Source: a virus. From it: DNA of 64,000 nucleotides. Under the pieces are notes generated by a model. The model saw only the letters and a list, made by a program, of their open reading frames with translations. It made no database searches and had not been told where the DNA came from. Every line of letters starts with the position of its first letter. Within the stretch, counting starts at the first letter, position 1. Of the stretch, positions 1-64,000 are shown piece by piece. Location: positions 1-64,000 of IMG/VR virus record IMGVR_UViG_3300023281_001229; one strand, given 5' to 3'. Made by a program: the position numbers and the translations under genes.

Positions 1-28
1 ATCATCACTCTTAAAACCCTTAACCTTA

Positions 29-1342
29 ATGAGCATAGATAATCTTTTCAATGCACGCAAAACAGCCATTGAATACACCGATGAGCAGAGACAAGCATTA
101 CTTAAAATACATAAATTCCTTGAGTCTAAAGATCGTTTCTTTTTACTTGCAGGATATTCAGGTTGCGGTAAAACAACTTTAGCCGAAAACATTGCCAATT
201 ACAAAAATGCCACTCTACTTGCACCAACTAATGCAGCAGTCAACAGACTTAGAGAAAAAATAGATAACCCTAATTTAGATTACTCTACTATACATTCTGC
301 ATTATTCAAAGCAACTGATAAAGCCAAAGGAGTTTCATTTACTGAAGGAGGCGAACTCAGAAGATTTGGAGTTTACATTATTGACGAATGCTCTATGATT
401 GATCAATACATATTGGAAGTACTTATTAAAAAATGTACAGAAAAAGAATGTAAAATGATTTTTATGGGCGATAGCTTTCAATTAGAACCTGTAGGCCGTA
501 ATCCTAATATATTTAATTGGGACAAAGCATACTCTTCAATATTTTTAGAACATAATAAGTATGAGTTAACTGAAGTCAAAAGATATGATGGAACACTGCT
601 TAATATCGCTACGCAAATTAGAACAAACAAAAAAAGCGTTTTTAAGCAACCAGAAGATTCTGACCTCACCATTGTATCAAAATTTGGTTCAAGTCTTGTA
701 GAAGACATGGAAAGCAACAATGATTACGTTGTACTAACATCTACAAACAAACGTAGAATTGCATATAACACAAAAATTAGAGAATTCCTGCTTAAAGATG
801 AACCTGATTTTAATCCTAATACAATATATAACCAGGAAGTTCTAGTATCTGTAGCCAATTCTGGCGGATATTCTAATGGAGAAATTTACAAAGCTATAAA
901 CCCTATACATAGATTTAGTTTTTCAATTACTATAGAAAACAGAAAAGGAGAAAATATGAGTTACATGGCTCATGTGTATGACATTAATAGATCATTACAT
1001 TTAATTGTTCCTAATTTGTTAGAAGCATCCTTGCACGGAAAACAAATACTAGATTCTATAGAAATGCTTGACAATATTTCTTATAGCCAAAAGAAATCAC
1101 TTATTATGACATTTGGCAGATATGGAAAAAAACAAAAATATTTTAATAAAAATATTACCATATCTACATTTGGCTATGCAATTAGTTGTCATAAAGCACA
1201 AGGTCAAGAATGGGACAATGTATATATTGATGCATTTTTTCTTATGCCTAACTGGCACAAAGCAAAATGGTTTTATACAGCTATCACAAGAGCAAAAAAT
1301 AAAGTAGAAATTACTAATAACAAATATTTAAAAATAGAATAA
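29..1342 (+). CDS. Dda/RecD-like superfamily 1 DNA helicase
   Basis: A 437-residue SF1B-type DNA helicase, probably acting in phage DNA replication or recombination by ATP-driven 5'-3' unwinding. All the core motifs are visible: Walker A GYSGCGKTT (about residues 42-50), Walker B IIDECSMID (about 115-123), motif III GDSFQLEPVG (about 146-155), motif V-like ISCHKAQGQEWD and motif VI FYTAITRAKNKVEI near the C-terminus. The length matches T4 Dda-type helicases (about 440 residues), and no extra nuclease domain is seen. The ATG at 29 is preceded by TTA, giving a TTAATG context. The stop overlaps the next start (TAATG at 1340-1344), so the gene is probably translationally coupled in an early/middle operon. 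SF1 helicase identity is secure; assignment to Dda rather than RecD2 or a PIF1-like family is inference. Confidence 0.93.
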   Translation: MSIDNLFNARKTAIEYTDEQRQALLKIHKFLESKDRFFLLAGYSGCGKTTLAENIANYKNATLLAPTNAAVNRLREKIDNPNLDYSTIHSALFKATDKAKGVSFTEGGELRRFGVYIIDECSMIDQYILEVLIKKCTEKECKMIFMGDSFQLEPVGRNPNIFNWDKAYSSIFLEHNKYELTEVKRYDGTLLNIATQIRTNKKSVFKQPEDSDLTIVSKFGSSLVEDMESNNDYVVLTSTNKRRIAYNTKIREFLLKDEPDFNPNTIYNQEVLVSVANSGGYSNGEIYKAINPIHRFSFSITIENRKGENMSYMAHVYDINRSLHLIVPNLLEASLHGKQILDSIEMLDNISYSQKKSLIMTFGRYGKKQKYFNKNITISTFGYAISCHKAQGQEWDNVYIDAFFLMPNWHKAKWFYTAITRAKNKVEITNNKYLKIE

Positions 1343-2025
1343 TGCCAAATCACGTTTATAGTTCAATACAAATTGACACAGATGATGAAAATTTAATAAA
1401 CCTGTTACATGAAATTAAAAAAACAGGTATATGTACTTATTTTAGACCAAGACCTAAGAAATTAGGTCTATATTCTTCACCACCTAAAATTGTTAAACCA
1501 TCTGAATATCTAATGGCTGTAGAAAATGTCATTCTATATCCAAAACAACATGTTAGTTTACCAATGACTCAAGAAATCCAAGATAAACTTATCAAAAAAC
1601 ACGGATCAACTAATTGGTACGATTGGTCAATAAGTAACTGGGGGACTAAATGGGGATCTTATGATGAACAATTTAATGAAGACGGTACTTATGACTATGT
1701 TTCAGCTTGGAGTCCTGTAGATTCTGAAATAATTTTACAATTTGCAAAACTTATACCTGATTTTACATACCAATGGGTAGAAGAACAAGGATTTGGAGCT
1801 GAATATACATTTGAAAATGGAGAACTAGTACATGAATGGAGTTTTGATTATCCTGAATGGATAGAGGCTGAAGAAGCTATATTTAAAGATGAGGAAGTAA
1901 CAATTCTCACAAACAGTTATAAAAACCTTGACGGTGAATTTAAAGCAGGTTATTACTATGCTTTTGACCTTAATGAATTTTTAGGAGAAACTGCAGAAGA
2001 AGCAAATAAATGTTTAACATCATAA
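1342..2025 (+). CDS. Api92-like (DUF1281-type) protein
   Basis: A 227-residue protein. Its N-terminus begins MPNHVYSSI and its middle contains NWYDWSISNWGTKW, the hallmark NWYDW...NWGTKWG segment of the Api92-like/DUF1281 family found in many phages and plasmids. That family has a ferredoxin-like fold and no established molecular role. The C-terminal half is acidic and aromatic (WVEEQGFGAEYTFENGELV), also typical of the family. Its start overlaps the helicase stop by one base, so the two are co-translated. Family recognition rests on the NWGTKW motif seen by eye; function is unknown, though members often sit beside replication or anti-defence genes. Confidence 0.8.
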   Translation: MPNHVYSSIQIDTDDENLINLLHEIKKTGICTYFRPRPKKLGLYSSPPKIVKPSEYLMAVENVILYPKQHVSLPMTQEIQDKLIKKHGSTNWYDWSISNWGTKWGSYDEQFNEDGTYDYVSAWSPVDSEIILQFAKLIPDFTYQWVEEQGFGAEYTFENGELVHEWSFDYPEWIEAEEAIFKDEEVTILTNSYKNLDGEFKAGYYYAFDLNEFLGETAEEANKCLTS

Positions 2026-2038
2026 AATTATAAATAAA

Positions 2039-2494
2039 ATGAATGAAAAAGAAAAAGAATTAATAAACGAATTGCTAAAAGCAATAGAAAAAAATTCAAC
2101 CGGATTATGGGTTGATGATTTGTCAGAAACTGTAGATTGTGTAATTTTAAACACTGAAGATATTGCAGAAGGAGATGAAGATGAAAGAGCAAAAAATGAA
2201 CCAACTTATTATACTGGAATAAGTTATGCTATTGGTAACTTAACAAAGTATATGAATAAAGTTAAAGAAAATAATATAGTTCAAGCAAAACAAACATTAA
2301 AAGCTAATGGCTATATTGTTGACAATTTATGGCAAACTTGTGATATTAAGCAGAACTACATTTGTGATGATTCTACAGCCGAATATATTGTTTCTAAAGC
2401 CGTATGTTCAGAACAAATTACAAGTGCAACTTTTGAAATAATAGATGAGTATGCTCAAGATGAAAAATTAAAAAGAGTAGATGATGAAAATTAA
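2039..2494 (+). CDS. Conserved phage hypothetical protein
   Basis: A 151-residue acidic protein. The N-terminal half is helical and rich in Glu and Lys. The C-terminal half holds a segment, GYIVDNLWQTCDIKQNYIC (about residues 90-108), followed by helices. This resembles a small protein family common in Bacteroidota phages with a Gly-Tyr-x-Val-x-Asn-Leu-Trp core, whose function is not known to me. It lies 13 bases after the Api92-like gene, and the following gene starts inside its 3' end. No membrane segment or catalytic motif is visible. Confidence 0.7.
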   Translation: MNEKEKELINELLKAIEKNSTGLWVDDLSETVDCVILNTEDIAEGDEDERAKNEPTYYTGISYAIGNLTKYMNKVKENNIVQAKQTLKANGYIVDNLWQTCDIKQNYICDDSTAEYIVSKAVCSEQITSATFEIIDEYAQDEKLKRVDDEN

Positions 2495-2741
2495 ATTAGA
2501 TAAAACAAAAGAGAGAGATGGTAAAACATATCATCTTTCTCTAATTACAGAAGACTGGTATTTTTATAGTGATTATAAAAACAATATACCAAAATCTAAT
2601 ACATTAGGTTTTGATAAAAACACTGATGAAGAAGTAGCTCCAGAACACGCTTATTTTGGACTATATATGCACCTACCAGATGATAAACATGTCTGGATAA
2701 GTGATGAACTAAAATCAATTTATAAAAAAATGAAAAAATAA
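2481..2741 (+). CDS. Small hypothetical protein
   Basis: An 86-residue Lys-rich protein rich in aromatic residues (EDWYFYSDY, HAYFGLYMHL). I do not recognise the family. It starts at tandem ATGs (2481 and 2484) inside the end of the preceding gene, an overlap of 11-14 bases, and is followed 3 bases later by the next gene, consistent with one operon. The C-terminus is a short basic tail (KKMKK). No signal peptide or membrane helix is apparent. Confidence 0.6.
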   Translation: MMKIKLDKTKERDGKTYHLSLITEDWYFYSDYKNNIPKSNTLGFDKNTDEEVAPEHAYFGLYMHLPDDKHVWISDELKSIYKKMKK

Positions 2742-2744
2742 TTT

Positions 2745-3281
2745 ATGGAAATAGAATTAATAAATTCAATGGGAAGGTATACTCAAAAAAGCAATACCTT
2801 TTTATATCCACTATTAAATTTAACAGTAAATCCAATAGAAACATATCTAAAATTTGACGATATTGATTTATCTGATGAGCGATTTTTAATTGCATTATAT
2901 TGGACGGAAGATAAAAATTACCTTAAACACAAATTAGATATATTAAACAACAAATATTTTGATAATATATTTTTTGACGATGTTTTTGCTATAGTAATTT
3001 TTAATATGTATTCACTTAGAAATGAATATGATAAAATTATAAAAGGTGAATATTCCAAAGTATCTAAAAATTGCAAAGCTATTGTTGCTGATCAAACTAC
3101 AGATCCTGTTATAATTAAATGCATGAATCCAAATAATAATTATAAAGAATTTGCAAAAGCTTTAGGAGTAGAATCAGAAATGTTAAAAGGAAAAGAACTA
3201 TTATCACCACCTCAAGATAAAGCAGAAGTTTTAAATGTTAATAAAACAATAAAACAAGAAATAATAGATACTTATCTGTGA
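2745..3281 (+). CDS. Hypothetical protein, last gene of the plus-strand operon
   Basis: A 178-residue protein opening MEIELINSMGRYTQKS, then a hydrophobic and aromatic stretch with alternating acidic residues (NTFLYPLLNLTVNP, DVFAIVIFNMYSL). I recall similar N-termini (YTQKS...FLYPLL) in other Bacteroidota phages, but no function is known to me. It begins 3 bases after the preceding stop. Its last 10 bases overlap the end of a minus-strand small gene, so two opposing operons meet here. A TGA stop closes it at 3279-3281. Confidence 0.65.
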   Translation: MEIELINSMGRYTQKSNTFLYPLLNLTVNPIETYLKFDDIDLSDERFLIALYWTEDKNYLKHKLDILNNKYFDNIFFDDVFAIVIFNMYSLRNEYDKIIKGEYSKVSKNCKAIVADQTTDPVIIKCMNPNNNYKEFAKALGVESEMLKGKELLSPPQDKAEVLNVNKTIKQEIIDTYL

Positions 3282-3424
3282 AAAACGTGAAAATCTAATG
3301 TAAAAATTCCTAAAAAAATTCTGTATGTAGATATAGGCTCATTATCTGATGGGCCTATATATTCCCAACCTAATGCAAATCTGTCATGAGGCCATGTTGT
3401 AATTAATTCTAATTGCCAATTCAT
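3272..3424 (-). CDS. Small protein at the convergent junction (50 aa)
   Basis: Reading the minus strand from the ATG at 3424 gives an uninterrupted 50-codon frame ending in TAA at 3272-3274. The protein starts MNWQLELITTWPHDRFALGW and ends in a hydrophobic stretch (RIFLGIFTLDFHVFHR). It begins three bases after the stop of the giant gene upstream, within a TTAAAAAATG context like other starts in this operon, and so is probably the last gene of the late operon. Its 3' end overlaps the last codons of the plus-strand operon. High Trp/Phe/Leu content suggests a small amphipathic or membrane-associated protein; that is inference. Function unknown. Confidence 0.6.
   Translation of the reverse strand: MNWQLELITTWPHDRFALGWEYIGPSDNEPISTYRIFLGIFTLDFHVFHR
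3331..3360. other. Inverted repeat at the convergent operon end
   Basis: ATATAGGC (3331-3338) and GCCTATAT (3353-3360) form a perfect 8-base-pair stem with a 14-base loop between the two converging operons. There is no clear T-run on either side and it lies within the 50-codon minus-strand gene. It could act as a weak bidirectional terminator or RNA end-protecting hairpin, or be coincidental. Confidence 0.3.
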
Positions 3425-3427
3425 TTT

Positions 3428-6400
3428 TTAATATTTTTCCAAAAACGCTTTGGCATCTTCTTCTGTTAGACCATATGTATCCTTTATTTCTTCTGGTGAT
3501 GATTGAACTAAACGATCAACATTAGGTAAGTCAGGAATTTGTTTTATTCCCCAATCAAAGATCCCTTCTCTAAAATATCTTTTTTCTCTTTTAATAACAT
3601 CTTGAGGATATAATAAATCTCCTTTAACTCCAACCAATCTACCAAAAATATTCCAAATCTTATATCTATCTTCTTCTTGCCAAACATATGGGCCTGGAGC
3701 TTTTTTAACAATTCCATCTTCATCGTTAGTAGTTATATTTCTAACCTCATCTATTAAAGCAAAAATCTCTTTAACCGCACCTCCATCTGCTAAAGGAGAT
3801 TGTAGAGTAGCTATAGAACCAGCAGTAAAGAAAGCTTGTTCTGGATTAAATGTTCTTTCTTCATTTTCAACTCTTAAAATTATTCTAAGAGCTTGTAGTT
3901 TAAAATAATTTTCCCAACTAAAAGCAGCTCCATTATTTACTGTATACTGCTTTGAAACAAAAGGATTATCTTCACCCAAAGCACTTGTAGATGCTTTTAA
4001 TACACTATTCATATTATAAAAAGAATCTTCATCAGGATTCCAAGCAATACTAAAATCCTCATCATCACTATCCTGAAAGTAAATCATCATTTGTAATTGA
4101 CGTAGTAAATATTGAACTAATACTGTAGCCAATACATTTAAAAAACCTTTTCTAGTTTGCCACGACATTTTTTTAGGATTATAAGTACCATTCCACAATT
4201 CATTAATACCTGTAAATAAAGACAGGTAAGTACCAATTTCTGCTTGCTTAGATGCTAAATTAAGTCTGCGATTTCCCCATTTACCTTTTTTTGTTCTTAT
4301 TTGATATTTATCTAAAGCCATCCCTGGAAAAAACTTTACTAAAAATAAAACAAATTTACCTAAAACTGTACGATAAGCTTCCGGTTCAGTGTACTCTGAA
4401 GCAACACCAATATTTTTTTGTAAAAAAGTTTGATGAGCATTTGTTATATCTGTTAATTTACTACCTAATTTAATTTTACCTTTCTCATCATAACTTATAG
4501 ATAACTCAGCAGGAACACCTTCCTTTGTATAAATTTTACCATCTCTTAACTCTACAGCATCAGCCAAAGAAACACTTCTACCATCTAATTCAAAACGAGC
4601 ATGTTCAAGCATAGCTAAAAATTGATGAACAACAGTTGAATCATTTAAATAACGTCTATCAGCATAAAAGAAAGAACCTTCTGCTACAGATGTACCAACT
4701 GTTCTACCTGCTCTACCACCTATTTCTTTTTTAAGTCCTGACGGCAATGCTCCAGCAACATCTAATAATTGTAATACAGCACTAGGTACTTCATTTGAAT
4801 ATTGTTTAGCAATCATTTCTTTAATCACCATTAAACTTTTTGCTCTGGTAACAGCTAAATCTTTTGTGTTATACCATCTACCTTCAGTAGATTTTTTCCA
4901 AGTCATTAATTTACCACCAAAATAATTAGTCAAAGATTTAACAGGATCTAAAGCAAAAGACATAAATGCCATTTTTTGCGCTGCTATTCCAATTAGTTTA
5001 GATACTCTTAACTCAACCTTACCTAAACCTTCGTCTTGTTGATCAGAAAAAGTTTTTATACTTTGACCTTTTAAATGTTTACTAATTAATGATTGAACTT
5101 GCTTTGCTCTTTTTGAAGCCTTTGATTTTCTTTCTGTTAATAAAGATTGATTTTTTGCAATTTTTTTAACTTCTAATTCAGCTAAAATATTACCTTCTTC
5201 AGTTGTTGACATTACCTCCAAAGTATTTTTTAATAAATTACTTACAGAATTAACATCGCGCATTGCTTTAAACTGCTCTACAGAATAAGCGTGATCCATT
5301 ACAGATTCAATTATATTAGTACTAACATCTAAAAGAGGTAATTTAAAACTACCTGATATAGGCCTAGAGAATGAGTTGTAAATAGATTTATCTGCTGTAG
5401 ATCCTGTATAAAATCCTATTTCATAATCATCCACTGCTTGATACCAAGTATCTCGTAATCTTAATTTTTTTCTGTTCCACCAATTTCTATCGTAAACTTC
5501 TAAAGCTCCTTTTCTATATCTTGGATAACTCAAAAATAATCTTTGAGAATTGTCTAATAATTTTTGATTATTTAAATGAGCTTTTTTTACATGATCCAAT
5601 AAATTCCATTTAGCCCGATCTTCATTAAACATTGCTTTATAAGAAGCATCAATGTACTTATTAGTTTTTGCAAAGTTAGGTTGATTAGGATTGTAATCTT
5701 TAGGGAGCCACTTTCCTCTATTATCTCTATTAGCTAATATTAAATTACCACTTTCATCTACATAATCTTCAAGAATTTTTGGTGTTTGATATTGCTCTTT
5801 TACTAATCGTCTTTGATAAGCTCTTGTAGGAATTCTTGGTACTCCATCAACTTCAATAAACCCTCTTTCACTAAATTGCTTAGGCATTCCTACTGCTGCT
5901 TTAGCTTCGTACTCACTAATATCACTTGGATTGCTATATGACCAAACTGGAGTAGATCTATAAATTGTTTCTGTTGATGCATAACGTCCTGTTGTATCAT
6001 ACTCGTCAATCTCTTCAGTATAATGATTTCTATCAAACCATTCTGCAAATTCAGGATTAGCTTCTTTTAAACGCTCTATTAATTTTATATTTTTGGTAGT
6101 ATCAAAAAGTTCATTAGCAATAGGCATATCCCCATCTAAAATATCTACAGCTCTTTGCGAATCAGCAAATATTTTTTTACTTTCCGGATTAGATGTTACA
6201 AATTTAGTAAAAGTTTCAATGTAAGTTTGTGTTAAACCAGAACTAGTCATTTTAGATAAATATTCATTTACTTTTCTTAAAGTAAGAACATCAGTTTTAG
6301 TTATACCAAATCTTAATAAAGTTGCTTCAGCTACATCCCAAAACCTTTGATGAAAAATTCGATCTTCATTTGATAAATATTTACCTTGATTATTCATATA

Positions 6401-9400
6401 GAAATTATCAATATTTCTATATCGGCTTAAATCCGCTTTAGTTACACCACTAGCTAAAAGCCATTTATCTTTCATATCTGCAATCTCTTGCATTATTTTT
6501 TGAATTTCTTTTTGGGCTTTAGCGTTTATTTTATTTCCATCATACTGATTAAAATCATCACGAGTACCTTTTATAATAGCAAAAACTTTTTCATATAAAG
6601 GACCTACATCTAAATCTTCATTATTTGCTGCTTGTAATTCAGCTAATATTTCACTACGCTTTTCAATTAATTGTGTTCTAACATCGTAATAACTTTGCTT
6701 TACTGAAACTGTAGTATTTAACAATAACCATTCTTTAACTTTTTCATCATAAGCATCAGTATTTTCTTTAAGACCAGCATTTTTAAGTCCAAGTTTAAAT
6801 AAATCAAACGTGTCATTAAACAAACCTTCTTTCTCTTCCCATTCGTAAAATTCTTGAATTTCATTCCTGTATTCAATTAACCTTTCAGCTATAGCTAAAG
6901 CTTTACCTGTTTTAGTCTTACCATTTTCATCATAAATATTAGATAGATTTGCATACTCAGTCCATAATAAATCTAACGCTGCTGATTTTTGTCTTAAATC
7001 TCCTGCTAATGTTATATTATCTTCTACTTGACGCATCCGTCTAAAAATATCATTTTGAGCAGCTCTAGCTTCTGTTCCTAACTCATCATATAAATATTTT
7101 TTTTGAACTTCATAATAGCGAGGATCATAATCCCGATTCATATAATCAGTTAAAAATTCTTCTAGTTCTTTTTGTGCATCGTTATAAGCTTTTTCTGTTT
7201 CCTCAGTTTGTCTAAAATTAAAATCTTTTTTAGCTTCTAAAACCGCTTGTGTTAAAGTATTTAAATCAAACTCATAATCTTTAAAATTGCTTTTAAATCT
7301 ATATTCTAAATATTCAATTACTTTGCCATCCTCATCTAATTCAAAAGATTTGTTAATAGTACTAAGATCTTTACCCATAGCCCCTTCACTAGCAAATCTT
7401 GATTTTACATCTCCATAACCAGCGTCTTTCATTAATTTATCTAAACCATTATACAATTCAGATCTTCTTGCATTCGCATTACCATCTATTGTATTAAAAG
7501 TTTTTTGTAGATAAGTTGCAAATCCACCTACTATTAAATCTTGACTATTTAAATAAGACTCCATTAAACCATTTAAAACACCAGCATCGGGTAATAGTCC
7601 AGCAGCATAAGCTTTTAATTGATCTTTACTGATATCATGTCCATCATAAGACTTTAATCTTAATTGAGACAATTCTTCAGTTTCTTTCCTAGAAATTGTT
7701 GATTTAGAAATAGATTCAAGTTCAAGTAACCTAAACTTCTCCTCTACAGTAATGCCGTAATATTCTAAATGTAATTTATTATACATTTTTAAATTATTAG
7801 AATCTTTAGCCGATTGCATCTGATCTAAAAAATCTTGTTTAATAGGCTCCATTTGCTCAGTTAAAGTATCATAAAGTACATCTATAACTTTATCAGAAGA
7901 TAACCTATTTGCTATTCGCTGAGCTTTATATAATTTTTCTTCCAACTCATTTAATGCACTGTTCCATTGAGAAGAGTTTAACAAAGAACCTTTTTTCCAA
8001 GTTTCTATTTGTTGTTTCCAAACTTCAACAAATTGCATTATTGCAAAAACTTGATCAAACTCATCTGTATCAAAATTTTCAATCTTTTCTAACTCTTCTA
8101 ATTTACTAATGTATTTATCTGCAACTTGTTGTGTTATAAAAATAGAATCAGAAAATGCTTTTATTCTTTGTACAAACTCTAAAGCATCTTTTTCTAATCT
8201 AGTATCGCCTTCTACTTTAAGTTTATCCAAAGGCATAACTAATTGTCTATTGCCAATAGTAACAATATTTTGCATTAAACCTTCTACCTTTTGAAGTAAA
8301 CCTTCTCGGTTAGTATCAGCTAAATCTTTTTCTATTTTTTTAAAAATATCATTTTCTAATTGAAACCTAGATAACTGGTTAGCCGTTATTTGATAAAACT
8401 GGTTCATCATAACTTGAGTTTTTTCAGAAGCATTTTTCTGTAACTCTTCTTGCATTTTTGTATAATCTGTTTCAAACATTGTAAACAGATTTTTTTCTAA
8501 AAACTCTTGATTTAAAACAAACTCTTTACCATAATTAATCATCTCTACAAATTGAGATAAAGTAGTCTTGTCATTTAATTTAGAAATATTTATTTTTTTA
8601 CCAAACTGCCCTCTTAAAAATTGCTTTATAGCAAAGAAGATCTTTTGTATCCAATTTTTAACTTTAGGTTCTTCTGTAATATTTGTATCACCATTGATTG
8701 CTTCTAAAGCCTGAACAATTGCCTCTTCCATATACTCAGCAGTTCCTGGCGTATAATAACTGTCTTGATTTAAATTGGTAATTATTGTTTGTCCAATCTC
8801 AGTTTTAACTAACTCTTCAAAAAGACTATTGAATAATTTAGGATTATCTTGAGATAAAGATTTAATAACAGGATGAGCAAACTCATGAAAAACACTACTT
8901 GCGCTTAAAGAACCTTTTGCTAAATATACCTTACCTCCTCTATAAAAGTTTTTTCTAAACGGCTCATTGGGAAATAACGCTGCCATATCTTCATCACTAA
9001 TGATTTCATAAGGTATGTTTAATTTTTTGGAAAGAGCTTCCGCTAAATTTAAAGCAACCGTTTGATTATCTTGCTCAACAATTGTATTAAAATTATCTTT
9101 TACAAACTTTAAATAATCTTCCGGTGTTTCTAAAGAAGGCTGTTTTCCAAAGTCTACCATCATATCTGCCATAGTTTCAAAACTCTCTTCAATCCGGGCA
9201 TTAATTTTTTCTTGAATAACAGATGATGGACGAACAATTTTATTGTTTTCAAAATAGTCACGAAATGCTTCCTGCTCTCCTATAGCATTAGCTACTTGAT
9301 TAAACTTTTCTAACTGTAGGGAATCAGTAGGTTTTCCATTCTTTTTAATTAGTTCTAGTAAAACATAATTGTCAATTTCAACAACATCTGTTTTTTTATA

Positions 9401-9601
9401 ATTCCAATTATCAGACTCTACAGAAAAATCTAATTTAGATTTAGAAAGTTCTGTTTCTTTCAAAACCATTTCTTCATTATTAAAATTTTCATTTAATAAA
9501 TCACCATATTTTTCATTGTATATGATCTCAGCCAATAAAGGATTAGGTTCAGTTTCTAATATTTTTTTAAACTCAGGACTATTTGGATTTACACACGCCA
9601 T
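3428..9601 (-). CDS. Giant virion protein with zincin-like domain (about 2057 aa)
   Basis: The last of three giant late proteins. I place the start at the ATG at 9601, giving MACVNPNSPEF, because it forms a TAATG overlap with the upstream stop. An in-frame ATG at 9610 would add three residues. Around residue 240 is VFHEFAHPV, an HExxH zinc-metalloprotease signature, followed about 45-55 residues later by EYMEEAIVQAL, which could supply the third ligand. A basic hydrophobic helix follows (KIFFAIKQFLRGQFGKK). Most of the remaining length is alpha-helical and predicted coiled coil; the last third is richer in aromatic residues and ends SPEEIKDTYGLTEEDAKAF. In crAss-like phages the corresponding giant proteins are packaged in the capsid with the RNA polymerase. 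Protease activity is inferred from the motif only. Confidence 0.85.
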   Translation of the reverse strand: MACVNPNSPEFKKILETEPNPLLAEIIYNEKYGDLLNENFNNEEMVLKETELSKSKLDFSVESDNWNYKKTDVVEIDNYVLLELIKKNGKPTDSLQLEKFNQVANAIGEQEAFRDYFENNKIVRPSSVIQEKINARIEESFETMADMMVDFGKQPSLETPEDYLKFVKDNFNTIVEQDNQTVALNLAEALSKKLNIPYEIISDEDMAALFPNEPFRKNFYRGGKVYLAKGSLSASSVFHEFAHPVIKSLSQDNPKLFNSLFEELVKTEIGQTIITNLNQDSYYTPGTAEYMEEAIVQALEAINGDTNITEEPKVKNWIQKIFFAIKQFLRGQFGKKINISKLNDKTTLSQFVEMINYGKEFVLNQEFLEKNLFTMFETDYTKMQEELQKNASEKTQVMMNQFYQITANQLSRFQLENDIFKKIEKDLADTNREGLLQKVEGLMQNIVTIGNRQLVMPLDKLKVEGDTRLEKDALEFVQRIKAFSDSIFITQQVADKYISKLEELEKIENFDTDEFDQVFAIMQFVEVWKQQIETWKKGSLLNSSQWNSALNELEEKLYKAQRIANRLSSDKVIDVLYDTLTEQMEPIKQDFLDQMQSAKDSNNLKMYNKLHLEYYGITVEEKFRLLELESISKSTISRKETEELSQLRLKSYDGHDISKDQLKAYAAGLLPDAGVLNGLMESYLNSQDLIVGGFATYLQKTFNTIDGNANARRSELYNGLDKLMKDAGYGDVKSRFASEGAMGKDLSTINKSFELDEDGKVIEYLEYRFKSNFKDYEFDLNTLTQAVLEAKKDFNFRQTEETEKAYNDAQKELEEFLTDYMNRDYDPRYYEVQKKYLYDELGTEARAAQNDIFRRMRQVEDNITLAGDLRQKSAALDLLWTEYANLSNIYDENGKTKTGKALAIAERLIEYRNEIQEFYEWEEKEGLFNDTFDLFKLGLKNAGLKENTDAYDEKVKEWLLLNTTVSVKQSYYDVRTQLIEKRSEILAELQAANNEDLDVGPLYEKVFAIIKGTRDDFNQYDGNKINAKAQKEIQKIMQEIADMKDKWLLASGVTKADLSRYRNIDNFYMNNQGKYLSNEDRIFHQRFWDVAEATLLRFGITKTDVLTLRKVNEYLSKMTSSGLTQTYIETFTKFVTSNPESKKIFADSQRAVDILDGDMPIANELFDTTKNIKLIERLKEANPEFAEWFDRNHYTEEIDEYDTTGRYASTETIYRSTPVWSYSNPSDISEYEAKAAVGMPKQFSERGFIEVDGVPRIPTRAYQRRLVKEQYQTPKILEDYVDESGNLILANRDNRGKWLPKDYNPNQPNFAKTNKYIDASYKAMFNEDRAKWNLLDHVKKAHLNNQKLLDNSQRLFLSYPRYRKGALEVYDRNWWNRKKLRLRDTWYQAVDDYEIGFYTGSTADKSIYNSFSRPISGSFKLPLLDVSTNIIESVMDHAYSVEQFKAMRDVNSVSNLLKNTLEVMSTTEEGNILAELEVKKIAKNQSLLTERKSKASKRAKQVQSLISKHLKGQSIKTFSDQQDEGLGKVELRVSKLIGIAAQKMAFMSFALDPVKSLTNYFGGKLMTWKKSTEGRWYNTKDLAVTRAKSLMVIKEMIAKQYSNEVPSAVLQLLDVAGALPSGLKKEIGGRAGRTVGTSVAEGSFFYADRRYLNDSTVVHQFLAMLEHARFELDGRSVSLADAVELRDGKIYTKEGVPAELSISYDEKGKIKLGSKLTDITNAHQTFLQKNIGVASEYTEPEAYRTVLGKFVLFLVKFFPGMALDKYQIRTKKGKWGNRRLNLASKQAEIGTYLSLFTGINELWNGTYNPKKMSWQTRKGFLNVLATVLVQYLLRQLQMMIYFQDSDDEDFSIAWNPDEDSFYNMNSVLKASTSALGEDNPFVSKQYTVNNGAAFSWENYFKLQALRIILRVENEERTFNPEQAFFTAGSIATLQSPLADGGAVKEIFALIDEVRNITTNDEDGIVKKAPGPYVWQEEDRYKIWNIFGRLVGVKGDLLYPQDVIKREKRYFREGIFDWGIKQIPDLPNVDRLVQSSPEEIKDTYGLTEEDAKAFLEKY

Positions 9602-12600
9602 TAGTAACATTTTTTTAAGTGTTCAACAATTTGATCATTAGATTTTTTTGGATTTGCTAATGCTTCCTCAATATACTTTAAAGCATTAACAACTTTAAAT
9701 TTCTTAGCAAAGTTATCTAAAATACTTTGTTTTTTAGATTCATCAAGCAAACCAAATTTAAAAAGATCGGCATACTCTTTTACAGAAGCTGCGGAACCCT
9801 CAACAATATTCACATCTGTTTTTTGATTAATATAATAATCTAAAACAGTAGCGTGAGAAGGCATCCCAATATCTTTATAATATTCTATTTTCATACCTTT
9901 TAGTTCGCCAGATTCAAAAGCATCTAGTAATGCTTTTCTATAAGGCTGCTCTAATTCAGTAAACATAGTACCTTCTAACCATCCAATAAATTCTTTTGTT
10001 GCCTGTCCTACAGGTTTACCTTCTGCAGAAATAGGATTACCAATAGAATTATATTCATTAAAAGAACCTAATAAATTAGCTTTAGATGCACGGTACGCTT
10101 TTATAACAGACTTATCTTTCATATTATTCCAGATGTTCTCTACAATCTCTACATTTTCAGAAGCCGTTTCAAAACCTAACTTATCATATATATCTTCTAT
10201 AGTTTCTTTTTTTACTTCAACTACAGGAGATTGCTTTTGAGCTTGATTCCTTAAATTCATAAATACTTGCTCTACTAAAGAATCAAATAAAGAAGTTGAA
10301 CTTTTACCTAGAGTTAATAGACCAGCAGAAGAATTTTTTAACTCATACCGTAGTTTGGCTTCATAACTTATTTTTCCTTTTGTTAACAAACTTTCGCTTC
10401 TTATAGCATCTACTATCATCGTGTAAACCACTTCGTATCCTGTTTTCTCTTTTAAACCTGAAGATAACTTTTCGAATTTTTTTGGTTGTTTCCTAGCCAA
10501 ACCTCTATCTACACCATTAGTTAAAACAACTTCATATACTTTATCTAATAGTTCATTATATACAGAATTATTAGTTAAATACATTGTTTGCTCTGTAGGC
10601 TTATAAAAATCATGAACCACATCTTTCAAATTTTCGCTTTTTACCATTTCAAAATAAACTCCAGCTTTTGTATATTGCCTAACCGCAACGTAGCCGTTAT
10701 TTTCTAAATATTGTTTAGCTAAAGCATCTATTCCAGAGTAGTTACCAACTATAAAAGTTTCAACTCCCGCCTTCATAGCTTTATCTATCATTTTTTGATG
10801 ATATGAATTAAAAGTGTTTTTAATTTTTTCAAGGTATATTTTAGCACCATTTGTTTCATTATTGTAAGCACGCTCAACCATTCCTGATCCAAATATCCAA
10901 ACTACATCTTTACTTGTAAACTGTTTTTTCCTAGAACTTTTATCAGCCAATACATTCCTTTTTCCAAACTCGTCTTGTTTTAAAACAGATACATATGCTT
11001 CAGAAGTTGATTCATAAACTGGATTTAAAGCTTTTGTAGACGCTCCTATGGCTTTACTAGAACGATTAGCCATAGCTTCATCCTTAACTGTGTTTAAACC
11101 TTTTAAAACAGAAGATCTTTCAATAGATAAACCTTGTCCAATTTCTTTACGTTGAGCAATTAAATTTGGTAGTTCACCAGTATTATCAATTCCAATTATT
11201 TTTAAAGCATTATCGAATTCTTCTTGAGTAAGAAGGTCAGGTTGTATCAATTCAGGAATTAACATTTTTTCATTAACAATAATTAAATTTGCTCCTTTAC
11301 TTACTTTCATTACTTCCTCAACACTAAGCCTTCCACTTATCATAGTATCAAGTATTATGTCAGCATTAATTAAATAACCTCCTTCAGTTCTCTGAATTGA
11401 CCATGCCTCTTCATAAGACTTTGCTACAGTAATTAAATTTTTACCTCTTTTTAGTGTTACTTTTTTTGCTTTAGAAAACTGTAAATTGTTTATAGTATAG
11501 TTATGACCTCTTACTTTTTGCGCTTTTTTACTTAAAGCGTCATTAAATAATTGAGCAAATTGATCTATAATTTGACCATCAATTTCTTCCCTAGAAACAT
11601 TATTTTTTATTAATGTATTTACATCATCTAAAACACCATTAATATATTTTATTCCTATAGACTGATCAATAATTTTTTCTAGCTTAGTTTGATCTGTTAA
11701 TTTAGTCAATGCATATTTTGATTTTACACTTAAACCTGTTTGCATTATTGCAATGTGATCAAACTTTCCAAAAAATTCTTTAACTTCAGGATGAGGACTG
11801 TTTTTTAAGTTCGCAATATTTTCTCTATAAACTTGAGCCATTTGAGCATCTTGAATTTGAGAAAGATACATATTCATTTTTTTAAGAGGTTCGTTGTAAT
11901 CATATTTAATATCTCTAAAAAAAGCATAATTGTCAAGCTCGGTTTTATATTTAGAATGGATATTTTTTAAAATATTAGCAACACCTGAACCAAAATTAAA
12001 CATTGCCTCAGGATTACTTGTATTATAAAGAGCCGCTTTAGTTAAAATCATTGTTTTCCCTGTAGTTTCACCTTTATCTAAATAACTATTGCTTGTATTA
12101 TCAAATATTCCAAAAGTTTCTAAAAATTCTTCTTTTGTCATATCTTTAGAAACTTCTTGTAAATTAGACATCTCTATATAAAATTTAACAAAATCTTTAG
12201 GTTTGCTTATGTTAAAAAATTGCATTGCCGGAGCATTTTCTAAAGAACCAAATAAATTAACTACAGCTTGCGTAGACCATGTAACAACTCCGGTTTCTTT
12301 ATTAATTTCTATTTCTTTTAAGCCACCTTCTTCCTTTAAAGTGTAAGTCACACCTGGTAAAGATGTTTTATTATCTACAATGCTTGTACCTGAGGTTGTA
12401 TAAGAATCACCAGCATAAACGGCATTTTGATATAAAAACCAAATAAAGTCATCTTTAAATTGAGTTAATATTTTAGCCTTATCCATTCCTTTAGGAACGG
12501 TTATTCCTAATGATTTTAATATTAGTGCTGGATTATTTTTAACACCAAAATATTTAGAAAATAAATCAACAATAAATTTATCATTATCAAATTTGCCAAT

Positions 12601-15600
12601 AGGTGAATTTTTAACTCCTTCAAAAAATGAATTAGGTATAATTTTTTTATTAGCAGGTTTAGATTTAAATTCTTTTATTTTTTCTTGTCTATTTTGAGCT
12701 TCAGAAATAGAACTTATTTTTTGTGTATCAAACTTTTGTAATTGAGTAAATGTGTTTAAGTCTTCTGCCATTTCTTTAGCAGCTAAAAACGTAGCTAATA
12801 ATTCGATATCTCTAAAATCTATTTCTCTGTTTTTAAGACTTATTCTGTTTTCTAATTCTCCTTCATTAAATTCTTTAGATTTATTTACAATTAAATTTTG
12901 TGAATATTTTGAATAGCCCGCATTTTCTAATAAAGGCAAGTATTTTTTCATTATTTCTGTTAAAGCTTGTTTAGCAGGCTTACTGTATTCCCTGGCTTCT
13001 TCATCAACATATTCTGCTATAAGCGCGTCTAATTCTTCTACCTGATTTTCTTGAATAATGTCACCAAAAATACCACTGTACTTAGCCAAATTAGAATTAT
13101 ATTCCATTACTAAAGGGTTAGTCATCATAGAAATAATATTTCTTGGGCTGACACCCGCCATCGTTAAAAATAATATAGTAGGTGTATTTTCTTTATCACC
13201 TTGCATTTCCGCAATCCATGGTGAATTCGCAGCATCTACATATCCGTTTATTAATTGAGAAAGCAAATCAGAAATTAATTTACCATCAACATTTTCAACC
13301 ATCCCTAAAGACAACGCATTTTCTGAAAGAACTTCATTGCTTTCTAGTTTTAAAGTTTTACTTTGATATGACTCTACAATTTTTAAAGACTTAGACCAAA
13401 TTGCTGGATTAGTTCGAGAATTAGATTCAACAGTTAAAATCTTTAAAGCATCAACAAATTGTTTTTGATCTTTTGCTGAAGTAGATTGAAGAGTTGCTTG
13501 AAAAGTTGTAAACACTGCATAAAATGTACTAGCAACAGCTGCTATACCCAAAGAGTCTAAAGCAACAGACATTTCTTGATGCTTTAATAAATTAAATCTA
13601 TAGTCAAATATTTTAGTATTACCCCCTTGAGTTTTATCAAATGTTCTTTGAATTTTTTTACCAGCCTCTCTGGCCATATCTTCCCAGGCTTCAGTAGTAT
13701 TAGGTGATACTAATCTTGACATGTTACTTGGATCTAAAACTCTTTCTTGTATTAGATCAATTAATCTATTTTCTAAACCTTTAGTAGTTCTACCTTGTAA
13801 TTTTGCTTCTAGTTGAAACAATTTATTTTCAACTTCTTTTATTTTAAACTCAACTTCTTTTATAGGATCATTGTACCTTTTAAACTCTGCATCAACAGCC
13901 GCTCTTCGCTCTTCTTTACCAGAAATTTTAGTTTTGAAAAAATCACTAAGTACTTTTTCTAATTCCATTTCAGCTTCTGCTATATTTGCTTGGCCCTTTT
14001 CAATTTCTTCATTTAACAGTTGATGAAATTCTATTTTTTTACTAATACTATATTTGCCACTAGAATATACTTCTGTCTTTTGTTTATAAAGAACTTGTAT
14101 ACCATTTTGGTTTTTCTTTATTCTATCTATGTATTCTTGTGCTGCTTCATTAACATTACCTTTTTCTTTGAGATATTCAATGTATGAGTTTAAAAGCTCT
14201 TTTCTGTCTTCTTTAAGAACTTCTCTTTCTTCTTCTAGTTGTTCAATTGCTGTAAATATTACAACAGGATCTTCTTTTTGATTAGGAATATATTTAACCT
14301 CTTTAACTATACCGTATTTAGAAATAAAGTTTTTCATTAATGTAAACATAGCATCTACATCATAATCAGAACCTGTATTTACAACTACCTCTGCAGGCAT
14401 TATAATTATTGGTCCTGCTGCTTCTGGCAAAAACTCAGCTACTCTTGTAGCAATAAAAGCATTAGATCCTTGAGATGGTATACGCACCCCAGGAATATCA
14501 ATCATTTTACCATATTTTTCTAACCACACAGAATCTTTTATAGCTTTATTTAAGTTTGCTAACGAAGCCACCTCATCATAAATTTTTTCACCGGTTGCTG
14601 TATCTCTTGTAAAAACTTTTATTGGCTTATCATTATATTTTGTATTTAAAAGTTTTTTATATTCACCTTGCAAAGCAATCTTAATTTCCATTTCAGTAAC
14701 AGTATATAAACCAGTTTTTGGATCTTCTATATACTTTCCATTTTCATCTACAGCGAAGTGAAATTTTAAACCACTTGTTCCATATTTTTCGTGATCTTCT
14801 TTTGTACCAGTTTTATAATCATATGATTCCCACATTGCAGAACTAACCTGAGTTAATTTTTCACCATTAGATTTAAGTCGTCTTAATTTTTTATCTACAA
14901 GAGTAGTAAGTAATTCTTCTATTTTTGAACCAATCAACGAAAAAGATAAATCATCAATTAAAGTACCGTCAGGCTTAGAAATATAACTTATTTCTTCAGG
15001 TAATAAATCATTATCTTTTAGTTGTGTTTTAATATATTCAACTAAAGCTTTTGAATCACCCTCATAAACAGTATCGCCATTAGCATTTTTTACTTCTTTC
15101 ATTTGAATGTCTTCCAGTAAACTGCTTCTTAAAACAGCTTCCATTTCATCTAAAGTTTCAGTGAAATCTTGATACCACGCCCATTTTTTTGATTTTTCTC
15201 TTTTCTTTAGATTTGTAAGTTTTTCCCAATTTGATTTACGTTTAGGTGCATTGGGTTGAAAATCAAAAGGTACACCATTATCTAAAATACCATTTAACGC
15301 AATTTTTCTTAATTGAGTTGGTAAAGTAACATAACCTTTAAATCCTTCTTTAATAAATATTTGACTTTTAAGACTGTTTACATCAATTTCATTTATAGTC
15401 CATGGAACCGCTTTAGCTAAAAAATCATCATTTACTAATCTATCCTTTGCACTATAAAAATCATCTTCTATAGGAATAAATTTTTGCTTTTCTTCACTCC
15501 ACTCCACCTTAGTTAATGTAGATAATTTAGATCCAGAATTCATAGTAACATATGCTAATCCTTGCTCCATCATAGATTCATGCAGCTCAACTAACTTAGG

Positions 15601-18600
15601 TGCATTTTTAATAACTTCAGGAACCAAAGGCATCAAAGAAAATTTATGAAAGGCTGAATTAGCAAAATCTAAACCAAGGCCTCTTAATAAAGATTGAGTT
15701 TCTGCATTTGTTACTGCACCAAATGTCTGAAATTTTCTAACAGGAAATGTAACTTTTCGATCTTCTGAATTTAAAGTTTCTTCATTTAACATTTTTTGGT
15801 AAACACGCTCTTGAGGATCAGACCATTCATCTATGGAAATATTCAATAATCTGTATGCATCAAATGAAATCCAACCTTGACCGTCAGCTTCTTCCATTGC
15901 GCTGTAATCTTCTACATCTAAATCTAAATTTTTATATTGATTTTTAAATACAGCATCACTTATTATTTCTTTCATGACACCTGTACGCAGTTTTCCAGTA
16001 TATGTGTAATCACGAGTTACACCTTCTTTCTTATTATGTTTTTTAGAAAAGCCATCATTGTTAAAAGCTTCACTATTTATATACTGAAGCCATGCAGCAT
16101 CCCTTCTTACAATTTTACCTGTAGAAATAAAACCAGCAATTCTTTTATGAAATGCTTCTTTTTCAATATCATATACAGAAGCATCTCCTAAAAAAGTTGC
16201 ACTATAATCAGCATTAGATAAAAAATTATTAAAAATAAAAGAAGCATACATCTTAAATTTTATATCCTCTAAAGATTCTGTTTCAGACGTAGTATAAAAA
16301 GCAACCATGTTGTCTGAAAGAGGAATAGTTTCACCAAACTCTTTTATCATATTATCTGTCTTTCTTGCAAAGAAACCCATTAATTTTTTTTCAATTTCTT
16401 GAATTAAGTCATTTGATAATTTTGGACTATTGTTCCATTCATTTATAATTTCACTATTTGATAATAATTTTTTGCGTATGTTGGAATTTTTTGGAAAAAC
16501 AGCATCAAACATATATAATTCAGTTCCTCTATTTAATTGTTTAACATCAATAGCAATATCAGGAACAGAACCATCTTTGATTTTTTGACCTAACTCCAAA
16601 GACCTATGAACTCGGTGGATATCATTTACAATGTGGCCTATAAATTTATCATATAAAATTCTACCTTTATATTCATCAGTAAGCATTTGATCAATTTCCG
16701 CCTTGTTAATTGTTAAATCATATTGAGTCCTTGTTTTAGATTCTCCTGGTGCTTTAATATCAGCATAAACTGTTAATGAAGTAGATTTTGCTTCAGAGCG
16801 CATTATTTCTTGACGATTGCTTAATGTTAAATAAAAATCACCAATTACTTTTGTATTCTGATCTGAACCTATTTGAGATTCACCTTTATCATTTTCTATC
16901 TGAGAAATGATTTGCATTTTATCTTGCTCATTTAGCCCTGAATATTCAATAGCCTGAATAGCTTTATTACCAGATAAGTTTTTTACATGTAATTTAATAG
17001 ACACATCTCGCTTACCTCTAACCGATTTGTCATATTTAGAACCTAATCTAAACATGCTAGTTAACCAATTTGATGCTGCCACTTGCGAATTAAATTTAGG
17101 ATTCAAATGTTCTAACCCAGGAGTTGAATATAAGTCTTCTATAGAGGTTGCTTTATTAATAGAGTTAACCATTAACAACAAACTAGAATTAAAAGACTTT
17201 TCACTTTGCAAATCGCCTTTAGCATTACGAGCAGAAAAGCTAGTAAATTCATCAGCATATTCATATTGCGTTTCTCTTAAAGCTTTTCTTACTCCAAAAA
17301 TTTCAGGTTGTTCTTGAATTTTTCCAGAAGAATCTTTATACATAAATCCTTGAAATAATTGATTTAAATTACTTATGTATTGTCTGCTTGTATCTTTTTC
17401 CCATCGCTCATCAGCCTCATTCCAAAGAACTGCATTTAGCCTATTTGAAATATTATCAACTAAATATGCCATAATCGGAATATTAAAATTAGTTGATTCA
17501 TTATACAGAATCTCCATAACAGCTGGATCAGAACTCATCTCAATACCAAAAGTTTTTAAAAATTCAATTGGTTCCGCTTCAGCTGAAACTTTTCTATTTT
17601 TAGTATATACTCCTGTGCCTTGTAGTTTTTTTGATTTAGCTATTTGTGGACCTTGCCCAGATATTTTTCCAAAGTAAGTTCCTTGGCTTGAATCTATCCA
17701 ATCATCATAAACTTGTTGTAAATCTAATTTAGTAACTCCTTCTACTTGTTCAACATACTCATTCTCGTTTCTTAATAATTCAAAATTAAAATTAGAATTC
17801 CACTGTCTATCAATTATTAAATCTTCTGATTGAGCTTTTCCTACTTTAGATACAAGGTCAATTGTAGCTGTACCATCATCTTTTATCTTAATGTTATTTT
17901 GTAACATAAACTCTGCTAAAAGAACATCTGATTTATTTACTGATTGCCAGAAACTTGTCCACTGCTTATGTTCAAATGTAGTTAACTTATCAGCATGTTT
18001 AAGATCTGTTATATCCCCAAGCATATTAAAAATTTGAGCAATTTCTTTATCAGTTTTTGCTGCAATTTTTAATTTTTCTGACATCTCTTGAGCGTCTACG
18101 GTATTAGTTAAAAGTTTTGCTACTTTAGCTAAAGTGTTTCTAAAAGGAAGCAATCGCTGTACACCAATAGGATTTAACATAGGATCACCTTTACCCTGTT
18201 GAGTATAAGCCCTAACAGAAGATAACATGTTTATTGTAGCTTTAGACAAAGTTTTATCTAGCATTAATTCTTGACCACCTCTGCCCCACAAGACTTCCCA
18301 ACTTTCTGTATCTTCTTCTAAATCGTCTAATGTTAATTTAGAAACACTTTCCGGCATACCTGATAAATCTAAAGAACTATAATTATTTAAAAATGTAGAT
18401 AACAAAGTTGAATTTTCATCTTCATTTAAATACTTATTAAAATCTAAAGCTTCTCCAAAATTTTCTGATTTTAAGACTTTTTCTAAAAGTTCAGATTGAT
18501 AATTTAAAGAAACGCTTTCTCCAGAATTTGAATCTATATTTTTTAATTTTTCTTTAATTAAATTCAACTCTTGTTCAAATCTGGATTTAATAAAATTCAT

Positions 18601-21276
18601 TGCTAAAGCAAAAACTTTAGGATTGGTCTGTAACATGTATGTACCAGAACCTGTTCTTAACCTATTATTAAATAAATTTTCATGAGCCTTAGCGGCAGCA
18701 TTGTAGATTTCAGTTCCTGGTATATTTTCAGCCATTAGCTGCAAAAACTTGACACTATTTTGTTTATCTTCTATACTTTCTGAAATATTTAAACCTCTTG
18801 TTGTAAACTCTGAAAGCAGTGATTGCATGCTTTCCATAACTAAACTAATCTCCTCTAAAGAAAAAACATCACCTGTTTCTGTTTTAATTTCTTCTGATTT
18901 CCATTTAGCTTCATTAGTTCTAGCAGTAAACATTTCAGATGTAAACTCTCCTTTATATAAAGAATTAAACAAAACATCCACTAATGCATTGCTTTTATTC
19001 AAAGCCTTTGCATCAGCATAAGTCATTCCTCCAAAAATGTTTTTAATTAGTGCAAGCAGCTTTTGAAAAAATGATTTAACTTTATTATTGCTAAATTTCA
19101 TTTTTTTACCATCGCTTAATGAAAATTCTCTAAACTCTTCTGCTAAATATTCTTCTATCTCTAAATTTGTAGCAGAAGACCAGCTTATAGTTTTTAACTG
19201 ACCGTTAACCGTTGTATTAAAAGTGCCAGTCCTGCTTCTTAATGAATCATAAATTTCTTTACGCTCTGATTCTGTAAGAATACCATCAAAAAAAGCATGA
19301 AACGCTTCATGGTAAATATCTGAATTAGAAGATCCTTGATATAAATTAATAGTATTACCTATAAAATTAGCAACAAAGTTTGGACCTAATTCACTAACAC
19401 CATCTATAAAATTTAATTTAAGAATATCAAACAGCGGACTAGATTTAAACCACTCAAGAGCTGCTGCATTTTGTTTAGATGTAGCTTGCGTAGATTGATT
19501 TCTTTTTGAAATACTTCTAAATTTAACTTCTCCCTTTAAAGGTTGTATATCAGCTAAACTATCAACACCTTTTTCAAATTTTAAATAAGATCCCATTGCT
19601 ACAATTTTGTTCTCTCCATTTAAAACAATATTTGTAAAACCTACGCTTGTAACTTGATCTCTTAATGTTTTTTTATTACCAGTTTTTATTACACCATTTT
19701 CTAATTTAACCGGCACTTTACTGCCGCCTAAAATAAAGTCGTCCATGCTTAAAGATCGCTCATCTGCAAAATTTCTAACCGTACCTTGACTTTCATAAAT
19801 TTTACCATCTTTACCATAATATACTTCACCTAAATTAGTAACATCTTCAATAGATTTTTTAACAAACACCCCTTCTGTTATTAATTCAGGCTTTACTTCT
19901 TTAGCAAATCTTTTGTTTGCCCACTCGGTTAAACGTTCTAAGGTTAGTTCAGAAGCTTTAATTACTTCTGTTCCTAATGTAACAGTAGCTACTGTAGCCT
20001 CATCAACAGCGTTTGCTTTTCTTCCAGGTTCAAAAGCAAAAACATTTTGACGCTCCTGAATAAAATAACTTATAAACTTGAGGCGTGTGTTATTATTTAT
20101 CTTAGATTTATAACCTTCCATTATTACATCTTCAGCTGTTATTAAATGATGCAATACTTCAAATTCCTCTTTAGTAAGTGATGATAATGCTTTAGGAAAA
20201 ACTCTAAAAGCAGTGTTAGAATTCATAGGTTTTATTACAGGATAAAATTGTTTACCAGTTGTTTCTTTTCCTAAAGGAGCTTCTTCAGTATTTAAATTAA
20301 TTACATCAGATAGATTTGTTGTATTATTTCTATTTAAAGCAATAAATCCTAAACTACTCTGTCCTATATTAATACTCATATAAACAGAATCTTTTGATTT
20401 AGCAGAAGATTCAATGTAGTTTATAAAATCAGAAATATCAGCTGATGCTTTTTTTAACGCTTCCTGCTTAGATAAACCTTTATCTTCATATTGCTCAGCA
20501 ATTATTTTTTTTTGATTTGCTAAAGCTTCCGAATTTGTAGCAATACTAAATACCGGAAAATTACCATTAACATCTTCAACACCTTCAGAATTAAATTTTA
20601 CTATTTCATTACTACTATTTACTAAAACTAATTTAATTGTACTATTATCTTTTGTACTTGTTGTGTCTGTAAATCCACTTTCTTTTTTTAAAGCCCCAAG
20701 AGTAGTTAATTTAAATTGATATAATTGAGAATTATTATTTTTAATAATATTCCTAGAAACCTTGAATTCAAATGCTTTATTAGGATCTTGAATGTTTTCA
20801 GCGTACCCAGTTTTTTCATTCCAAACAGCTTCTTGGTTATTTGTTCTAAATATTTGTTTTGATATAGCTACAAATCTTTCCTCAAAATTTTTGTCTGGTA
20901 TTCTAACATCTTTATTACCCAACATCAACCCTAAACTTTTAATTAAATTTTCAAAAGGCTCCGAGGATTTTGCTTTAGAGCTATTGATAACCTCTGTCCC
21001 TAAGTCTTGAAAAAATTTAGAATCTTTATATTGTATTACCGGATTTTCTGATAAATGTTTTAAAACAATCTGAGGAACAATGCTCATGTGTTGCAAAACA
21101 ATTTCTTTATTTTCGGCTTCGGTCAAATTAGTATTTGCAAAAGAGTCCGTAGTTAAATTAAATAAATCTGTCATTAAAACAGATGCACTTTTATTTTCTT
21201 TTAATAATTCTGGTAATTGCTTGTTAACATATGTACCAAATAATTTTAAACTATTTGGAGTAATACAAATTTTCAT
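9601..21276 (-). CDS. Virion-associated RNA polymerase-type giant protein (3891 aa)
   Basis: The largest gene in the window. Residues about 2265-2308 carry RIPSQGSNAF, then PIIIMPAEVVV, then GSDYDVDAMF. This parallels the beta-prime active-site region of cellular RNA polymerase, where RAPTLHR is followed about 35 residues later by NADFDGD. Here the three Mg-binding aspartates would be D2304, D2306 and D2308. crAss-like phages encode such single-chain enzymes (phi14:2 gp66 is the characterised example), packaged in the virion to transcribe early genes after ejection. A zincin signature YHEAFHAFF lies at about 655-663, with EIEEYLAEEFREF downstream. A SLOG-like Rossmann segment (VVWIFGSG...FIVGNYSGIDALAKQYL) lies at about 3455-3515. 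A long Glu/Lys coiled coil precedes residue 2500. The beta-like barrel with its lysine pair is probably upstream near residue 1980, but I could not pinpoint it. Confidence 0.88.
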   Translation of the reverse strand: MKICITPNSLKLFGTYVNKQLPELLKENKSASVLMTDLFNLTTDSFANTNLTEAENKEIVLQHMSIVPQIVLKHLSENPVIQYKDSKFFQDLGTEVINSSKAKSSEPFENLIKSLGLMLGNKDVRIPDKNFEERFVAISKQIFRTNNQEAVWNEKTGYAENIQDPNKAFEFKVSRNIIKNNNSQLYQFKLTTLGALKKESGFTDTTSTKDNSTIKLVLVNSSNEIVKFNSEGVEDVNGNFPVFSIATNSEALANQKKIIAEQYEDKGLSKQEALKKASADISDFINYIESSAKSKDSVYMSINIGQSSLGFIALNRNNTTNLSDVINLNTEEAPLGKETTGKQFYPVIKPMNSNTAFRVFPKALSSLTKEEFEVLHHLITAEDVIMEGYKSKINNNTRLKFISYFIQERQNVFAFEPGRKANAVDEATVATVTLGTEVIKASELTLERLTEWANKRFAKEVKPELITEGVFVKKSIEDVTNLGEVYYGKDGKIYESQGTVRNFADERSLSMDDFILGGSKVPVKLENGVIKTGNKKTLRDQVTSVGFTNIVLNGENKIVAMGSYLKFEKGVDSLADIQPLKGEVKFRSISKRNQSTQATSKQNAAALEWFKSSPLFDILKLNFIDGVSELGPNFVANFIGNTINLYQGSSNSDIYHEAFHAFFDGILTESERKEIYDSLRSRTGTFNTTVNGQLKTISWSSATNLEIEEYLAEEFREFSLSDGKKMKFSNNKVKSFFQKLLALIKNIFGGMTYADAKALNKSNALVDVLFNSLYKGEFTSEMFTARTNEAKWKSEEIKTETGDVFSLEEISLVMESMQSLLSEFTTRGLNISESIEDKQNSVKFLQLMAENIPGTEIYNAAAKAHENLFNNRLRTGSGTYMLQTNPKVFALAMNFIKSRFEQELNLIKEKLKNIDSNSGESVSLNYQSELLEKVLKSENFGEALDFNKYLNEDENSTLLSTFLNNYSSLDLSGMPESVSKLTLDDLEEDTESWEVLWGRGGQELMLDKTLSKATINMLSSVRAYTQQGKGDPMLNPIGVQRLLPFRNTLAKVAKLLTNTVDAQEMSEKLKIAAKTDKEIAQIFNMLGDITDLKHADKLTTFEHKQWTSFWQSVNKSDVLLAEFMLQNNIKIKDDGTATIDLVSKVGKAQSEDLIIDRQWNSNFNFELLRNENEYVEQVEGVTKLDLQQVYDDWIDSSQGTYFGKISGQGPQIAKSKKLQGTGVYTKNRKVSAEAEPIEFLKTFGIEMSSDPAVMEILYNESTNFNIPIMAYLVDNISNRLNAVLWNEADERWEKDTSRQYISNLNQLFQGFMYKDSSGKIQEQPEIFGVRKALRETQYEYADEFTSFSARNAKGDLQSEKSFNSSLLLMVNSINKATSIEDLYSTPGLEHLNPKFNSQVAASNWLTSMFRLGSKYDKSVRGKRDVSIKLHVKNLSGNKAIQAIEYSGLNEQDKMQIISQIENDKGESQIGSDQNTKVIGDFYLTLSNRQEIMRSEAKSTSLTVYADIKAPGESKTRTQYDLTINKAEIDQMLTDEYKGRILYDKFIGHIVNDIHRVHRSLELGQKIKDGSVPDIAIDVKQLNRGTELYMFDAVFPKNSNIRKKLLSNSEIINEWNNSPKLSNDLIQEIEKKLMGFFARKTDNMIKEFGETIPLSDNMVAFYTTSETESLEDIKFKMYASFIFNNFLSNADYSATFLGDASVYDIEKEAFHKRIAGFISTGKIVRRDAAWLQYINSEAFNNDGFSKKHNKKEGVTRDYTYTGKLRTGVMKEIISDAVFKNQYKNLDLDVEDYSAMEEADGQGWISFDAYRLLNISIDEWSDPQERVYQKMLNEETLNSEDRKVTFPVRKFQTFGAVTNAETQSLLRGLGLDFANSAFHKFSLMPLVPEVIKNAPKLVELHESMMEQGLAYVTMNSGSKLSTLTKVEWSEEKQKFIPIEDDFYSAKDRLVNDDFLAKAVPWTINEIDVNSLKSQIFIKEGFKGYVTLPTQLRKIALNGILDNGVPFDFQPNAPKRKSNWEKLTNLKKREKSKKWAWYQDFTETLDEMEAVLRSSLLEDIQMKEVKNANGDTVYEGDSKALVEYIKTQLKDNDLLPEEISYISKPDGTLIDDLSFSLIGSKIEELLTTLVDKKLRRLKSNGEKLTQVSSAMWESYDYKTGTKEDHEKYGTSGLKFHFAVDENGKYIEDPKTGLYTVTEMEIKIALQGEYKKLLNTKYNDKPIKVFTRDTATGEKIYDEVASLANLNKAIKDSVWLEKYGKMIDIPGVRIPSQGSNAFIATRVAEFLPEAAGPIIIMPAEVVVNTGSDYDVDAMFTLMKNFISKYGIVKEVKYIPNQKEDPVVIFTAIEQLEEEREVLKEDRKELLNSYIEYLKEKGNVNEAAQEYIDRIKKNQNGIQVLYKQKTEVYSSGKYSISKKIEFHQLLNEEIEKGQANIAEAEMELEKVLSDFFKTKISGKEERRAAVDAEFKRYNDPIKEVEFKIKEVENKLFQLEAKLQGRTTKGLENRLIDLIQERVLDPSNMSRLVSPNTTEAWEDMAREAGKKIQRTFDKTQGGNTKIFDYRFNLLKHQEMSVALDSLGIAAVASTFYAVFTTFQATLQSTSAKDQKQFVDALKILTVESNSRTNPAIWSKSLKIVESYQSKTLKLESNEVLSENALSLGMVENVDGKLISDLLSQLINGYVDAANSPWIAEMQGDKENTPTILFLTMAGVSPRNIISMMTNPLVMEYNSNLAKYSGIFGDIIQENQVEELDALIAEYVDEEAREYSKPAKQALTEIMKKYLPLLENAGYSKYSQNLIVNKSKEFNEGELENRISLKNREIDFRDIELLATFLAAKEMAEDLNTFTQLQKFDTQKISSISEAQNRQEKIKEFKSKPANKKIIPNSFFEGVKNSPIGKFDNDKFIVDLFSKYFGVKNNPALILKSLGITVPKGMDKAKILTQFKDDFIWFLYQNAVYAGDSYTTSGTSIVDNKTSLPGVTYTLKEEGGLKEIEINKETGVVTWSTQAVVNLFGSLENAPAMQFFNISKPKDFVKFYIEMSNLQEVSKDMTKEEFLETFGIFDNTSNSYLDKGETTGKTMILTKAALYNTSNPEAMFNFGSGVANILKNIHSKYKTELDNYAFFRDIKYDYNEPLKKMNMYLSQIQDAQMAQVYRENIANLKNSPHPEVKEFFGKFDHIAIMQTGLSVKSKYALTKLTDQTKLEKIIDQSIGIKYINGVLDDVNTLIKNNVSREEIDGQIIDQFAQLFNDALSKKAQKVRGHNYTINNLQFSKAKKVTLKRGKNLITVAKSYEEAWSIQRTEGGYLINADIILDTMISGRLSVEEVMKVSKGANLIIVNEKMLIPELIQPDLLTQEEFDNALKIIGIDNTGELPNLIAQRKEIGQGLSIERSSVLKGLNTVKDEAMANRSSKAIGASTKALNPVYESTSEAYVSVLKQDEFGKRNVLADKSSRKKQFTSKDVVWIFGSGMVERAYNNETNGAKIYLEKIKNTFNSYHQKMIDKAMKAGVETFIVGNYSGIDALAKQYLENNGYVAVRQYTKAGVYFEMVKSENLKDVVHDFYKPTEQTMYLTNNSVYNELLDKVYEVVLTNGVDRGLARKQPKKFEKLSSGLKEKTGYEVVYTMIVDAIRSESLLTKGKISYEAKLRYELKNSSAGLLTLGKSSTSLFDSLVEQVFMNLRNQAQKQSPVVEVKKETIEDIYDKLGFETASENVEIVENIWNNMKDKSVIKAYRASKANLLGSFNEYNSIGNPISAEGKPVGQATKEFIGWLEGTMFTELEQPYRKALLDAFESGELKGMKIEYYKDIGMPSHATVLDYYINQKTDVNIVEGSAASVKEYADLFKFGLLDESKKQSILDNFAKKFKVVNALKYIEEALANPKKSNDQIVEHLKKCY

Positions 21277-21277
21277 G

Positions 21278-24200
21278 CTATTTACATTTAGTTATTTCTG
21301 TTTTCAGATCTTCTAGTAACTGTTCATCAGATAAAGATTCAGCTTCTTTATTATACTTAGTGAAGTTACTTAAAATTTCAGAATAGGCTTCTTTAATATA
21401 CTGAAATTCGGTGGCATTTGCAACAACGTCAATAACTTGACCATTAAAAATAGTACCTGGTAAAAGTTCTTCAGTCATAGCTGATAATAATTCTTGAGAG
21501 TTTAATGCCATAACATTTCCAACCATACCTGATTGAAATTCTTCTAACAAAACAACTTCTATTTTATTAGATTCTTCTCTATAATCGTTAATAATATATG
21601 CAGTTCCACTAATGTTGACTACAGCTCCTTTAAGATTTCCTGATTCAAATTGTGAATCTATTGATTTTTGAATTGCTGTTTTTTGTTTTGCTGTTGTTAA
21701 CTTATTTAAAGCACTTGTGTAAGTATAAAAAGATTTTATAAAATTTAAATCCGATTGTTTTTCAGTATTAATTAATTTCCAAAGTAATTGTAATTGCTTT
21801 GGAACTGAATCTATTTTTAAAAGCTGTGCAGAAATAGATTCAGTAAATCCATATTCAGAAATATAATCTTCTGATTTTTCTTTAGCAGATAATTCTTCAG
21901 CATACTCCTCATTAAGCATTTCTTCAGCTAATAAATAATCTTGTTCTTTTGACAAAATTTCAGCTTCTATTATTGCTTTACCTTCTTGAGTTGTACTCCA
22001 TTCCACCCATTGCATTAAAGCCGCTTGTTCTTCAGTCATCCCTGATAACTCCTCTTCTCTTTTACTAGCTTCATAACTACTTATATCGTTGTCAATCATT
22101 TCTGCTACAGCATCAGCTAATTGATTTGGAGTAAATATATCGGCTAGTAATGATTCAGCAATACCCATTCCCGGAACATTACTACCCGGATCTAATGCAT
22201 TTCTAACAAACTCATTATCTTGCTCACCAAGACGCTCAGATAAGCCCTCTTCTATTTTTTCGCCTAATTCTGCAGAAGATCTATAGCTCATTTGTTTTTC
22301 AGGATTATTTGAAATCCAAGCCGAATATTGTTCTCTTAGTTTTTCTGTAAGAAAATAAGACGGGTTTAGTTTTTTTAAACCATCAGTATCAAAAAGCAAA
22401 AGTTGGGCCATTATTATAGCAGCTTTTGTTTCCATAGTGAATGCAATATTTTCAATATCTGCATTTTTAATAAGTCTTCTTGATGAGTCTTTAAAAGGCA
22501 TTTCGACATCAGAACCAAATTTTTTCTTTGGTGTAGCTCTTAGTTCATAAAGACTTGTTGAATTTATTAATTGCTTAGAACTTAATTTTTTTAATGTGTA
22601 CGCAATTCCTGATTCATTCAATAATCTATTTACTTTAATTACAACACTAGGATACAACCGTTGATTTTTTTCAAGCTGGGCTATTAACTTTTTAGCATTT
22701 TTTAAAGTTTCTAACTTAGTTTTTCCTATTAAAGTTTCTGGTAATAACTTAGAAATTTGATTAGGCTTAGTTGAAAATCTATAATTTCTCATTATATCCC
22801 TTACTCCTTCATTAAATTGATTTGAATCTAATAAAAATATTTCAGAATGATATTTAAGCATAAACTCCCGCATACCGTTGGGAATGTTTATTATTTTATC
22901 TTTTGTGTTAGCTATTTTCAGCTCATACTTTCCGGATGAACCTAAACGCTTAACATTATCTGCAATTAATTTTTCTTTTTTTAAACGCTCTTCTTTTTGT
23001 ATTTTTTCTTCTGCTTCTCTTTGTATTCTTAACCTTCCTGTAATTACGTTTCTTATATCTAAAAAACTAAACGCAATAATACCTTCTTGATTTTTTATTT
23101 TTTCGGCAAACTTTTTAATTTCTTTGTCAGTTAATAAGTCAGCTCCTGGTAATTGTTTAATTTTTTCTTCAAGAGTTAACTTAGTTTTTTTACCTTTTTT
23201 TCTAAGTTTTTCTAAAGCCATATCCTCTTTACGTTTAGCTTTAGCTCTATCAATCTTTTCTTGATTTAGTTTAATATCTTTTGAACCTTCTTGCTCATCT
23301 TGATCTTTTATTCTATCTGCAGAATATTTAGAGGCAGCTTCTATATATAAAGGATTTCTTTGCATCATTTCCGCAATAGCATCAATATCTTTTTGCTCTA
23401 ATGCAGTGATTGGTTTTCCATATAAATCAGCTATAGTATTTTGAAGTGCTTTAGGAAGTCTTGCAAAAGGTGTAAATGGAGTGATAATCTCATTTTTATT
23501 TCTATCAAATTCAGGAACATAATCTGTATTTTTTTCTAAGACCGGGGCGTTTTTTGTTACTTGTTCTGTTGCTAGTTTTTTTCTTTCTTCAGACAACTCA
23601 AGCACTTTAATTTTCAGCATTGATGTTTTAGTAGACAACCTTCGTTTTTCAATAAAAGTTCCTTTGCCTATTTTTAAATTGTCTTCATTAATTTTTATTT
23701 GAGCTCTTAAATTATCTATTTCATCTTGTATACTTTGAACCGTTCTAACATCACTATCTACCTCACTTTGTTTTAGAACTTCTTCTTCAACTTCTATTTC
23801 TTCTGTTTCAATTCTTGTTTGAATTTCTTCTCTGCCTAAAAACAGTTCTGCTTCTTGAGCCTTTAATAAAGAGTCTAAGCCTATAAATGTTTTACTATTA
23901 TATTTATTCTTTTTTGGATCTTGTCCTTCAAATAATGCTTTAACAAACCATTCTGATCTTTGTCCGCTACCATCTGTTTTTAACCTAGTTCCAAAATAAA
24001 GCAATGGTGTCCATTCTCCAGCAGTATCTGCAGTTGTCCCTGTACCGGTAGATTTATACATTAAAAAACGTTTACCATTGGCAACAACATCAATAATTAA
24101 TCTACCGTCTATTTCTAATCTAAGCGGTCCAAATTCCCAATTCATTTCATCTGATAAAACATCTATTTCATCAAGCTCTTTTCCTAAAGCAACTAGTTCA

Positions 24201-27200
24201 TCAGTAGCTGCGTTTACAGATTCTTCATTTTCAAATTGAATGTCATCATTAATATAATCTTCCATTAACGTAGGTTGATCTCTGGCTTCATTCATTACAA
24301 CAGTATTACCCCCTACATTTTCTTGAACTTCTCTAGTAACCGTTTTTGTTACTTTTATTTTTTCAGTTTTTGGGGCTTTCTTTTTTTCTTCAGTTTCTTC
24401 TAAAATGTAACCTAAATCTATAGCACCCCCTTTAGCACTATATTTAGCTAAATCGGCTATAGTTGTTTTAGTTGGTTTAAATTTGCTTACGTCTTTAGGT
24501 ATTATTTTTAAAAACTTTGCTGTTTCTTTAATAAGCATTTTTGCAAACTCATAGATTCTTTTAAATAATCCGGGTTTTTCTTTTTCACTTATTTGATTAG
24601 CCATAGCTAATTCATAAACTCTACCTACTAACTCATGTTCAAATTGTCTACTTCCGATACTTTCCTCTGTACCATATTCTGCCTCAACATAATCTATTAC
24701 AGATTGATCAGCTTTTGCTTCAGCAACTAAGGCTTTATATAATTCAGGATTTAGTTTTTCTGCATTAATTAAAAAAGGATGTAAAAATATTTCATGGAAC
24801 GGAGTGTTTTCTTTTACACCTTCTGCAACAATATACGCAGTATTTGTTTTTTCATCATAAAAGCCATTAGGTATCCCTGATTCTTTAGAATAAAAAGGAT
24901 TATTAATTTTATCTAAATAACTTTCTGCTTCTTCTTGATCTCTTAATATTTTAACATTAACATTCCATTTTGCACCTAACTCCGCACCTAATATTTTTAA
25001 TTCAGCTTCCTTTTTATCTAAAGCTTCGGTTGCTTCGTCTGTTCTAAGTTTAATATTAATTTCAGAAATGTCATCTATTATTTCTTGATCAACTGCTTTA
25101 GCTGCTATATTAATAACTTTATTAACTAACTTATTTTCAAATTTTTCTTTTACAATAGCTTCGCCCCCTTCTTTGACTGTAGCCCATAAAGTTTTTTTAG
25201 TTGGTTGAATTGCGTCTTCTATTTTACTTAAAAAATATTGAAACCCTGAATCATTTAATGCTTCAGATAAAAATACATTTACCGAATTAAAAACAGGCAT
25301 GTTTTCTACATCTTGCTCAGGATAAGTAGCAGCATAAACTTCTTTTGCTTGACGCATAGCATCTCTAGCTTGCAACCAAAGATCATCATTTTCAACTAAT
25401 CCTTCCGAAATCTTGTTTTGTGTTAAAGCAGTAATTACAAGATTTTCAATAGAGTAAGCAGAATTACTGTAGTCTTCCCCAGCAAATCTTACATCAATAG
25501 TAATTACACCTTGTTCATTAACTTGAATAGGAAGAGTTTGATCTTCAACAAACCTTATAGTACCCTCCGCTTCCATAACTTTTAACATGACTTCCCTATC
25601 TATAGGTGTCATGTATTTATTATCTACATCTAATATTTTATTTATTAATGTTAAACCTTCTTTAGAAGTAATATCAATATTTTTGTCAATTTTAATATTG
25701 TATTGACGTAAAATACCTTTGACTGTACGTTTATCTTGTTTTAGTTTTCTGCCCTGACTTCCTTCTTTAAGTCCACTTTTTACAATATTTTTGCCAGTTA
25801 ATCTTTTTATATACTTATCAATTATTTTCTCAGCTATTCTTGTCTGCTCAGAACTAGCAGCTTCATTATCTTCTAAATTAATAATCTCTTCAGGCATCAC
25901 CCTATTTTGTAAAAGATCATCTAAATATTTCAAATCAAAAAACACACCTGCATCATACAACTCTTTTAACATTTGGTCAGAAGATTGCTTTTTAGAAAAC
26001 TCAATTAAAGCGTTTTTAATATGCTCTTTTTTATTTTCTTCTAATCTACCTAACATTAATTTATGACTAGCCATAAAAGAACTAGATCCACTATTAGTCA
26101 TTAATGTTTCAGCATATTCTGTATAAGCACCTTCTTGTTTTTCTAAAATTATATAATCAAAAATTAAGTCAAATGCTTTTTTGTTAACTTCTGTTTGAGC
26201 TTCTTTACTAGTTAATCTATTTTTACCAAAAGCCTCAACTACCTTTTGATAAACATCAAACATCCCATCATAAATTTCTTCTTCTGATTCAGTAGTACTT
26301 GCTTGATTTAATAATTCTGTAGTTTGAGTTAAAACTAATTTATAATTTTCTAAAGCCTGAAGACGTTGTTCACTAATTTTAGAATCTTGCAATAAAGCCC
26401 CTGTTAAATTTAGGTCTTTATTAGCTTCAACCTCTGCCCTTAAAGTTTGAATTGTTTGATCTAAGCTACCTACTTCCACTAAAGACTCTACAGAAAACTC
26501 AGAAACCAAAGGATTTTGATCTCTAATCACTTCTTTAATTTCTTTTAATCTTTTAGCTCTATCTAAAATTTTAGAATGATTAAATAAAAGCTCATCTTTT
26601 AATGATTCAAACGCAGAATATTCTATAAATTTTTCTAAATAGTTATCAGCTTTAGGATCTAATTCAGAAAGCGTTATATCGTTAATAAAATTTTGTTGGA
26701 TTATTTTGTGTTTTTCAGATAAATTTCTTAATAATTCCGCATTGTCTAATAATTTTTTCCTAGACTCTCCTATGTTTTCTTCAGTTATATCTGTTCTAGC
26801 CATTAATTCGCTAAGCTCAGTTGCACCTAGTTCGGTTCCCATGTAGGTTAAATGATCAGACATTTGTTCAGCTAATCCAGCTTTAATAACTCGCCTTACA
26901 CCATTTGTAAAACTTTCATTTTGAGCATTCTTAAATTCTTTTTTCTGCCCATTTTTAGCAGCTTCTAACATTTCTTCTTGAATCTCAGCTTGTCTGGCAA
27001 TAGGCTTAGACCAAGAATCTATAAAATTTTTATTTTCATTAAAAAACTTAGTCAAAAATTCAGCTTCTTTTTCAAGCCTGTCCATTTCTGCTTTTTGAGT
27101 TTCTGCATATTTTGTTTTATTAGTAGCTTTCTCAAATGTACCTTGAGCAGAAATAAAACCACCTCCGTTAACAAAAGTGTTTATTTGTCCTGTAGCAAAA

Positions 27201-28810
27201 CCTACAGGTGAAGCAAATACTCCCATAAATAAACCAGACATAAAAGTTTCTAATCCTTGATGGCTATTTTGTTTATTTACTGCCTCCATTAAATCATTCT
27301 TCAAATAATGCAGTAACCCTCCTTTAGCTTGAGTTCCTTGCACATTCCTTGAATGATAATTTTTAAATGATTCTGAAAGAATATCTTGCCCAAGTTCTTG
27401 AACACCTTCCATTGAACCACTTAATGTACCTTTTACAGATTTTTTAATTGTACCGCCAATAGTCCAATCTGATACTTTTCCTCGTATATATTCTCCAGCG
27501 CTTTTTTTAATAGCATTAACTGTAACTTTTTTAGTAAGAGGATCTCTTACTGCTTTAAACATGTTATTTGCAGAGTTACCAAACATTCGGCCAGTTCCTT
27601 TCATATGTTTAAACATATTATCAAAGGTCACAGCATTAGTCAAATAAATTAATCCAAAGTTTCCAGCATATACATTTTTATTTACTCGGTTTGCTTCAGC
27701 GTCTAATTTTTCTGTGTAAGACTTATCCATTAAAACACCTACATTTTTTTTTGTAGGATTACCATATTTATCTAAGTTGGTATAATCAAGATAGAAGTCA
27801 TCATAATTCTTTTTTCTAAAGTCAGATTCTGCCATGTTGGCTTCTAATTCGCTTTCACTATGCGCCATGTATATTTTTCGCATATCTCTTACAACAGAAC
27901 CTGCTCCTAATGCAGTAGCTTTTAATCCATTAAAATCTTTAACGCGATCTATATTTCTAATAAAATCCATGCTTTCGCCAATAGGATTTATAGCCTTACC
28001 AAAATTTTTAGCTCCTTTTCCAAAAGCTGCTTTTCTCCTACCCAACCAAGCTGTAACTTTATCTACGTCCATCATTTCTTCGGCAGCATTTATCATATTT
28101 TTACCTTTCCGGCCTTTGCTACCTTTACTAAGAAATTTAAAAGCTTGTGTACCTCCTATTTTACCAGCACCTCCTATTGCACCTAAACCTCCGGTAATAG
28201 CTGTAATGGCTAATTCTTCTGCAGCTATTCCTGCAATAATACCCATAGTGTATCCAGAAGATAACATTGTGTTAGACCAAAATCCAGTTTGTCCTCCTTT
28301 AGAAGAACTGTATTTAGCCATAACATCTTCAAATTCTATATAATTTTCATCATCGTGAAATGCTCCGAGGGCAAAAGTATCTTGAAAACCAATTTTTGTT
28401 AATTCCCACATTCCATCAAGTGCTCTATAAATATCATCTGAAGCCGTAGTGTTGTCATCATATAAAGCATCCATCCCACTTTTATATGTACCATCTGCTT
28501 GTTTAACACTACTTAAAAAAGGATCAAAACCAAGCTTTCCGTAAACTTCACTATCGTAAGTTAGGTACTTATCAACATTATGCTGCTTTGCACTAAAGCT
28601 TACATCAGCTCCCATTAAGAATTGCTGAGTTTGTACTAAATCACGTTGAACAGCTATATCAGACATAATTTGTTGATCCCGCTGTATTCTTAAATCTTGT
28701 TTATTTAATTTAGGAACATCTTCTATTTCTGCAGCAGGATCTATTTCATTAATAGAATTATTGTCATTAAGTAATGCTGACATTTCTGTATTGTCTAGTT
28801 CTTCTGCCAT
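21278..28810 (-). CDS. Giant virion protein with degenerate zincin motif (2510 aa)
   Basis: First of the three giant proteins; it starts two bases from the preceding stop (TAAAATG) and ends one base before the polymerase start. The N-terminus (about residues 185-225) has a Gly/Ala/Ile-rich segment, GIIAGIAAEELAITAITGG, and a second hydrophobic patch lies near 525-550 (FMSGLFMGVFASPVGFATG). Both could help ejected proteins cross the host envelope. Around residue 1339 is PFHEIFLHPF, which resembles the zincin helix of the neighbouring proteins but with one extra residue (HExxxH). It is followed by FEHELVGRVYEL and an amphipathic helix (FKRIYEFAKMLIKETAKFLK). The rest is mostly charged coiled coil (residues about 560-900 and 1650-1950). 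The layout fits a large polyvalent, virion-packaged protein; catalytic competence is doubtful. Confidence 0.83.
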   Translation of the reverse strand: MAEELDNTEMSALLNDNNSINEIDPAAEIEDVPKLNKQDLRIQRDQQIMSDIAVQRDLVQTQQFLMGADVSFSAKQHNVDKYLTYDSEVYGKLGFDPFLSSVKQADGTYKSGMDALYDDNTTASDDIYRALDGMWELTKIGFQDTFALGAFHDDENYIEFEDVMAKYSSSKGGQTGFWSNTMLSSGYTMGIIAGIAAEELAITAITGGLGAIGGAGKIGGTQAFKFLSKGSKGRKGKNMINAAEEMMDVDKVTAWLGRRKAAFGKGAKNFGKAINPIGESMDFIRNIDRVKDFNGLKATALGAGSVVRDMRKIYMAHSESELEANMAESDFRKKNYDDFYLDYTNLDKYGNPTKKNVGVLMDKSYTEKLDAEANRVNKNVYAGNFGLIYLTNAVTFDNMFKHMKGTGRMFGNSANNMFKAVRDPLTKKVTVNAIKKSAGEYIRGKVSDWTIGGTIKKSVKGTLSGSMEGVQELGQDILSESFKNYHSRNVQGTQAKGGLLHYLKNDLMEAVNKQNSHQGLETFMSGLFMGVFASPVGFATGQINTFVNGGGFISAQGTFEKATNKTKYAETQKAEMDRLEKEAEFLTKFFNENKNFIDSWSKPIARQAEIQEEMLEAAKNGQKKEFKNAQNESFTNGVRRVIKAGLAEQMSDHLTYMGTELGATELSELMARTDITEENIGESRKKLLDNAELLRNLSEKHKIIQQNFINDITLSELDPKADNYLEKFIEYSAFESLKDELLFNHSKILDRAKRLKEIKEVIRDQNPLVSEFSVESLVEVGSLDQTIQTLRAEVEANKDLNLTGALLQDSKISEQRLQALENYKLVLTQTTELLNQASTTESEEEIYDGMFDVYQKVVEAFGKNRLTSKEAQTEVNKKAFDLIFDYIILEKQEGAYTEYAETLMTNSGSSSFMASHKLMLGRLEENKKEHIKNALIEFSKKQSSDQMLKELYDAGVFFDLKYLDDLLQNRVMPEEIINLEDNEAASSEQTRIAEKIIDKYIKRLTGKNIVKSGLKEGSQGRKLKQDKRTVKGILRQYNIKIDKNIDITSKEGLTLINKILDVDNKYMTPIDREVMLKVMEAEGTIRFVEDQTLPIQVNEQGVITIDVRFAGEDYSNSAYSIENLVITALTQNKISEGLVENDDLWLQARDAMRQAKEVYAATYPEQDVENMPVFNSVNVFLSEALNDSGFQYFLSKIEDAIQPTKKTLWATVKEGGEAIVKEKFENKLVNKVINIAAKAVDQEIIDDISEINIKLRTDEATEALDKKEAELKILGAELGAKWNVNVKILRDQEEAESYLDKINNPFYSKESGIPNGFYDEKTNTAYIVAEGVKENTPFHEIFLHPFLINAEKLNPELYKALVAEAKADQSVIDYVEAEYGTEESIGSRQFEHELVGRVYELAMANQISEKEKPGLFKRIYEFAKMLIKETAKFLKIIPKDVSKFKPTKTTIADLAKYSAKGGAIDLGYILEETEEKKKAPKTEKIKVTKTVTREVQENVGGNTVVMNEARDQPTLMEDYINDDIQFENEESVNAATDELVALGKELDEIDVLSDEMNWEFGPLRLEIDGRLIIDVVANGKRFLMYKSTGTGTTADTAGEWTPLLYFGTRLKTDGSGQRSEWFVKALFEGQDPKKNKYNSKTFIGLDSLLKAQEAELFLGREEIQTRIETEEIEVEEEVLKQSEVDSDVRTVQSIQDEIDNLRAQIKINEDNLKIGKGTFIEKRRLSTKTSMLKIKVLELSEERKKLATEQVTKNAPVLEKNTDYVPEFDRNKNEIITPFTPFARLPKALQNTIADLYGKPITALEQKDIDAIAEMMQRNPLYIEAASKYSADRIKDQDEQEGSKDIKLNQEKIDRAKAKRKEDMALEKLRKKGKKTKLTLEEKIKQLPGADLLTDKEIKKFAEKIKNQEGIIAFSFLDIRNVITGRLRIQREAEEKIQKEERLKKEKLIADNVKRLGSSGKYELKIANTKDKIINIPNGMREFMLKYHSEIFLLDSNQFNEGVRDIMRNYRFSTKPNQISKLLPETLIGKTKLETLKNAKKLIAQLEKNQRLYPSVVIKVNRLLNESGIAYTLKKLSSKQLINSTSLYELRATPKKKFGSDVEMPFKDSSRRLIKNADIENIAFTMETKAAIIMAQLLLFDTDGLKKLNPSYFLTEKLREQYSAWISNNPEKQMSYRSSAELGEKIEEGLSERLGEQDNEFVRNALDPGSNVPGMGIAESLLADIFTPNQLADAVAEMIDNDISSYEASKREEELSGMTEEQAALMQWVEWSTTQEGKAIIEAEILSKEQDYLLAEEMLNEEYAEELSAKEKSEDYISEYGFTESISAQLLKIDSVPKQLQLLWKLINTEKQSDLNFIKSFYTYTSALNKLTTAKQKTAIQKSIDSQFESGNLKGAVVNISGTAYIINDYREESNKIEVVLLEEFQSGMVGNVMALNSQELLSAMTEELLPGTIFNGQVIDVVANATEFQYIKEAYSEILSNFTKYNKEAESLSDEQLLEDLKTEITKCK

Positions 28811-28811
28811 T

Positions 28812-31316
28812 TTATGGTTGTATTTCGTCCTTTTGTAAATTATCTAAAAACTCTCTAGCTCCTTCTTGAGCCGTTTCAAGGCTCATTGCGTTCATTGATC
28901 CAATTTGTATATTGTTAGTTTTTTCATTTCCCTCATCATCATAATAGGAATACCTTACATTATATACTCCACCAATATTTACCAATTCAGGAGTACCTTT
29001 AAATATATTGTTACCTTTCTGATCTTTTCTATTAGTTAATGGGAATTTACCATCTAAATTAAATACTTGTTGTACCCAATTAGTCCTAGAGTAAGTAAAG
29101 TTGTCTTCTTTTACTTCTTTAAGTTTTGTATCTTTTATATTTGCATATATGGTTGATTTGTCTGAAGGATTATAAAATTTATACATAGAGTGACCAGGTA
29201 AACTTGTATACTTTATATAAGTCATTTGAAGATTATCTAAATCTTTACCTTCTGCAAAAAATTTATCTAGTTTATCTCCTGATGTTTTCGAAGCTTCTCT
29301 AAACTCGTTCATACTCATGTTATGGGTATAGTCATTAACGACAGCAAAATTTTCTGACGCATTAGTCCACTTTCCTCCACCTGACATTATTCCCATAACT
29401 TTAGAAAAGTTATGCTGTTTACTTAAAAGATTTGGATCAGTAGGCGCTGTTCCAGTATTAACTAATGCTTTACTTTTAAAATCTATTGTCCCTTCTAAAC
29501 CAATAGTAGTCATAGAATTTGAACTATTGTTTCCTAATCCGCCAAAAACTGCATTTTCTGTATATATGTTATCAAAGTTTAATTTATCATATTGAGCTTT
29601 ATAAGACTTTGAAATTGTATTGTAAAGTTTTCTTAACTGTTCTTCTTTATCCGAAATACCGCTTTTCGTACCAACCATTGATCCACTAGCCCCTCGTGCA
29701 TTAGCCATGTTTCTTTCATTTGCTTTTTTAAAATCACTATAGTTTTTTGCACCACCTGCGTCTAGTTGCATTTGCTCTAAAGCAGTTTCTGTTGTTACAG
29801 TTTTTTTATCTCCCCAACCAAAACCACCCCAAGTTCCTGTAACTTTTCTAGTTGTTGTATATTTTTCATTTGCTATTAAATTAAACCAATCTTCAAAAGA
29901 ACGTTGCCTACCCTCATCAGTAAAAGCAGCGTCATATACAAACTCTTCTACATTTGCCAACGTTGATCTTTTACCACTAGGGCTAAGAATATTAGTTTTA
30001 TTTGCCACTAAATTATCAAAAAATTTTGATATACCCCCGTTGTTCTTTTCTTTTGCAATTTGGAAAGCCTGCTTAGCAAGTCTTTCCATGTTTTCATCTA
30101 GCTGAGCGTCCCATTTATTTAACTCTTTTCCTACTAATAAATCATTTTGAAATTCAGCTGAAGTTTTATCTGATGAAGAAGGAAAATATTCTTGATCGTC
30201 ATAAATTTTATATTTATTATCTATTGCATTTTCTAGCAACATTTTTTTTGTAGCATTATCTAGTTTATTATATCCGTTTAATATCATTTTAGCATTGCCT
30301 GACCACATCTCATTCTGATATTTAAATGTATTTGGGCCTATTCCTTTCAATCCATCAATAAGTATTCTTTTAACGTTTATATCTTTATCACCTATTGCAT
30401 TTACAACATCATTTATCCAAGCATGAGCAGCATGTCTTTCATCTGCATTTTCGCTTTTTAATTTTGATAAACCCCGTTCTGTAAAACTATTAGATAGCTG
30501 ATCTGCTGATTTATTATATTGCGTCATAGCCTTGGTTCTATTTGCATCTATTGACATTAAATCATCATATGCTGGATTATTATTTTTTCCTATCGCTTGC
30601 AACGCATCGTTGCTTCTTACGTCTTTATCATCTAAAGAAATAAGACCTTGATACTCTTTTGTAAATTGTTTCCCTGTTTGTATAGTCCATGATTTATCAA
30701 TTTCATTATAAGTTACTCCGTAGTTATCAGCAACAATATTTCGTGGATCATGACGATAATTTGATTCTATTTTATTCCATTCTGTAAAAGAACCCTCTCT
30801 AGCCTTTCTTAAAGACCCTCCTTGCATTACCATGACAGGCTTGTTATTTTCATCCAATTCTGGATTTCCATCGGCATCAGTTTGAGCTACTGGTGTACCA
30901 AGAATTTCTGTAATTTTGGCATTGTAGTTATTTACTTGTTCTTGAGTAGTAAACCCTTTTGCTTTTTCTTTCGCCAATCCGTTAAATTCTTTTATAATAG
31001 CAGCTTCAGATTCCATAGCTTTATTCAACGGCTCCCAAGATTTAATTGATTGTGGATCTGTTTTACCAAATGCTTCTGGTGTTAAGTAACCTTGATCATA
31101 AGCTTTTTCTAAATAGCTTAAATCTGCTCCCATTTCTCCAAATGCTTTATCAAATCCGTAAAGAGATTCACCAGTAGGTTTATTTTTAGAAGGGCCTGTA
31201 TTACCTAAGTCAATGTTAAACTCTTTTGAGTTATTAGATCCTAAGTCAATGTTAAACTCTTCTGAGTTATTAGTATTATTTTTTAAGTCAATATTAAAAT
31301 CTTGCTGTTTGCCCAT
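28812..31316 (-). CDS. Putative cargo protein with N-terminal FNIDL repeats (834 aa)
   Basis: A hydrophilic, mostly helical protein. Its N-terminus repeats a short unit three times: QDFNIDLKNN, EEFNIDLGSN, KEFNIDLGNT (residues about 5-40), then a Pro/Lys linker leads to the main body (ESLYGFDKAFGEMGADLSYL). Asn/Lys-rich helices alternate with Gly-rich loops. No enzyme motif is visible. The position between the muzzle gene and the RNA polymerase block is where crAss-like phages carry capsid-internal cargo proteins, so an ejected or packaged role is likely. The repeats may be short docking motifs; this is inference. Confidence 0.72.
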   Translation of the reverse strand: MGKQQDFNIDLKNNTNNSEEFNIDLGSNNSKEFNIDLGNTGPSKNKPTGESLYGFDKAFGEMGADLSYLEKAYDQGYLTPEAFGKTDPQSIKSWEPLNKAMESEAAIIKEFNGLAKEKAKGFTTQEQVNNYNAKITEILGTPVAQTDADGNPELDENNKPVMVMQGGSLRKAREGSFTEWNKIESNYRHDPRNIVADNYGVTYNEIDKSWTIQTGKQFTKEYQGLISLDDKDVRSNDALQAIGKNNNPAYDDLMSIDANRTKAMTQYNKSADQLSNSFTERGLSKLKSENADERHAAHAWINDVVNAIGDKDINVKRILIDGLKGIGPNTFKYQNEMWSGNAKMILNGYNKLDNATKKMLLENAIDNKYKIYDDQEYFPSSSDKTSAEFQNDLLVGKELNKWDAQLDENMERLAKQAFQIAKEKNNGGISKFFDNLVANKTNILSPSGKRSTLANVEEFVYDAAFTDEGRQRSFEDWFNLIANEKYTTTRKVTGTWGGFGWGDKKTVTTETALEQMQLDAGGAKNYSDFKKANERNMANARGASGSMVGTKSGISDKEEQLRKLYNTISKSYKAQYDKLNFDNIYTENAVFGGLGNNSSNSMTTIGLEGTIDFKSKALVNTGTAPTDPNLLSKQHNFSKVMGIMSGGGKWTNASENFAVVNDYTHNMSMNEFREASKTSGDKLDKFFAEGKDLDNLQMTYIKYTSLPGHSMYKFYNPSDKSTIYANIKDTKLKEVKEDNFTYSRTNWVQQVFNLDGKFPLTNRKDQKGNNIFKGTPELVNIGGVYNVRYSYYDDEGNEKTNNIQIGSMNAMSLETAQEGAREFLDNLQKDEIQP
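31204..31273. repeat. 36-bp tandem repeat encoding FNIDL units
   Basis: Two adjacent copies of a 36-base unit beginning CCTAAGTCAATGTTAAACTC (31204-31239 and 31240-31273) differ at one position; a third, degenerate copy follows near 31282-31305. They encode the 12-residue EFNIDLG repeats at the N-terminus of the gene at 28812-31316 and keep its frame. Confidence 0.85.
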
Positions 31317-31333
31317 TTTATTTTATATTTTAA

Positions 31334-33217
31334 TTACTTTGTAATTACAGATTCTAAAGATACAGTAGGACCAATATCTGGGTTTTCCACAACAGCCTTA
31401 ATCTTTTTTGTTACTTTGTTTGCTAATTCAATTTTCTTTGCAGCATCACCATCAGTATACTCTGCTCCATAAAGTTTTTCTGTCAAATAATAAGTATACT
31501 TACTTCCAACATTGCTGCCATCTTTCATTTGGGAATGTAAATTTTCTTCTATTTGTTGTTTAGTCACTAATTCTGGATAAGGAATTTCATCAAAACTTGT
31601 TGTAATAGTTCCTTCTTTATTTGCAAACCAAAATTTACCGGCATAATCAACCTCTGCCTTTTTTCTTTTTGCAGCTTCATCTCTTTTTAAATTTTGATAT
31701 ATGGCATAGTTTTTTACGTCATTTTCAGTTGTCCCGTTTGCCCATCCTTTAACTCTTTTCATTGTAATAGCACCTGTAATTTTATTCTCTGCCCAAACAT
31801 TACTAGTTAAAATATTCTGTACCTGCCCCTCTGCTGAATGTTTCCCCCCTGCTCCTAAATCTATTTCTAGTTGTTTCATAGAAACCATTTTAGCATTTCT
31901 TGCTGATTGAGCAGCTAAACTAGCACTACCTGCAGATATTTCTTCTCTTTCCATAGCAGCCGCATCTTTTTGTGCTTGAAGTTGCTTGTCATACTCAAAT
32001 TTTTTGCTCATTTCACTTAGCGTGTTCTTATGGGTTACATCAATTTTAGCAAACTCATCAGCACTAAGTGTTTGTTCAGCATCTTTAAAAGCAAGTGTTC
32101 TAACAGCACCTGTAATATCTTTATTCATATAATCATAAGACCTTTGCGCATCTACGTTAGCAGCTAAAACATCATAGGATGCTTCAGGATCAATAGACTT
32201 GTTAGCTTTAATTAGAGAATCTGTGTACTCTTTAGCAGAAGCAGCTCCATTTTGTAATTGAATATATTCTTGAAGTTGTTGTCCTCTGTCACTATTGGCA
32301 GTAAATTCTTTGTTCTCAAAAGCTTTACGCTCATCTTTTACTTTTTGATCTAAAAGATCTAAATCAACATCTAAGGCTTTAGCTGAATTTTCTAATTGCT
32401 TAGATTGTTTTGATTTAAAATCTTCTAAAAATCCAAGTTTAGCTTCATCTAAATCTTTATATTCTCCTTTTTTTACTGCACTATGAGTCCAATCATTTCT
32501 TGATACATAAGCTTTAGTGTCATACATAGCTTTGTATTTAGGATCATTTGCAAAAGTTTCTTGAAATAGTGTAGTTAGCGGAGATGTAATTAAATCGCCA
32601 TTTTTTGTTGTAATTATATAGCGTCCATTTTTAGACATTTTATCAACAGTAACATTTAGACCCGCAGCTTTAGCTAATTTAATAGCATCTTTCATCATAT
32701 TAAATTGAGGAGCGTACTCTGCATTACTTATTGATAAAGCTTCATCAGCAGTAGCATTAGTAAATTCTTCACGTTTGTATGCCATGGCCCTATCTCCAAT
32801 AGCCCAAGCTCCTCCTGTTTTTTCTGTATCAGTGCTGTTTTTTAATCCATCTCTTTTACTCATTTGCTGCTGGTAGTTCTTAGTCCAGACCATATCTTTT
32901 ACAATACCTTTATTGGTATATATAGATTGGAATACATTAGCAGCAGCATCTACATTTTGCTGTAGAGAAAAGTCTAAACTTCCCATTCGTCTAATGTCTT
33001 GGTTAATCATTTGAAAAAACTCATTCCTAGCTTCTTGATTATCAGTACGAGTCATAGCAGAGTTTAATAATGATCCATATAACTCACTAACTTTTTTATG
33101 CCCTGCATCATACTTGTTTTGCAAGTTACCCAACATCTGAGCATCAAACTGTAAGTTAGGTTGCGTAGGTTGTATTTGAGTTACATAATCTTGCTGTCCT
33201 TGTAAATAAGTTGCCAT
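31334..33217 (-). CDS. Putative helical cargo/structural protein (627 aa)
   Basis: Begins MATYLQGQQDYVTQIQPTQP, followed by a long helical region (LQNKYDAGHKKVSELYGSLL) and repeated Lys/Glu/Gln-rich coiled-coil segments to the end (for example KQLENSAKALDVDLDLLDQK). The Pro/Gln-rich start followed by a helix is an N-terminus I associate with virion proteins lying between the tail muzzle gene and the polymerase in crAss-like phages. No catalytic motif, signal peptide or membrane helix is seen. It is a good candidate for a capsid-internal protein ejected with the DNA; function is unproven. Confidence 0.7.
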   Translation of the reverse strand: MATYLQGQQDYVTQIQPTQPNLQFDAQMLGNLQNKYDAGHKKVSELYGSLLNSAMTRTDNQEARNEFFQMINQDIRRMGSLDFSLQQNVDAAANVFQSIYTNKGIVKDMVWTKNYQQQMSKRDGLKNSTDTEKTGGAWAIGDRAMAYKREEFTNATADEALSISNAEYAPQFNMMKDAIKLAKAAGLNVTVDKMSKNGRYIITTKNGDLITSPLTTLFQETFANDPKYKAMYDTKAYVSRNDWTHSAVKKGEYKDLDEAKLGFLEDFKSKQSKQLENSAKALDVDLDLLDQKVKDERKAFENKEFTANSDRGQQLQEYIQLQNGAASAKEYTDSLIKANKSIDPEASYDVLAANVDAQRSYDYMNKDITGAVRTLAFKDAEQTLSADEFAKIDVTHKNTLSEMSKKFEYDKQLQAQKDAAAMEREEISAGSASLAAQSARNAKMVSMKQLEIDLGAGGKHSAEGQVQNILTSNVWAENKITGAITMKRVKGWANGTTENDVKNYAIYQNLKRDEAAKRKKAEVDYAGKFWFANKEGTITTSFDEIPYPELVTKQQIEENLHSQMKDGSNVGSKYTYYLTEKLYGAEYTDGDAAKKIELANKVTKKIKAVVENPDIGPTVSLESVITK

Positions 33218-33241
33218 ATTGTAAATATATTAATTTATAAT

Positions 33242-33258
33242 AACTAAAAAATAGTTAC
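33242..33258. repeat. 17-bp palindromic repeat, copy 1
   Basis: AACTAAAAAATAGTTAC lies immediately 3' of the coding end of the 790-residue protein's upstream neighbour boundary, directly beside the stop codon of the gene at 33258-35630. An identical 17-base copy lies at 41578-41594. On the minus strand it can fold as AACTA-TTTTT-TAGTT, a weak hairpin. Confidence 0.7.
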
Positions 33259-35630
33259 TATACAGTCCCTTGATTTAGAATATCCATTTCATCTAATTCA
33301 TCAGGGTCGGTTACGTTGTCTTCTGTTTGTATCTTTTTTAAATCCCATTTTCCAGATTTAGATGCTTTAAATAATTCCATTGCAGCTGCATCAGATAATC
33401 CAGCACCTTTTTTGAAGTCAGTAAATTCTTCAGCTAGTGTTTTTGTATTAGTAGCTTTAGGCTCCATTGGTTTTTGATTAGTTGTATATATAAGACCTGT
33501 ATATGGATCTTTCTTTTTCTGAGTAGTTTGCAAATTAAGATTATACAAATTAGATGCATTAGTAATCATTTGATTTTCCATCTGTACAATTTTATCTTTA
33601 GCTTTTCCTACAGAATTAGCAATGTTCTGTTTTAGCGTGTCTTGTTTTTCTTGCATGCTGTTTGCAGTAGAAGCATCAAGTTGAGCTTGTTTATTAGCTA
33701 AAGCTGTAGCTGTGTTTTGGTAATTATTAAAAATACCAACGTTTTTATCTGCATACTGACCTATTGTACCTGCCACATCTGCATAAGCTTTACCAGCAAA
33801 AGAAGAAGCAGCGGCCCCCATAGCTTGTGCGCTTTGAGCAGTCTGCATTCCTTGCATCATTTGATTTACTTGTTCATTCTTAGCAGCAATAGCCCGTTCT
33901 GGAGAAACATAAGCAACATCCGGAGTTTTAAGTTTAACTCTTTTTTCCCAAGGTTGTATTTGTGGTATTGACCATCTAGCATCTACTGCACGATTTAAAG
34001 AATTAATATCTTCTCTTCTATAGGCAAAAGGATTTTCTAATTCTTTATTAAATCCTAATCCTCTTGGAATAGTTTTAATTTCTGTTGATGAATCTTCTGG
34101 CTTTTTAGGTGTATCTTCTGGTATATCTTCGTCTGGCACATAATTTCCAAATGCAACTTCTTGTTTTTGACCAAACGCATCAAAATGCTCAAAACCTGAT
34201 AGAGCATCATCTCCCATAGAAGGTCTATATCCAGATTTTGCTAATTGAGTTTCTATACCAGAAGTCACTTTGCCGTAATTCTTTTTATAGAAATTATCAG
34301 ACATTAAATCTTCATCTTTTTCTGGAGCTTCCATACCTAACCAACCAGTAAATTCTTTTCTGTATTCTTTTGCTTTTGCCGGGTCTTTGTAATCTTCTTC
34401 TAATGCTTTAAAAGCATTTTCATCAGACATGCCTGCCCCTCGCATTTTTTCAAACTGGTATCTTTTTTCATAGTCCTTTGGAGTAAATCCAGCAACAAAA
34501 GCTCCCTTACCCGCAAATCCGCTAGTACTTTTCTGTAATATAATCTTGTATTTCCCAGTTCTAAACTTTTTTCCTGATTGATTAATTACTCTACTTAAAG
34601 TAATTTTATCTTTAAACGGAGCATCAAAGTTTCCTTTAATTTTTATTGTGCCGTTCCCTTTATTATATGTAATTGTTCCAGCTTTTATACCGTCTTCTAT
34701 AACTCTATTTGCTTCAGCTTCGGCTGCAGCATTTTCAGGTGAAGCCGCTATCCAATCCGCTATAGGTCCTTTTTCTGTTTGTGTAGTTATTTTCTTTAAC
34801 TCTGTAATTGAAGTTGCTTCACGGAACTCTCCTGCATGAGGTTCACCTTCTGGAATTTGATACCATTGCCCTATTTTATGTCTAGTACCTGGAACATGAA
34901 TTTCAGCACCTTCCGGTAAATTATCTTTTGTTACATGGCCCCCACCTTTATACTTTCTTAGGGAAGGAAACTCATTGTGGTATTTAACAGAATCTACTAA
35001 TATACCACCCATTGCTTTTTGTGCAGCTTCATTTGTTTTATTTGCCATTTCCTCATCCATACCAAACACTTGACTAGGATCAAGTTGTAATTTATCAAAA
35101 AATGGTTCTAAGCCATTAGGAACTTCACTCATTCCTTTCATTGATTCTTGCAATAACTTTAGAGCAGCTATTTTAAAAGAAGCATTATCCAAAGTCATTT
35201 CTGCTGATTGCTTAGATAATCTATCTGCACCTAAATCAATTAAAACCTCCTTAGCTTTGTTTACAGCAGGTATCCATTTTTTGGATATCTGAGCTAAAGT
35301 TTTTGGTTTCTTTCCGCTAATACCAAAGTATTCTAATAACGCAGGATCTTTAACAATTAACTTTTTGCTGTCTGAAAATATAAAGGATGTACCATTAGCT
35401 CCTTCCTCATCAGTTGGTAATGCTAAAGGTGTACCGCCTTTACTATGTTTTTTACCATTGATATTATACATTTCATAGATGTTATTTAAACCTCTACTCA
35501 TGTTAGTTACAACCGTTTCTCCTTTCTCTGCTTCTACATTTGCCACTTTTTTATTTACAGGCAAAAGGGAATTATTAAGCTTTGATTGCTTTTGATTGTT
35601 TGGTAATCCTATAATTTTATACTGAGCCAT
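33258..35630 (-). CDS. Putative cargo protein with KGE...HSKGGTP N-terminus (790 aa)
   Basis: The N-terminal region (about residues 30-75) reads NVEAEKGETVV, then INGKKHSKGGTPLALP. This Glu-Lys-Gly-Glu/His-Ser-x-Gly-Gly-Thr-Pro pattern recurs in virion-internal proteins of crAss-like and other Bacteroidota phages. The middle has mixed alpha/beta character (KYKIILQKSTSGFAGKGAFVAGF), and residues about 600-720 form a Gln/Ala-rich coiled coil (NQMMQGMQTAQSAQAMGAAA). The C-terminus is acidic. It sits 4 bases after the 1146-residue gene, so the two are co-translated. Function is unknown; a packaged cargo role is inferred from position. Confidence 0.72.
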   Translation of the reverse strand: MAQYKIIGLPNNQKQSKLNNSLLPVNKKVANVEAEKGETVVTNMSRGLNNIYEMYNINGKKHSKGGTPLALPTDEEGANGTSFIFSDSKKLIVKDPALLEYFGISGKKPKTLAQISKKWIPAVNKAKEVLIDLGADRLSKQSAEMTLDNASFKIAALKLLQESMKGMSEVPNGLEPFFDKLQLDPSQVFGMDEEMANKTNEAAQKAMGGILVDSVKYHNEFPSLRKYKGGGHVTKDNLPEGAEIHVPGTRHKIGQWYQIPEGEPHAGEFREATSITELKKITTQTEKGPIADWIAASPENAAAEAEANRVIEDGIKAGTITYNKGNGTIKIKGNFDAPFKDKITLSRVINQSGKKFRTGKYKIILQKSTSGFAGKGAFVAGFTPKDYEKRYQFEKMRGAGMSDENAFKALEEDYKDPAKAKEYRKEFTGWLGMEAPEKDEDLMSDNFYKKNYGKVTSGIETQLAKSGYRPSMGDDALSGFEHFDAFGQKQEVAFGNYVPDEDIPEDTPKKPEDSSTEIKTIPRGLGFNKELENPFAYRREDINSLNRAVDARWSIPQIQPWEKRVKLKTPDVAYVSPERAIAAKNEQVNQMMQGMQTAQSAQAMGAAASSFAGKAYADVAGTIGQYADKNVGIFNNYQNTATALANKQAQLDASTANSMQEKQDTLKQNIANSVGKAKDKIVQMENQMITNASNLYNLNLQTTQKKKDPYTGLIYTTNQKPMEPKATNTKTLAEEFTDFKKGAGLSDAAAMELFKASKSGKWDLKKIQTEDNVTDPDELDEMDILNQGTV

Positions 35631-35634
35631 AATT

Positions 35635-38600
35635 TTATTTTCTTGTTAGTACAAATCCTGCTTTTTCAAATTCTGCTAATTTTTCTGGAGATAAATCAAC
35701 ATCTCCACCTATTTGATAATACTGCCCGCCATACATCATCATTTGAGGTTGACCTCCAAAGGCAGAAAATGTTGTACCTACATTACTATTTACATTAAGA
35801 TTTTGATTATTAAAATCTGTATTATTTCTTGCACCTTGTTGATTATCTAAACCTACTTGCAATTGATTAAAAGAATCCGCCCCTATTAAAGAGCTTTGAG
35901 CTCTCCGATCATTTATTCGTTGGGCTTCAGCATTTTCTCCGGCTTGATCAAAAAATGTAACAGCCTGTGCTGTATTCTTTAACGCTTGCCCCAAATCTCG
36001 TTTGTTGCCCCATTGCATTCCTTGTTCTGTTTCTACATCTACTGTACCAAAACCGTTTAAACCTTGTTTAGCCAAAGCTTCTTCCATAGAAAGTCTTCCT
36101 TGCAAATCCATACCGTTAACAGCTTGTGGAATAGAACCACCAAATGCTCTATTAATTAAATTAACTGCATTAGCTAAAGCTTGTGGTGATACACCGCCTC
36201 CATATGTCATTCCGCCAGCAGCTTCAATATCTCTTTGAAGCATTTCCTCTCGTGATAATTCAGGAAGAGGAGCAGGAACAGAAACAGGCGTTGTTGATGT
36301 TGTGGACTGTCCGTTCTTAATCCACGGTTCTGTAAAAGATTCTGCAGGAGGTTCATTTTGTGGATTTACTACTGGAGCTGGTTCATTTAAAAGTTCAATA
36401 GGTTCTTTATTTATACCTTCTATTTCAGCAGCATAATTTGGATTTTCTCCTATCGGCATACTTGCATTTGAATTTTGATTATTAGATTTACTAAAATAAC
36501 CAGGACTTTTCATCCCTTTACCGTAGTTATCAAGCATCATTTTGTTTTCAAGCTCCGCTTTAGTTCCTGGGACATTACCTACTATAGTAGGTTCTCCAGG
36601 TGTACCAAAAGCCGGTTTTAATGGCATTCTTGTTATTCCAGGATCTGCAGGTGCTCCAGTTGTCATTCCTTTACCATAATTATCCAACATCATTTTTTCT
36701 TGAAGTTGTTCTGTCATTTGAACAGGACCTGTATAATCTTCAGCTGCACTAAAATCAGGAGTAGTTCTTTCTGGAAAAGGACTTCCGTCTTGTCCATATA
36801 CAAAAGAATTAGCAGGGGACGCAGATGCACTATCAGTAGTTGCTAAAGGCGGTTGCTCAAAATATGGACTTCCTTCTACCGGTACAACATTACCGTCTGC
36901 ATCAACTCCAGTTTCTTCAGCTAGTTTACCAGCAGCAATATCTTGATCTATACCATATTGTCTTTCTGCTTCTAAATTTATATCTTCTAAAGATGTTTTA
37001 CCTTTTTTAATATCTCTAAGTTGTTTTTTTGATAAATTCTCTTCGGTCATTGGTTGAAAACCTTGTGAACCAGGATCTCCTGCGGCAGCTGCATTAGCTC
37101 GCATTTGTTCTAATTGAGTTTGGTTTAACGGATCTCCTGCGGCAGCTGCATTAGCTCGCATTTGTTCTAAACTAGAAGGAGCTTCTGTTCCGCCTCTATC
37201 ACCTTTTAATACATCATAAGCCTCATTAGCGGAAACTTGATCTCTACCACGCTGCATTTTTCTGAACTGTCGTTTTTCATTTCTAGTCATGCTGTTTAGC
37301 ATATCTTCTCTACTCATTGCTCCACTAGTACCAGGAGCTGTTCCTTCTTCAGATGCCCCACCTTCTTGAGTACCGTCTGTCAAACCAGTACCGTAATCAA
37401 TATTGTACCTTACACCTCTTCTAGTAGGTTGTCTTCTTACAAATGGATTTAAGTTCTTTAAGAAAGTACCATCTTTTTCTACATATCTTTCTCCAGAACT
37501 TACTCTATACGGTGTACCGTCAGGACCAACTCCAGACATACCTTTCATTTGAGATAAAAAATCTGCACCAGACATACCACCTGGTAAATTGTTACCTCTA
37601 ATTGTTGGGTTACTAAAAGTTCTACCAGTATTACCTAAAAACCTAGCCCATGGATTTGTACCACGTTGGAGTTCGTCCATCATAGTAAATTGTCTTGGAT
37701 CTCTATATCCTACAGTCATATTATTCATGTAAGGGTTGTATCCAGAAAAACCTTGATAATTAACTCCTTGTTGATTAGGTACAATACCAGGAGTCTGTTG
37801 CCAGTTTGGATTTTGGGAACTATTTCCTTGCGCTTGGATTTTTTTAAAACCAGATTTTAAATTATCTATATATGCTTGTTGTTTTTCATTAAATGCTAAA
37901 TCATCATCTGCTGCAGTTTCGCTATTAACATCACTACTTCCGGCAGTTCCTTCAAATTTAGGAAGACCTCCTAAACTTGCAGTAGGTAATCCAGCTTTTG
38001 CAAAAGGATCTCCTTTCATACTTTCATTAAGAGTAGCCATTGCTGTGTTTTGTTTAACAGCATTAACAAACATAGCAGCTCTATCAGAAACATAGTCTTC
38101 TGAACTAGCCGCAGGTGCAGTTAAATTACCACCCCATGCTTTTTTCATAAGCTTTCTAAACATATCACCACCGGCTTTCATTTTGTCCATAGGAACCATG
38201 TAAGTAGGTTGACCTTGAACATTCATATCTGTATAGCCTTTTGTTATCTCCAAATCTTTTTTATATTCTGCCCATTCTGCTGGAGTCATGCCTTCTTTTG
38301 CTGTTGCACCTATACGAGTTTGATGATTTCTTGCAGATTGTTCTGTAGGATCTCTTTCTATTCTTGCATCTTTTTGGCCAAATAGAGCTGACATTGTATA
38401 AGCAGGATTAAAAGCAGGAACAGGAGGTGTTACAGGAGAAGAAGGTACAGGTGGAGGTACAACCCTTTTTAGTGTTTTAGTAATTCCTTCCATTCCTCTA
38501 TCTTCAGATTCTGACACTTCACTTCTTCGAAGTTTTAGTGATTTTAGATGGTTTGCAGATTCTACTTCATTATTTTCATTTAATAATTGCCCAGCCAAAG

Positions 38601-39075
38601 TTCCCATAGTATACCCTGCATCTTTTACTTTTTCTCCATGGTCCCCGCCATGCCACATCATTGGTGGCTGACCTTCTTGCTGTTGCATAGCTGCCATTTC
38701 CTCTGGAGATGGTTGACCTTGCGGTGGGCCTTGAGGAGCACCTTCTTGAGGAGGTCCTGCCTGCATGGCTTGTTCAATTGCCGCTTGAGCTTCTTGTTGT
38801 GGTAAACCCATTTCTACAAAAACTTGCATAATTGCTTCAGGTGGAACTTGTTGTCCTAATAACTCAGCAGCTACATCAGCAGGTTGTGCACCTTGCTGAA
38901 TCATCTGCTCAACCATTTGCATTATTTGTTGCATAGCTTCATCTTGGCCGCCACCTTGTTGAGGAGCACCTTGTTGAGCTTGAGCAGCTGCTTGTTGCTC
39001 CATCATAGCCATTTCTTCTGGACTAATTTGACCACCATCTGCTTTTTTTATAATGTATTTTTTTCTTTGTTCCAT
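35635..39075 (-). CDS. Gln/Pro/Ala-rich low-complexity cargo-like protein (1146 aa)
   Basis: The first 150 residues are Gln/Ala/Pro/Met-rich (QQAAAQAQQGAPQQGGG, QAGPPQEGAPQGPPQGQP). They enclose a short helical segment (DVAAELLGQQVPPEAIMQVF, then EMGLPQQEAQAAIEQAM) that faintly resembles a UBA-type three-helix bundle. The middle is disordered, with internal repeats: LEQMRANAAAAGDP occurs twice in tandem and MMLDNYGKGM occurs twice about 70 residues apart. The extreme N-terminus (KKYIIKKADGGQIS) and C-terminus (EFEKAGFVLTRK) resemble the ends of the neighbouring 818-residue protein. No enzyme motif is seen. Such composition fits a flexible protein threaded through the tail with the genome, which is inference. 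Confidence 0.72.
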   Translation of the reverse strand: MEQRKKYIIKKADGGQISPEEMAMMEQQAAAQAQQGAPQQGGGQDEAMQQIMQMVEQMIQQGAQPADVAAELLGQQVPPEAIMQVFVEMGLPQQEAQAAIEQAMQAGPPQEGAPQGPPQGQPSPEEMAAMQQQEGQPPMMWHGGDHGEKVKDAGYTMGTLAGQLLNENNEVESANHLKSLKLRRSEVSESEDRGMEGITKTLKRVVPPPVPSSPVTPPVPAFNPAYTMSALFGQKDARIERDPTEQSARNHQTRIGATAKEGMTPAEWAEYKKDLEITKGYTDMNVQGQPTYMVPMDKMKAGGDMFRKLMKKAWGGNLTAPAASSEDYVSDRAAMFVNAVKQNTAMATLNESMKGDPFAKAGLPTASLGGLPKFEGTAGSSDVNSETAADDDLAFNEKQQAYIDNLKSGFKKIQAQGNSSQNPNWQQTPGIVPNQQGVNYQGFSGYNPYMNNMTVGYRDPRQFTMMDELQRGTNPWARFLGNTGRTFSNPTIRGNNLPGGMSGADFLSQMKGMSGVGPDGTPYRVSSGERYVEKDGTFLKNLNPFVRRQPTRRGVRYNIDYGTGLTDGTQEGGASEEGTAPGTSGAMSREDMLNSMTRNEKRQFRKMQRGRDQVSANEAYDVLKGDRGGTEAPSSLEQMRANAAAAGDPLNQTQLEQMRANAAAAGDPGSQGFQPMTEENLSKKQLRDIKKGKTSLEDINLEAERQYGIDQDIAAGKLAEETGVDADGNVVPVEGSPYFEQPPLATTDSASASPANSFVYGQDGSPFPERTTPDFSAAEDYTGPVQMTEQLQEKMMLDNYGKGMTTGAPADPGITRMPLKPAFGTPGEPTIVGNVPGTKAELENKMMLDNYGKGMKSPGYFSKSNNQNSNASMPIGENPNYAAEIEGINKEPIELLNEPAPVVNPQNEPPAESFTEPWIKNGQSTTSTTPVSVPAPLPELSREEMLQRDIEAAGGMTYGGGVSPQALANAVNLINRAFGGSIPQAVNGMDLQGRLSMEEALAKQGLNGFGTVDVETEQGMQWGNKRDLGQALKNTAQAVTFFDQAGENAEAQRINDRRAQSSLIGADSFNQLQVGLDNQQGARNNTDFNNQNLNVNSNVGTTFSAFGGQPQMMMYGGQYYQIGGDVDLSPEKLAEFEKAGFVLTRK
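37073..37170. repeat. In-frame 57-bp-period tandem repeat
   Basis: A 41-base sequence beginning GGATCTCCTGCGGCAGCTGC is present exactly at 37073-37113 and again at 37130-37170. The period is 57 bases (19 codons), so frame is kept, and it encodes the duplicated LEQMRANAAAAGDP segment. The perfect DNA identity, including synonymous positions, indicates a recent duplication. Confidence 0.9.
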
Positions 39076-39084
39076 GTTTAAAAT

Positions 39085-41541
39085 TTAATATTCTTCTAGT
39101 ATATAACCGTTTGATTTATATCTTTCTGCTTGTGTCTTACTCAAATCTCTAACTACTCCACCTTTTTCAAATCCTAGAAAAGGGCTATAACTAGTAGTTT
39201 TTAAAACTGGATTTTTTGGAGGATTAGCTTTATATTTAATTAATTCTTTAGATGCATTATATGTTCGCCTATTTAAAAACTGTTGAGCTTCTTCAGTATT
39301 TTTAAAGTTAGTATTGTATTTTTTATTAACAGCACTTACATCTTGAGTTTTTATAAAAGCATCAGCTTCTTGATTTAAAACTTTATAGTTTTTATTTAAT
39401 TCGGTAAGCTTAACATCTGTGGTAACTTTTACTGGATCAAGAACTTTATCACCTGGTTTTCCAACAATTGCTGTTATTCCTTCACCAGATACATCATCTA
39501 TAACAGCTCCAGGTTTAATTTGATTTGCGGGTACATCAACTACTTCATTAGGCTTTGCTAATACTCTATTTTTTTTTAGATTGTTAAAACTTGTTACCAT
39601 TTCATCTGTACTACCAGAATAATCAAATGGAATTCTAGCTTCTACATTATGACTTCCATAATCTGAATTAATTTTACCCTTTCCTCTAAAAGTATATAAA
39701 GCATCATCACCAGAACTCATATTTTTTAAACCTACTCTTTGCCCTGTTCCTGCATTACCCATAATATCTGTATGACTACCTGTATAAAGAGCCTCTGTAC
39801 TTGCCTCTGGAAATGCAGATGATGCAAAGTCATCACCTGTATAAACATTTCTATTAACAGTTAATTTCTTTTTTATACCATCTCTAACTGCTGCATCTAA
39901 TAAATTAGGATTGTCAATTAAAGCTTGCTCATTTAAAGTTGGTGAAATTAGACCATCCTTTTTTAACTGTTGAATTTTAGTTAAAGCTGTTTCTTGAGTT
40001 GTAACTGCATTAGCTATGTCATCAGTACCTTCAAAAATTTTTGGGTTAATACCTGTAGCACCTTCAATTTGTTCATCCAAATACTGGTAAGGTTTAGTTA
40101 AATAAGTTTCATGTCCTTTTGGAGGATCCATGATGGTATGACTCTTTCTAAAAGTATTTGAAACATCAACTTGAGTTTTACCATCTCCCAAAGTATACAT
40201 AGCCGGTTTATTGGCAATTTCCTCCGGCATAGCTTTTATTGTAGTTGATTTTTTAGGATAAAATATGCTTTTTCTAGGTATAATATATTCATTAGGATTA
40301 ATTCTTTGAGCGTATATGCTCCCAGCTGAACCGTCTACTATAAACCCTTGTTCTTTTTTTAAGGCAACTACATCTTTATTTGTTGTTACATTTTTATTCT
40401 TATTCCAAAATGGTATTTTTACTTCATCAATAATCATGTCATCTCCTTGAAATATACCTGCTCTTGACTCGTTACCTTTTGCATACTGAGCTACTTCGTC
40501 TATATCATCTGTAAACCACTCGCCTTTTTTTTCTACTTTAGCTAATAATTCTTGTTCTTTGGCACTTGCTTTCTGTCCTGCTGAGTAATCTAAATTTTTC
40601 TTGCCAGACTCAGTTCTTACTCTATAAGCTTTTTTAGGCCACACAATTTTATCTACTTTCTCACCAGCTTTATTATAAACACTTTTTATATTTTTTACTT
40701 GAGATGCTCCAGCAGGAAGTACAACGGGAGAAGCCATTAATAAATCTAAACCTGCTGCACCAGCATTAGACCATGACGGATTTTTTATAAGTTCAGGTGC
40801 TGACTGTGTTGCTAATTTTGTAGCACCAGTAAGACCAGTTATTGCCATACCAACTGGAGTAAAAGATGCGGGTACAGAAAATGCAGTATTCATTTTTTTA
40901 GTAGTAGCAGGAATATTTTTATCTATTCTTGCTTTTTTATAATCAGCTTCTTGAGCAGGTGTCATATAGACTTGCTGACCTGCATAGTCTTGTGTATTTA
41001 TATCTTGCCCAGATTCATTCTGAATTGTAAAAGAGGGGTTCCATTCATCTGCTTTATCTATACTTACTAACTTTCTATTAGATGTATAGTCATCCATTGC
41101 ATTTTGTTTAGCAGCTTCTTTTTCATTATCTTGGAATATCTCATATTCTTTACTAGACATTCCTGCAGTTTCTTTTAAAGTTTTTTTAGTATCTAAAGCT
41201 TCTTTATCTGTAACTTTAGTTTGCTGTGACTTACCTAGCTTTACTAACTCACCAGTCTTAGGATTATACCCATAATTACCTGTAAGAAGTCTAGCTTTAA
41301 TTTGATCATTATAAGCACTACTAATATCTACATCTGAACTCCAGTTCCAATCAGCAGTTCCATCTACTTTAGATTTATTATTCTTATATGTAATCAATTC
41401 ATCATCTCCATTTTCTCCACCGTCTTTTAACTCTTTGAGTACATAACCTCCGGCCTCATATTGTTTAACTTCATTATCTGATAGAAGTTTTTCAATACTT
41501 GTAGAATTTTTTGTCCGTAATTTACGCTTACTCTGAGCCAT
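39085..41541 (-). CDS. Putative cargo protein with possible ADP-ribosyltransferase-like modules (818 aa)
   Basis: The N-terminus is basic and then carries NEVKQYEAGGYVLKELKDGG (residues 24-43). The C-terminus ends with the related AERYKSNGYILEEY. A hydrophobic patch lies near 220-280 (PVGMAITGLTGATKLATQ; PVVLPAGAS). Two central regions have short motifs reminiscent of ADP-ribosyltransferase folds: AYRVRTESG followed by EWFTDDIDEVAQYAKG (about 300-350), and NRNVYTGDDFASSAF with ALYTGSH further on (about 560-600). The likeness is weak and the catalytic Glu is not certain. Capsid-packaged transferases are known in T4-like phages (Alt), so the idea is plausible. Position after the muzzle gene supports a cargo role. 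Confidence 0.65.
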   Translation of the reverse strand: MAQSKRKLRTKNSTSIEKLLSDNEVKQYEAGGYVLKELKDGGENGDDELITYKNNKSKVDGTADWNWSSDVDISSAYNDQIKARLLTGNYGYNPKTGELVKLGKSQQTKVTDKEALDTKKTLKETAGMSSKEYEIFQDNEKEAAKQNAMDDYTSNRKLVSIDKADEWNPSFTIQNESGQDINTQDYAGQQVYMTPAQEADYKKARIDKNIPATTKKMNTAFSVPASFTPVGMAITGLTGATKLATQSAPELIKNPSWSNAGAAGLDLLMASPVVLPAGASQVKNIKSVYNKAGEKVDKIVWPKKAYRVRTESGKKNLDYSAGQKASAKEQELLAKVEKKGEWFTDDIDEVAQYAKGNESRAGIFQGDDMIIDEVKIPFWNKNKNVTTNKDVVALKKEQGFIVDGSAGSIYAQRINPNEYIIPRKSIFYPKKSTTIKAMPEEIANKPAMYTLGDGKTQVDVSNTFRKSHTIMDPPKGHETYLTKPYQYLDEQIEGATGINPKIFEGTDDIANAVTTQETALTKIQQLKKDGLISPTLNEQALIDNPNLLDAAVRDGIKKKLTVNRNVYTGDDFASSAFPEASTEALYTGSHTDIMGNAGTGQRVGLKNMSSGDDALYTFRGKGKINSDYGSHNVEARIPFDYSGSTDEMVTSFNNLKKNRVLAKPNEVVDVPANQIKPGAVIDDVSGEGITAIVGKPGDKVLDPVKVTTDVKLTELNKNYKVLNQEADAFIKTQDVSAVNKKYNTNFKNTEEAQQFLNRRTYNASKELIKYKANPPKNPVLKTTSYSPFLGFEKGGVVRDLSKTQAERYKSNGYILEEY

Positions 41542-41547
41542 AATTAT

Positions 41548-41559
41548 ATAATATACAAA
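41548..41559 (-). promoter_or_regulatory. Candidate late promoter element TTTGTATATTAT
   Basis: The minus-strand 12-mer TTTGTATATTAT lies 7 bases upstream of the ATG at 41541. The same 12 bases occur at 48630-48641 and 54502-54513, each directly upstream of another minus-strand start. The motif is AT-rich and could be a promoter -10 region or phage-specific element; no transcription data are available. Confidence 0.4.
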
Positions 41560-41577
41560 AATTAATTCACTTATTGT

Positions 41578-41594
41578 AACTAAAAAATAGTTAC
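41578..41594. repeat. 17-bp palindromic repeat, copy 2
   Basis: Identical to the sequence at 33242-33258 (AACTAAAAAATAGTTAC), here extended to a 7-base-pair stem GTAACTA/TAGTTAC. The TAA stop of the muzzle gene lies within it. It ends a gene just as copy 1 does. Confidence 0.7.
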
Positions 41595-44500
41595 CTAAAC
41601 GAAGTCTGCTGGTTACTACGGGCTAGACTTACTAGTATTTCTACATTAGTGTTTTTGCTTCTTTTTAAAATAACCTTATTGTTATAATGCCTAAACTTTT
41701 TTCTTTGAAGCTGATCTTTATTGTAATTTAAATTAGCTTCATTCAAGTTGCGTATATAACCATTATCTTCTGTTTCCCAAATGTTTTCTTGCACACCTGT
41801 AAACTCACCCCTATCTTTTGTTATATCCCAAAACTGATTAAATCTATATTTCTGTTCTTCTTTAGAGAAGAGTATATCTATATAGTTCAGCTGTACTTTA
41901 GGATAGAGTAGTAATTCTTTAATATTGTTTTTAGGAGTTAAATGCAATTTTAATAAACCTGATACTTGTTCTGAGTTATAAAGTATAGCTTCATCAAATC
42001 CATGATCTAATACATGAAATCTATCAAAACAATTAGAAGTATCATATACATAACTTTCAATGTAGTATTCTATATTTCTAATTGTTCCTACATTGAACTT
42101 AGTATCCGTAGTAAACTCTACTTCAAATGGATATTCTACATCATAGTATTTACAAAAACTAGCACAGGTATTATTGTGTTTCCAGAAACTAGAACCTTTA
42201 GTTGTAAGGAATGTATTCTTTGCACCTAATGATAAATCAGGATGCCAATCGTGGAATGAAATAAACGTTTGCGTCTTTGGATCATAACTTAAAGTCCATG
42301 AGCAGTTATCAAAATAATCTGGATTACCTGCTTTAACTTCTAATACACTGTTTATTAAAAAGTTAGAACCCCCTATATACTCTACACTAACCGGTAGATT
42401 CTTTTTAAGTCGGTAGTCTTTCTTACAGAAATACACTAAGGAATACTCATTATCATATATAGTCTGACACCCTATACCAGATACCGGATTATCTAATACC
42501 TCAAACTCCGGAAAGTCTTTAAGTAACTGATAAGGTAAATACTGATTTAGCCAATACTTATTACTAGACATAGATATCTCTTTCATACCACCCGCATACT
42601 GAAATATCTTTCCTTGATTTAAGTTCATCCAAAACAAACCGGCAGGTGTATTAAGTACAGATAGTCTGCTTTGACAAGAACCGTACTCATAAGTTTTTTC
42701 TGAATTATTTAACTGTTGTAGTTTCCTAGCAAAGAGTTGACCATCACCAAGCGTCACAGCAGCCCCTCCCATTGTCTGTAATTGATCAACTCCCGGTAAC
42801 ATACCTGGAGCCTCATTCTCAAATAAAATCAACGCACCGGTCTTATTTATGGGCTTGACTGAGGAGATGTTACTATCATAATCAGCAAAATTATTCGGCA
42901 AAAATACAGTCCAAAAATCTTTTTTAATTAAACTCAAACCAGCAGCATTAGATCTCTGAGGTAAAGAATACAATAATCTTCTCGGAAACTTAGTATAACA
43001 TGTTTCAGATTTCAAAGGATCATACTCCCTATCTTGTATAACTCCCCATGAAAACTTTTGACTTGCCATAAAACTATGACTCAGGCTTCTGTCATATCTG
43101 TAATAGTTATCTAGCTCTATAAAATCGGTTTTAAATAAAACTTTTAAATCAGATATTACTGGATAATGCTGTTGAGCTTCATCATCTAACCAATCCCTGC
43201 AGTCTACATTAAATTCAGATTCTACAAAGAAATCTCTTACTCCTGAATTAAACAGATACATATAAGCTTTCTTTAATAGAAAGAATCCATTAGTGCCATT
43301 TAATCTATCAAAGCAATGCTTATCAGAAGGAGTAACTATATCAGTAAAAAATGTGTTTATACTACCAGGGTTAGATACTAAATTTCCTAATGCGGCCATA
43401 ACACTTTGAACAAATTCTGCAACATCAAATGGATCAGTATCCATCCAGAAAGCCGTCCAATTAAACATCTGTTCTTTAAAGTAATTAATTACAGCACCAT
43501 CGTTTTGACCGTTAAGCCATCTTTGAAAATAAAGTAATGTATTTTTTTCAGAGTACTTACCTATGTAAGTATCACCTCCAAATAAAGTACCACTGTTTAC
43601 GTTACCTATATCAGACACACAATTTGATGCAAGAACCATTCTAATAGTTTGGAGTTGACCATATTGATTTCGCATCCTTGACTTTAAAGCAACGTAGTGT
43701 GAAGAAGCTCTTCTGTTGTATAAATCAAATACTTTATTAGCAGGTAAAGTTGAAACACGAGGCGGTCTTGAATTATCAGCTAACGCCCCTGTTAAATCTT
43801 CTATATCTTCTGTAGTATCAAAAATAACACATTCATTACGTCCTCTGTTGTTTACAACAAAATTACTTTTAAAATTAACAACACCCCTTTCTAAATATCT
43901 AGAATCTCCTATTAAGCGTCTTCTGTTATTAGCATAAGGAGCAGCAAAATTTTCAAAATGACACAAACTTTGATATTGCAAAGTATGTTGTTGCCAACTA
44001 CCTAAAGCTTGTATTAATTTAATTGTTGTATCTCCTCCTTCAGCAAAGTAACTTAAAAACATAGGATTACCCAATGCAGCAATTGCAGCTTTAAAAAATC
44101 CTGGAGAAGAATCTTGATCTGTATATTCTATTTCAATGCTTCCGGATGTTACTCCTGTAGATGGAATAGAGGCTGCTGTTAATCCAGCACCTTTAAGAGC
44201 TTGTTGTGCACTGACTGTTGTAGAAGCGTTACCTGAGTTTTGACCAGTAAGCCCATCGGCAAATCCTTGTAGACCAACTGTGTTTAAAGCAGCTGTTTCT
44301 GCTGCCGTTAAAGCTGCTCCCGCTGGAATTATGTTACCCGTAGATGTAGAAGTACCTGCAAAAATAGGATCGCTATCAATTGTATATCCTTTATATTTTA
44401 CATTTCGCGTTCCATTCATTTGGGATATAGCATAACCTATACCAACAACAATGGCTGTAATCATAGTGATATCAGTTACAAACTTATGTCTAGGATGACC

Positions 44501-46486
44501 TTCCGGTTCTATGTAATATCCATTACTATCTCCAAAAACAGCTCCATATATTTTAATTTCATCATCAACTAGATAAGGTTTAGCAAAAGATGTATCTGGA
44601 GAGTGAAAAGTAAAATGTTTTTTACTGTAATCAGCATTAGGCGTATAGTTTATTAAACCGCCTGCTAATGGTTCAAAAGATGTAGGTTCTGTATTACTAG
44701 AAATAAATGGATCAGGTCTTAAATCATTATAAGGATAATTAGGATACAAAGCCTCACGATCCGTAACTAAATCAGGTGGAGTATATTTAAACATATTGTT
44801 TATCATACCTTTATACAAAACACTTTTGTTTCCGCCACGGCTTCCTCTTAATATTTCGTATCCAACAATATTAGTTATTACATTACCTTGGTTATCAACA
44901 GGAGGTTGAATGTTATCAAACCTAACACCCATGATTCTAATTTTTTCCCCACCGTCTACATAGTGATTTGTAATTGTATCATTACTGCCTCCTGAAGTTA
45001 TTACGTTTTCTGGAAACTTATGATGTCTAATGGGTTGTCCACATAAATCAAATTGAGGCTGTCCAGGTATATCGGAGTTCCAAACAATAGGATTTTTATC
45101 ATCATATAGTTCAGTTGATTCCCAATAACCCATTGTTCCTTCTGCTACAAGAACTCCACCATCTTCTAAAGTAGTATTAGGATTTGATGTTACTGTTGCT
45201 GTATTATATACTTCAAATACTTTAGGAGAATATGTTTCAATAATATTGTCTGTAGCTGGTGCATCCGCAACTTCACTTATTAAACCAGCATTTGCACCTG
45301 CGTCATTTGTTAAATACCAATCTGTTGCAGCTCTTCCGGGTACATGATATGCCCTACTTTTATCTCCTGTATTATAAACAAAACGAATAAAAAATGAATA
45401 TACTTCATCTCGCATGTATCCTATATTAGTTCCTGCGTTTTTGTAGTATTCATTTTTATATTCAACGGATTGCCAAAAGGTTTGTATTTGGTTAGCTAAA
45501 GGTTGATAATTAAAATCAAATTTGTTTGTTGGACCAACTCGTAAAGCATACTCACCTACTGTAAAAATAGCTTCAGATGTATCCGGAACAGGAGTTATTA
45601 AAGGTAAATTTTCTAAGGGAACTACAGGAAAAGTTAAATCTATAAAATCAATTACTATTTTTTCTTGTCTTGTAGAATAAACACCCATCCGTCTAGCAAC
45701 TGTTTTTTCAGCTTGAGTGTAAACTAATACTAATTCAAATTCATCAAAATTAATATCCATGTTTTTACATGTAATATCAATCGCGCTGTTTACATTGCTA
45801 TGTGTAAACATGGATATGACATTAGAAGGTAGTGAATAATCTGTTACTCTTTGCCCATCTAATATATAAGCTGTATGAACTTGATAAGTGCCATTATCTA
45901 AACTACCTTGACTAGGACCTTGTTCTATTGTTATGCAAGGTGCTCCAATAAAAGATTCTAATCTTATTTTATCACAATCTAATTCATCTGTATCAGTGCA
46001 TGTTGTACAACCGTTTACTGTAACACAGTTTTGAACCCAAGGTATATCTCCAATATCTAAAACTCTTGACACATTTCTGCCGTCATCCCAATAAACATTA
46101 AATGAACAATCAAAAGTTGGACGTAATATTCCTTTAATTAAATTGTCTGTATTAAAATTAAGACATTTATCATTTACAAGAACTTCATATTTGCAAGTAC
46201 CTTCTGTAAACTTTCCTATTTCAGAATCAGTATTATTTGTTGAAAATATTACCCACTCATCTTTCTCAATATGTATTGCACCAATAATAGTATAAGTAGC
46301 TACTGTGCAATAAGTATTAGCAGGTTCAGTAGCAAGTTTTCCTAGATCACCTTTTCTTGTATTATTAATAGCATTCCTAGCATAAGTCCATGCTCTATCT
46401 GGTAAATGATAATCGTTAGTATCTGTTACTAAAGCTTGATCAAATGTATTATTAGTTTGAAATGAAGATCCTCTTCCTTGTGCCAT
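41591..46486 (-). CDS. Tail muzzle / stabilisation protein, P22 gp10-type (1631 aa)
   Basis: A very large beta-rich protein. Its start, FQTNNTFDQALVTDTNDYHL then PDRAWTYARNAINNTRKGDLG, matches the opening of crAss-like tail stabilisation or muzzle proteins, whose N-terminal half is related to P22 gp10 (tail hub beta-propeller). Beta-strand-rich repeats with Trp, Tyr and Asp-Gly turns fill the rest. Several Cys pairs occur in the first 250 residues (VTVNGCTTCTDTDELDC). A Gly/Ala/Thr-rich hydrophobic stretch near 670-770 (AAGAALTAAETAALNTVG) is unusual. This protein closes the tail below the ring proteins and would gate DNA and cargo exit. It sits directly after the ring-protein genes, as expected. 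Confidence 0.85.
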   Translation of the reverse strand: MAQGRGSSFQTNNTFDQALVTDTNDYHLPDRAWTYARNAINNTRKGDLGKLATEPANTYCTVATYTIIGAIHIEKDEWVIFSTNNTDSEIGKFTEGTCKYEVLVNDKCLNFNTDNLIKGILRPTFDCSFNVYWDDGRNVSRVLDIGDIPWVQNCVTVNGCTTCTDTDELDCDKIRLESFIGAPCITIEQGPSQGSLDNGTYQVHTAYILDGQRVTDYSLPSNVISMFTHSNVNSAIDITCKNMDINFDEFELVLVYTQAEKTVARRMGVYSTRQEKIVIDFIDLTFPVVPLENLPLITPVPDTSEAIFTVGEYALRVGPTNKFDFNYQPLANQIQTFWQSVEYKNEYYKNAGTNIGYMRDEVYSFFIRFVYNTGDKSRAYHVPGRAATDWYLTNDAGANAGLISEVADAPATDNIIETYSPKVFEVYNTATVTSNPNTTLEDGGVLVAEGTMGYWESTELYDDKNPIVWNSDIPGQPQFDLCGQPIRHHKFPENVITSGGSNDTITNHYVDGGEKIRIMGVRFDNIQPPVDNQGNVITNIVGYEILRGSRGGNKSVLYKGMINNMFKYTPPDLVTDREALYPNYPYNDLRPDPFISSNTEPTSFEPLAGGLINYTPNADYSKKHFTFHSPDTSFAKPYLVDDEIKIYGAVFGDSNGYYIEPEGHPRHKFVTDITMITAIVVGIGYAISQMNGTRNVKYKGYTIDSDPIFAGTSTSTGNIIPAGAALTAAETAALNTVGLQGFADGLTGQNSGNASTTVSAQQALKGAGLTAASIPSTGVTSGSIEIEYTDQDSSPGFFKAAIAALGNPMFLSYFAEGGDTTIKLIQALGSWQQHTLQYQSLCHFENFAAPYANNRRRLIGDSRYLERGVVNFKSNFVVNNRGRNECVIFDTTEDIEDLTGALADNSRPPRVSTLPANKVFDLYNRRASSHYVALKSRMRNQYGQLQTIRMVLASNCVSDIGNVNSGTLFGGDTYIGKYSEKNTLLYFQRWLNGQNDGAVINYFKEQMFNWTAFWMDTDPFDVAEFVQSVMAALGNLVSNPGSINTFFTDIVTPSDKHCFDRLNGTNGFFLLKKAYMYLFNSGVRDFFVESEFNVDCRDWLDDEAQQHYPVISDLKVLFKTDFIELDNYYRYDRSLSHSFMASQKFSWGVIQDREYDPLKSETCYTKFPRRLLYSLPQRSNAAGLSLIKKDFWTVFLPNNFADYDSNISSVKPINKTGALILFENEAPGMLPGVDQLQTMGGAAVTLGDGQLFARKLQQLNNSEKTYEYGSCQSRLSVLNTPAGLFWMNLNQGKIFQYAGGMKEISMSSNKYWLNQYLPYQLLKDFPEFEVLDNPVSGIGCQTIYDNEYSLVYFCKKDYRLKKNLPVSVEYIGGSNFLINSVLEVKAGNPDYFDNCSWTLSYDPKTQTFISFHDWHPDLSLGAKNTFLTTKGSSFWKHNNTCASFCKYYDVEYPFEVEFTTDTKFNVGTIRNIEYYIESYVYDTSNCFDRFHVLDHGFDEAILYNSEQVSGLLKLHLTPKNNIKELLLYPKVQLNYIDILFSKEEQKYRFNQFWDITKDRGEFTGVQENIWETEDNGYIRNLNEANLNYNKDQLQRKKFRHYNNKVILKRSKNTNVEILVSLARSNQQTSFR

Positions 46487-46502
46487 TGTTTATTTAGTTT
46501 AC

Positions 46503-47462
46503 TCAATTATAGCGACCTCCGCTTCTAAACATATTCCAATAATTATGGTATTGTGCTTTACGATTAACTTCCCAAATTTTTCTTAATTCATTAAAGTTTG
46601 GCGTATTTACTAAACTATAAGCATTATTACGAGATGACTTTAATCTTTGTTCAATTAATTGTACTTGATTAGGGTTTACTATTTCCCCATTCATTATCAT
46701 ATTTTCAAATACTCTTTGTTTAATTGCATACTCATAAAACTCATTTAGCATATCGTGATCAGGTACTAATAAATTACCTTCATCATCTTCCATGTTACCT
46801 TGATAGTTAATATAAATTTTACCAGTCTGAAAAGAAGGATATATAAATCCATTACGAATATATGCAGACTGTTTTGCTTGTGCAGTTTTATTAGGACAAT
46901 CGGCATCTACAACATCGGGATTATCTATAATCCTAACATTATACATATCTTTCCAAGTCCTAGTGTGATATTTATAATTTTGTACAAGAACCATAAAGTC
47001 CCCTTTGCAATTTAAATGAACATCACCTACCGGTTTGCAATTACAGTTAGTGTATTTTAATCCGCATTCACCACAAGGTTTTTTAACAACCACTGGCTCA
47101 CTTGTATAAGGCGCACATAAATCTACATCACTCCAATTTCCAGGATTATAAGTAGGGCCTACGCTTACATTTTCAACATGCGTACCAGAAATTAAAGGCT
47201 CTCTTACAGTATAACTGCCAAGAACAAAAGCAAAATTTAAAACATTAAAGTTATTAGGTAGTTTGGCTTTACCTTTTTCTACATCAAGGACTGCTTCTTT
47301 AGTTTTAAAAACACGCAACCCTAATTCATAGTTACATCTTTTAGCAACTTTAATAAACTCTTGAGGATTAATATAGTCTTGAAGATATAGTTTTTTAAAA
47401 TCCGATTGTATCTCTGCTAATAGCTGCTCGTAAGTTCTATATTTTAATTCTGTATGTGACAT
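46503..47462 (-). CDS. Head-to-tail ring/connector-type protein (319 aa)
   Basis: The N-terminal helical region (TYEQLLAEIQSDFKKLYLQD, then FIKVAKRCNYELGLRVFKTK) is characteristic of crAss-like connector or ring subunits. The middle contains a Cys cluster, CGECGLKYTNCNC (about residues 132-144), that could bind zinc. The C-terminal half has YINYQGNMEDDEGNLLVPDH and a helix running to VFENMIMNGE, also typical. It is followed by the muzzle gene 16 bases downstream and starts one base after the previous gene. A role in the ring stack between portal and muzzle is inferred from family resemblance and position. Confidence 0.78.
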   Translation of the reverse strand: MSHTELKYRTYEQLLAEIQSDFKKLYLQDYINPQEFIKVAKRCNYELGLRVFKTKEAVLDVEKGKAKLPNNFNVLNFAFVLGSYTVREPLISGTHVENVSVGPTYNPGNWSDVDLCAPYTSEPVVVKKPCGECGLKYTNCNCKPVGDVHLNCKGDFMVLVQNYKYHTRTWKDMYNVRIIDNPDVVDADCPNKTAQAKQSAYIRNGFIYPSFQTGKIYINYQGNMEDDEGNLLVPDHDMLNEFYEYAIKQRVFENMIMNGEIVNPNQVQLIEQRLKSSRNNAYSLVNTPNFNELRKIWEVNRKAQYHNYWNMFRSGGRYN

Positions 47463-47463
47463 A

Positions 47464-48135
47464 TTACCTCATTATATTTTTTGAATCATCCCCTGTATCA
47501 GGTGGTATTTTACCAAGCGTCATTAGCTCTTGTTGAGTTAATTGTTCAATTTCAGTAAATAAATAATCAGGTGCAGTAAAGTTTCTATCTTGAGCTTTTT
47601 GACAACTCTCATCTTCTACATTACAAAATCCTTCTATAGTATCTTCAAACATACCTTCTATAGAAACAGCGTCCCAATCTATATTTGGAAAATACAAGTA
47701 TCCGTTTTTATACCAATAGTATTTTGTTCGATTATATTTAAATGATGTGGACTTAGACATTGAAACATATACAGCAGATCTACATTGCTGCATAATATCT
47801 TGACCGTCAATAGATGCTATAGTTCTAAAAATAGGACCATCTGAATCTGTCATTAATTCAGGTAGTTTTTTTTCAGTTCTCATTATCTGACATCCAGATT
47901 TAATACCCGCACATCCAGCTTCAATTCTATCTACTTCTACTAACTCTACATAAGGTAATGTTTCAAATAAAGTATCTACTTGCATTATAGACTTTACTAC
48001 ATCATCTCTTTTCATTAAAGCTTTGGAGTGCTTTAGAAGCAAACTGTAAATAAATCGGTCAGTTAAAAAGGCATCTTCCGTTACTAACTTAAATACATTT
48101 CTAATCCGCGATATAGATTCTCTAATGGTTGTCAT
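47464..48135 (-). CDS. Head-to-tail ring/tail-tube-type protein (223 aa)
   Basis: Contains FLTDRFIYSLLLKHSKALMK near the N-terminus, then PYVELVEVDRIEAGCAGIKS and a middle beta region, KYYWYKNGYLYFPNIDWDAV. I associate these segments with a conserved structural protein of crAss-like phages encoded just upstream of the muzzle. The protein ends with a short helix and polar tail. Spacing to both neighbours is 1-2 bases, giving a strongly coupled trio. It probably forms one of the rings joining portal and tail; the exact ring cannot be told from sequence alone. Confidence 0.78.
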   Translation of the reverse strand: MTTIRESISRIRNVFKLVTEDAFLTDRFIYSLLLKHSKALMKRDDVVKSIMQVDTLFETLPYVELVEVDRIEAGCAGIKSGCQIMRTEKKLPELMTDSDGPIFRTIASIDGQDIMQQCRSAVYVSMSKSTSFKYNRTKYYWYKNGYLYFPNIDWDAVSIEGMFEDTIEGFCNVEDESCQKAQDRNFTAPDYLFTEIEQLTQQELMTLGKIPPDTGDDSKNIMR

Positions 48136-48137
48136 AA

Positions 48138-48629
48138 TTACACTTTTATATCCACAGTTGAATTATACTTTGCACTTAAACACCTAGACCAATTTTTTCT
48201 AAAATATTTACTTGCCCTTCTTTTATATGCTTGCAAAGGATTGAATCCATATAACTTTGTATGTTTAACCATTGTTCTCAACGTCTTATTCATAAAAGTA
48301 ATTCTCATCATATTGTTATCAGTATCCCAGTTTTTATGATATACTAACTTACCTTGTGCTTTAGATTTTGCATAATCTACAGGTTTCTTTTTAGATTTAC
48401 CGGCATTGTTTATAAAGATGCATCCAATGTTTTCTGGAAGTAAAACACCATAAATATTATTCATGGTTTCATCTGCCATATTTTCATTAAATTTTCGCAT
48501 AACTTTTATAATATCCGCTTTTGTTAAATTGTAACCCGGATATTTTTTATTAAAATCAGCTACTTCTTTGTAATTAATTACCTTACCTTTCTTTTCAGTT
48601 ACCCTTGATTTATTCAAATCTACATTCAT
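48138..48629 (-). CDS. Conserved basic phage protein upstream of ring genes (163 aa)
   Basis: A basic 163-residue protein with FNKKYPGYNLTKADIIKVMR, LLPENIGCIFINNAGKSKKK (residues about 63-82) and a C-terminal tail of repeated Lys/Arg/Tyr (YKRRASKYFRKNWSRCLSAK). Proteins of this pattern (VLLPENIG, then KxxxDYxxSK, then HxNxDTDxxMxRI) recur next to the tail ring genes of crAss-like phages. Their role is not known to me; DNA binding would fit the charge. The terminator hairpin and the TTTGTATATTAT element lie just upstream, so this gene probably opens a new transcription unit with the ring and muzzle genes. Confidence 0.7.
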   Translation of the reverse strand: MNVDLNKSRVTEKKGKVINYKEVADFNKKYPGYNLTKADIIKVMRKFNENMADETMNNIYGVLLPENIGCIFINNAGKSKKKPVDYAKSKAQGKLVYHKNWDTDNNMMRITFMNKTLRTMVKHTKLYGFNPLQAYKRRASKYFRKNWSRCLSAKYNSTVDIKV

Positions 48630-48641
48630 ATAATATACAAA
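48630..48641 (-). promoter_or_regulatory. Candidate late promoter element TTTGTATATTAT
   Basis: This 12-mer ends at the base next to the ATG at 48629 and lies just downstream (in the minus direction) of the terminator at 48676-48699. It is identical to the copies at 41548-41559 and 54502-54513. Because the copy abuts the start codon, an alternative is that it forms part of the ribosome-binding region. Confidence 0.4.
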
Positions 48642-48675
48642 TTAAAACCCTAAAATACAAATTATATATCAAAAC

Positions 48676-48699
48676 AAAGCCCGAACTTAATCGGGCTTT
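48676..48699 (-). terminator. Intrinsic terminator after collagen-like fibre gene
   Basis: On the minus strand AAAGCCCGA, loop TTAAGT, TCGGGCTTT forms a perfect 9-base-pair stem followed by a short T-rich run (GTTTTGATAT). It lies in the 124-base gap between the genes at 48754-49521 and 48138-48629 and would end the fibre-gene transcript. Confidence 0.8.
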
Positions 48700-48753
48700 A
48701 TCCTAGTCAGTCACCAAGAAACCAACCTCTGCGACATTTTTTTATACTGGTTA

Positions 48754-49521
48754 TTACGGTGGAGTTGCTACTCCTATCTCTTCTACTAATAATGATCCAC
48801 TAACTAACCACGCTGCTGGCGGTTCTGCAACCGCAGTAGCATCTTTAGTTCTAAACATTAATGAAATTGTTTCACCTGGATCAAGCGTTACTACTTGTAC
48901 TATTGTTTTACCTGGTGTAAATTGAATAGTTTGCATTCTTAAATCTAATGTAGATCCTTGATCATCTATTAGATTATGTACAGGTGTTCCTGAACCTATA
49001 TTTTCATTACCAGCAGCTCCCCAAAATAAATTACTTCTCATAGAATAAATACCGTATGCTTGTTCTATTATTACTCCTCCAGTTTTAACAATTGCTGCAT
49101 CAACCCATGAACCTACTTGTGTTTTATTACTTGATTGAATAATTTCGTGTTGATATGTTCCAAATACTTTATATTTTTTACTTTCAGAAGAAGGATTAGT
49201 ATAGTTTAAAGTAGTATATCCGGTTGGCTGAAAATAAGTCAAAGATGCCCACGCTGGATCTACACTTATATCTAATTGAGAATTTATTGAATCGTGAAAC
49301 AATTCTTTTGGTCTTCCTATAGTAAAAATAGTTTGGTTGCCAACAGTATTAGATTCTACAGTAAGATCATCTTCTGTAATTATATCAACACTAGATCCTG
49401 CACCGCCAGTTGATCCTGGGGGACCTTGAATACCTTGATCTCCTTTATCACCTTTAAAACCTCTTGGTCCTCTTAATTTTATGTTGTGACTTGCACAATT
49501 TTTATTACACTTATTACTCAT
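48754..49521 (-). CDS. Collagen-like head or tail fibre protein 2 (255 aa)
   Basis: The short Cys-containing N-terminus (MSNKCNKNCASHNIKLRGPR) runs into a collagen-like Gly-x-Y stretch (GPRGFKGDKGDQGIQGPPGS, residues about 18-37). A beta-rich C-terminal domain follows (residues 90-255: WVDAAIVKTGGVIIEQAYGI, FTPGKTIVQVVTLDPGETIS), likely a compact trimeric head. The N-terminus is clearly related to that of the collagen-like gene at 51274-51780. Such proteins usually form thin trimeric fibres on capsid or tail. The terminator follows within 60 bases of its stop. Fibre role is inferred from the Gly-x-Y repeats. Confidence 0.75.
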   Translation of the reverse strand: MSNKCNKNCASHNIKLRGPRGFKGDKGDQGIQGPPGSTGGAGSSVDIITEDDLTVESNTVGNQTIFTIGRPKELFHDSINSQLDISVDPAWASLTYFQPTGYTTLNYTNPSSESKKYKVFGTYQHEIIQSSNKTQVGSWVDAAIVKTGGVIIEQAYGIYSMRSNLFWGAAGNENIGSGTPVHNLIDDQGSTLDLRMQTIQFTPGKTIVQVVTLDPGETISLMFRTKDATAVAEPPAAWLVSGSLLVEEIGVATPP

Positions 49522-49532
49522 ATCTTATTTTT

Positions 49533-51272
49533 TTAAGGACACACTGGAACATTTAAACCTAATGCATTTAACGCAGCTACAACTATATTTCTATAATATA
49601 AACCATTTTGTGCAGGGAGTGTATCTAAATTAACATTATACTTGCTTCCATAATAATCCGCTAAATTATCATTAGGTTGATAAACTCCATTATTTACAAA
49701 TGTAGCTTGCGATAATCCTTTAAATCCAGGGAATTGATTATTACCTGTAGAAACTCTAAATTGAGTACCTCTTATATCATAAGTTAATGTGCTTTGTTGA
49801 TTTCTAGTATAAGTTACATCAGTATCAAATTGAGGCGCTCTTGATTGATTATCAAATGGTTGACCGCCACCATAACCATACACGTTTGATTCATCAGCAA
49901 AAGTTAAATTAATAACTTGAGTTACATTAGTATCTACTGTTCTTTGAAAATTTCTACCTTCTCCTAAACAACGAACAAATCTTTCATTGTAATTCCAAGC
50001 ACCACCTACATCAAACATTTTATGTACTTTAACTCTTTCATTATATAATGCCAAATCATTATTATAAATAGGTAATAAACATTCTCTTAAAGACTGTGTA
50101 GAAGAATTAATCATTTGGTTTAATCCCAATAAAGTTGTATTCATAGAACCTGAATTATCAAACCATACATTAATTTCTGTAGTATTTGATATTAAGGGGG
50201 GTTGTGTTGTACCTGTACAAGGTATAGAGTCTATACATTGAGGAGTACCGTTACATTCATTTACAGTAGAACCATCGGGACATGACCAAGTTCCTGCAGA
50301 ACCTGCAGCAGCTACATCAAATCCAATCAAACTGTTAGATGTAAATTCTAAGAAAGGTACTATATCGTTTTCATCATTACCGCATGCTGGTGATGTACCC
50401 GCTGAATCAGTTAAAACGTCTACAAATTTATCATAAGGGGATGCGTATGGTGCGTTAGGACCAAGACCAATATCACCCATATCATAAACTTCAAATCCTA
50501 TAGAACCTGTTATTCCCCATAACTCCTGTCCTGAAAACTTAATTATGTTAGTACCTGCAGGTAAAGTTATTGGAAACACCCACCAGTTGTAATCATAATC
50601 TGTACCACTTACTGAGTTTCTTAATTTAACTTGGTCAACAAAGCCACTTCCTGAATCAATAGATAGTGTCATATCATCTCCAGTCATACCAAAAAGATAT
50701 TGTTTTGGTGCAACTAACTCAATACAATATTCAAATGCTAACTCCGTTCCTTTAGGGTATCCCGTAGGCCAAATGCCAACTATATTTAATCTACCTTGGG
50801 TTTGATCTTGTATGCAAGTTCCAGAACCTACTCCCCATAATCTATTTTCTACAGGAGAAATTGCTAAAGGTACGGCAACACCTGTACCATTATTATCAAT
50901 TAATTGAAATGGATCTACAATAACATTGCCTAATAATGGTAATGTATAAGCAGAAAGATCATTATAAAGTCTTAATCCATTTGATGTATATAGTCTATCT
51001 TGATGACCTTGTGCTAATGTAGCTGTAGTTCCTGTGTAAACAGCAGATTCTTGTTGAACACAGTCATTAGTTATATAATTAAATTCATATCCTGCCGGAC
51101 ACTCGCATGGGCAAACTAAATCGCACCAATTAGCACCATCGTAATATTTAATTATGCAATTATTTGGATCTATAATTTGCGGAGTATTGGTATAATCATA
51201 AATACTTATATTACAGTCACAAGGACTGATATAATTTGTACCATCAAAAAATAAATATTTATCATTAGCCAT
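49533..51272 (-). CDS. Large fibre/adhesin with von Willebrand A-like MIDAS motif (579 aa)
   Basis: I place the start at the ATG at 51272 (MANDKYLFFDGTNYISPCDC) because GGAGGAG lies 8 bases upstream. A GTG at 51293 would add seven residues encoded by the Shine-Dalgarno region itself. The N-terminal 75 residues are Cys-rich (CDLVCPCECPAGYEF). Residues 130-290 form a beta-rich region with many Gly and Trp. Around residue 367 is INVWFDNSGSMNTTL, whose DNSGS matches the DxSxS metal-ion-dependent adhesion site of von Willebrand A domains. A later strand, VINLTFADESNVYG, looks like the typical second metal-contact strand. The protein probably binds the host surface or decorates the virion. It shares the Cys-rich style of the surrounding genes. 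Confidence 0.75.
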   Translation of the reverse strand: MANDKYLFFDGTNYISPCDCNISIYDYTNTPQIIDPNNCIIKYYDGANWCDLVCPCECPAGYEFNYITNDCVQQESAVYTGTTATLAQGHQDRLYTSNGLRLYNDLSAYTLPLLGNVIVDPFQLIDNNGTGVAVPLAISPVENRLWGVGSGTCIQDQTQGRLNIVGIWPTGYPKGTELAFEYCIELVAPKQYLFGMTGDDMTLSIDSGSGFVDQVKLRNSVSGTDYDYNWWVFPITLPAGTNIIKFSGQELWGITGSIGFEVYDMGDIGLGPNAPYASPYDKFVDVLTDSAGTSPACGNDENDIVPFLEFTSNSLIGFDVAAAGSAGTWSCPDGSTVNECNGTPQCIDSIPCTGTTQPPLISNTTEINVWFDNSGSMNTTLLGLNQMINSSTQSLRECLLPIYNNDLALYNERVKVHKMFDVGGAWNYNERFVRCLGEGRNFQRTVDTNVTQVINLTFADESNVYGYGGGQPFDNQSRAPQFDTDVTYTRNQQSTLTYDIRGTQFRVSTGNNQFPGFKGLSQATFVNNGVYQPNDNLADYYGSKYNVNLDTLPAQNGLYYRNIVVAALNALGLNVPVCP

Positions 51273-51273
51273 A

Positions 51274-51780
51274 CTACGCTCCTCCGCTTGCACATGGCTG
51301 AATCCAAATGTCGCCAGGTTTTATTGATTCATTACCTACACCCGGAACTTGATTAAGTCCGTAACCTTGTATAGTACCATATTGAGCATTAAAATCAGAT
51401 TGTGTAGGTTGAGCTACTTGTACAAAAACTGCTAAGCCTCTACCGCTATATCCTTGATCCCCTTGAACACCTTGATCGCCAGTAGCACCGGGAGCACCAT
51501 CAATACCGTTTGTTCCATTTATACCAGGAGTGCCAGGTAAGCCTTGAGGTCCCGTTCCTCCTCCCACACCTGCGTTGCCTTGCGGTCCAGTTAAACCTAT
51601 AGGTCCAGTAAGACCCGTAAGTCCTTGCAAACCTTGAGTACCTTGTGGTCCTTGTAAACCGGTATCTCCTTTTTCACCGGCATCTCCTTTATCTCCTTTA
51701 AAACCACGAGGCCCTCTCAGACCTTTTGGTAAAGCCTGGCAGTTTCCGTTACAACTGTTATCATTACAAACTTTACACAT
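51274..51780 (-). CDS. Collagen-like fibre protein 1 (168 aa)
   Basis: The N-terminus is a Cys cluster (MCKVCNDNSCNGNCQ), followed by a long run of about 35 Gly-x-Y triplets (for example GLRGPRGFKGDKGDAGEKGD and GPQGTQGLQGLTGLTGPIG) over residues 20-125. A short C-terminal module follows (YSGRGLAVFVQVAQPTQSDF, then WIQPCASGGA). A trimeric collagen-like fibre is the obvious reading. Its last codons contain the GGAGGAG that serves as ribosome-binding site for the next gene, and its TAG is two bases from that ATG. The other collagen-like protein (48754-49521) shares its LRGPRGFKGDKGD core. Confidence 0.85.
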   Translation of the reverse strand: MCKVCNDNSCNGNCQALPKGLRGPRGFKGDKGDAGEKGDTGLQGPQGTQGLQGLTGLTGPIGLTGPQGNAGVGGGTGPQGLPGTPGINGTNGIDGAPGATGDQGVQGDQGYSGRGLAVFVQVAQPTQSDFNAQYGTIQGYGLNQVPGVGNESIKPGDIWIQPCASGGA

Positions 51781-51786
51781 ATTGTT

Positions 51787-52512
51787 TTATTTTGTGAATT
51801 TAGAATAAATGTGAGTAACTGTATCTGCTATATCATTAGGCGTACAAGTTAATACTATATATTGATTACTTGTCCAATCAATAGAAGTTGCTGCTATTGG
51901 ACTTGATATACTCGCAGAATCAGTGTAATTAACTAAACCTATTGGCATAAATTTAGTATCTGTTGCTATATCTAAAACTACTAATCCTCTAGTTCCAGTA
52001 CCACTAGCATTAGCATTAAAGCTAACACCATAATTTCCAAAATTTGCAAATGGAATAGGTGATCCTAAAAGGTCCGGAGTAGAATTAATATAAGCTTTCA
52101 GTCCTACAGAACCATTAACTGTGCTTTCTTTAGAGAACATCATTTCGTATCTCATTATGTCATTTTTTTCTAAAGAATTAGCCGGAATAAACATTGAACT
52201 TAATACTGACTCATCTGTAGTTGCAGTTACACTTCCAGGGAGAGTATTCTCAAAAGTTTTTTTAACTAGGAATTTACAGAAGTAATTAACTACGGCTTTA
52301 ATTGCTAAAGATAAACTAGTATTAGTTTCTACAAGAACGTCAGCCCCACATTGTAATGGTTCATCTGTATAGATAATACATTTAGAATCTGTTATTTCTG
52401 TGCATGGTTGAGGACTTGGGCATATTGCTTCTTCGCAACCGCAAGCGCAAGAACACAGTCCTTCTGTTGTAGCTTGAGTATGATTATTAGTTTGACAAGA
52501 TGTACACGACAT
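51787..52512 (-). CDS. Cys-rich N-terminus fibre/appendage protein (241 aa)
   Basis: Starts MSCTSCQTNNHTQATTEGLC with a run of Cys pairs over the first 50 residues (SCACGCEEAICPSPQPCTE). Next comes CIIYTDEPLQCGADVLVETN and TSLSLAIKAVVNYFCKF, a motif similar to one in the protein at 53990-54496. The C-terminal 140 residues are a beta-rich domain (MRYEMMFSKESTVNGSVGLK; ATDTKFMPIGLVNYTDSASI) resembling phage fibre tips or jelly-roll heads. No enzyme motif is seen. It lies in the run of Cys-rich genes and probably contributes to a virion appendage. Confidence 0.68.
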   Translation of the reverse strand: MSCTSCQTNNHTQATTEGLCSCACGCEEAICPSPQPCTEITDSKCIIYTDEPLQCGADVLVETNTSLSLAIKAVVNYFCKFLVKKTFENTLPGSVTATTDESVLSSMFIPANSLEKNDIMRYEMMFSKESTVNGSVGLKAYINSTPDLLGSPIPFANFGNYGVSFNANASGTGTRGLVVLDIATDTKFMPIGLVNYTDSASISSPIAATSIDWTSNQYIVLTCTPNDIADTVTHIYSKFTK

Positions 52513-52523
52513 TTTTTTTATTT

Positions 52524-53258
52524 TTAAGTATTATACACTGACATTGATGAAATTTGAACATTGCAATCAGCTCCTTCGCAGCTAACAACAAATCCTAATT
52601 TTAAAATAATGCCTAAAAGATTTAAGTAATCTGTAGCTGTTAAGGTTGTATGGTTTAATTCTAAATAATCCAAAACTATTCCTAAACCACTATAACCGCT
52701 ATAGCTAGAGCTTTCAAAAGCCCCTGCATTTAATAATGTTTCTGGATTAAAGTACGCATCGGTTGCTGTAGATAAAGCAGCCCATCTTGCAATTTTATCA
52801 TTAAAATCTGTATTGCAACATTTAACTATCGCTCCTCCAGATTTAGTTTCATATAATGCTTTTATTGTTTTCCAGGTTGATACACTTGCTTCATGTTCTA
52901 AGCAGCATATTTTTAACCAATTAGTAGTTGCTCTATCTAAAAAAGCAGTTATTTGCGTATCGTCAGAAATAAAGTATAATCCTGATTTACAATCTGGGCA
53001 ACATATATCAGTAGAGTTAGTTACTGAAATACCGTTAATTAAAACACTGAAAAGTGCAGTATCTATAGTATGAGTAAAGGGCACAGCTGCTGGAGGAGTT
53101 CCTTGCTCAACTAAAGCTGTATAATTTGATACTACTTTAGCGTCCATGCAAGTTGTTCCAACAAGGGAGAACGCTTCTTTTACAGCATACAATAATGGAT
53201 TTTCACATATTGTTGCTGCACAAGTGCATTTGCTATCTTTACATTTTTTACAACTCAT
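52524..53258 (-). CDS. Cys-rich structural paralogue A (244 aa)
   Basis: Starts with CxxC repeats (MSCKKCKDSKCTCAATICEN) followed by PLLYAVKEAFSLVGTTC. Regularly spaced Cys pairs recur: DICCPDCKSGLYFI, KICCLEHEASV, IVKCCNTDFND and FVVSCEGADC. The same spaced elements occur in the next gene upstream (53269-53988), so the two are paralogues from a duplication. The fold looks alpha-helical with short linkers. Function is unknown; position within the fibre cassette suggests a virion component. Metal binding or disulphides are possible but unproven. Confidence 0.68.
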   Translation of the reverse strand: MSCKKCKDSKCTCAATICENPLLYAVKEAFSLVGTTCMDAKVVSNYTALVEQGTPPAAVPFTHTIDTALFSVLINGISVTNSTDICCPDCKSGLYFISDDTQITAFLDRATTNWLKICCLEHEASVSTWKTIKALYETKSGGAIVKCCNTDFNDKIARWAALSTATDAYFNPETLLNAGAFESSSYSGYSGLGIVLDYLELNHTTLTATDYLNLLGIILKLGFVVSCEGADCNVQISSMSVYNT

Positions 53259-53268
53259 TTTTTATATT

Positions 53269-53988
53269 TTAAAATACTCCGAAGTCTGGACAAGCTCCAG
53301 AACCTACATACTCAATAAATTTAGTAGAAGAGCATATAACCATATTGCAATCACAACAATAAACTACTATACCTTTAGTTAATAAAGCATCAATAAATGC
53401 TTCAGTAGTTCCACTAATATTATGTGTATTTTTTGTTAATTCTATTAAATTACATAAAGCTGTTTTACCAGCTAAAGTATTAGTTTCAACAACTCCTCCT
53501 ATAATTAAACTAGCAGTAGTGTCAACTAACCCTGTTAATTCATTAAAACAACTACCAAAGTCAGTATCACAACAAGTTGGTATAACTCCACCTATTCTCA
53601 TTGCATTTACATATGTAGTATAGTTTGTTACACTTAATTCAGTATTGATACAACAGTAATTAATTTTTGGATCATTAACTGCAGCTGTCCATCCTAAAGA
53701 TGTTGCTATAGAAAGAAATGTTGTTAATGAAGACAGCGACCACATAGGATCAGCAGTGCAAGTAGGACAACATATGTTATCTCCTTTGCTAATTACTAAA
53801 CCTGCATCTAATAAAGAATCTAAATTTGAATTAAAAGTAGTTCCTGTGTTAGCGGCTGATGTAGCTGCCATATTCCATAAATAAGTCAACGGATCTGTGC
53901 AAACATCTGGAGTAGTAACTACAACAGGACATTCAACAGGTTGAACTATTTCAATAGCATTATGCTGCGGTGTACATTTTTTTTTCAT
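53269..53988 (-). CDS. Cys-rich structural paralogue B (239 aa)
   Basis: Begins MKKKCTPQHNAIEIVQPVEC. It then follows the same order of elements as the gene at 52524-53258: VCTDPLTYLWNMAATS, NICCPTCTADPMWSL, INYCCINTELSVTNY, VIPTCCDTDFGSCF and IVVYCCDCNMVIC. The start has a strong Shine-Dalgarno (AGGAGG ending 5 bases before the ATG) that overlaps the preceding gene's GGA-GGA-TAA end. Function is unknown; likely a virion protein of the same appendage as its paralogue. Confidence 0.7.
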   Translation of the reverse strand: MKKKCTPQHNAIEIVQPVECPVVVTTPDVCTDPLTYLWNMAATSAANTGTTFNSNLDSLLDAGLVISKGDNICCPTCTADPMWSLSSLTTFLSIATSLGWTAAVNDPKINYCCINTELSVTNYTTYVNAMRIGGVIPTCCDTDFGSCFNELTGLVDTTASLIIGGVVETNTLAGKTALCNLIELTKNTHNISGTTEAFIDALLTKGIVVYCCDCNMVICSSTKFIEYVGSGACPDFGVF

Positions 53989-53989
53989 T

Positions 53990-54496
53990 TTATCCTCCTA
54001 TTAATAGATCTATTTGTGCCTGCATTTGCGTTTGCTTTAATTGTAACTGAGCAATTGCATTATTCTGAGTTGTAATTAATAACTCTTGATCACATATTTT
54101 AACACCCAAAGCTGTAACATAATCAACTAAAGGTAATACTGTTCCATATTCAGATTGAAAACAAGACGCTGTTGTCAAATTAGGTAAATCTGCTGATTTA
54201 GTTTCTCCGTCAACTGTATTGTTTTTTAATGCACATACTTCTTCAATTAATAATTGTAATAATTCTACAAAATTACTTGGAGGACATTCTTTGTCAATCA
54301 AGCAAGATATGTCATAACTATTAACATCTAATAATTCAAACAGTGTGCAAATCTTTTTTGCTAATGCGTCAATAACTTCACTTACAGAATCTCCTGTACA
54401 TAAATCAATGCAACATAAATCTGGACCTTGCCACACAACACAGTTACTTGTAGTTGTTGCACATCCTCTACTTTTGGTATTTGTTGGCTTTCCCAT
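53990..54496 (-). CDS. Fibre-associated protein with coiled-coil C-terminus (168 aa)
   Basis: The N-terminal part reads NCVVWQGPDLCCIDLCTGDS, then VSEVIDALAKKICTL. This pattern (Cys-Val-x-Tyr/Trp-x-Gly-Pro-x-Leu, Gly-Asp-Ser/Thr-x5-Ala-x5-Cys) is one I associate with Bacteroidota phage tail-fibre N-termini, probably an attachment module. The last 40 residues are a Gln/Leu/Ile coiled coil (NNAIAQLQLKQTQMQAQIDL) that could trimerise. It follows the candidate promoter at 54502-54513 and precedes the paralogous Cys-rich pair. Confidence 0.7.
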   Translation of the reverse strand: MGKPTNTKSRGCATTTSNCVVWQGPDLCCIDLCTGDSVSEVIDALAKKICTLFELLDVNSYDISCLIDKECPPSNFVELLQLLIEEVCALKNNTVDGETKSADLPNLTTASCFQSEYGTVLPLVDYVTALGVKICDQELLITTQNNAIAQLQLKQTQMQAQIDLLIGG

Positions 54497-54501
54497 AGCT
54501 A

Positions 54502-54513
54502 ATAATATACAAA
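54502..54513 (-). promoter_or_regulatory. Candidate late promoter element TTTGTATATTAT
   Basis: Minus-strand TTTGTATATTAT lies 5 bases upstream of the ATG at 54496, in a 39-base non-coding gap. It is one of three identical copies (see 41548-41559 and 48630-48641). The tightness of an otherwise compact operon makes this gap notable. Confidence 0.4.
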
Positions 54514-54535
54514 TTTTAAATTTAATTTCCTAATT

Positions 54536-55306
54536 CTAAGGACATGCGCCCTCTTGTTCTACAAAGGATAAACTGATGACATTTCCAGTTAAATCTTTTG
54601 CATAAATATCTATTCCGGTTTGACCAGTAATGCCACATACATCTACTTGATTTGTATGAGAAGAAGAAGCAAATTCTACATTTATTTCTCTTTCATAACA
54701 ATCTTTAAAATATAAAACTCCTTGTACATTTACCGGCAATGTAATAGTATAAGTTTTGCATTGTGCAGGAACTGGAGGATTAGGACAACAATCTAATTTG
54801 TTTTCTGTCATATCCATTTTTAATATCTGATAAGCAATCATTGACCTCATAGAATCTGTGGGACAACAATGCTCAATACCAAATCTTAGTTCTAAGACTT
54901 CTTCATAAATTGAACTACCAAATTTACATAATATAGATTCCGCTTTGTTAGGATCCACGTTATTAACCTTAAACTCAGGATATATTGTTTTATGATTAGT
55001 AATAGGAACTACAGGTTCAGGTTTAGGTAAACAATCCTGACATGTATTTACACATTCAGTTATAATAAAAAAATCATCCCACTGAATTTCTTCAAATTCC
55101 TCAGGACATTCTGATTCAATTAATCTATAGCAACCTGTAACAACATTACCGTTTATATCTTTAATCGCTGTAAGAACAACTTCAATTAAACTATCAGGTG
55201 TATTGTCATTTTTAGATGTTCCGTTATATACAAATACCGCAGGTAAATTATTTATCTGTAGCATTTCTCCATTAGAGCAACACACCAATTGATAATTTTC
55301 TGCCAT
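54536..55306 (-). CDS. Conserved crAss-like virion protein (256 aa)
   Basis: Opens MAENYQLVCCSNGEMLQINN. A central block follows: CVNTCQDCLPKPEPVVPITN, HKTIYPEFKVNNVDPNKAES, then FGIEHCCPTDSMRSMIAYQI. The block with CxxCLPKP...TNHKTIYPEF...CDPxKAE...YGIxxCC is a pattern I recognise from Bacteroidota phage structural modules. The C-terminal third is beta-rich (YTITLPVNVQGVLYFKDCYE). It lies next to the capsid-proximal genes and is probably a tail or appendage attachment protein; its exact role is unknown. Confidence 0.72.
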   Translation of the reverse strand: MAENYQLVCCSNGEMLQINNLPAVFVYNGTSKNDNTPDSLIEVVLTAIKDINGNVVTGCYRLIESECPEEFEEIQWDDFFIITECVNTCQDCLPKPEPVVPITNHKTIYPEFKVNNVDPNKAESILCKFGSSIYEEVLELRFGIEHCCPTDSMRSMIAYQILKMDMTENKLDCCPNPPVPAQCKTYTITLPVNVQGVLYFKDCYEREINVEFASSSHTNQVDVCGITGQTGIDIYAKDLTGNVISLSFVEQEGACP

Positions 55307-55311
55307 TTTCG

Positions 55312-55452
55312 TTATTTTTTAGGCTGACTAGCAGCTATTTGTTTATTTACTTGGTTTACACATGCTGTGCAACATAATTTTCCATTTGATGCATTAATCA
55401 AATGAGTTCCAGTACAAGTACATGTACCACAATTTGGACAACTTTGAGCCAT
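55312..55452 (-). CDS. Small zinc-ribbon-like Cys-rich protein (46 aa)
   Basis: From the ATG at 55452 the minus strand encodes MAQSCPNCGTCTCTGTHLIN and then LCCTACVNQVNKQ, ending in TAA at 55312-55314. Eight Cys in 46 residues, arranged CPNCGTCTC...CCTAC, suggest a small zinc-binding or treble-clef-like module. It starts one base after the gene above (55454-56014) and ends 5 bases before the next start, so it fits the operon neatly. Function is unknown; its Cys-rich style matches the fibre cassette. Confidence 0.65.
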   Translation of the reverse strand: MAQSCPNCGTCTCTGTHLINASNGKLCCTACVNQVNKQIAASQPKK

Positions 55453-55453
55453 A

Positions 55454-56014
55454 TTAACAAATTTTACAAACGTATCTATCTAACAATTTTTTAGCATAGT
55501 TATATATAACCATTGCTTGATCACAATCTAAGCACCATTCTGCTTTAGCTTGTGCTGCTTCAATATAATTATTAATTGTCATTAAATAATTAAAATCATC
55601 TTTTATTTCAGGAACTGGTTCACAAGCCCCTAATTGCAAATCGCACAAATGTTGTTTTAATTGTGCTCTTATAGCAGTAACTCTTAAATGATTATATTCT
55701 ACAAACATTTTATCATTTGGTGATAAAGAATATTTTATAGTATAAATACCATCTGGAATAGGATTAAATTCAGAATCACAATCTGCAGTCTGCAATTTTA
55801 AATCACATGCTGTTAAGTTTAATATAAAGTTTTGATTTATTACAGGTGTAGTTGTATCGTTAAATGTAACACAATCTTTATATCCCGGAACTAACACTTG
55901 AACCGTAGGACAAATGTAAGGCATAAGTGGATTATACACACTTGTATCTTCAATACGAAGAATACAATCGGTCATTATGTTTGGTATATTTAAACTTAAA
56001 GAATTAGTAGCCAT
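55454..56014 (-). CDS. Conserved virion protein (186 aa)
   Basis: The N-terminal half is beta-rich with IPNIMTDCILRIEDTSVYNP, VQVLVPGYKDCVTF and DGIYTIKYSLSPNDKMFVEY. The C-terminal half is helical (LRVTAIRAQLKQHLCDLQLG, IEAAQAKAEWCLDCDQAMVI) and ends with a Cys pair (RYVCKIC). This two-part layout resembles a family found beside tail and fibre genes of crAss-like phages. Downstream of the 56032-56065 terminator, it probably begins the appendage transcript. A promoter is not obvious in the short gap. Confidence 0.68.
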   Translation of the reverse strand: MATNSLSLNIPNIMTDCILRIEDTSVYNPLMPYICPTVQVLVPGYKDCVTFNDTTTPVINQNFILNLTACDLKLQTADCDSEFNPIPDGIYTIKYSLSPNDKMFVEYNHLRVTAIRAQLKQHLCDLQLGACEPVPEIKDDFNYLMTINNYIEAAQAKAEWCLDCDQAMVIYNYAKKLLDRYVCKIC

Positions 56015-56031
56015 AATAAAGTTTTAAAAAA

Positions 56032-56065
56032 AAATAGGGGACCGAGAAGCCCCAGTCCCCTATTT
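56032..56065 (-). terminator. Intrinsic terminator after the 527-aa virion gene
   Basis: On the minus strand AAATAGGGGAC, read from 56065 to 56055, pairs with GTCCCCTATTT at 56042-56032. The result is a perfect 11-base-pair stem with a 12-base loop, followed by nine T residues. It lies between the genes at 56088-57671 and 55454-56014. Confidence 0.9.
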
Positions 56066-56087
56066 AGGAATTAGATAATACTGAAAC

Positions 56088-57671
56088 TTATATTGCCTCT
56101 AGCACAATTGCTGTGTGACCATATGTTTCAAGTTCAACAACATCTGTCCCCAATGCTGCATCAACCCATGTCTGAACTAAAGTTTCTAATGCCGTGGCCG
56201 TAGCTGCTGTAGTATAGATGTTTAGTGAATATTGATCATTATCAAATACACCAGATGGATTGTTAAAACGTGGAACGCTATGTTGTAGAACATATCGTGT
56301 GTAAAACGCATTTCTTGGAACTGCTGCAAAATAATCATCTCCTTGAGTAATTTCGCGAATTCGCGTATCATTATTTGCAAAGTGATTTTGCAAGTAAGAC
56401 TCATCAAGAATAACATCTCTTAATACAGTTTCACCAAAACCTTGTCCAACAAATCCAGCAGACTCTTCAAACGTACACAACGCTGAAAACTCACAAGGAT
56501 CTCCAGTTAAATCAGTCAAAGAAAGATTCATTTGAACAATTTCTTTTTGGAAAAAGTCTGAAGTTTGGAAAGAACAGTTACCAAATGTAGTATCTACATA
56601 TGCACCTGCAATACGAATACCTGCCATAGCTCCTGTAGTGTGACCTGTAGAAACGTAACTTGACCACAATTGCGTACCAGGATAACCTGCAGCAACTGCA
56701 TCAGCAGCTGTATGAAATAATGGAACACCTGCTTCAGAATATACGATTGGCTTAATAAAATATTGCGCCCATACATCGTCAACAATTTGATTTGCCCAGT
56801 TAATCATAACTAAAGTAGAATCAACATTTCCTGGAACAACCGTTCCTGTAGGACAACATCCAGTATAAGCAGCAAAAGTTTTATATAAATCGTGATTTAA
56901 GAATCTTAATACGGGTGAACCCCAAAGGTCAACTCGTAAATTATAAGTTTCTCCACAAATAAAATCTACTGGTGTACATATTGCATTTTCATCATACTTT
57001 AATGTAGCTACTGTAATAACAGCATCTGTAGAAGGAGTCGCTACGCCTAAGTCAACTGGAGTAAGTGTATCACCAACTACATAACCTTGACCACAAGCAG
57101 CACCTAAAGTACAAACTGTAACTATACCACCTGCAACAGTAATATCAGCAAGAACGCTAGTTCCAGAACCTCCTGAAAGAACTACATCAGTATAAGTACC
57201 ACTAGTATAACCTGCACCACCATTTGTAATAGTAAATGTTGCAGCACCATTAAGGTTCATGTTAGTGTTACCAATATGAGATACAGCTTGCTCTGGAGCA
57301 GCCGCAGTCATTTTAGACCACTTGCTAATATAACGAGGATTAATTTTTTTAGACTTGTTAGACTCTTTGTATCCACCATGGAAAGGTCCAATTTTGTCAT
57401 TTAGCATAAGAGCAGATGCAGCCAAAATAAGAGGTCTACCATCTGTAACTTGTGCATCACCTACAACAACTGATTTGTAAGTTTTTGCATCAAAAAATCC
57501 ATAGGTTCCTACACCCAACCCGTTAGGGGCAGCTGCATCACCTAATACTTCCGTACCCAAACCAGATGTAATCAAAAGACCATTATTAACGGCTTTTTGA
57601 GCACCAGTCCCACCTTGAGTAGGCTTTGTTCCGACAAATGATTTGCGGAAACTGTGTGAAAAATAACTCAT
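56088..57671 (-). CDS. Virion structural protein with inserted Gly-rich domain (527 aa)
   Basis: The N-terminus reads MSYFSHSFRKSFVGTKPTQG. Residues about 55-120 have YGFFDAKTYKSVVVGDAQ and IGPFHGGYKESNKSKKINPR, a signature I associate with a conserved crAss-like virion protein. Residues about 145-225 are a separate Gly-rich beta module (FTITNGGAGYTSGTYTDVVL, LADITVAGGIVTVCTLG, GYVVGDTLTP) of a type often inserted into phage surface proteins. The C-terminal half returns to a mixed fold with Cys pairs. The start has AGGAGG about 11 bases upstream, and it is followed by a strong terminator, so expression is likely high. It may form part of the tail or capsid exterior. Confidence 0.72.
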   Translation of the reverse strand: MSYFSHSFRKSFVGTKPTQGGTGAQKAVNNGLLITSGLGTEVLGDAAAPNGLGVGTYGFFDAKTYKSVVVGDAQVTDGRPLILAASALMLNDKIGPFHGGYKESNKSKKINPRYISKWSKMTAAAPEQAVSHIGNTNMNLNGAATFTITNGGAGYTSGTYTDVVLSGGSGTSVLADITVAGGIVTVCTLGAACGQGYVVGDTLTPVDLGVATPSTDAVITVATLKYDENAICTPVDFICGETYNLRVDLWGSPVLRFLNHDLYKTFAAYTGCCPTGTVVPGNVDSTLVMINWANQIVDDVWAQYFIKPIVYSEAGVPLFHTAADAVAAGYPGTQLWSSYVSTGHTTGAMAGIRIAGAYVDTTFGNCSFQTSDFFQKEIVQMNLSLTDLTGDPCEFSALCTFEESAGFVGQGFGETVLRDVILDESYLQNHFANNDTRIREITQGDDYFAAVPRNAFYTRYVLQHSVPRFNNPSGVFDNDQYSLNIYTTAATATALETLVQTWVDAALGTDVVELETYGHTAIVLEAI

Positions 57672-57771
57672 TTTTTTAATTGCCTCCTACTTTACTCAGA
57701 GGACTTTTTAATTTATAAACAATATATATAATATAGTAATTATCTATTACAATTACAAATTATAAAGATTA

Positions 57772-57897
57772 TTATTTTTTAGGCTTAGTATGGCTATAAC
57801 CTTTTGCTTTTAAAGATAAATGTTCTTTTAAAGTTTTAGCGTTTTCTATTTTTTTGCCTTTATACATTTTGTGCTGCTTATATTTTTTTACGGCCAT
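57772..57897 (-). CDS. Tiny Lys-rich protein (41 aa)
   Basis: Reading from the ATG at 57897 gives MAVKKYKQHKMYKGKKIENA, then KTLKEHLSLKAKGYSHTKPK and a final Lys, ending TAA at 57772-57774. Nearly a third of the residues are Lys and none are acidic except two Glu. It begins two bases after the 85-residue gene ends, so it belongs to the small basic gene cluster. The remaining 100 bases to the gene at 56088-57671 are AT-rich with no other feature except that gene's Shine-Dalgarno. Function is unknown; nucleic-acid binding is a guess. Confidence 0.6.
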   Translation of the reverse strand: MAVKKYKQHKMYKGKKIENAKTLKEHLSLKAKGYSHTKPKK

Positions 57898-57899
57898 GT

Positions 57900-58157
57900 T
57901 TAATTTTTTCTAGATTTTGCTCCTGAACATTTCCATCTTTTACGAGACAAATTATTAGGAGTATTAGGATCGTTTCTTTTTTTCTTAGATACTCTTTTTT
58001 TAATACCTAAACTTCTAGCACAATAACTATCACCTTTAGATGTCCCTGGTTTTACTCTTGGTCCACCTTTTTTAGCTTTACCTGCTTGGCCATAGCTAAC
58101 TTTTTTACCACTTGCTGTAATTTTTACTTTAGCTTTTCCTTTTCGTGGTGTTGCCAT
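57900..58157 (-). CDS. Small Lys/Arg-rich protein (85 aa)
   Basis: Very basic: MATPRKGKAKVKITASGKKV, then GPRVKPGTSKGDSYCARSLG and NDPNTPNNLSRKRWKCSGAK. The central PGTSKGDSYCARS...NDPNTPNNLSRKRWKC pattern is one I recall from small phage-borne proteins of unknown function (possibly the DUF6321 family; not verified). Its ATG overlaps the stop of the 45-residue gene (TAATG). The high charge suggests DNA or RNA binding; packaging with the genome is possible. Confidence 0.75.
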   Translation of the reverse strand: MATPRKGKAKVKITASGKKVSYGQAGKAKKGGPRVKPGTSKGDSYCARSLGIKKRVSKKKRNDPNTPNNLSRKRWKCSGAKSRKN

Positions 58158-58294
58158 TATTGTTTCTTTTTAGGTAATGATTTTATTTTACCGTTGTCCG
58201 TTCTTGCGTATCTGTGTGTTTTGGTTTCTTTACTTGGAATTAATGTACCACTGTATGTTTTACCACCAAACTTCCAACTTACTTTTTTAGACAT
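58157..58294 (-). CDS. Tiny basic protein (45 aa)
   Basis: From the ATG at 58294 the minus strand encodes MSKKVSWKFGGKTYSGTLIP, then SKETKTHRYARTDNGKIKSL and a PKKKQ tail, ending TAA at 58157-58159. The start overlaps the stop of the 38-residue gene and the stop overlaps the start of the 85-residue gene (TAATG on both sides), strong support that it is translated. The SWKFGGKTYSG part suggests a small beta-structured domain. Function unknown. Confidence 0.7.
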   Translation of the reverse strand: MSKKVSWKFGGKTYSGTLIPSKETKTHRYARTDNGKIKSLPKKKQ

Positions 58295-58410
58295 TATTTT
58301 TTTTTCTTAGGAGTTTTAGGTTTTTTCATATTACGACCTATATTCATTCCAGCTGAAAAAGATTTTTTCATTTTAGCTGCACATTTTGATTTAACTTTTT
58401 TAGTTGCCAT
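58294..58410 (-). CDS. Tiny Lys-rich protein (38 aa)
   Basis: From the ATG at 58410 it encodes MATKKVKSKCAAKMKKSFSA, then GMNIGRNMKKPKTPKKKK, ending TAA at 58294-58296. Fourteen or so Lys in 38 residues and no acidic residue give protamine-like composition. It starts two bases after the stop of the 233-residue gene and overlaps the next gene by one base. Function unknown; genome condensation or nucleic-acid binding is a hypothesis. Confidence 0.65.
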   Translation of the reverse strand: MATKKVKSKCAAKMKKSFSAGMNIGRNMKKPKTPKKKK

Positions 58411-58412
58411 AA

Positions 58413-59114
58413 TTAATTATTTGTTTCTACAGATTTATCTGCAAGCTGAACAGCGGTCATATCTTCAAGATCACCCGCTAATATTTTAACACATTCATCT
58501 ATAAATAATTCAACAAGGTCATCTTTAAATTCGGAAATAACATCTTCTGTAGATATTAATCCTGTGTAAGGATCAGAAACTCCTTTGATTTGAATTCTAG
58601 TAGGTTGTTTGTAATATGTAAGTTGTGCATCTACAATATCAAATTCACCGTTGGTATAAATCTTTGTTTTATTACCATTAATAGTAGCAAACGTTTCACC
58701 CCAAGAAAAATTAGGCTGTTTAGCGTAATCCCTAAGCAGTTCATCTACATCAGCTTCTTGAGCCAAATAAATAACTAAAGATCTTTTTTCACAACATCCG
58801 TCTGTTGCTTTAGCAGAAAGCCTTTTCCATTCAAAATAATTATCTGGCAAAGTTGGAGATTGATAATATAAATCTTTTTTAACCATATTTAATTTACTAT
58901 CTACCAATAGAATTTGTAAATCATCTATACGCCTTTTACTGGCTTCATCTCCGGTTTGTTTGTTATTAGTACCTGCTAAATTACGCCTGCACCAATCTAC
59001 CTGACCTTTGTTAAAAGCCTCAATAACTTGCCATGATTCAATATTATCATAGTCATTGCTTGCAAGCTTGTTAATACGTTGCTTAACTTTTATTAAGATT
59101 GCTTCATTAGTCAT
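58413..59114 (-). CDS. Head-to-tail connector/ring-type protein (233 aa)
   Basis: The N-terminus has VKQRINKLASNDYDNIESWQ, VIEAFNKGQVDWCRRNLAGT and GDEASKRRIDDLQILLVDSK, a conserved set I associate with a crAss-like structural protein in the connector region. The middle and C-terminus are mixed alpha/beta with ISEFKDDLVELFIDECVKIL near the end. The ATG overlaps the upstream stop (TAATG at 59112-59116). A ring or adaptor role below the portal is inferred from family resemblance. Confidence 0.78.
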   Translation of the reverse strand: MTNEAILIKVKQRINKLASNDYDNIESWQVIEAFNKGQVDWCRRNLAGTNNKQTGDEASKRRIDDLQILLVDSKLNMVKKDLYYQSPTLPDNYFEWKRLSAKATDGCCEKRSLVIYLAQEADVDELLRDYAKQPNFSWGETFATINGNKTKIYTNGEFDIVDAQLTYYKQPTRIQIKGVSDPYTGLISTEDVISEFKDDLVELFIDECVKILAGDLEDMTAVQLADKSVETNN

Positions 59115-60295
59115 TATAAAGATTTAATAAATGCCTTAGTTATATCTTTTGTAATTATTCTGTTACCAGATTTTACTTTTACAAATTCCGGCATTCTTTC
59201 AGCCACTTGTAGTTCTTCTTTAGCTTTGGCTATTGCTTCCTTATCTTCTTCTTTCTCAGCAGCTTTTAAATCTGCCTGAGCTCTGGATATCGCATCCGCT
59301 CTTTCTCTATTTTCTATTTCGCCAAATAAAACACTGTTTGTTAATTTAAAAAAAGAACTAACATCTATATGAGCAGGTGTTTTATAATCAGTATTAATAA
59401 ATGTTCCTGTTAAAACATAAATATCTAAATTGTCTTGATACATTTCAGCTAACTCAGGTTGAGCAAAATAATTAAATGATTTACTTTTGATTGATAAACC
59501 ATTTCTCTCATTAATGGTCTCTACAAATAAATCAGTAGCAAATTTCATTTGTTCATCATAAGATGTTATATTTATAAGCTCCTCTTGATTCCTAAAAAGA
59601 ATAGCGCACAAAACCCAAAATTGATAATTATTTGCAAATTCAATATTATTTGAATCTGGCATTTTGATTTCTTCTGTTGTACGCACCCAATTTATTGCCG
59701 CTGCCGTTGCTCCACAAGTATTATCCGTTTTTTCATTTACTTTTCCTTTTCTTACTACACGGCCTACAGCCCCTCTTGATGAAATTCCAATATGCGGTGT
59801 TTGAATGATAAGTAAAGCACTTTTTTTCTCAGTAGTAAAACTATGACTTACAAATGCTTGCATTCCCAAATAACCTGTTTGAGGTGTCCCAGCTAAACTT
59901 CTATCTTGAAAAGAACCTGCAAATTCTGAAATTCTTTCAGGAGTCTGACCAATGTTTTTAAGATTTGAAAACACAGGAGAATTAATATCATCTGAACATT
60001 TTACCTCCATGGTTAAAACATTTTCAGCAAAATAACCATCTGCCTTGATCCATTCTATTAAGCCATTAGCAAAATTACTAGCTACTATTGCCCTAGGATA
60101 TGTTTTTCTAATAACTGTTGTGTATGCGCTATTTACAGATCCTGCCGGATTAGAAATAACTGAACTATTTTGTTCTACACCTGCTACGATTAAAGCATAG
60201 TTTCCATTTTTTGGTTTTGTTGCACTGTATACTACACTACCAGGAATAAAGTTTCCTGATGCATCTCTGTTAATATACGCTTTTAATTTTGCCAT
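59114..60295 (-). CDS. Conserved crAss-like virion protein (393 aa)
   Basis: Opens MAKLKAYINRDASGNFIPGS with a beta-rich first domain (NYALIVAGVEQNSSV). Then comes a region with ITSYDEQMKFATDLFVETIN and DIYVLTGTFINTDYKTPAHI. Residues about 340-375 are a Glu/Lys/Ala coiled coil (RAQADLKAAEKEEDKEAIAK), and the end is basic (GNRIITKDITKAFIKSL). No enzymatic motif is seen. It lies between two genes that look like head or tail components, so it is probably a structural protein or assembly factor. Precise role unknown. Confidence 0.7.
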   Translation of the reverse strand: MAKLKAYINRDASGNFIPGSVVYSATKPKNGNYALIVAGVEQNSSVISNPAGSVNSAYTTVIRKTYPRAIVASNFANGLIEWIKADGYFAENVLTMEVKCSDDINSPVFSNLKNIGQTPERISEFAGSFQDRSLAGTPQTGYLGMQAFVSHSFTTEKKSALLIIQTPHIGISSRGAVGRVVRKGKVNEKTDNTCGATAAAINWVRTTEEIKMPDSNNIEFANNYQFWVLCAILFRNQEELINITSYDEQMKFATDLFVETINERNGLSIKSKSFNYFAQPELAEMYQDNLDIYVLTGTFINTDYKTPAHIDVSSFFKLTNSVLFGEIENRERADAISRAQADLKAAEKEEDKEAIAKAKEELQVAERMPEFVKVKSGNRIITKDITKAFIKSL

Positions 60296-60313
60296 TGTTT
60301 TATTGTTTAAAAA

Positions 60314-61345
60314 TTATTTACTCCATGTTTGTTCAACTTTTGCCATTAATATATCTAATATATCATCATTGGCTGGGTTTTTAAGATATTCTAAAACATC
60401 TGATACATTTCTACCAAGCATTACATTTTGACTTGCTTCATGTAACATTCCATCAGGTTTAGTAATTATAAATTTGTAGAATGCAGCATCTTTAATTATT
60501 GCTTTGATTTTTAAATCTTCAATACTATACGATGCATGTTCTGTAAATGTATTAGCACATCTTTTTTTATTATTATCGTATCCTAAACCATTAATGTAAA
60601 TATCCATATCATTATAAATTACATCTGCTAAAGTTCTATTAGAGTATTGAACTCCTTTAGCATTTAAATTTTTAGCAATATAGAATAACTTTCTAGGTTC
60701 TTCTTCAGATAATTCTTGCATAAGGGCGAGAGCCTTATTTCGTAATTTAGTTACACCTGTTTGTGATGATATAGAATCAACTTGTCTATCTAAATACCAT
60801 TTTTGTTTTGTTCGCTTAGCTTCTTCAAAACTACTAGCCACTAAAGAAAATCCGCCATTTTCAATTCCATGAAGCAATATTAAATGGTCTAAATTATTTT
60901 TTGGATCTAATTGTTGTATGTCGTTACCTAGCTTTAGGAAAACTTTTCCCCAAACTTTACTATTATCAGGATTAAACATTTCAACCTTGGACCAAAAATC
61001 TTCATCTTCTGGTTTAATATGATTAAATGCTCTTTCTCTTTCAAGAGTAGCAATTGTTTCTCTTATACTTTTAATTTTAGATGCTTTTTTTTCTTCATCT
61101 TGTATTTGCTTAATTTCTGGAGCAAACTCATTTAATCCATTTAAGTATCTTGTTTTTCCGTTAACTTCTACGGCTGCTAAAGTTTCTATTTGAAAAGTGT
61201 TAGGAAACACAACATAATTGTATTTTTCTAAACCCATGTTTTCTGAATTAGGATCTGTATAAGGCTTAATGCTTATTTTTCCTACAGATATAGGCTTTTG
61301 TTCAACTTCAACTTTTATTACTTTTGTTTTCACGCTTTTTTTCAT
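60314..61345 (-). CDS. Conserved crAss-like protein in the capsid region (343 aa)
   Basis: The basic start (MKKSVKTKVIKVEVEQKPIS) is followed by YNYVVFPNTFQIETLAAVEV, a helical charged region (IKQIQDEEKKASKIKSIRET, ATLERERAFNHIKPEDEDFW) and LILLHGIENGGFSLVASSFE. The C-terminus has SYSIEDLKIKAIIKDAAFYK and ends with a Trp-Ser-Lys tail. I find no catalytic motif. Its place next to the capsid gene suggests a head-assembly or packaging-related protein, which is inference. Confidence 0.7.
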   Translation of the reverse strand: MKKSVKTKVIKVEVEQKPISVGKISIKPYTDPNSENMGLEKYNYVVFPNTFQIETLAAVEVNGKTRYLNGLNEFAPEIKQIQDEEKKASKIKSIRETIATLERERAFNHIKPEDEDFWSKVEMFNPDNSKVWGKVFLKLGNDIQQLDPKNNLDHLILLHGIENGGFSLVASSFEEAKRTKQKWYLDRQVDSISSQTGVTKLRNKALALMQELSEEEPRKLFYIAKNLNAKGVQYSNRTLADVIYNDMDIYINGLGYDNNKKRCANTFTEHASYSIEDLKIKAIIKDAAFYKFIITKPDGMLHEASQNVMLGRNVSDVLEYLKNPANDDILDILMAKVEQTWSK

Positions 61346-61399
61346 TGTTTTGGTGGTTTGTTTGGTTTAATACTGACTAGTATATAATTTAATAAAATT

Positions 61400-61663
61400 T
61401 TAGGACAAAGCTGCTATTAGCTCGTCAATTTTTGACTCAATTTCATCAAGTCTTAATTCAACTTCGTTTCTTAAAGTGGTAATAGTAGTTCCAGTTAATT
61501 CTTCTGTTATTCCTATTTTAGCAACACCTGAACAACTTTCTCTGATTAATCTGATTGCTTCATTAACATGAGCAATTTTTGCAGGAGCTGCTTCATCATA
61601 AGGAGATCTTTCTAAAATTGGATCTGGAGAATTAGTAATTTGAACTCTTTTATCTAATGCCAT
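61400..61663 (-). CDS. Small head-associated protein with coiled coil (87 aa)
   Basis: Begins MALDKRVQITNSPDPILERS, then a helix (HVNEAIRLIRES), and ends with a Glu/Leu coiled coil (LRNEVELRLDEIESKIDELI). It is the first gene after the capsid terminator. The C-terminal helix would allow multimerisation, as in small capsid fibre-base or decoration proteins. Function is not established; structural role inferred from position. Confidence 0.68.
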   Translation of the reverse strand: MALDKRVQITNSPDPILERSPYDEAAPAKIAHVNEAIRLIRESCSGVAKIGITEELTGTTITTLRNEVELRLDEIESKIDELIAALS

Positions 61664-61675
61664 AATTAAAAATTT

Positions 61676-61703
61676 AAAAAAAAGGGCCGGTTTCCCAGCC
61701 CTT
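61676..61703 (-). terminator. Intrinsic terminator after the major capsid gene
   Basis: On the minus strand AAGGGCTGG, GAAA tetraloop, CCGGCCCTT forms a 9-base-pair stem (one G-T pair), followed by a run of T residues. The GNRA loop and GC-rich stem in an AT-rich genome make this the clearest terminator in the window. It lies just after the capsid stop at 61720. Confidence 0.93.
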
Positions 61704-61719
61704 CTTCTGATAATAAATA

Positions 61720-63336
61720 TTATAGTGATCCGCCTGTAATTGGGTTTCTCATTACAATTTTAAGAACTTTAGTGGGATCCTCTACTTTGATAGCAGGCAT
61801 AGCTTGCGTCATGTAGATTTGGTATCCGTTAAAGTTTCCGGAAGATGCAAAACCTTGCGTTCTTCCCATATAGTCCATAGAACCATTAACATATCTCCAA
61901 ACTAAATCTTTGTTCCAAGCACATTTCAATAATTTAATATTGTCTTGTCCTGTTTCAGTAACATCAAAAATGATGAAAGAATAAGAAGACAATCTAAATC
62001 CATCAATGATTGGATTTTCAATCTCGTTGTTTTGAAGATTATCAAATGCTGGGTTAAGAACAAACTTAACATTTGCTAAGAAAGGAATTGTATAAGATGT
62101 GAAAGAGAATCCATAATGTAGATCCATTCCACCACCTTTAATCATATCCAATTCAGCTGCATCAACATAAAGTCCTGCTGAAAAAGCATCTTTTTTGATA
62201 GCTTCGTTAATCATTCTCATTCCGCCCATTCCTGTTTGAACAATAAGTTCACGTTGTGGATCTGGACCTTGGAAATCAACTTTCCCATTAAAGAAGTTAA
62301 AAATCTCAGAACGGAAAATGTCTAATGAAAAGTCTGGCTTGTTGTATACATGCTTGTAAGATAAGTCAAGTTGTTTCCAAAGACCAACAGATAAACGAAG
62401 ATCATCTGGCCCGTCTTGCTTAATTCTACCACCTTTACCCCACATAAGGTAAGTTTCGATATCATAAGCAATTTTAGAAAGGTGAGCCGCTTCCATTTTA
62501 GTAATGAAAGAACGAACTAAGTTACCATTATCTAAAGACTTTTTAACATAACCTTGTCCTTTAGCAGCAACCATTCCTTCTAAAGAATTGATAGATGGAT
62601 CCATTGTAGTATCAAAGTTTTTCCAAATCTCAGTTACTGGAACTGAACCATCTGCTTTCATACCACCTTTTTCCATCAATTTAACTCTTGAAGAAACAGT
62701 ATAGTGAACGTGTGCATCTGCATTACCAACATAGTTATAGAACTCACGACTTGTGTGATCCATAGATAGGTCAGAATATCTTTCTCCATATTCTCCTCTA
62801 GCAGAACCTACTCTAAAGTAGTAAGTATTGTTAGTTAAGAATCTGTTATCAAATACTCCGTCCGAATCATTATTCGGCATTTGAACAGTATAGATAAATC
62901 CATCACCCATATCAAGAATATCCTCATCAGTAACGTAAAGTTCTTTACCATTGAATTTATCATAAGTAATGATATCTCCATGACCAAAAACTCTTTTGTT
63001 CATTTTAATTTGAAAAGGTGTACCGTCAATACCTTTAGCAGTATTAGATGGATCAAGGTCTTCCATAATAAAAGGAAGCTCTTCCGATACAGGTGTTGTC
63101 CATTTGTATTCACCTCTTGGGTGATCTACTTCAATTACATTTCTTCCCTGAAATGATGACATTTGATAAAGAGGCATCTCAACCTTTTTAACTTGTGCCC
63201 ATAATTCTACTGGACCCAAATCGTCTGGTTTAGCATCTTTTAATAAATTCATCAAGTGGTAAGAATCCACATGCGATGACGCTGTGTAGTTGTTGTCCCG
63301 AAGGAACATACCATTGTTTAAAACTGGTGTACTCAT
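61720..63336 (-). CDS. Major capsid protein (538 aa)
   Basis: The HK97-fold-type capsid protein of crAss-like phages is the best match. The N-terminus has NNYTASSHVDSYHLMNLLKD, and the next region PRGEYKWTTPVSEELPFIME. Further on are ITKMEAAHLSKIAYDIETYL, RELIVQTGMGGMRMINEAIK, and DLHYGFSFTSYTIPF near the C-terminus. The length is in the usual range for the group (about 490-540 residues). It is followed by a strong terminator, as expected for the most highly expressed structural gene. No Shine-Dalgarno is seen upstream (AAAACAAAATAACAATG), in keeping with Bacteroidota-type initiation. Confidence 0.88.
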   Translation of the reverse strand: MSTPVLNNGMFLRDNNYTASSHVDSYHLMNLLKDAKPDDLGPVELWAQVKKVEMPLYQMSSFQGRNVIEVDHPRGEYKWTTPVSEELPFIMEDLDPSNTAKGIDGTPFQIKMNKRVFGHGDIITYDKFNGKELYVTDEDILDMGDGFIYTVQMPNNDSDGVFDNRFLTNNTYYFRVGSARGEYGERYSDLSMDHTSREFYNYVGNADAHVHYTVSSRVKLMEKGGMKADGSVPVTEIWKNFDTTMDPSINSLEGMVAAKGQGYVKKSLDNGNLVRSFITKMEAAHLSKIAYDIETYLMWGKGGRIKQDGPDDLRLSVGLWKQLDLSYKHVYNKPDFSLDIFRSEIFNFFNGKVDFQGPDPQRELIVQTGMGGMRMINEAIKKDAFSAGLYVDAAELDMIKGGGMDLHYGFSFTSYTIPFLANVKFVLNPAFDNLQNNEIENPIIDGFRLSSYSFIIFDVTETGQDNIKLLKCAWNKDLVWRYVNGSMDYMGRTQGFASSGNFNGYQIYMTQAMPAIKVEDPTKVLKIVMRNPITGGSL

Positions 63337-63357
63337 TGTTATTTTGTTTTTGTTTGT

Positions 63358-63564
63358 TTACTGATTTTGTTTTGCAAAAGCATTTATTGCTTTCTGTTTT
63401 GCAGAAGGAGAAAGGTCAATGGAGTTTATTTTCTTTCTTTGCTCCGGTGTTAAATCCTGCATTGTATATTTATTAGTAATGGTCTTGTTCATTTTATCTC
63501 CAGGACCTTCTATCATGGAACCGCCATTCTCCATTTTTCTTTTTGGATTTGCCTTATATTGCAT
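63358..63564 (-). CDS. Small protein upstream of the capsid gene (68 aa)
   Basis: Basic and Gly/Asn-rich at first (MQYKANPKRKMENGGSMIEG), then a helical Lys/Gln-rich tail (DLTPEQRKKINSIDLSPSAK). It sits 21 bases before the capsid gene in the late operon, between it and the partial gene on the right. A small head or scaffold-related role is possible, but I do not recognise the family. Confidence 0.65.
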   Translation of the reverse strand: MQYKANPKRKMENGGSMIEGPGDKMNKTITNKYTMQDLTPEQRKKINSIDLSPSAKQKAINAFAKQNQ

Positions 63565-63579
63565 ATTATTTATTTTTTG

Positions 63580-64000
63580 TTATCTGGAGAACAAACCTTT
63601 ACCGCCTCTTTGTATTGTTGGCTTTGGTTTTGTTCTTTTTCCAGAAGATTGTTTTTCCCCTATTCCTGTAGAAGATGTTATTTTACCTCCTTCGCTAGTT
63701 CTTAATTTTCTAGCTGTATTTACTACTTCTTCATTTTGACCTATTCTTTTAACAGAATTTCTATAATCATCCGGATCTGCTAATAGCCAAAGTGCTTCTG
63801 CAACTAAAGACGGATTAGCATTTTGACCAAATTGATGTTGTTCTAATAAATAACCTAAAGCATTTGTGTTATTACCTTTAGAGTCTTGATACTTTGATGA
63901 ATCAGTTAATCCATAAAATAACATTGTCTGTATTTTGTTATTTAATGGAATACCATTTAGATCTTTTTGATTCAAAGCATTATAAACATTGTTTTGATAA
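63580..64000 (-). CDS. C-terminal part of a protein continuing past the right edge
   Basis: The frame is open to the end of the window: upstream of LNQKDLNGIPLNNKIQTMLF it reads YQNNVYNA with no stop, so the real start lies beyond base 64000. A TTG at 63975 would give 131 residues but is an unlikely start. The visible part is helical (NPSLVAEALWLLADPDDYRN), then turns basic and Ser/Gly/Lys-rich (GKRTKPKPTIQRGGKGLFSR). It lies 15 bases before the 68-residue gene. Family not recognised; probably head or packaging related by position. Confidence 0.7.
   Translation of the reverse strand, partial: YQNNVYNALNQKDLNGIPLNNKIQTMLFYGLTDSSKYQDSKGNNTNALGYLLEQHQFGQNANPSLVAEALWLLADPDDYRNSVKRIGQNEEVVNTARKLRTSEGGKITSSTGIGEKQSSGKRTKPKPTIQRGGKGLFSR

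Follow-up and report, generated by a model that had tools for sequence, protein, structure and literature searches.

The question raised by this locus is whether a very large viral protein, which carries DYDVD where cellular RNA polymerases (RNAPs) have DFDGD in the catalytic loop, is an RNAP with a variant active site or a member of a polymerase family in which such a loop is the rule. The window analysed, a stretch of 64,000 nucleotides, is part of a 73,277-base IMG/VR virus record. An earlier note had placed a 3,891-residue protein at positions 9601-21276, and this open reading frame (giant RNAP polypeptide P0001) is indeed intact, with an ATG start and without an internal stop, although it must be assigned to the minus strand; its gene overlaps the next one by 10 nt. 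RIPS (residues 2265-2268) and DYDVD (residues 2304-2308; 14353-14367, minus strand) sit where they had been reported, and a motif scan revealed DYDVD to be the sole DxDxD in the whole protein.

Homology and predicted fold of the polymerase core

Scans of the whole protein against Pfam and PHROGs, and with phmmer against the PDB, gave no match, because P0001 is too divergent for single-sequence searches of this kind. When the central 1,301 residues were used in tblastn, cr108_1 (E=2e-20), Carjivirus gp44 (E=3e-7) and phi14:2 gp66 (E=6e-5) were retrieved. The block of residues 2263-2317 shares 40% identity with gp66 1320-1374 (BLAST, E=1e-8) and 37-47% identity with the RNAPs of Buchavirus, Burzaovirus and Buhlduvirus. 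An alignment query of IMG/VR yielded 352 relatives, of which 80 were kept, and a family profile of the RNAP core was built from 54 sequences. Against the PDB this profile had a sole match, 6vr4_A (phi14:2 gp66), with E=7.8e-211 over 1,328 residues; it also recovered gp66 at E=8.5e-203 together with every crAss-like RNAP fetched, and hhalign with gp66 gave E=5e-99. The profile envelope delimits a catalytic core of residues ~1577-2986 (12319-16548, minus strand), homologous to gp66 ~692-1940, with an identity of only ~21%. A chance occurrence of the DYDVD motif is ruled out by the alignment and the profile.

The fold points in the same direction. An AlphaFold model of residues 1664-2860 (pLDDT 83.3, pTM 0.83) had 6vr4_A as the top and sole significant Foldseek match in the PDB (E=2.7e-27, 1,237 columns), the next matches, below threshold, being two-barrel RNAPs with AR9 among them, and crAss-like phage proteins, phi14:2 included, lead its matches in BFVD. 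Across the whole alignment with 6vr4 the TM-score is 0.58 and the rmsd 9.7, so that, with ~21% identity, domain positions may differ. The gp66 alignment and model strands around residues 2260-2326 define the DPBB-A active-site block at residues 2263-2317 (RIPSQG ... NTGSDYDVD; 14326-14490, minus strand), in which R-x-P precedes DxDxD as in the gp66 family, and the whole-fold match to 6vr4 predicts two DPBB domains in one chain. D2304, D2306 and D2308 correspond to D1361, D1363 and D1365 of gp66, and the three Asp are invariant in 54 aligned relatives. Further family-conserved residues common to P0001 and gp66 are R2265 and P2267 as well as the pairs K1848/K1012, K1878/K1027, K1917/K1065, Q1988/Q1116, K1991/K1119, G2138/G1235, Q2143/Q1240 and D2681/D1612. 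The claim of a single-chain two-barrel RNAP related to phi14:2 gp66, which had been made to depend on a match to beta-prime or phage RNAP profiles and on a structure prediction resembling gp66, is borne out by tblastn, profile, model and Foldseek: a profile match was found and the gp66 fold was matched as a whole. P0001 is hence a divergent, newly found and otherwise ordinary member of the known gp66-type RNAP family.

Neighbouring genes and proposed mode of action

P0001 is the middle one of three co-directed giant open reading frames of 2,510, 3,891 and 2,060 aa, with the orientation and order of gp67-gp66-gp65 in phi14:2. The 2,060-aa protein (3428-9610, minus strand) is a probable gp65-type RNAP-associated partner, as BLAST revealed weak similarity to the Buchavirus gene downstream of the RNAP (E=2e-5) and, at E=6e-5, to Carjivirus gp44 in its C-terminal half; it contains HEFAH at 242, and phi14:2 gp65 also has HExxH, at ~245. 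The 2,510-aa protein (21278-28810, minus strand) occupies the gp67 position and shows weak similarity to phi14:2 gp67 (E=0.002) and to a 1552-aa protein of Lbo-JY46 (E=2e-8). Its HEIFLH at 1339 follows the HExxxH pattern that has been described for peptidases of polyvalent proteins (PMC5512222). A zincin-like motif is present in all three giants, as HEAFH in P0001, HEIFLH in the 2,510-aa and HEFAH in the 2,060-aa protein. The block of giant transcription proteins stands beside structural genes, as in the gp66 family, and these include a 1,631-aa muzzle-like structural protein (41591-46486, minus strand; Lbo-JY46 E=9e-51, with a csAssE-Sib match annotated as muzzle protein) and the major capsid protein (61720-63336, minus strand; a csAssE-Sib match annotated as major capsid protein, Lbo-JY46 E=1e-46). 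Short collagen-like Gly-x-y repeats occur in two further structural-block proteins (48754-49521 and 51274-51780, minus strand).

P0001 is almost certainly a crAss-like virion RNAP of the gp66 type, given its homology, fold, catalytic residues and gene order, whereas its packaging, injection and role in early transcription are deduced from studied relatives. Like gp66 (PDB 6vr4), it combines in a single chain a core of ~1,200 residues with the catalytic and invariant residues, and its gene is flanked by two giant neighbours. The active site would be formed by two double-psi barrels within one chain, with the catalytic Mg2+ held by D2304, D2306 and D2308. On the model of phi14:2 and phiCrAss001, the capsid would hold the RNAP together with its two giant neighbours; the RNAP would pass through the tail in a partly unfolded state, regain its fold in the host and there transcribe early genes. 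In phiCrAss001, three RNAP-associated giants are present in the virion and ejection entails partial unfolding (PMC10172136), and phi14:2 gp66 transcribes early genes (PMC7886860).

Length of the chain and its zincin-like domain

As had been claimed, P0001 is longer than gp66 and carries extra domains, with ~940 additional residues ahead of the motif, the zincin-like domain among them, and ~770 behind it; its length is, however, not unusual but common in the family. Carjivirus, Rudgehvirus and Delmidovirus RNAPs have 4,070, 4,098 and 4,388 aa, and many environmental relatives have RNAP polypeptides of ~4,000-5,500 aa. The RNAPs of Carjivirus communis (crAssphage; gp44) and other Intestiviridae are likewise ~4,000-aa chains with DFDVD or DFDID, but unlike in P0001 their motif lies at ~1,430-1,740. 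The annotation of Carjivirus gp44 describes an RNAP joined to a further RNAP subunit; here, by contrast, a separate gene encodes the gp65-like partner, and a gp66-gp65 fusion was therefore rejected as the cause of the length. A C-terminal extra domain at residues 3395-3560 (10597-11094, minus strand), Rossmann-like by eye, shows weak similarity to residues 2103-2216 of the L026 protein, the part in common comprising residues 3395-3530, and no significant Pfam or phage match; a further C-terminal part, residues 3694-3866, is common to P0001 and L045.

The zincin-like metallopeptidase domain spans residues 584-822 (18811-19527, minus strand), with HEAFH at 656-660 and EEYLAEEF downstream, and was recognized by a profile at E=1.5e-55, a value to be read with P0001 itself among the profile sequences. 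Its signature is HExxH with a downstream Glu (EExxAExF): in 34 relatives H82, E83, H86 and A138 (alignment numbering) are invariant, and E135 and E139 are nearly so in 34 sequences. An AlphaFold model of the domain is of middling confidence (pLDDT 68), and a Foldseek search with it placed the metallopeptidases 6mdx and 4l7a among the top PDB matches, all with E>0.5. In a profile scan of 97 loci, 54 had the domain and the RNAP motif on one and the same open frame, so that the domain is a family feature. It lies on another open frame in 12 loci, in many of which the gene is broken by stops or by an insert, or is recoded; in two of these, L032 and L033, zincin and RNAP are probably fused as well, because the zincin frame (5,005 or 4,719 residues) holds GGDYDID, which the frame test missed. 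The remaining 31 loci gave no match to the zincin profile; truncated contigs account for some of them, and another three are stretches from phages without an RNAP match. Among named phages, cr108_1 (Pipoluvirus) and the Suoliviridae Buchavirus, Burzaovirus and Buhlduvirus share with P0001 a zincin-like domain (HESFH or HEAWH) that precedes the RNAP motif by ~1,400-1,900 residues, but differ from it in that cr108_1 has a gene interrupted at the catalytic motif and the Suoliviridae genes are read across many stops. In cr108_1 (L002:16440-16740), the alignment of the first RNAP gene extends as far as the position of D2304, where this gene stops, and the downstream part is taken up by the next open reading frame, as would be expected if an intron or some other insert were located at the DxDxD codons.

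Metallopeptidase domains are also found in other giant virion polymerases. The catalytic domain of the N4-type virion RNAP is T7-like and not of the two-barrel type. This N4-type enzyme resembles P0001 in its giant size and in its fusion to a zincin-like peptidase, and it is packaged in the virion, as P0001 would be (PMC5512222). P23-45 gp96 is a giant virion protein in which a two-barrel RNAP is combined with a metallopeptidase domain, but this Thermus phage enzyme has DFDGD, is clamp-less and is fused to the tape measure (PMC10770324). The N4 and P23-45 virion RNAPs are of unrelated or only distantly related origin, and with the metallopeptidase domains in their chains the zincin-like domain of P0001 becomes part of a recurring theme (PMC5512222, PMC10770324).

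The N-terminal zincin-like domain would probably cleave either its own chain, which would free the RNAP, or a protein of the host or the virion. A possible, if rather unlikely, extension of the virion RNAP reading is that P0001 is a self-processing polyprotein, whose zincin-like peptidase cuts the chain so that the free core becomes the active RNAP. The in-frame HExxH domain with conserved catalytic residues, the lack of such a domain in the gp66 chain and the zincin autoprocessing proposed for polyvalent phage proteins (PMC5512222) argue for it, but the N4 virion RNAP, although zincin-fused too, is packaged unprocessed (PMC5512222), and no zincin fold was recognized with significance in the search with the domain model. 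It is rather doubtful that the domain acts as a protease releasing or activating the RNAP around injection, with fusions that arose independently in crAss-like, N4-type and P23-45-type phages; if true, such independent fusions would suggest a requirement common to injected polymerases. The conserved fusion raises a testable question, namely whether the injected polymerase is cut out of a giant chain. A literature search retrieved no report of crAss-like RNAPs with a zincin or metalloprotease domain, although the main papers were outside its reach; since this coverage is partial and Carjivirus gp45, the neighbour of gp44, already carries a zincin annotation in its record, no priority is claimed for the fusion.

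The catalytic loop

The earlier note had described DYDVD as a variant catalytic loop with Val instead of Gly, which holds against cellular enzymes only, as Ile or Val is the rule within the gp66 family. phi14:2 gp66 itself has DFDID and Carjivirus gp44 DFDVD; eleven named crAss-like phages other than phi14:2 have DFDVD or DFDID, and cr111_1 has DLDVD. Among 80 environmental loci, the motif reads DFDID in 55, DFDVD in 14, DYDVD in 5 (L034, L040, L088, L092 and L095), DYDID in 5 and DYDYD in 1, and Gly before the third Asp was found in none. Tyr for Phe is a minority form (11 of 80). The environmental scan employed two patterns, one of which contains the motif (TGSD), and the 34 loci with a motif outside this pattern all have Ile or Val too, so that these residues were not selected there by the pattern. 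With Ile or Val in gp66 and its relatives and never Gly, the DYDVD loop represents the family norm, and Ile/Val, not Gly, is the catalytic-loop residue of the gp66-type family. DYDYD, in L041:10001-10672, is the only one of the 80 loci without Ile or Val at this position.

It is accordingly very improbable that the Gly to Val replacement marks an altered loop with unusual chemistry: DYDVD does differ from the DFDGD of cellular enzymes, which is also kept by the Thermus phage P23-45 vRNAP (PMC10770324), but the crystallised gp66 has DFDID, Ile/Val is near-universal in the 80 loci, including all 34 outside the TGSD pattern, and DYDVD recurs in five. Hardly any more credence is due to a catalytically dead homologue kept as a structural ejection protein, as extreme divergence and A2309, standing where >90% of relatives have Lys after the motif, might suggest, since none of the three Asp or of the further invariant positions has been lost and Carjivirus also lacks that Lys.

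Phage lineage and its polymerase

TerL, portal, major capsid protein and muzzle are homologous to those of crAss-like phages (Crassvirales and sister groups) and follow the typical order, and for the latter three the nearest named phage is Leptolyngbya phage Lbo-JY46, followed by csAssE-Sib and phi4:1/phi17:2. In the portal tree, the phage of the window and seven environmental phages, all with the RNAP, are sister to Lbo-JY46, phi4:1 and csAssE-Sib (support 100/100 for the joint side, 97/94 for the three named phages). The same eight phages fall inside one 11-row clade of the RNAP tree (100/100), its other three rows being contigs without a recovered portal, among which L023 (8 kb) was not searched. 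As both trees keep the same eight together, they are consistent with an RNAP inherited with the phage.

The RNAP core profile found no match in the whole records of Lbo-JY46, phi4:1 and csAssE-Sib, nor did hhalign with large proteins from fetched stretches of these phages. Absence of the RNAP from them is not claimed, because a weak HHpred RNAP match has been reported for crAssE-Sib (E=3e-3, 46% coverage; PMC11054128), and its loss in this branch is possible. A 2021 survey reported the transcription block from every crAss-like group but Epsilon, which includes phi17:2 (PMC7886860). P0001 extends the gp66-type polymerase to an environmental lineage beside this epsilon branch, reported in that survey to be without the block. 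The capsid and portal genes (61720-63336; record bases 64975-69953) mark this RNAP-bearing environmental lineage beside the epsilon crAss-like branch, with contigs of up to 156 kb.
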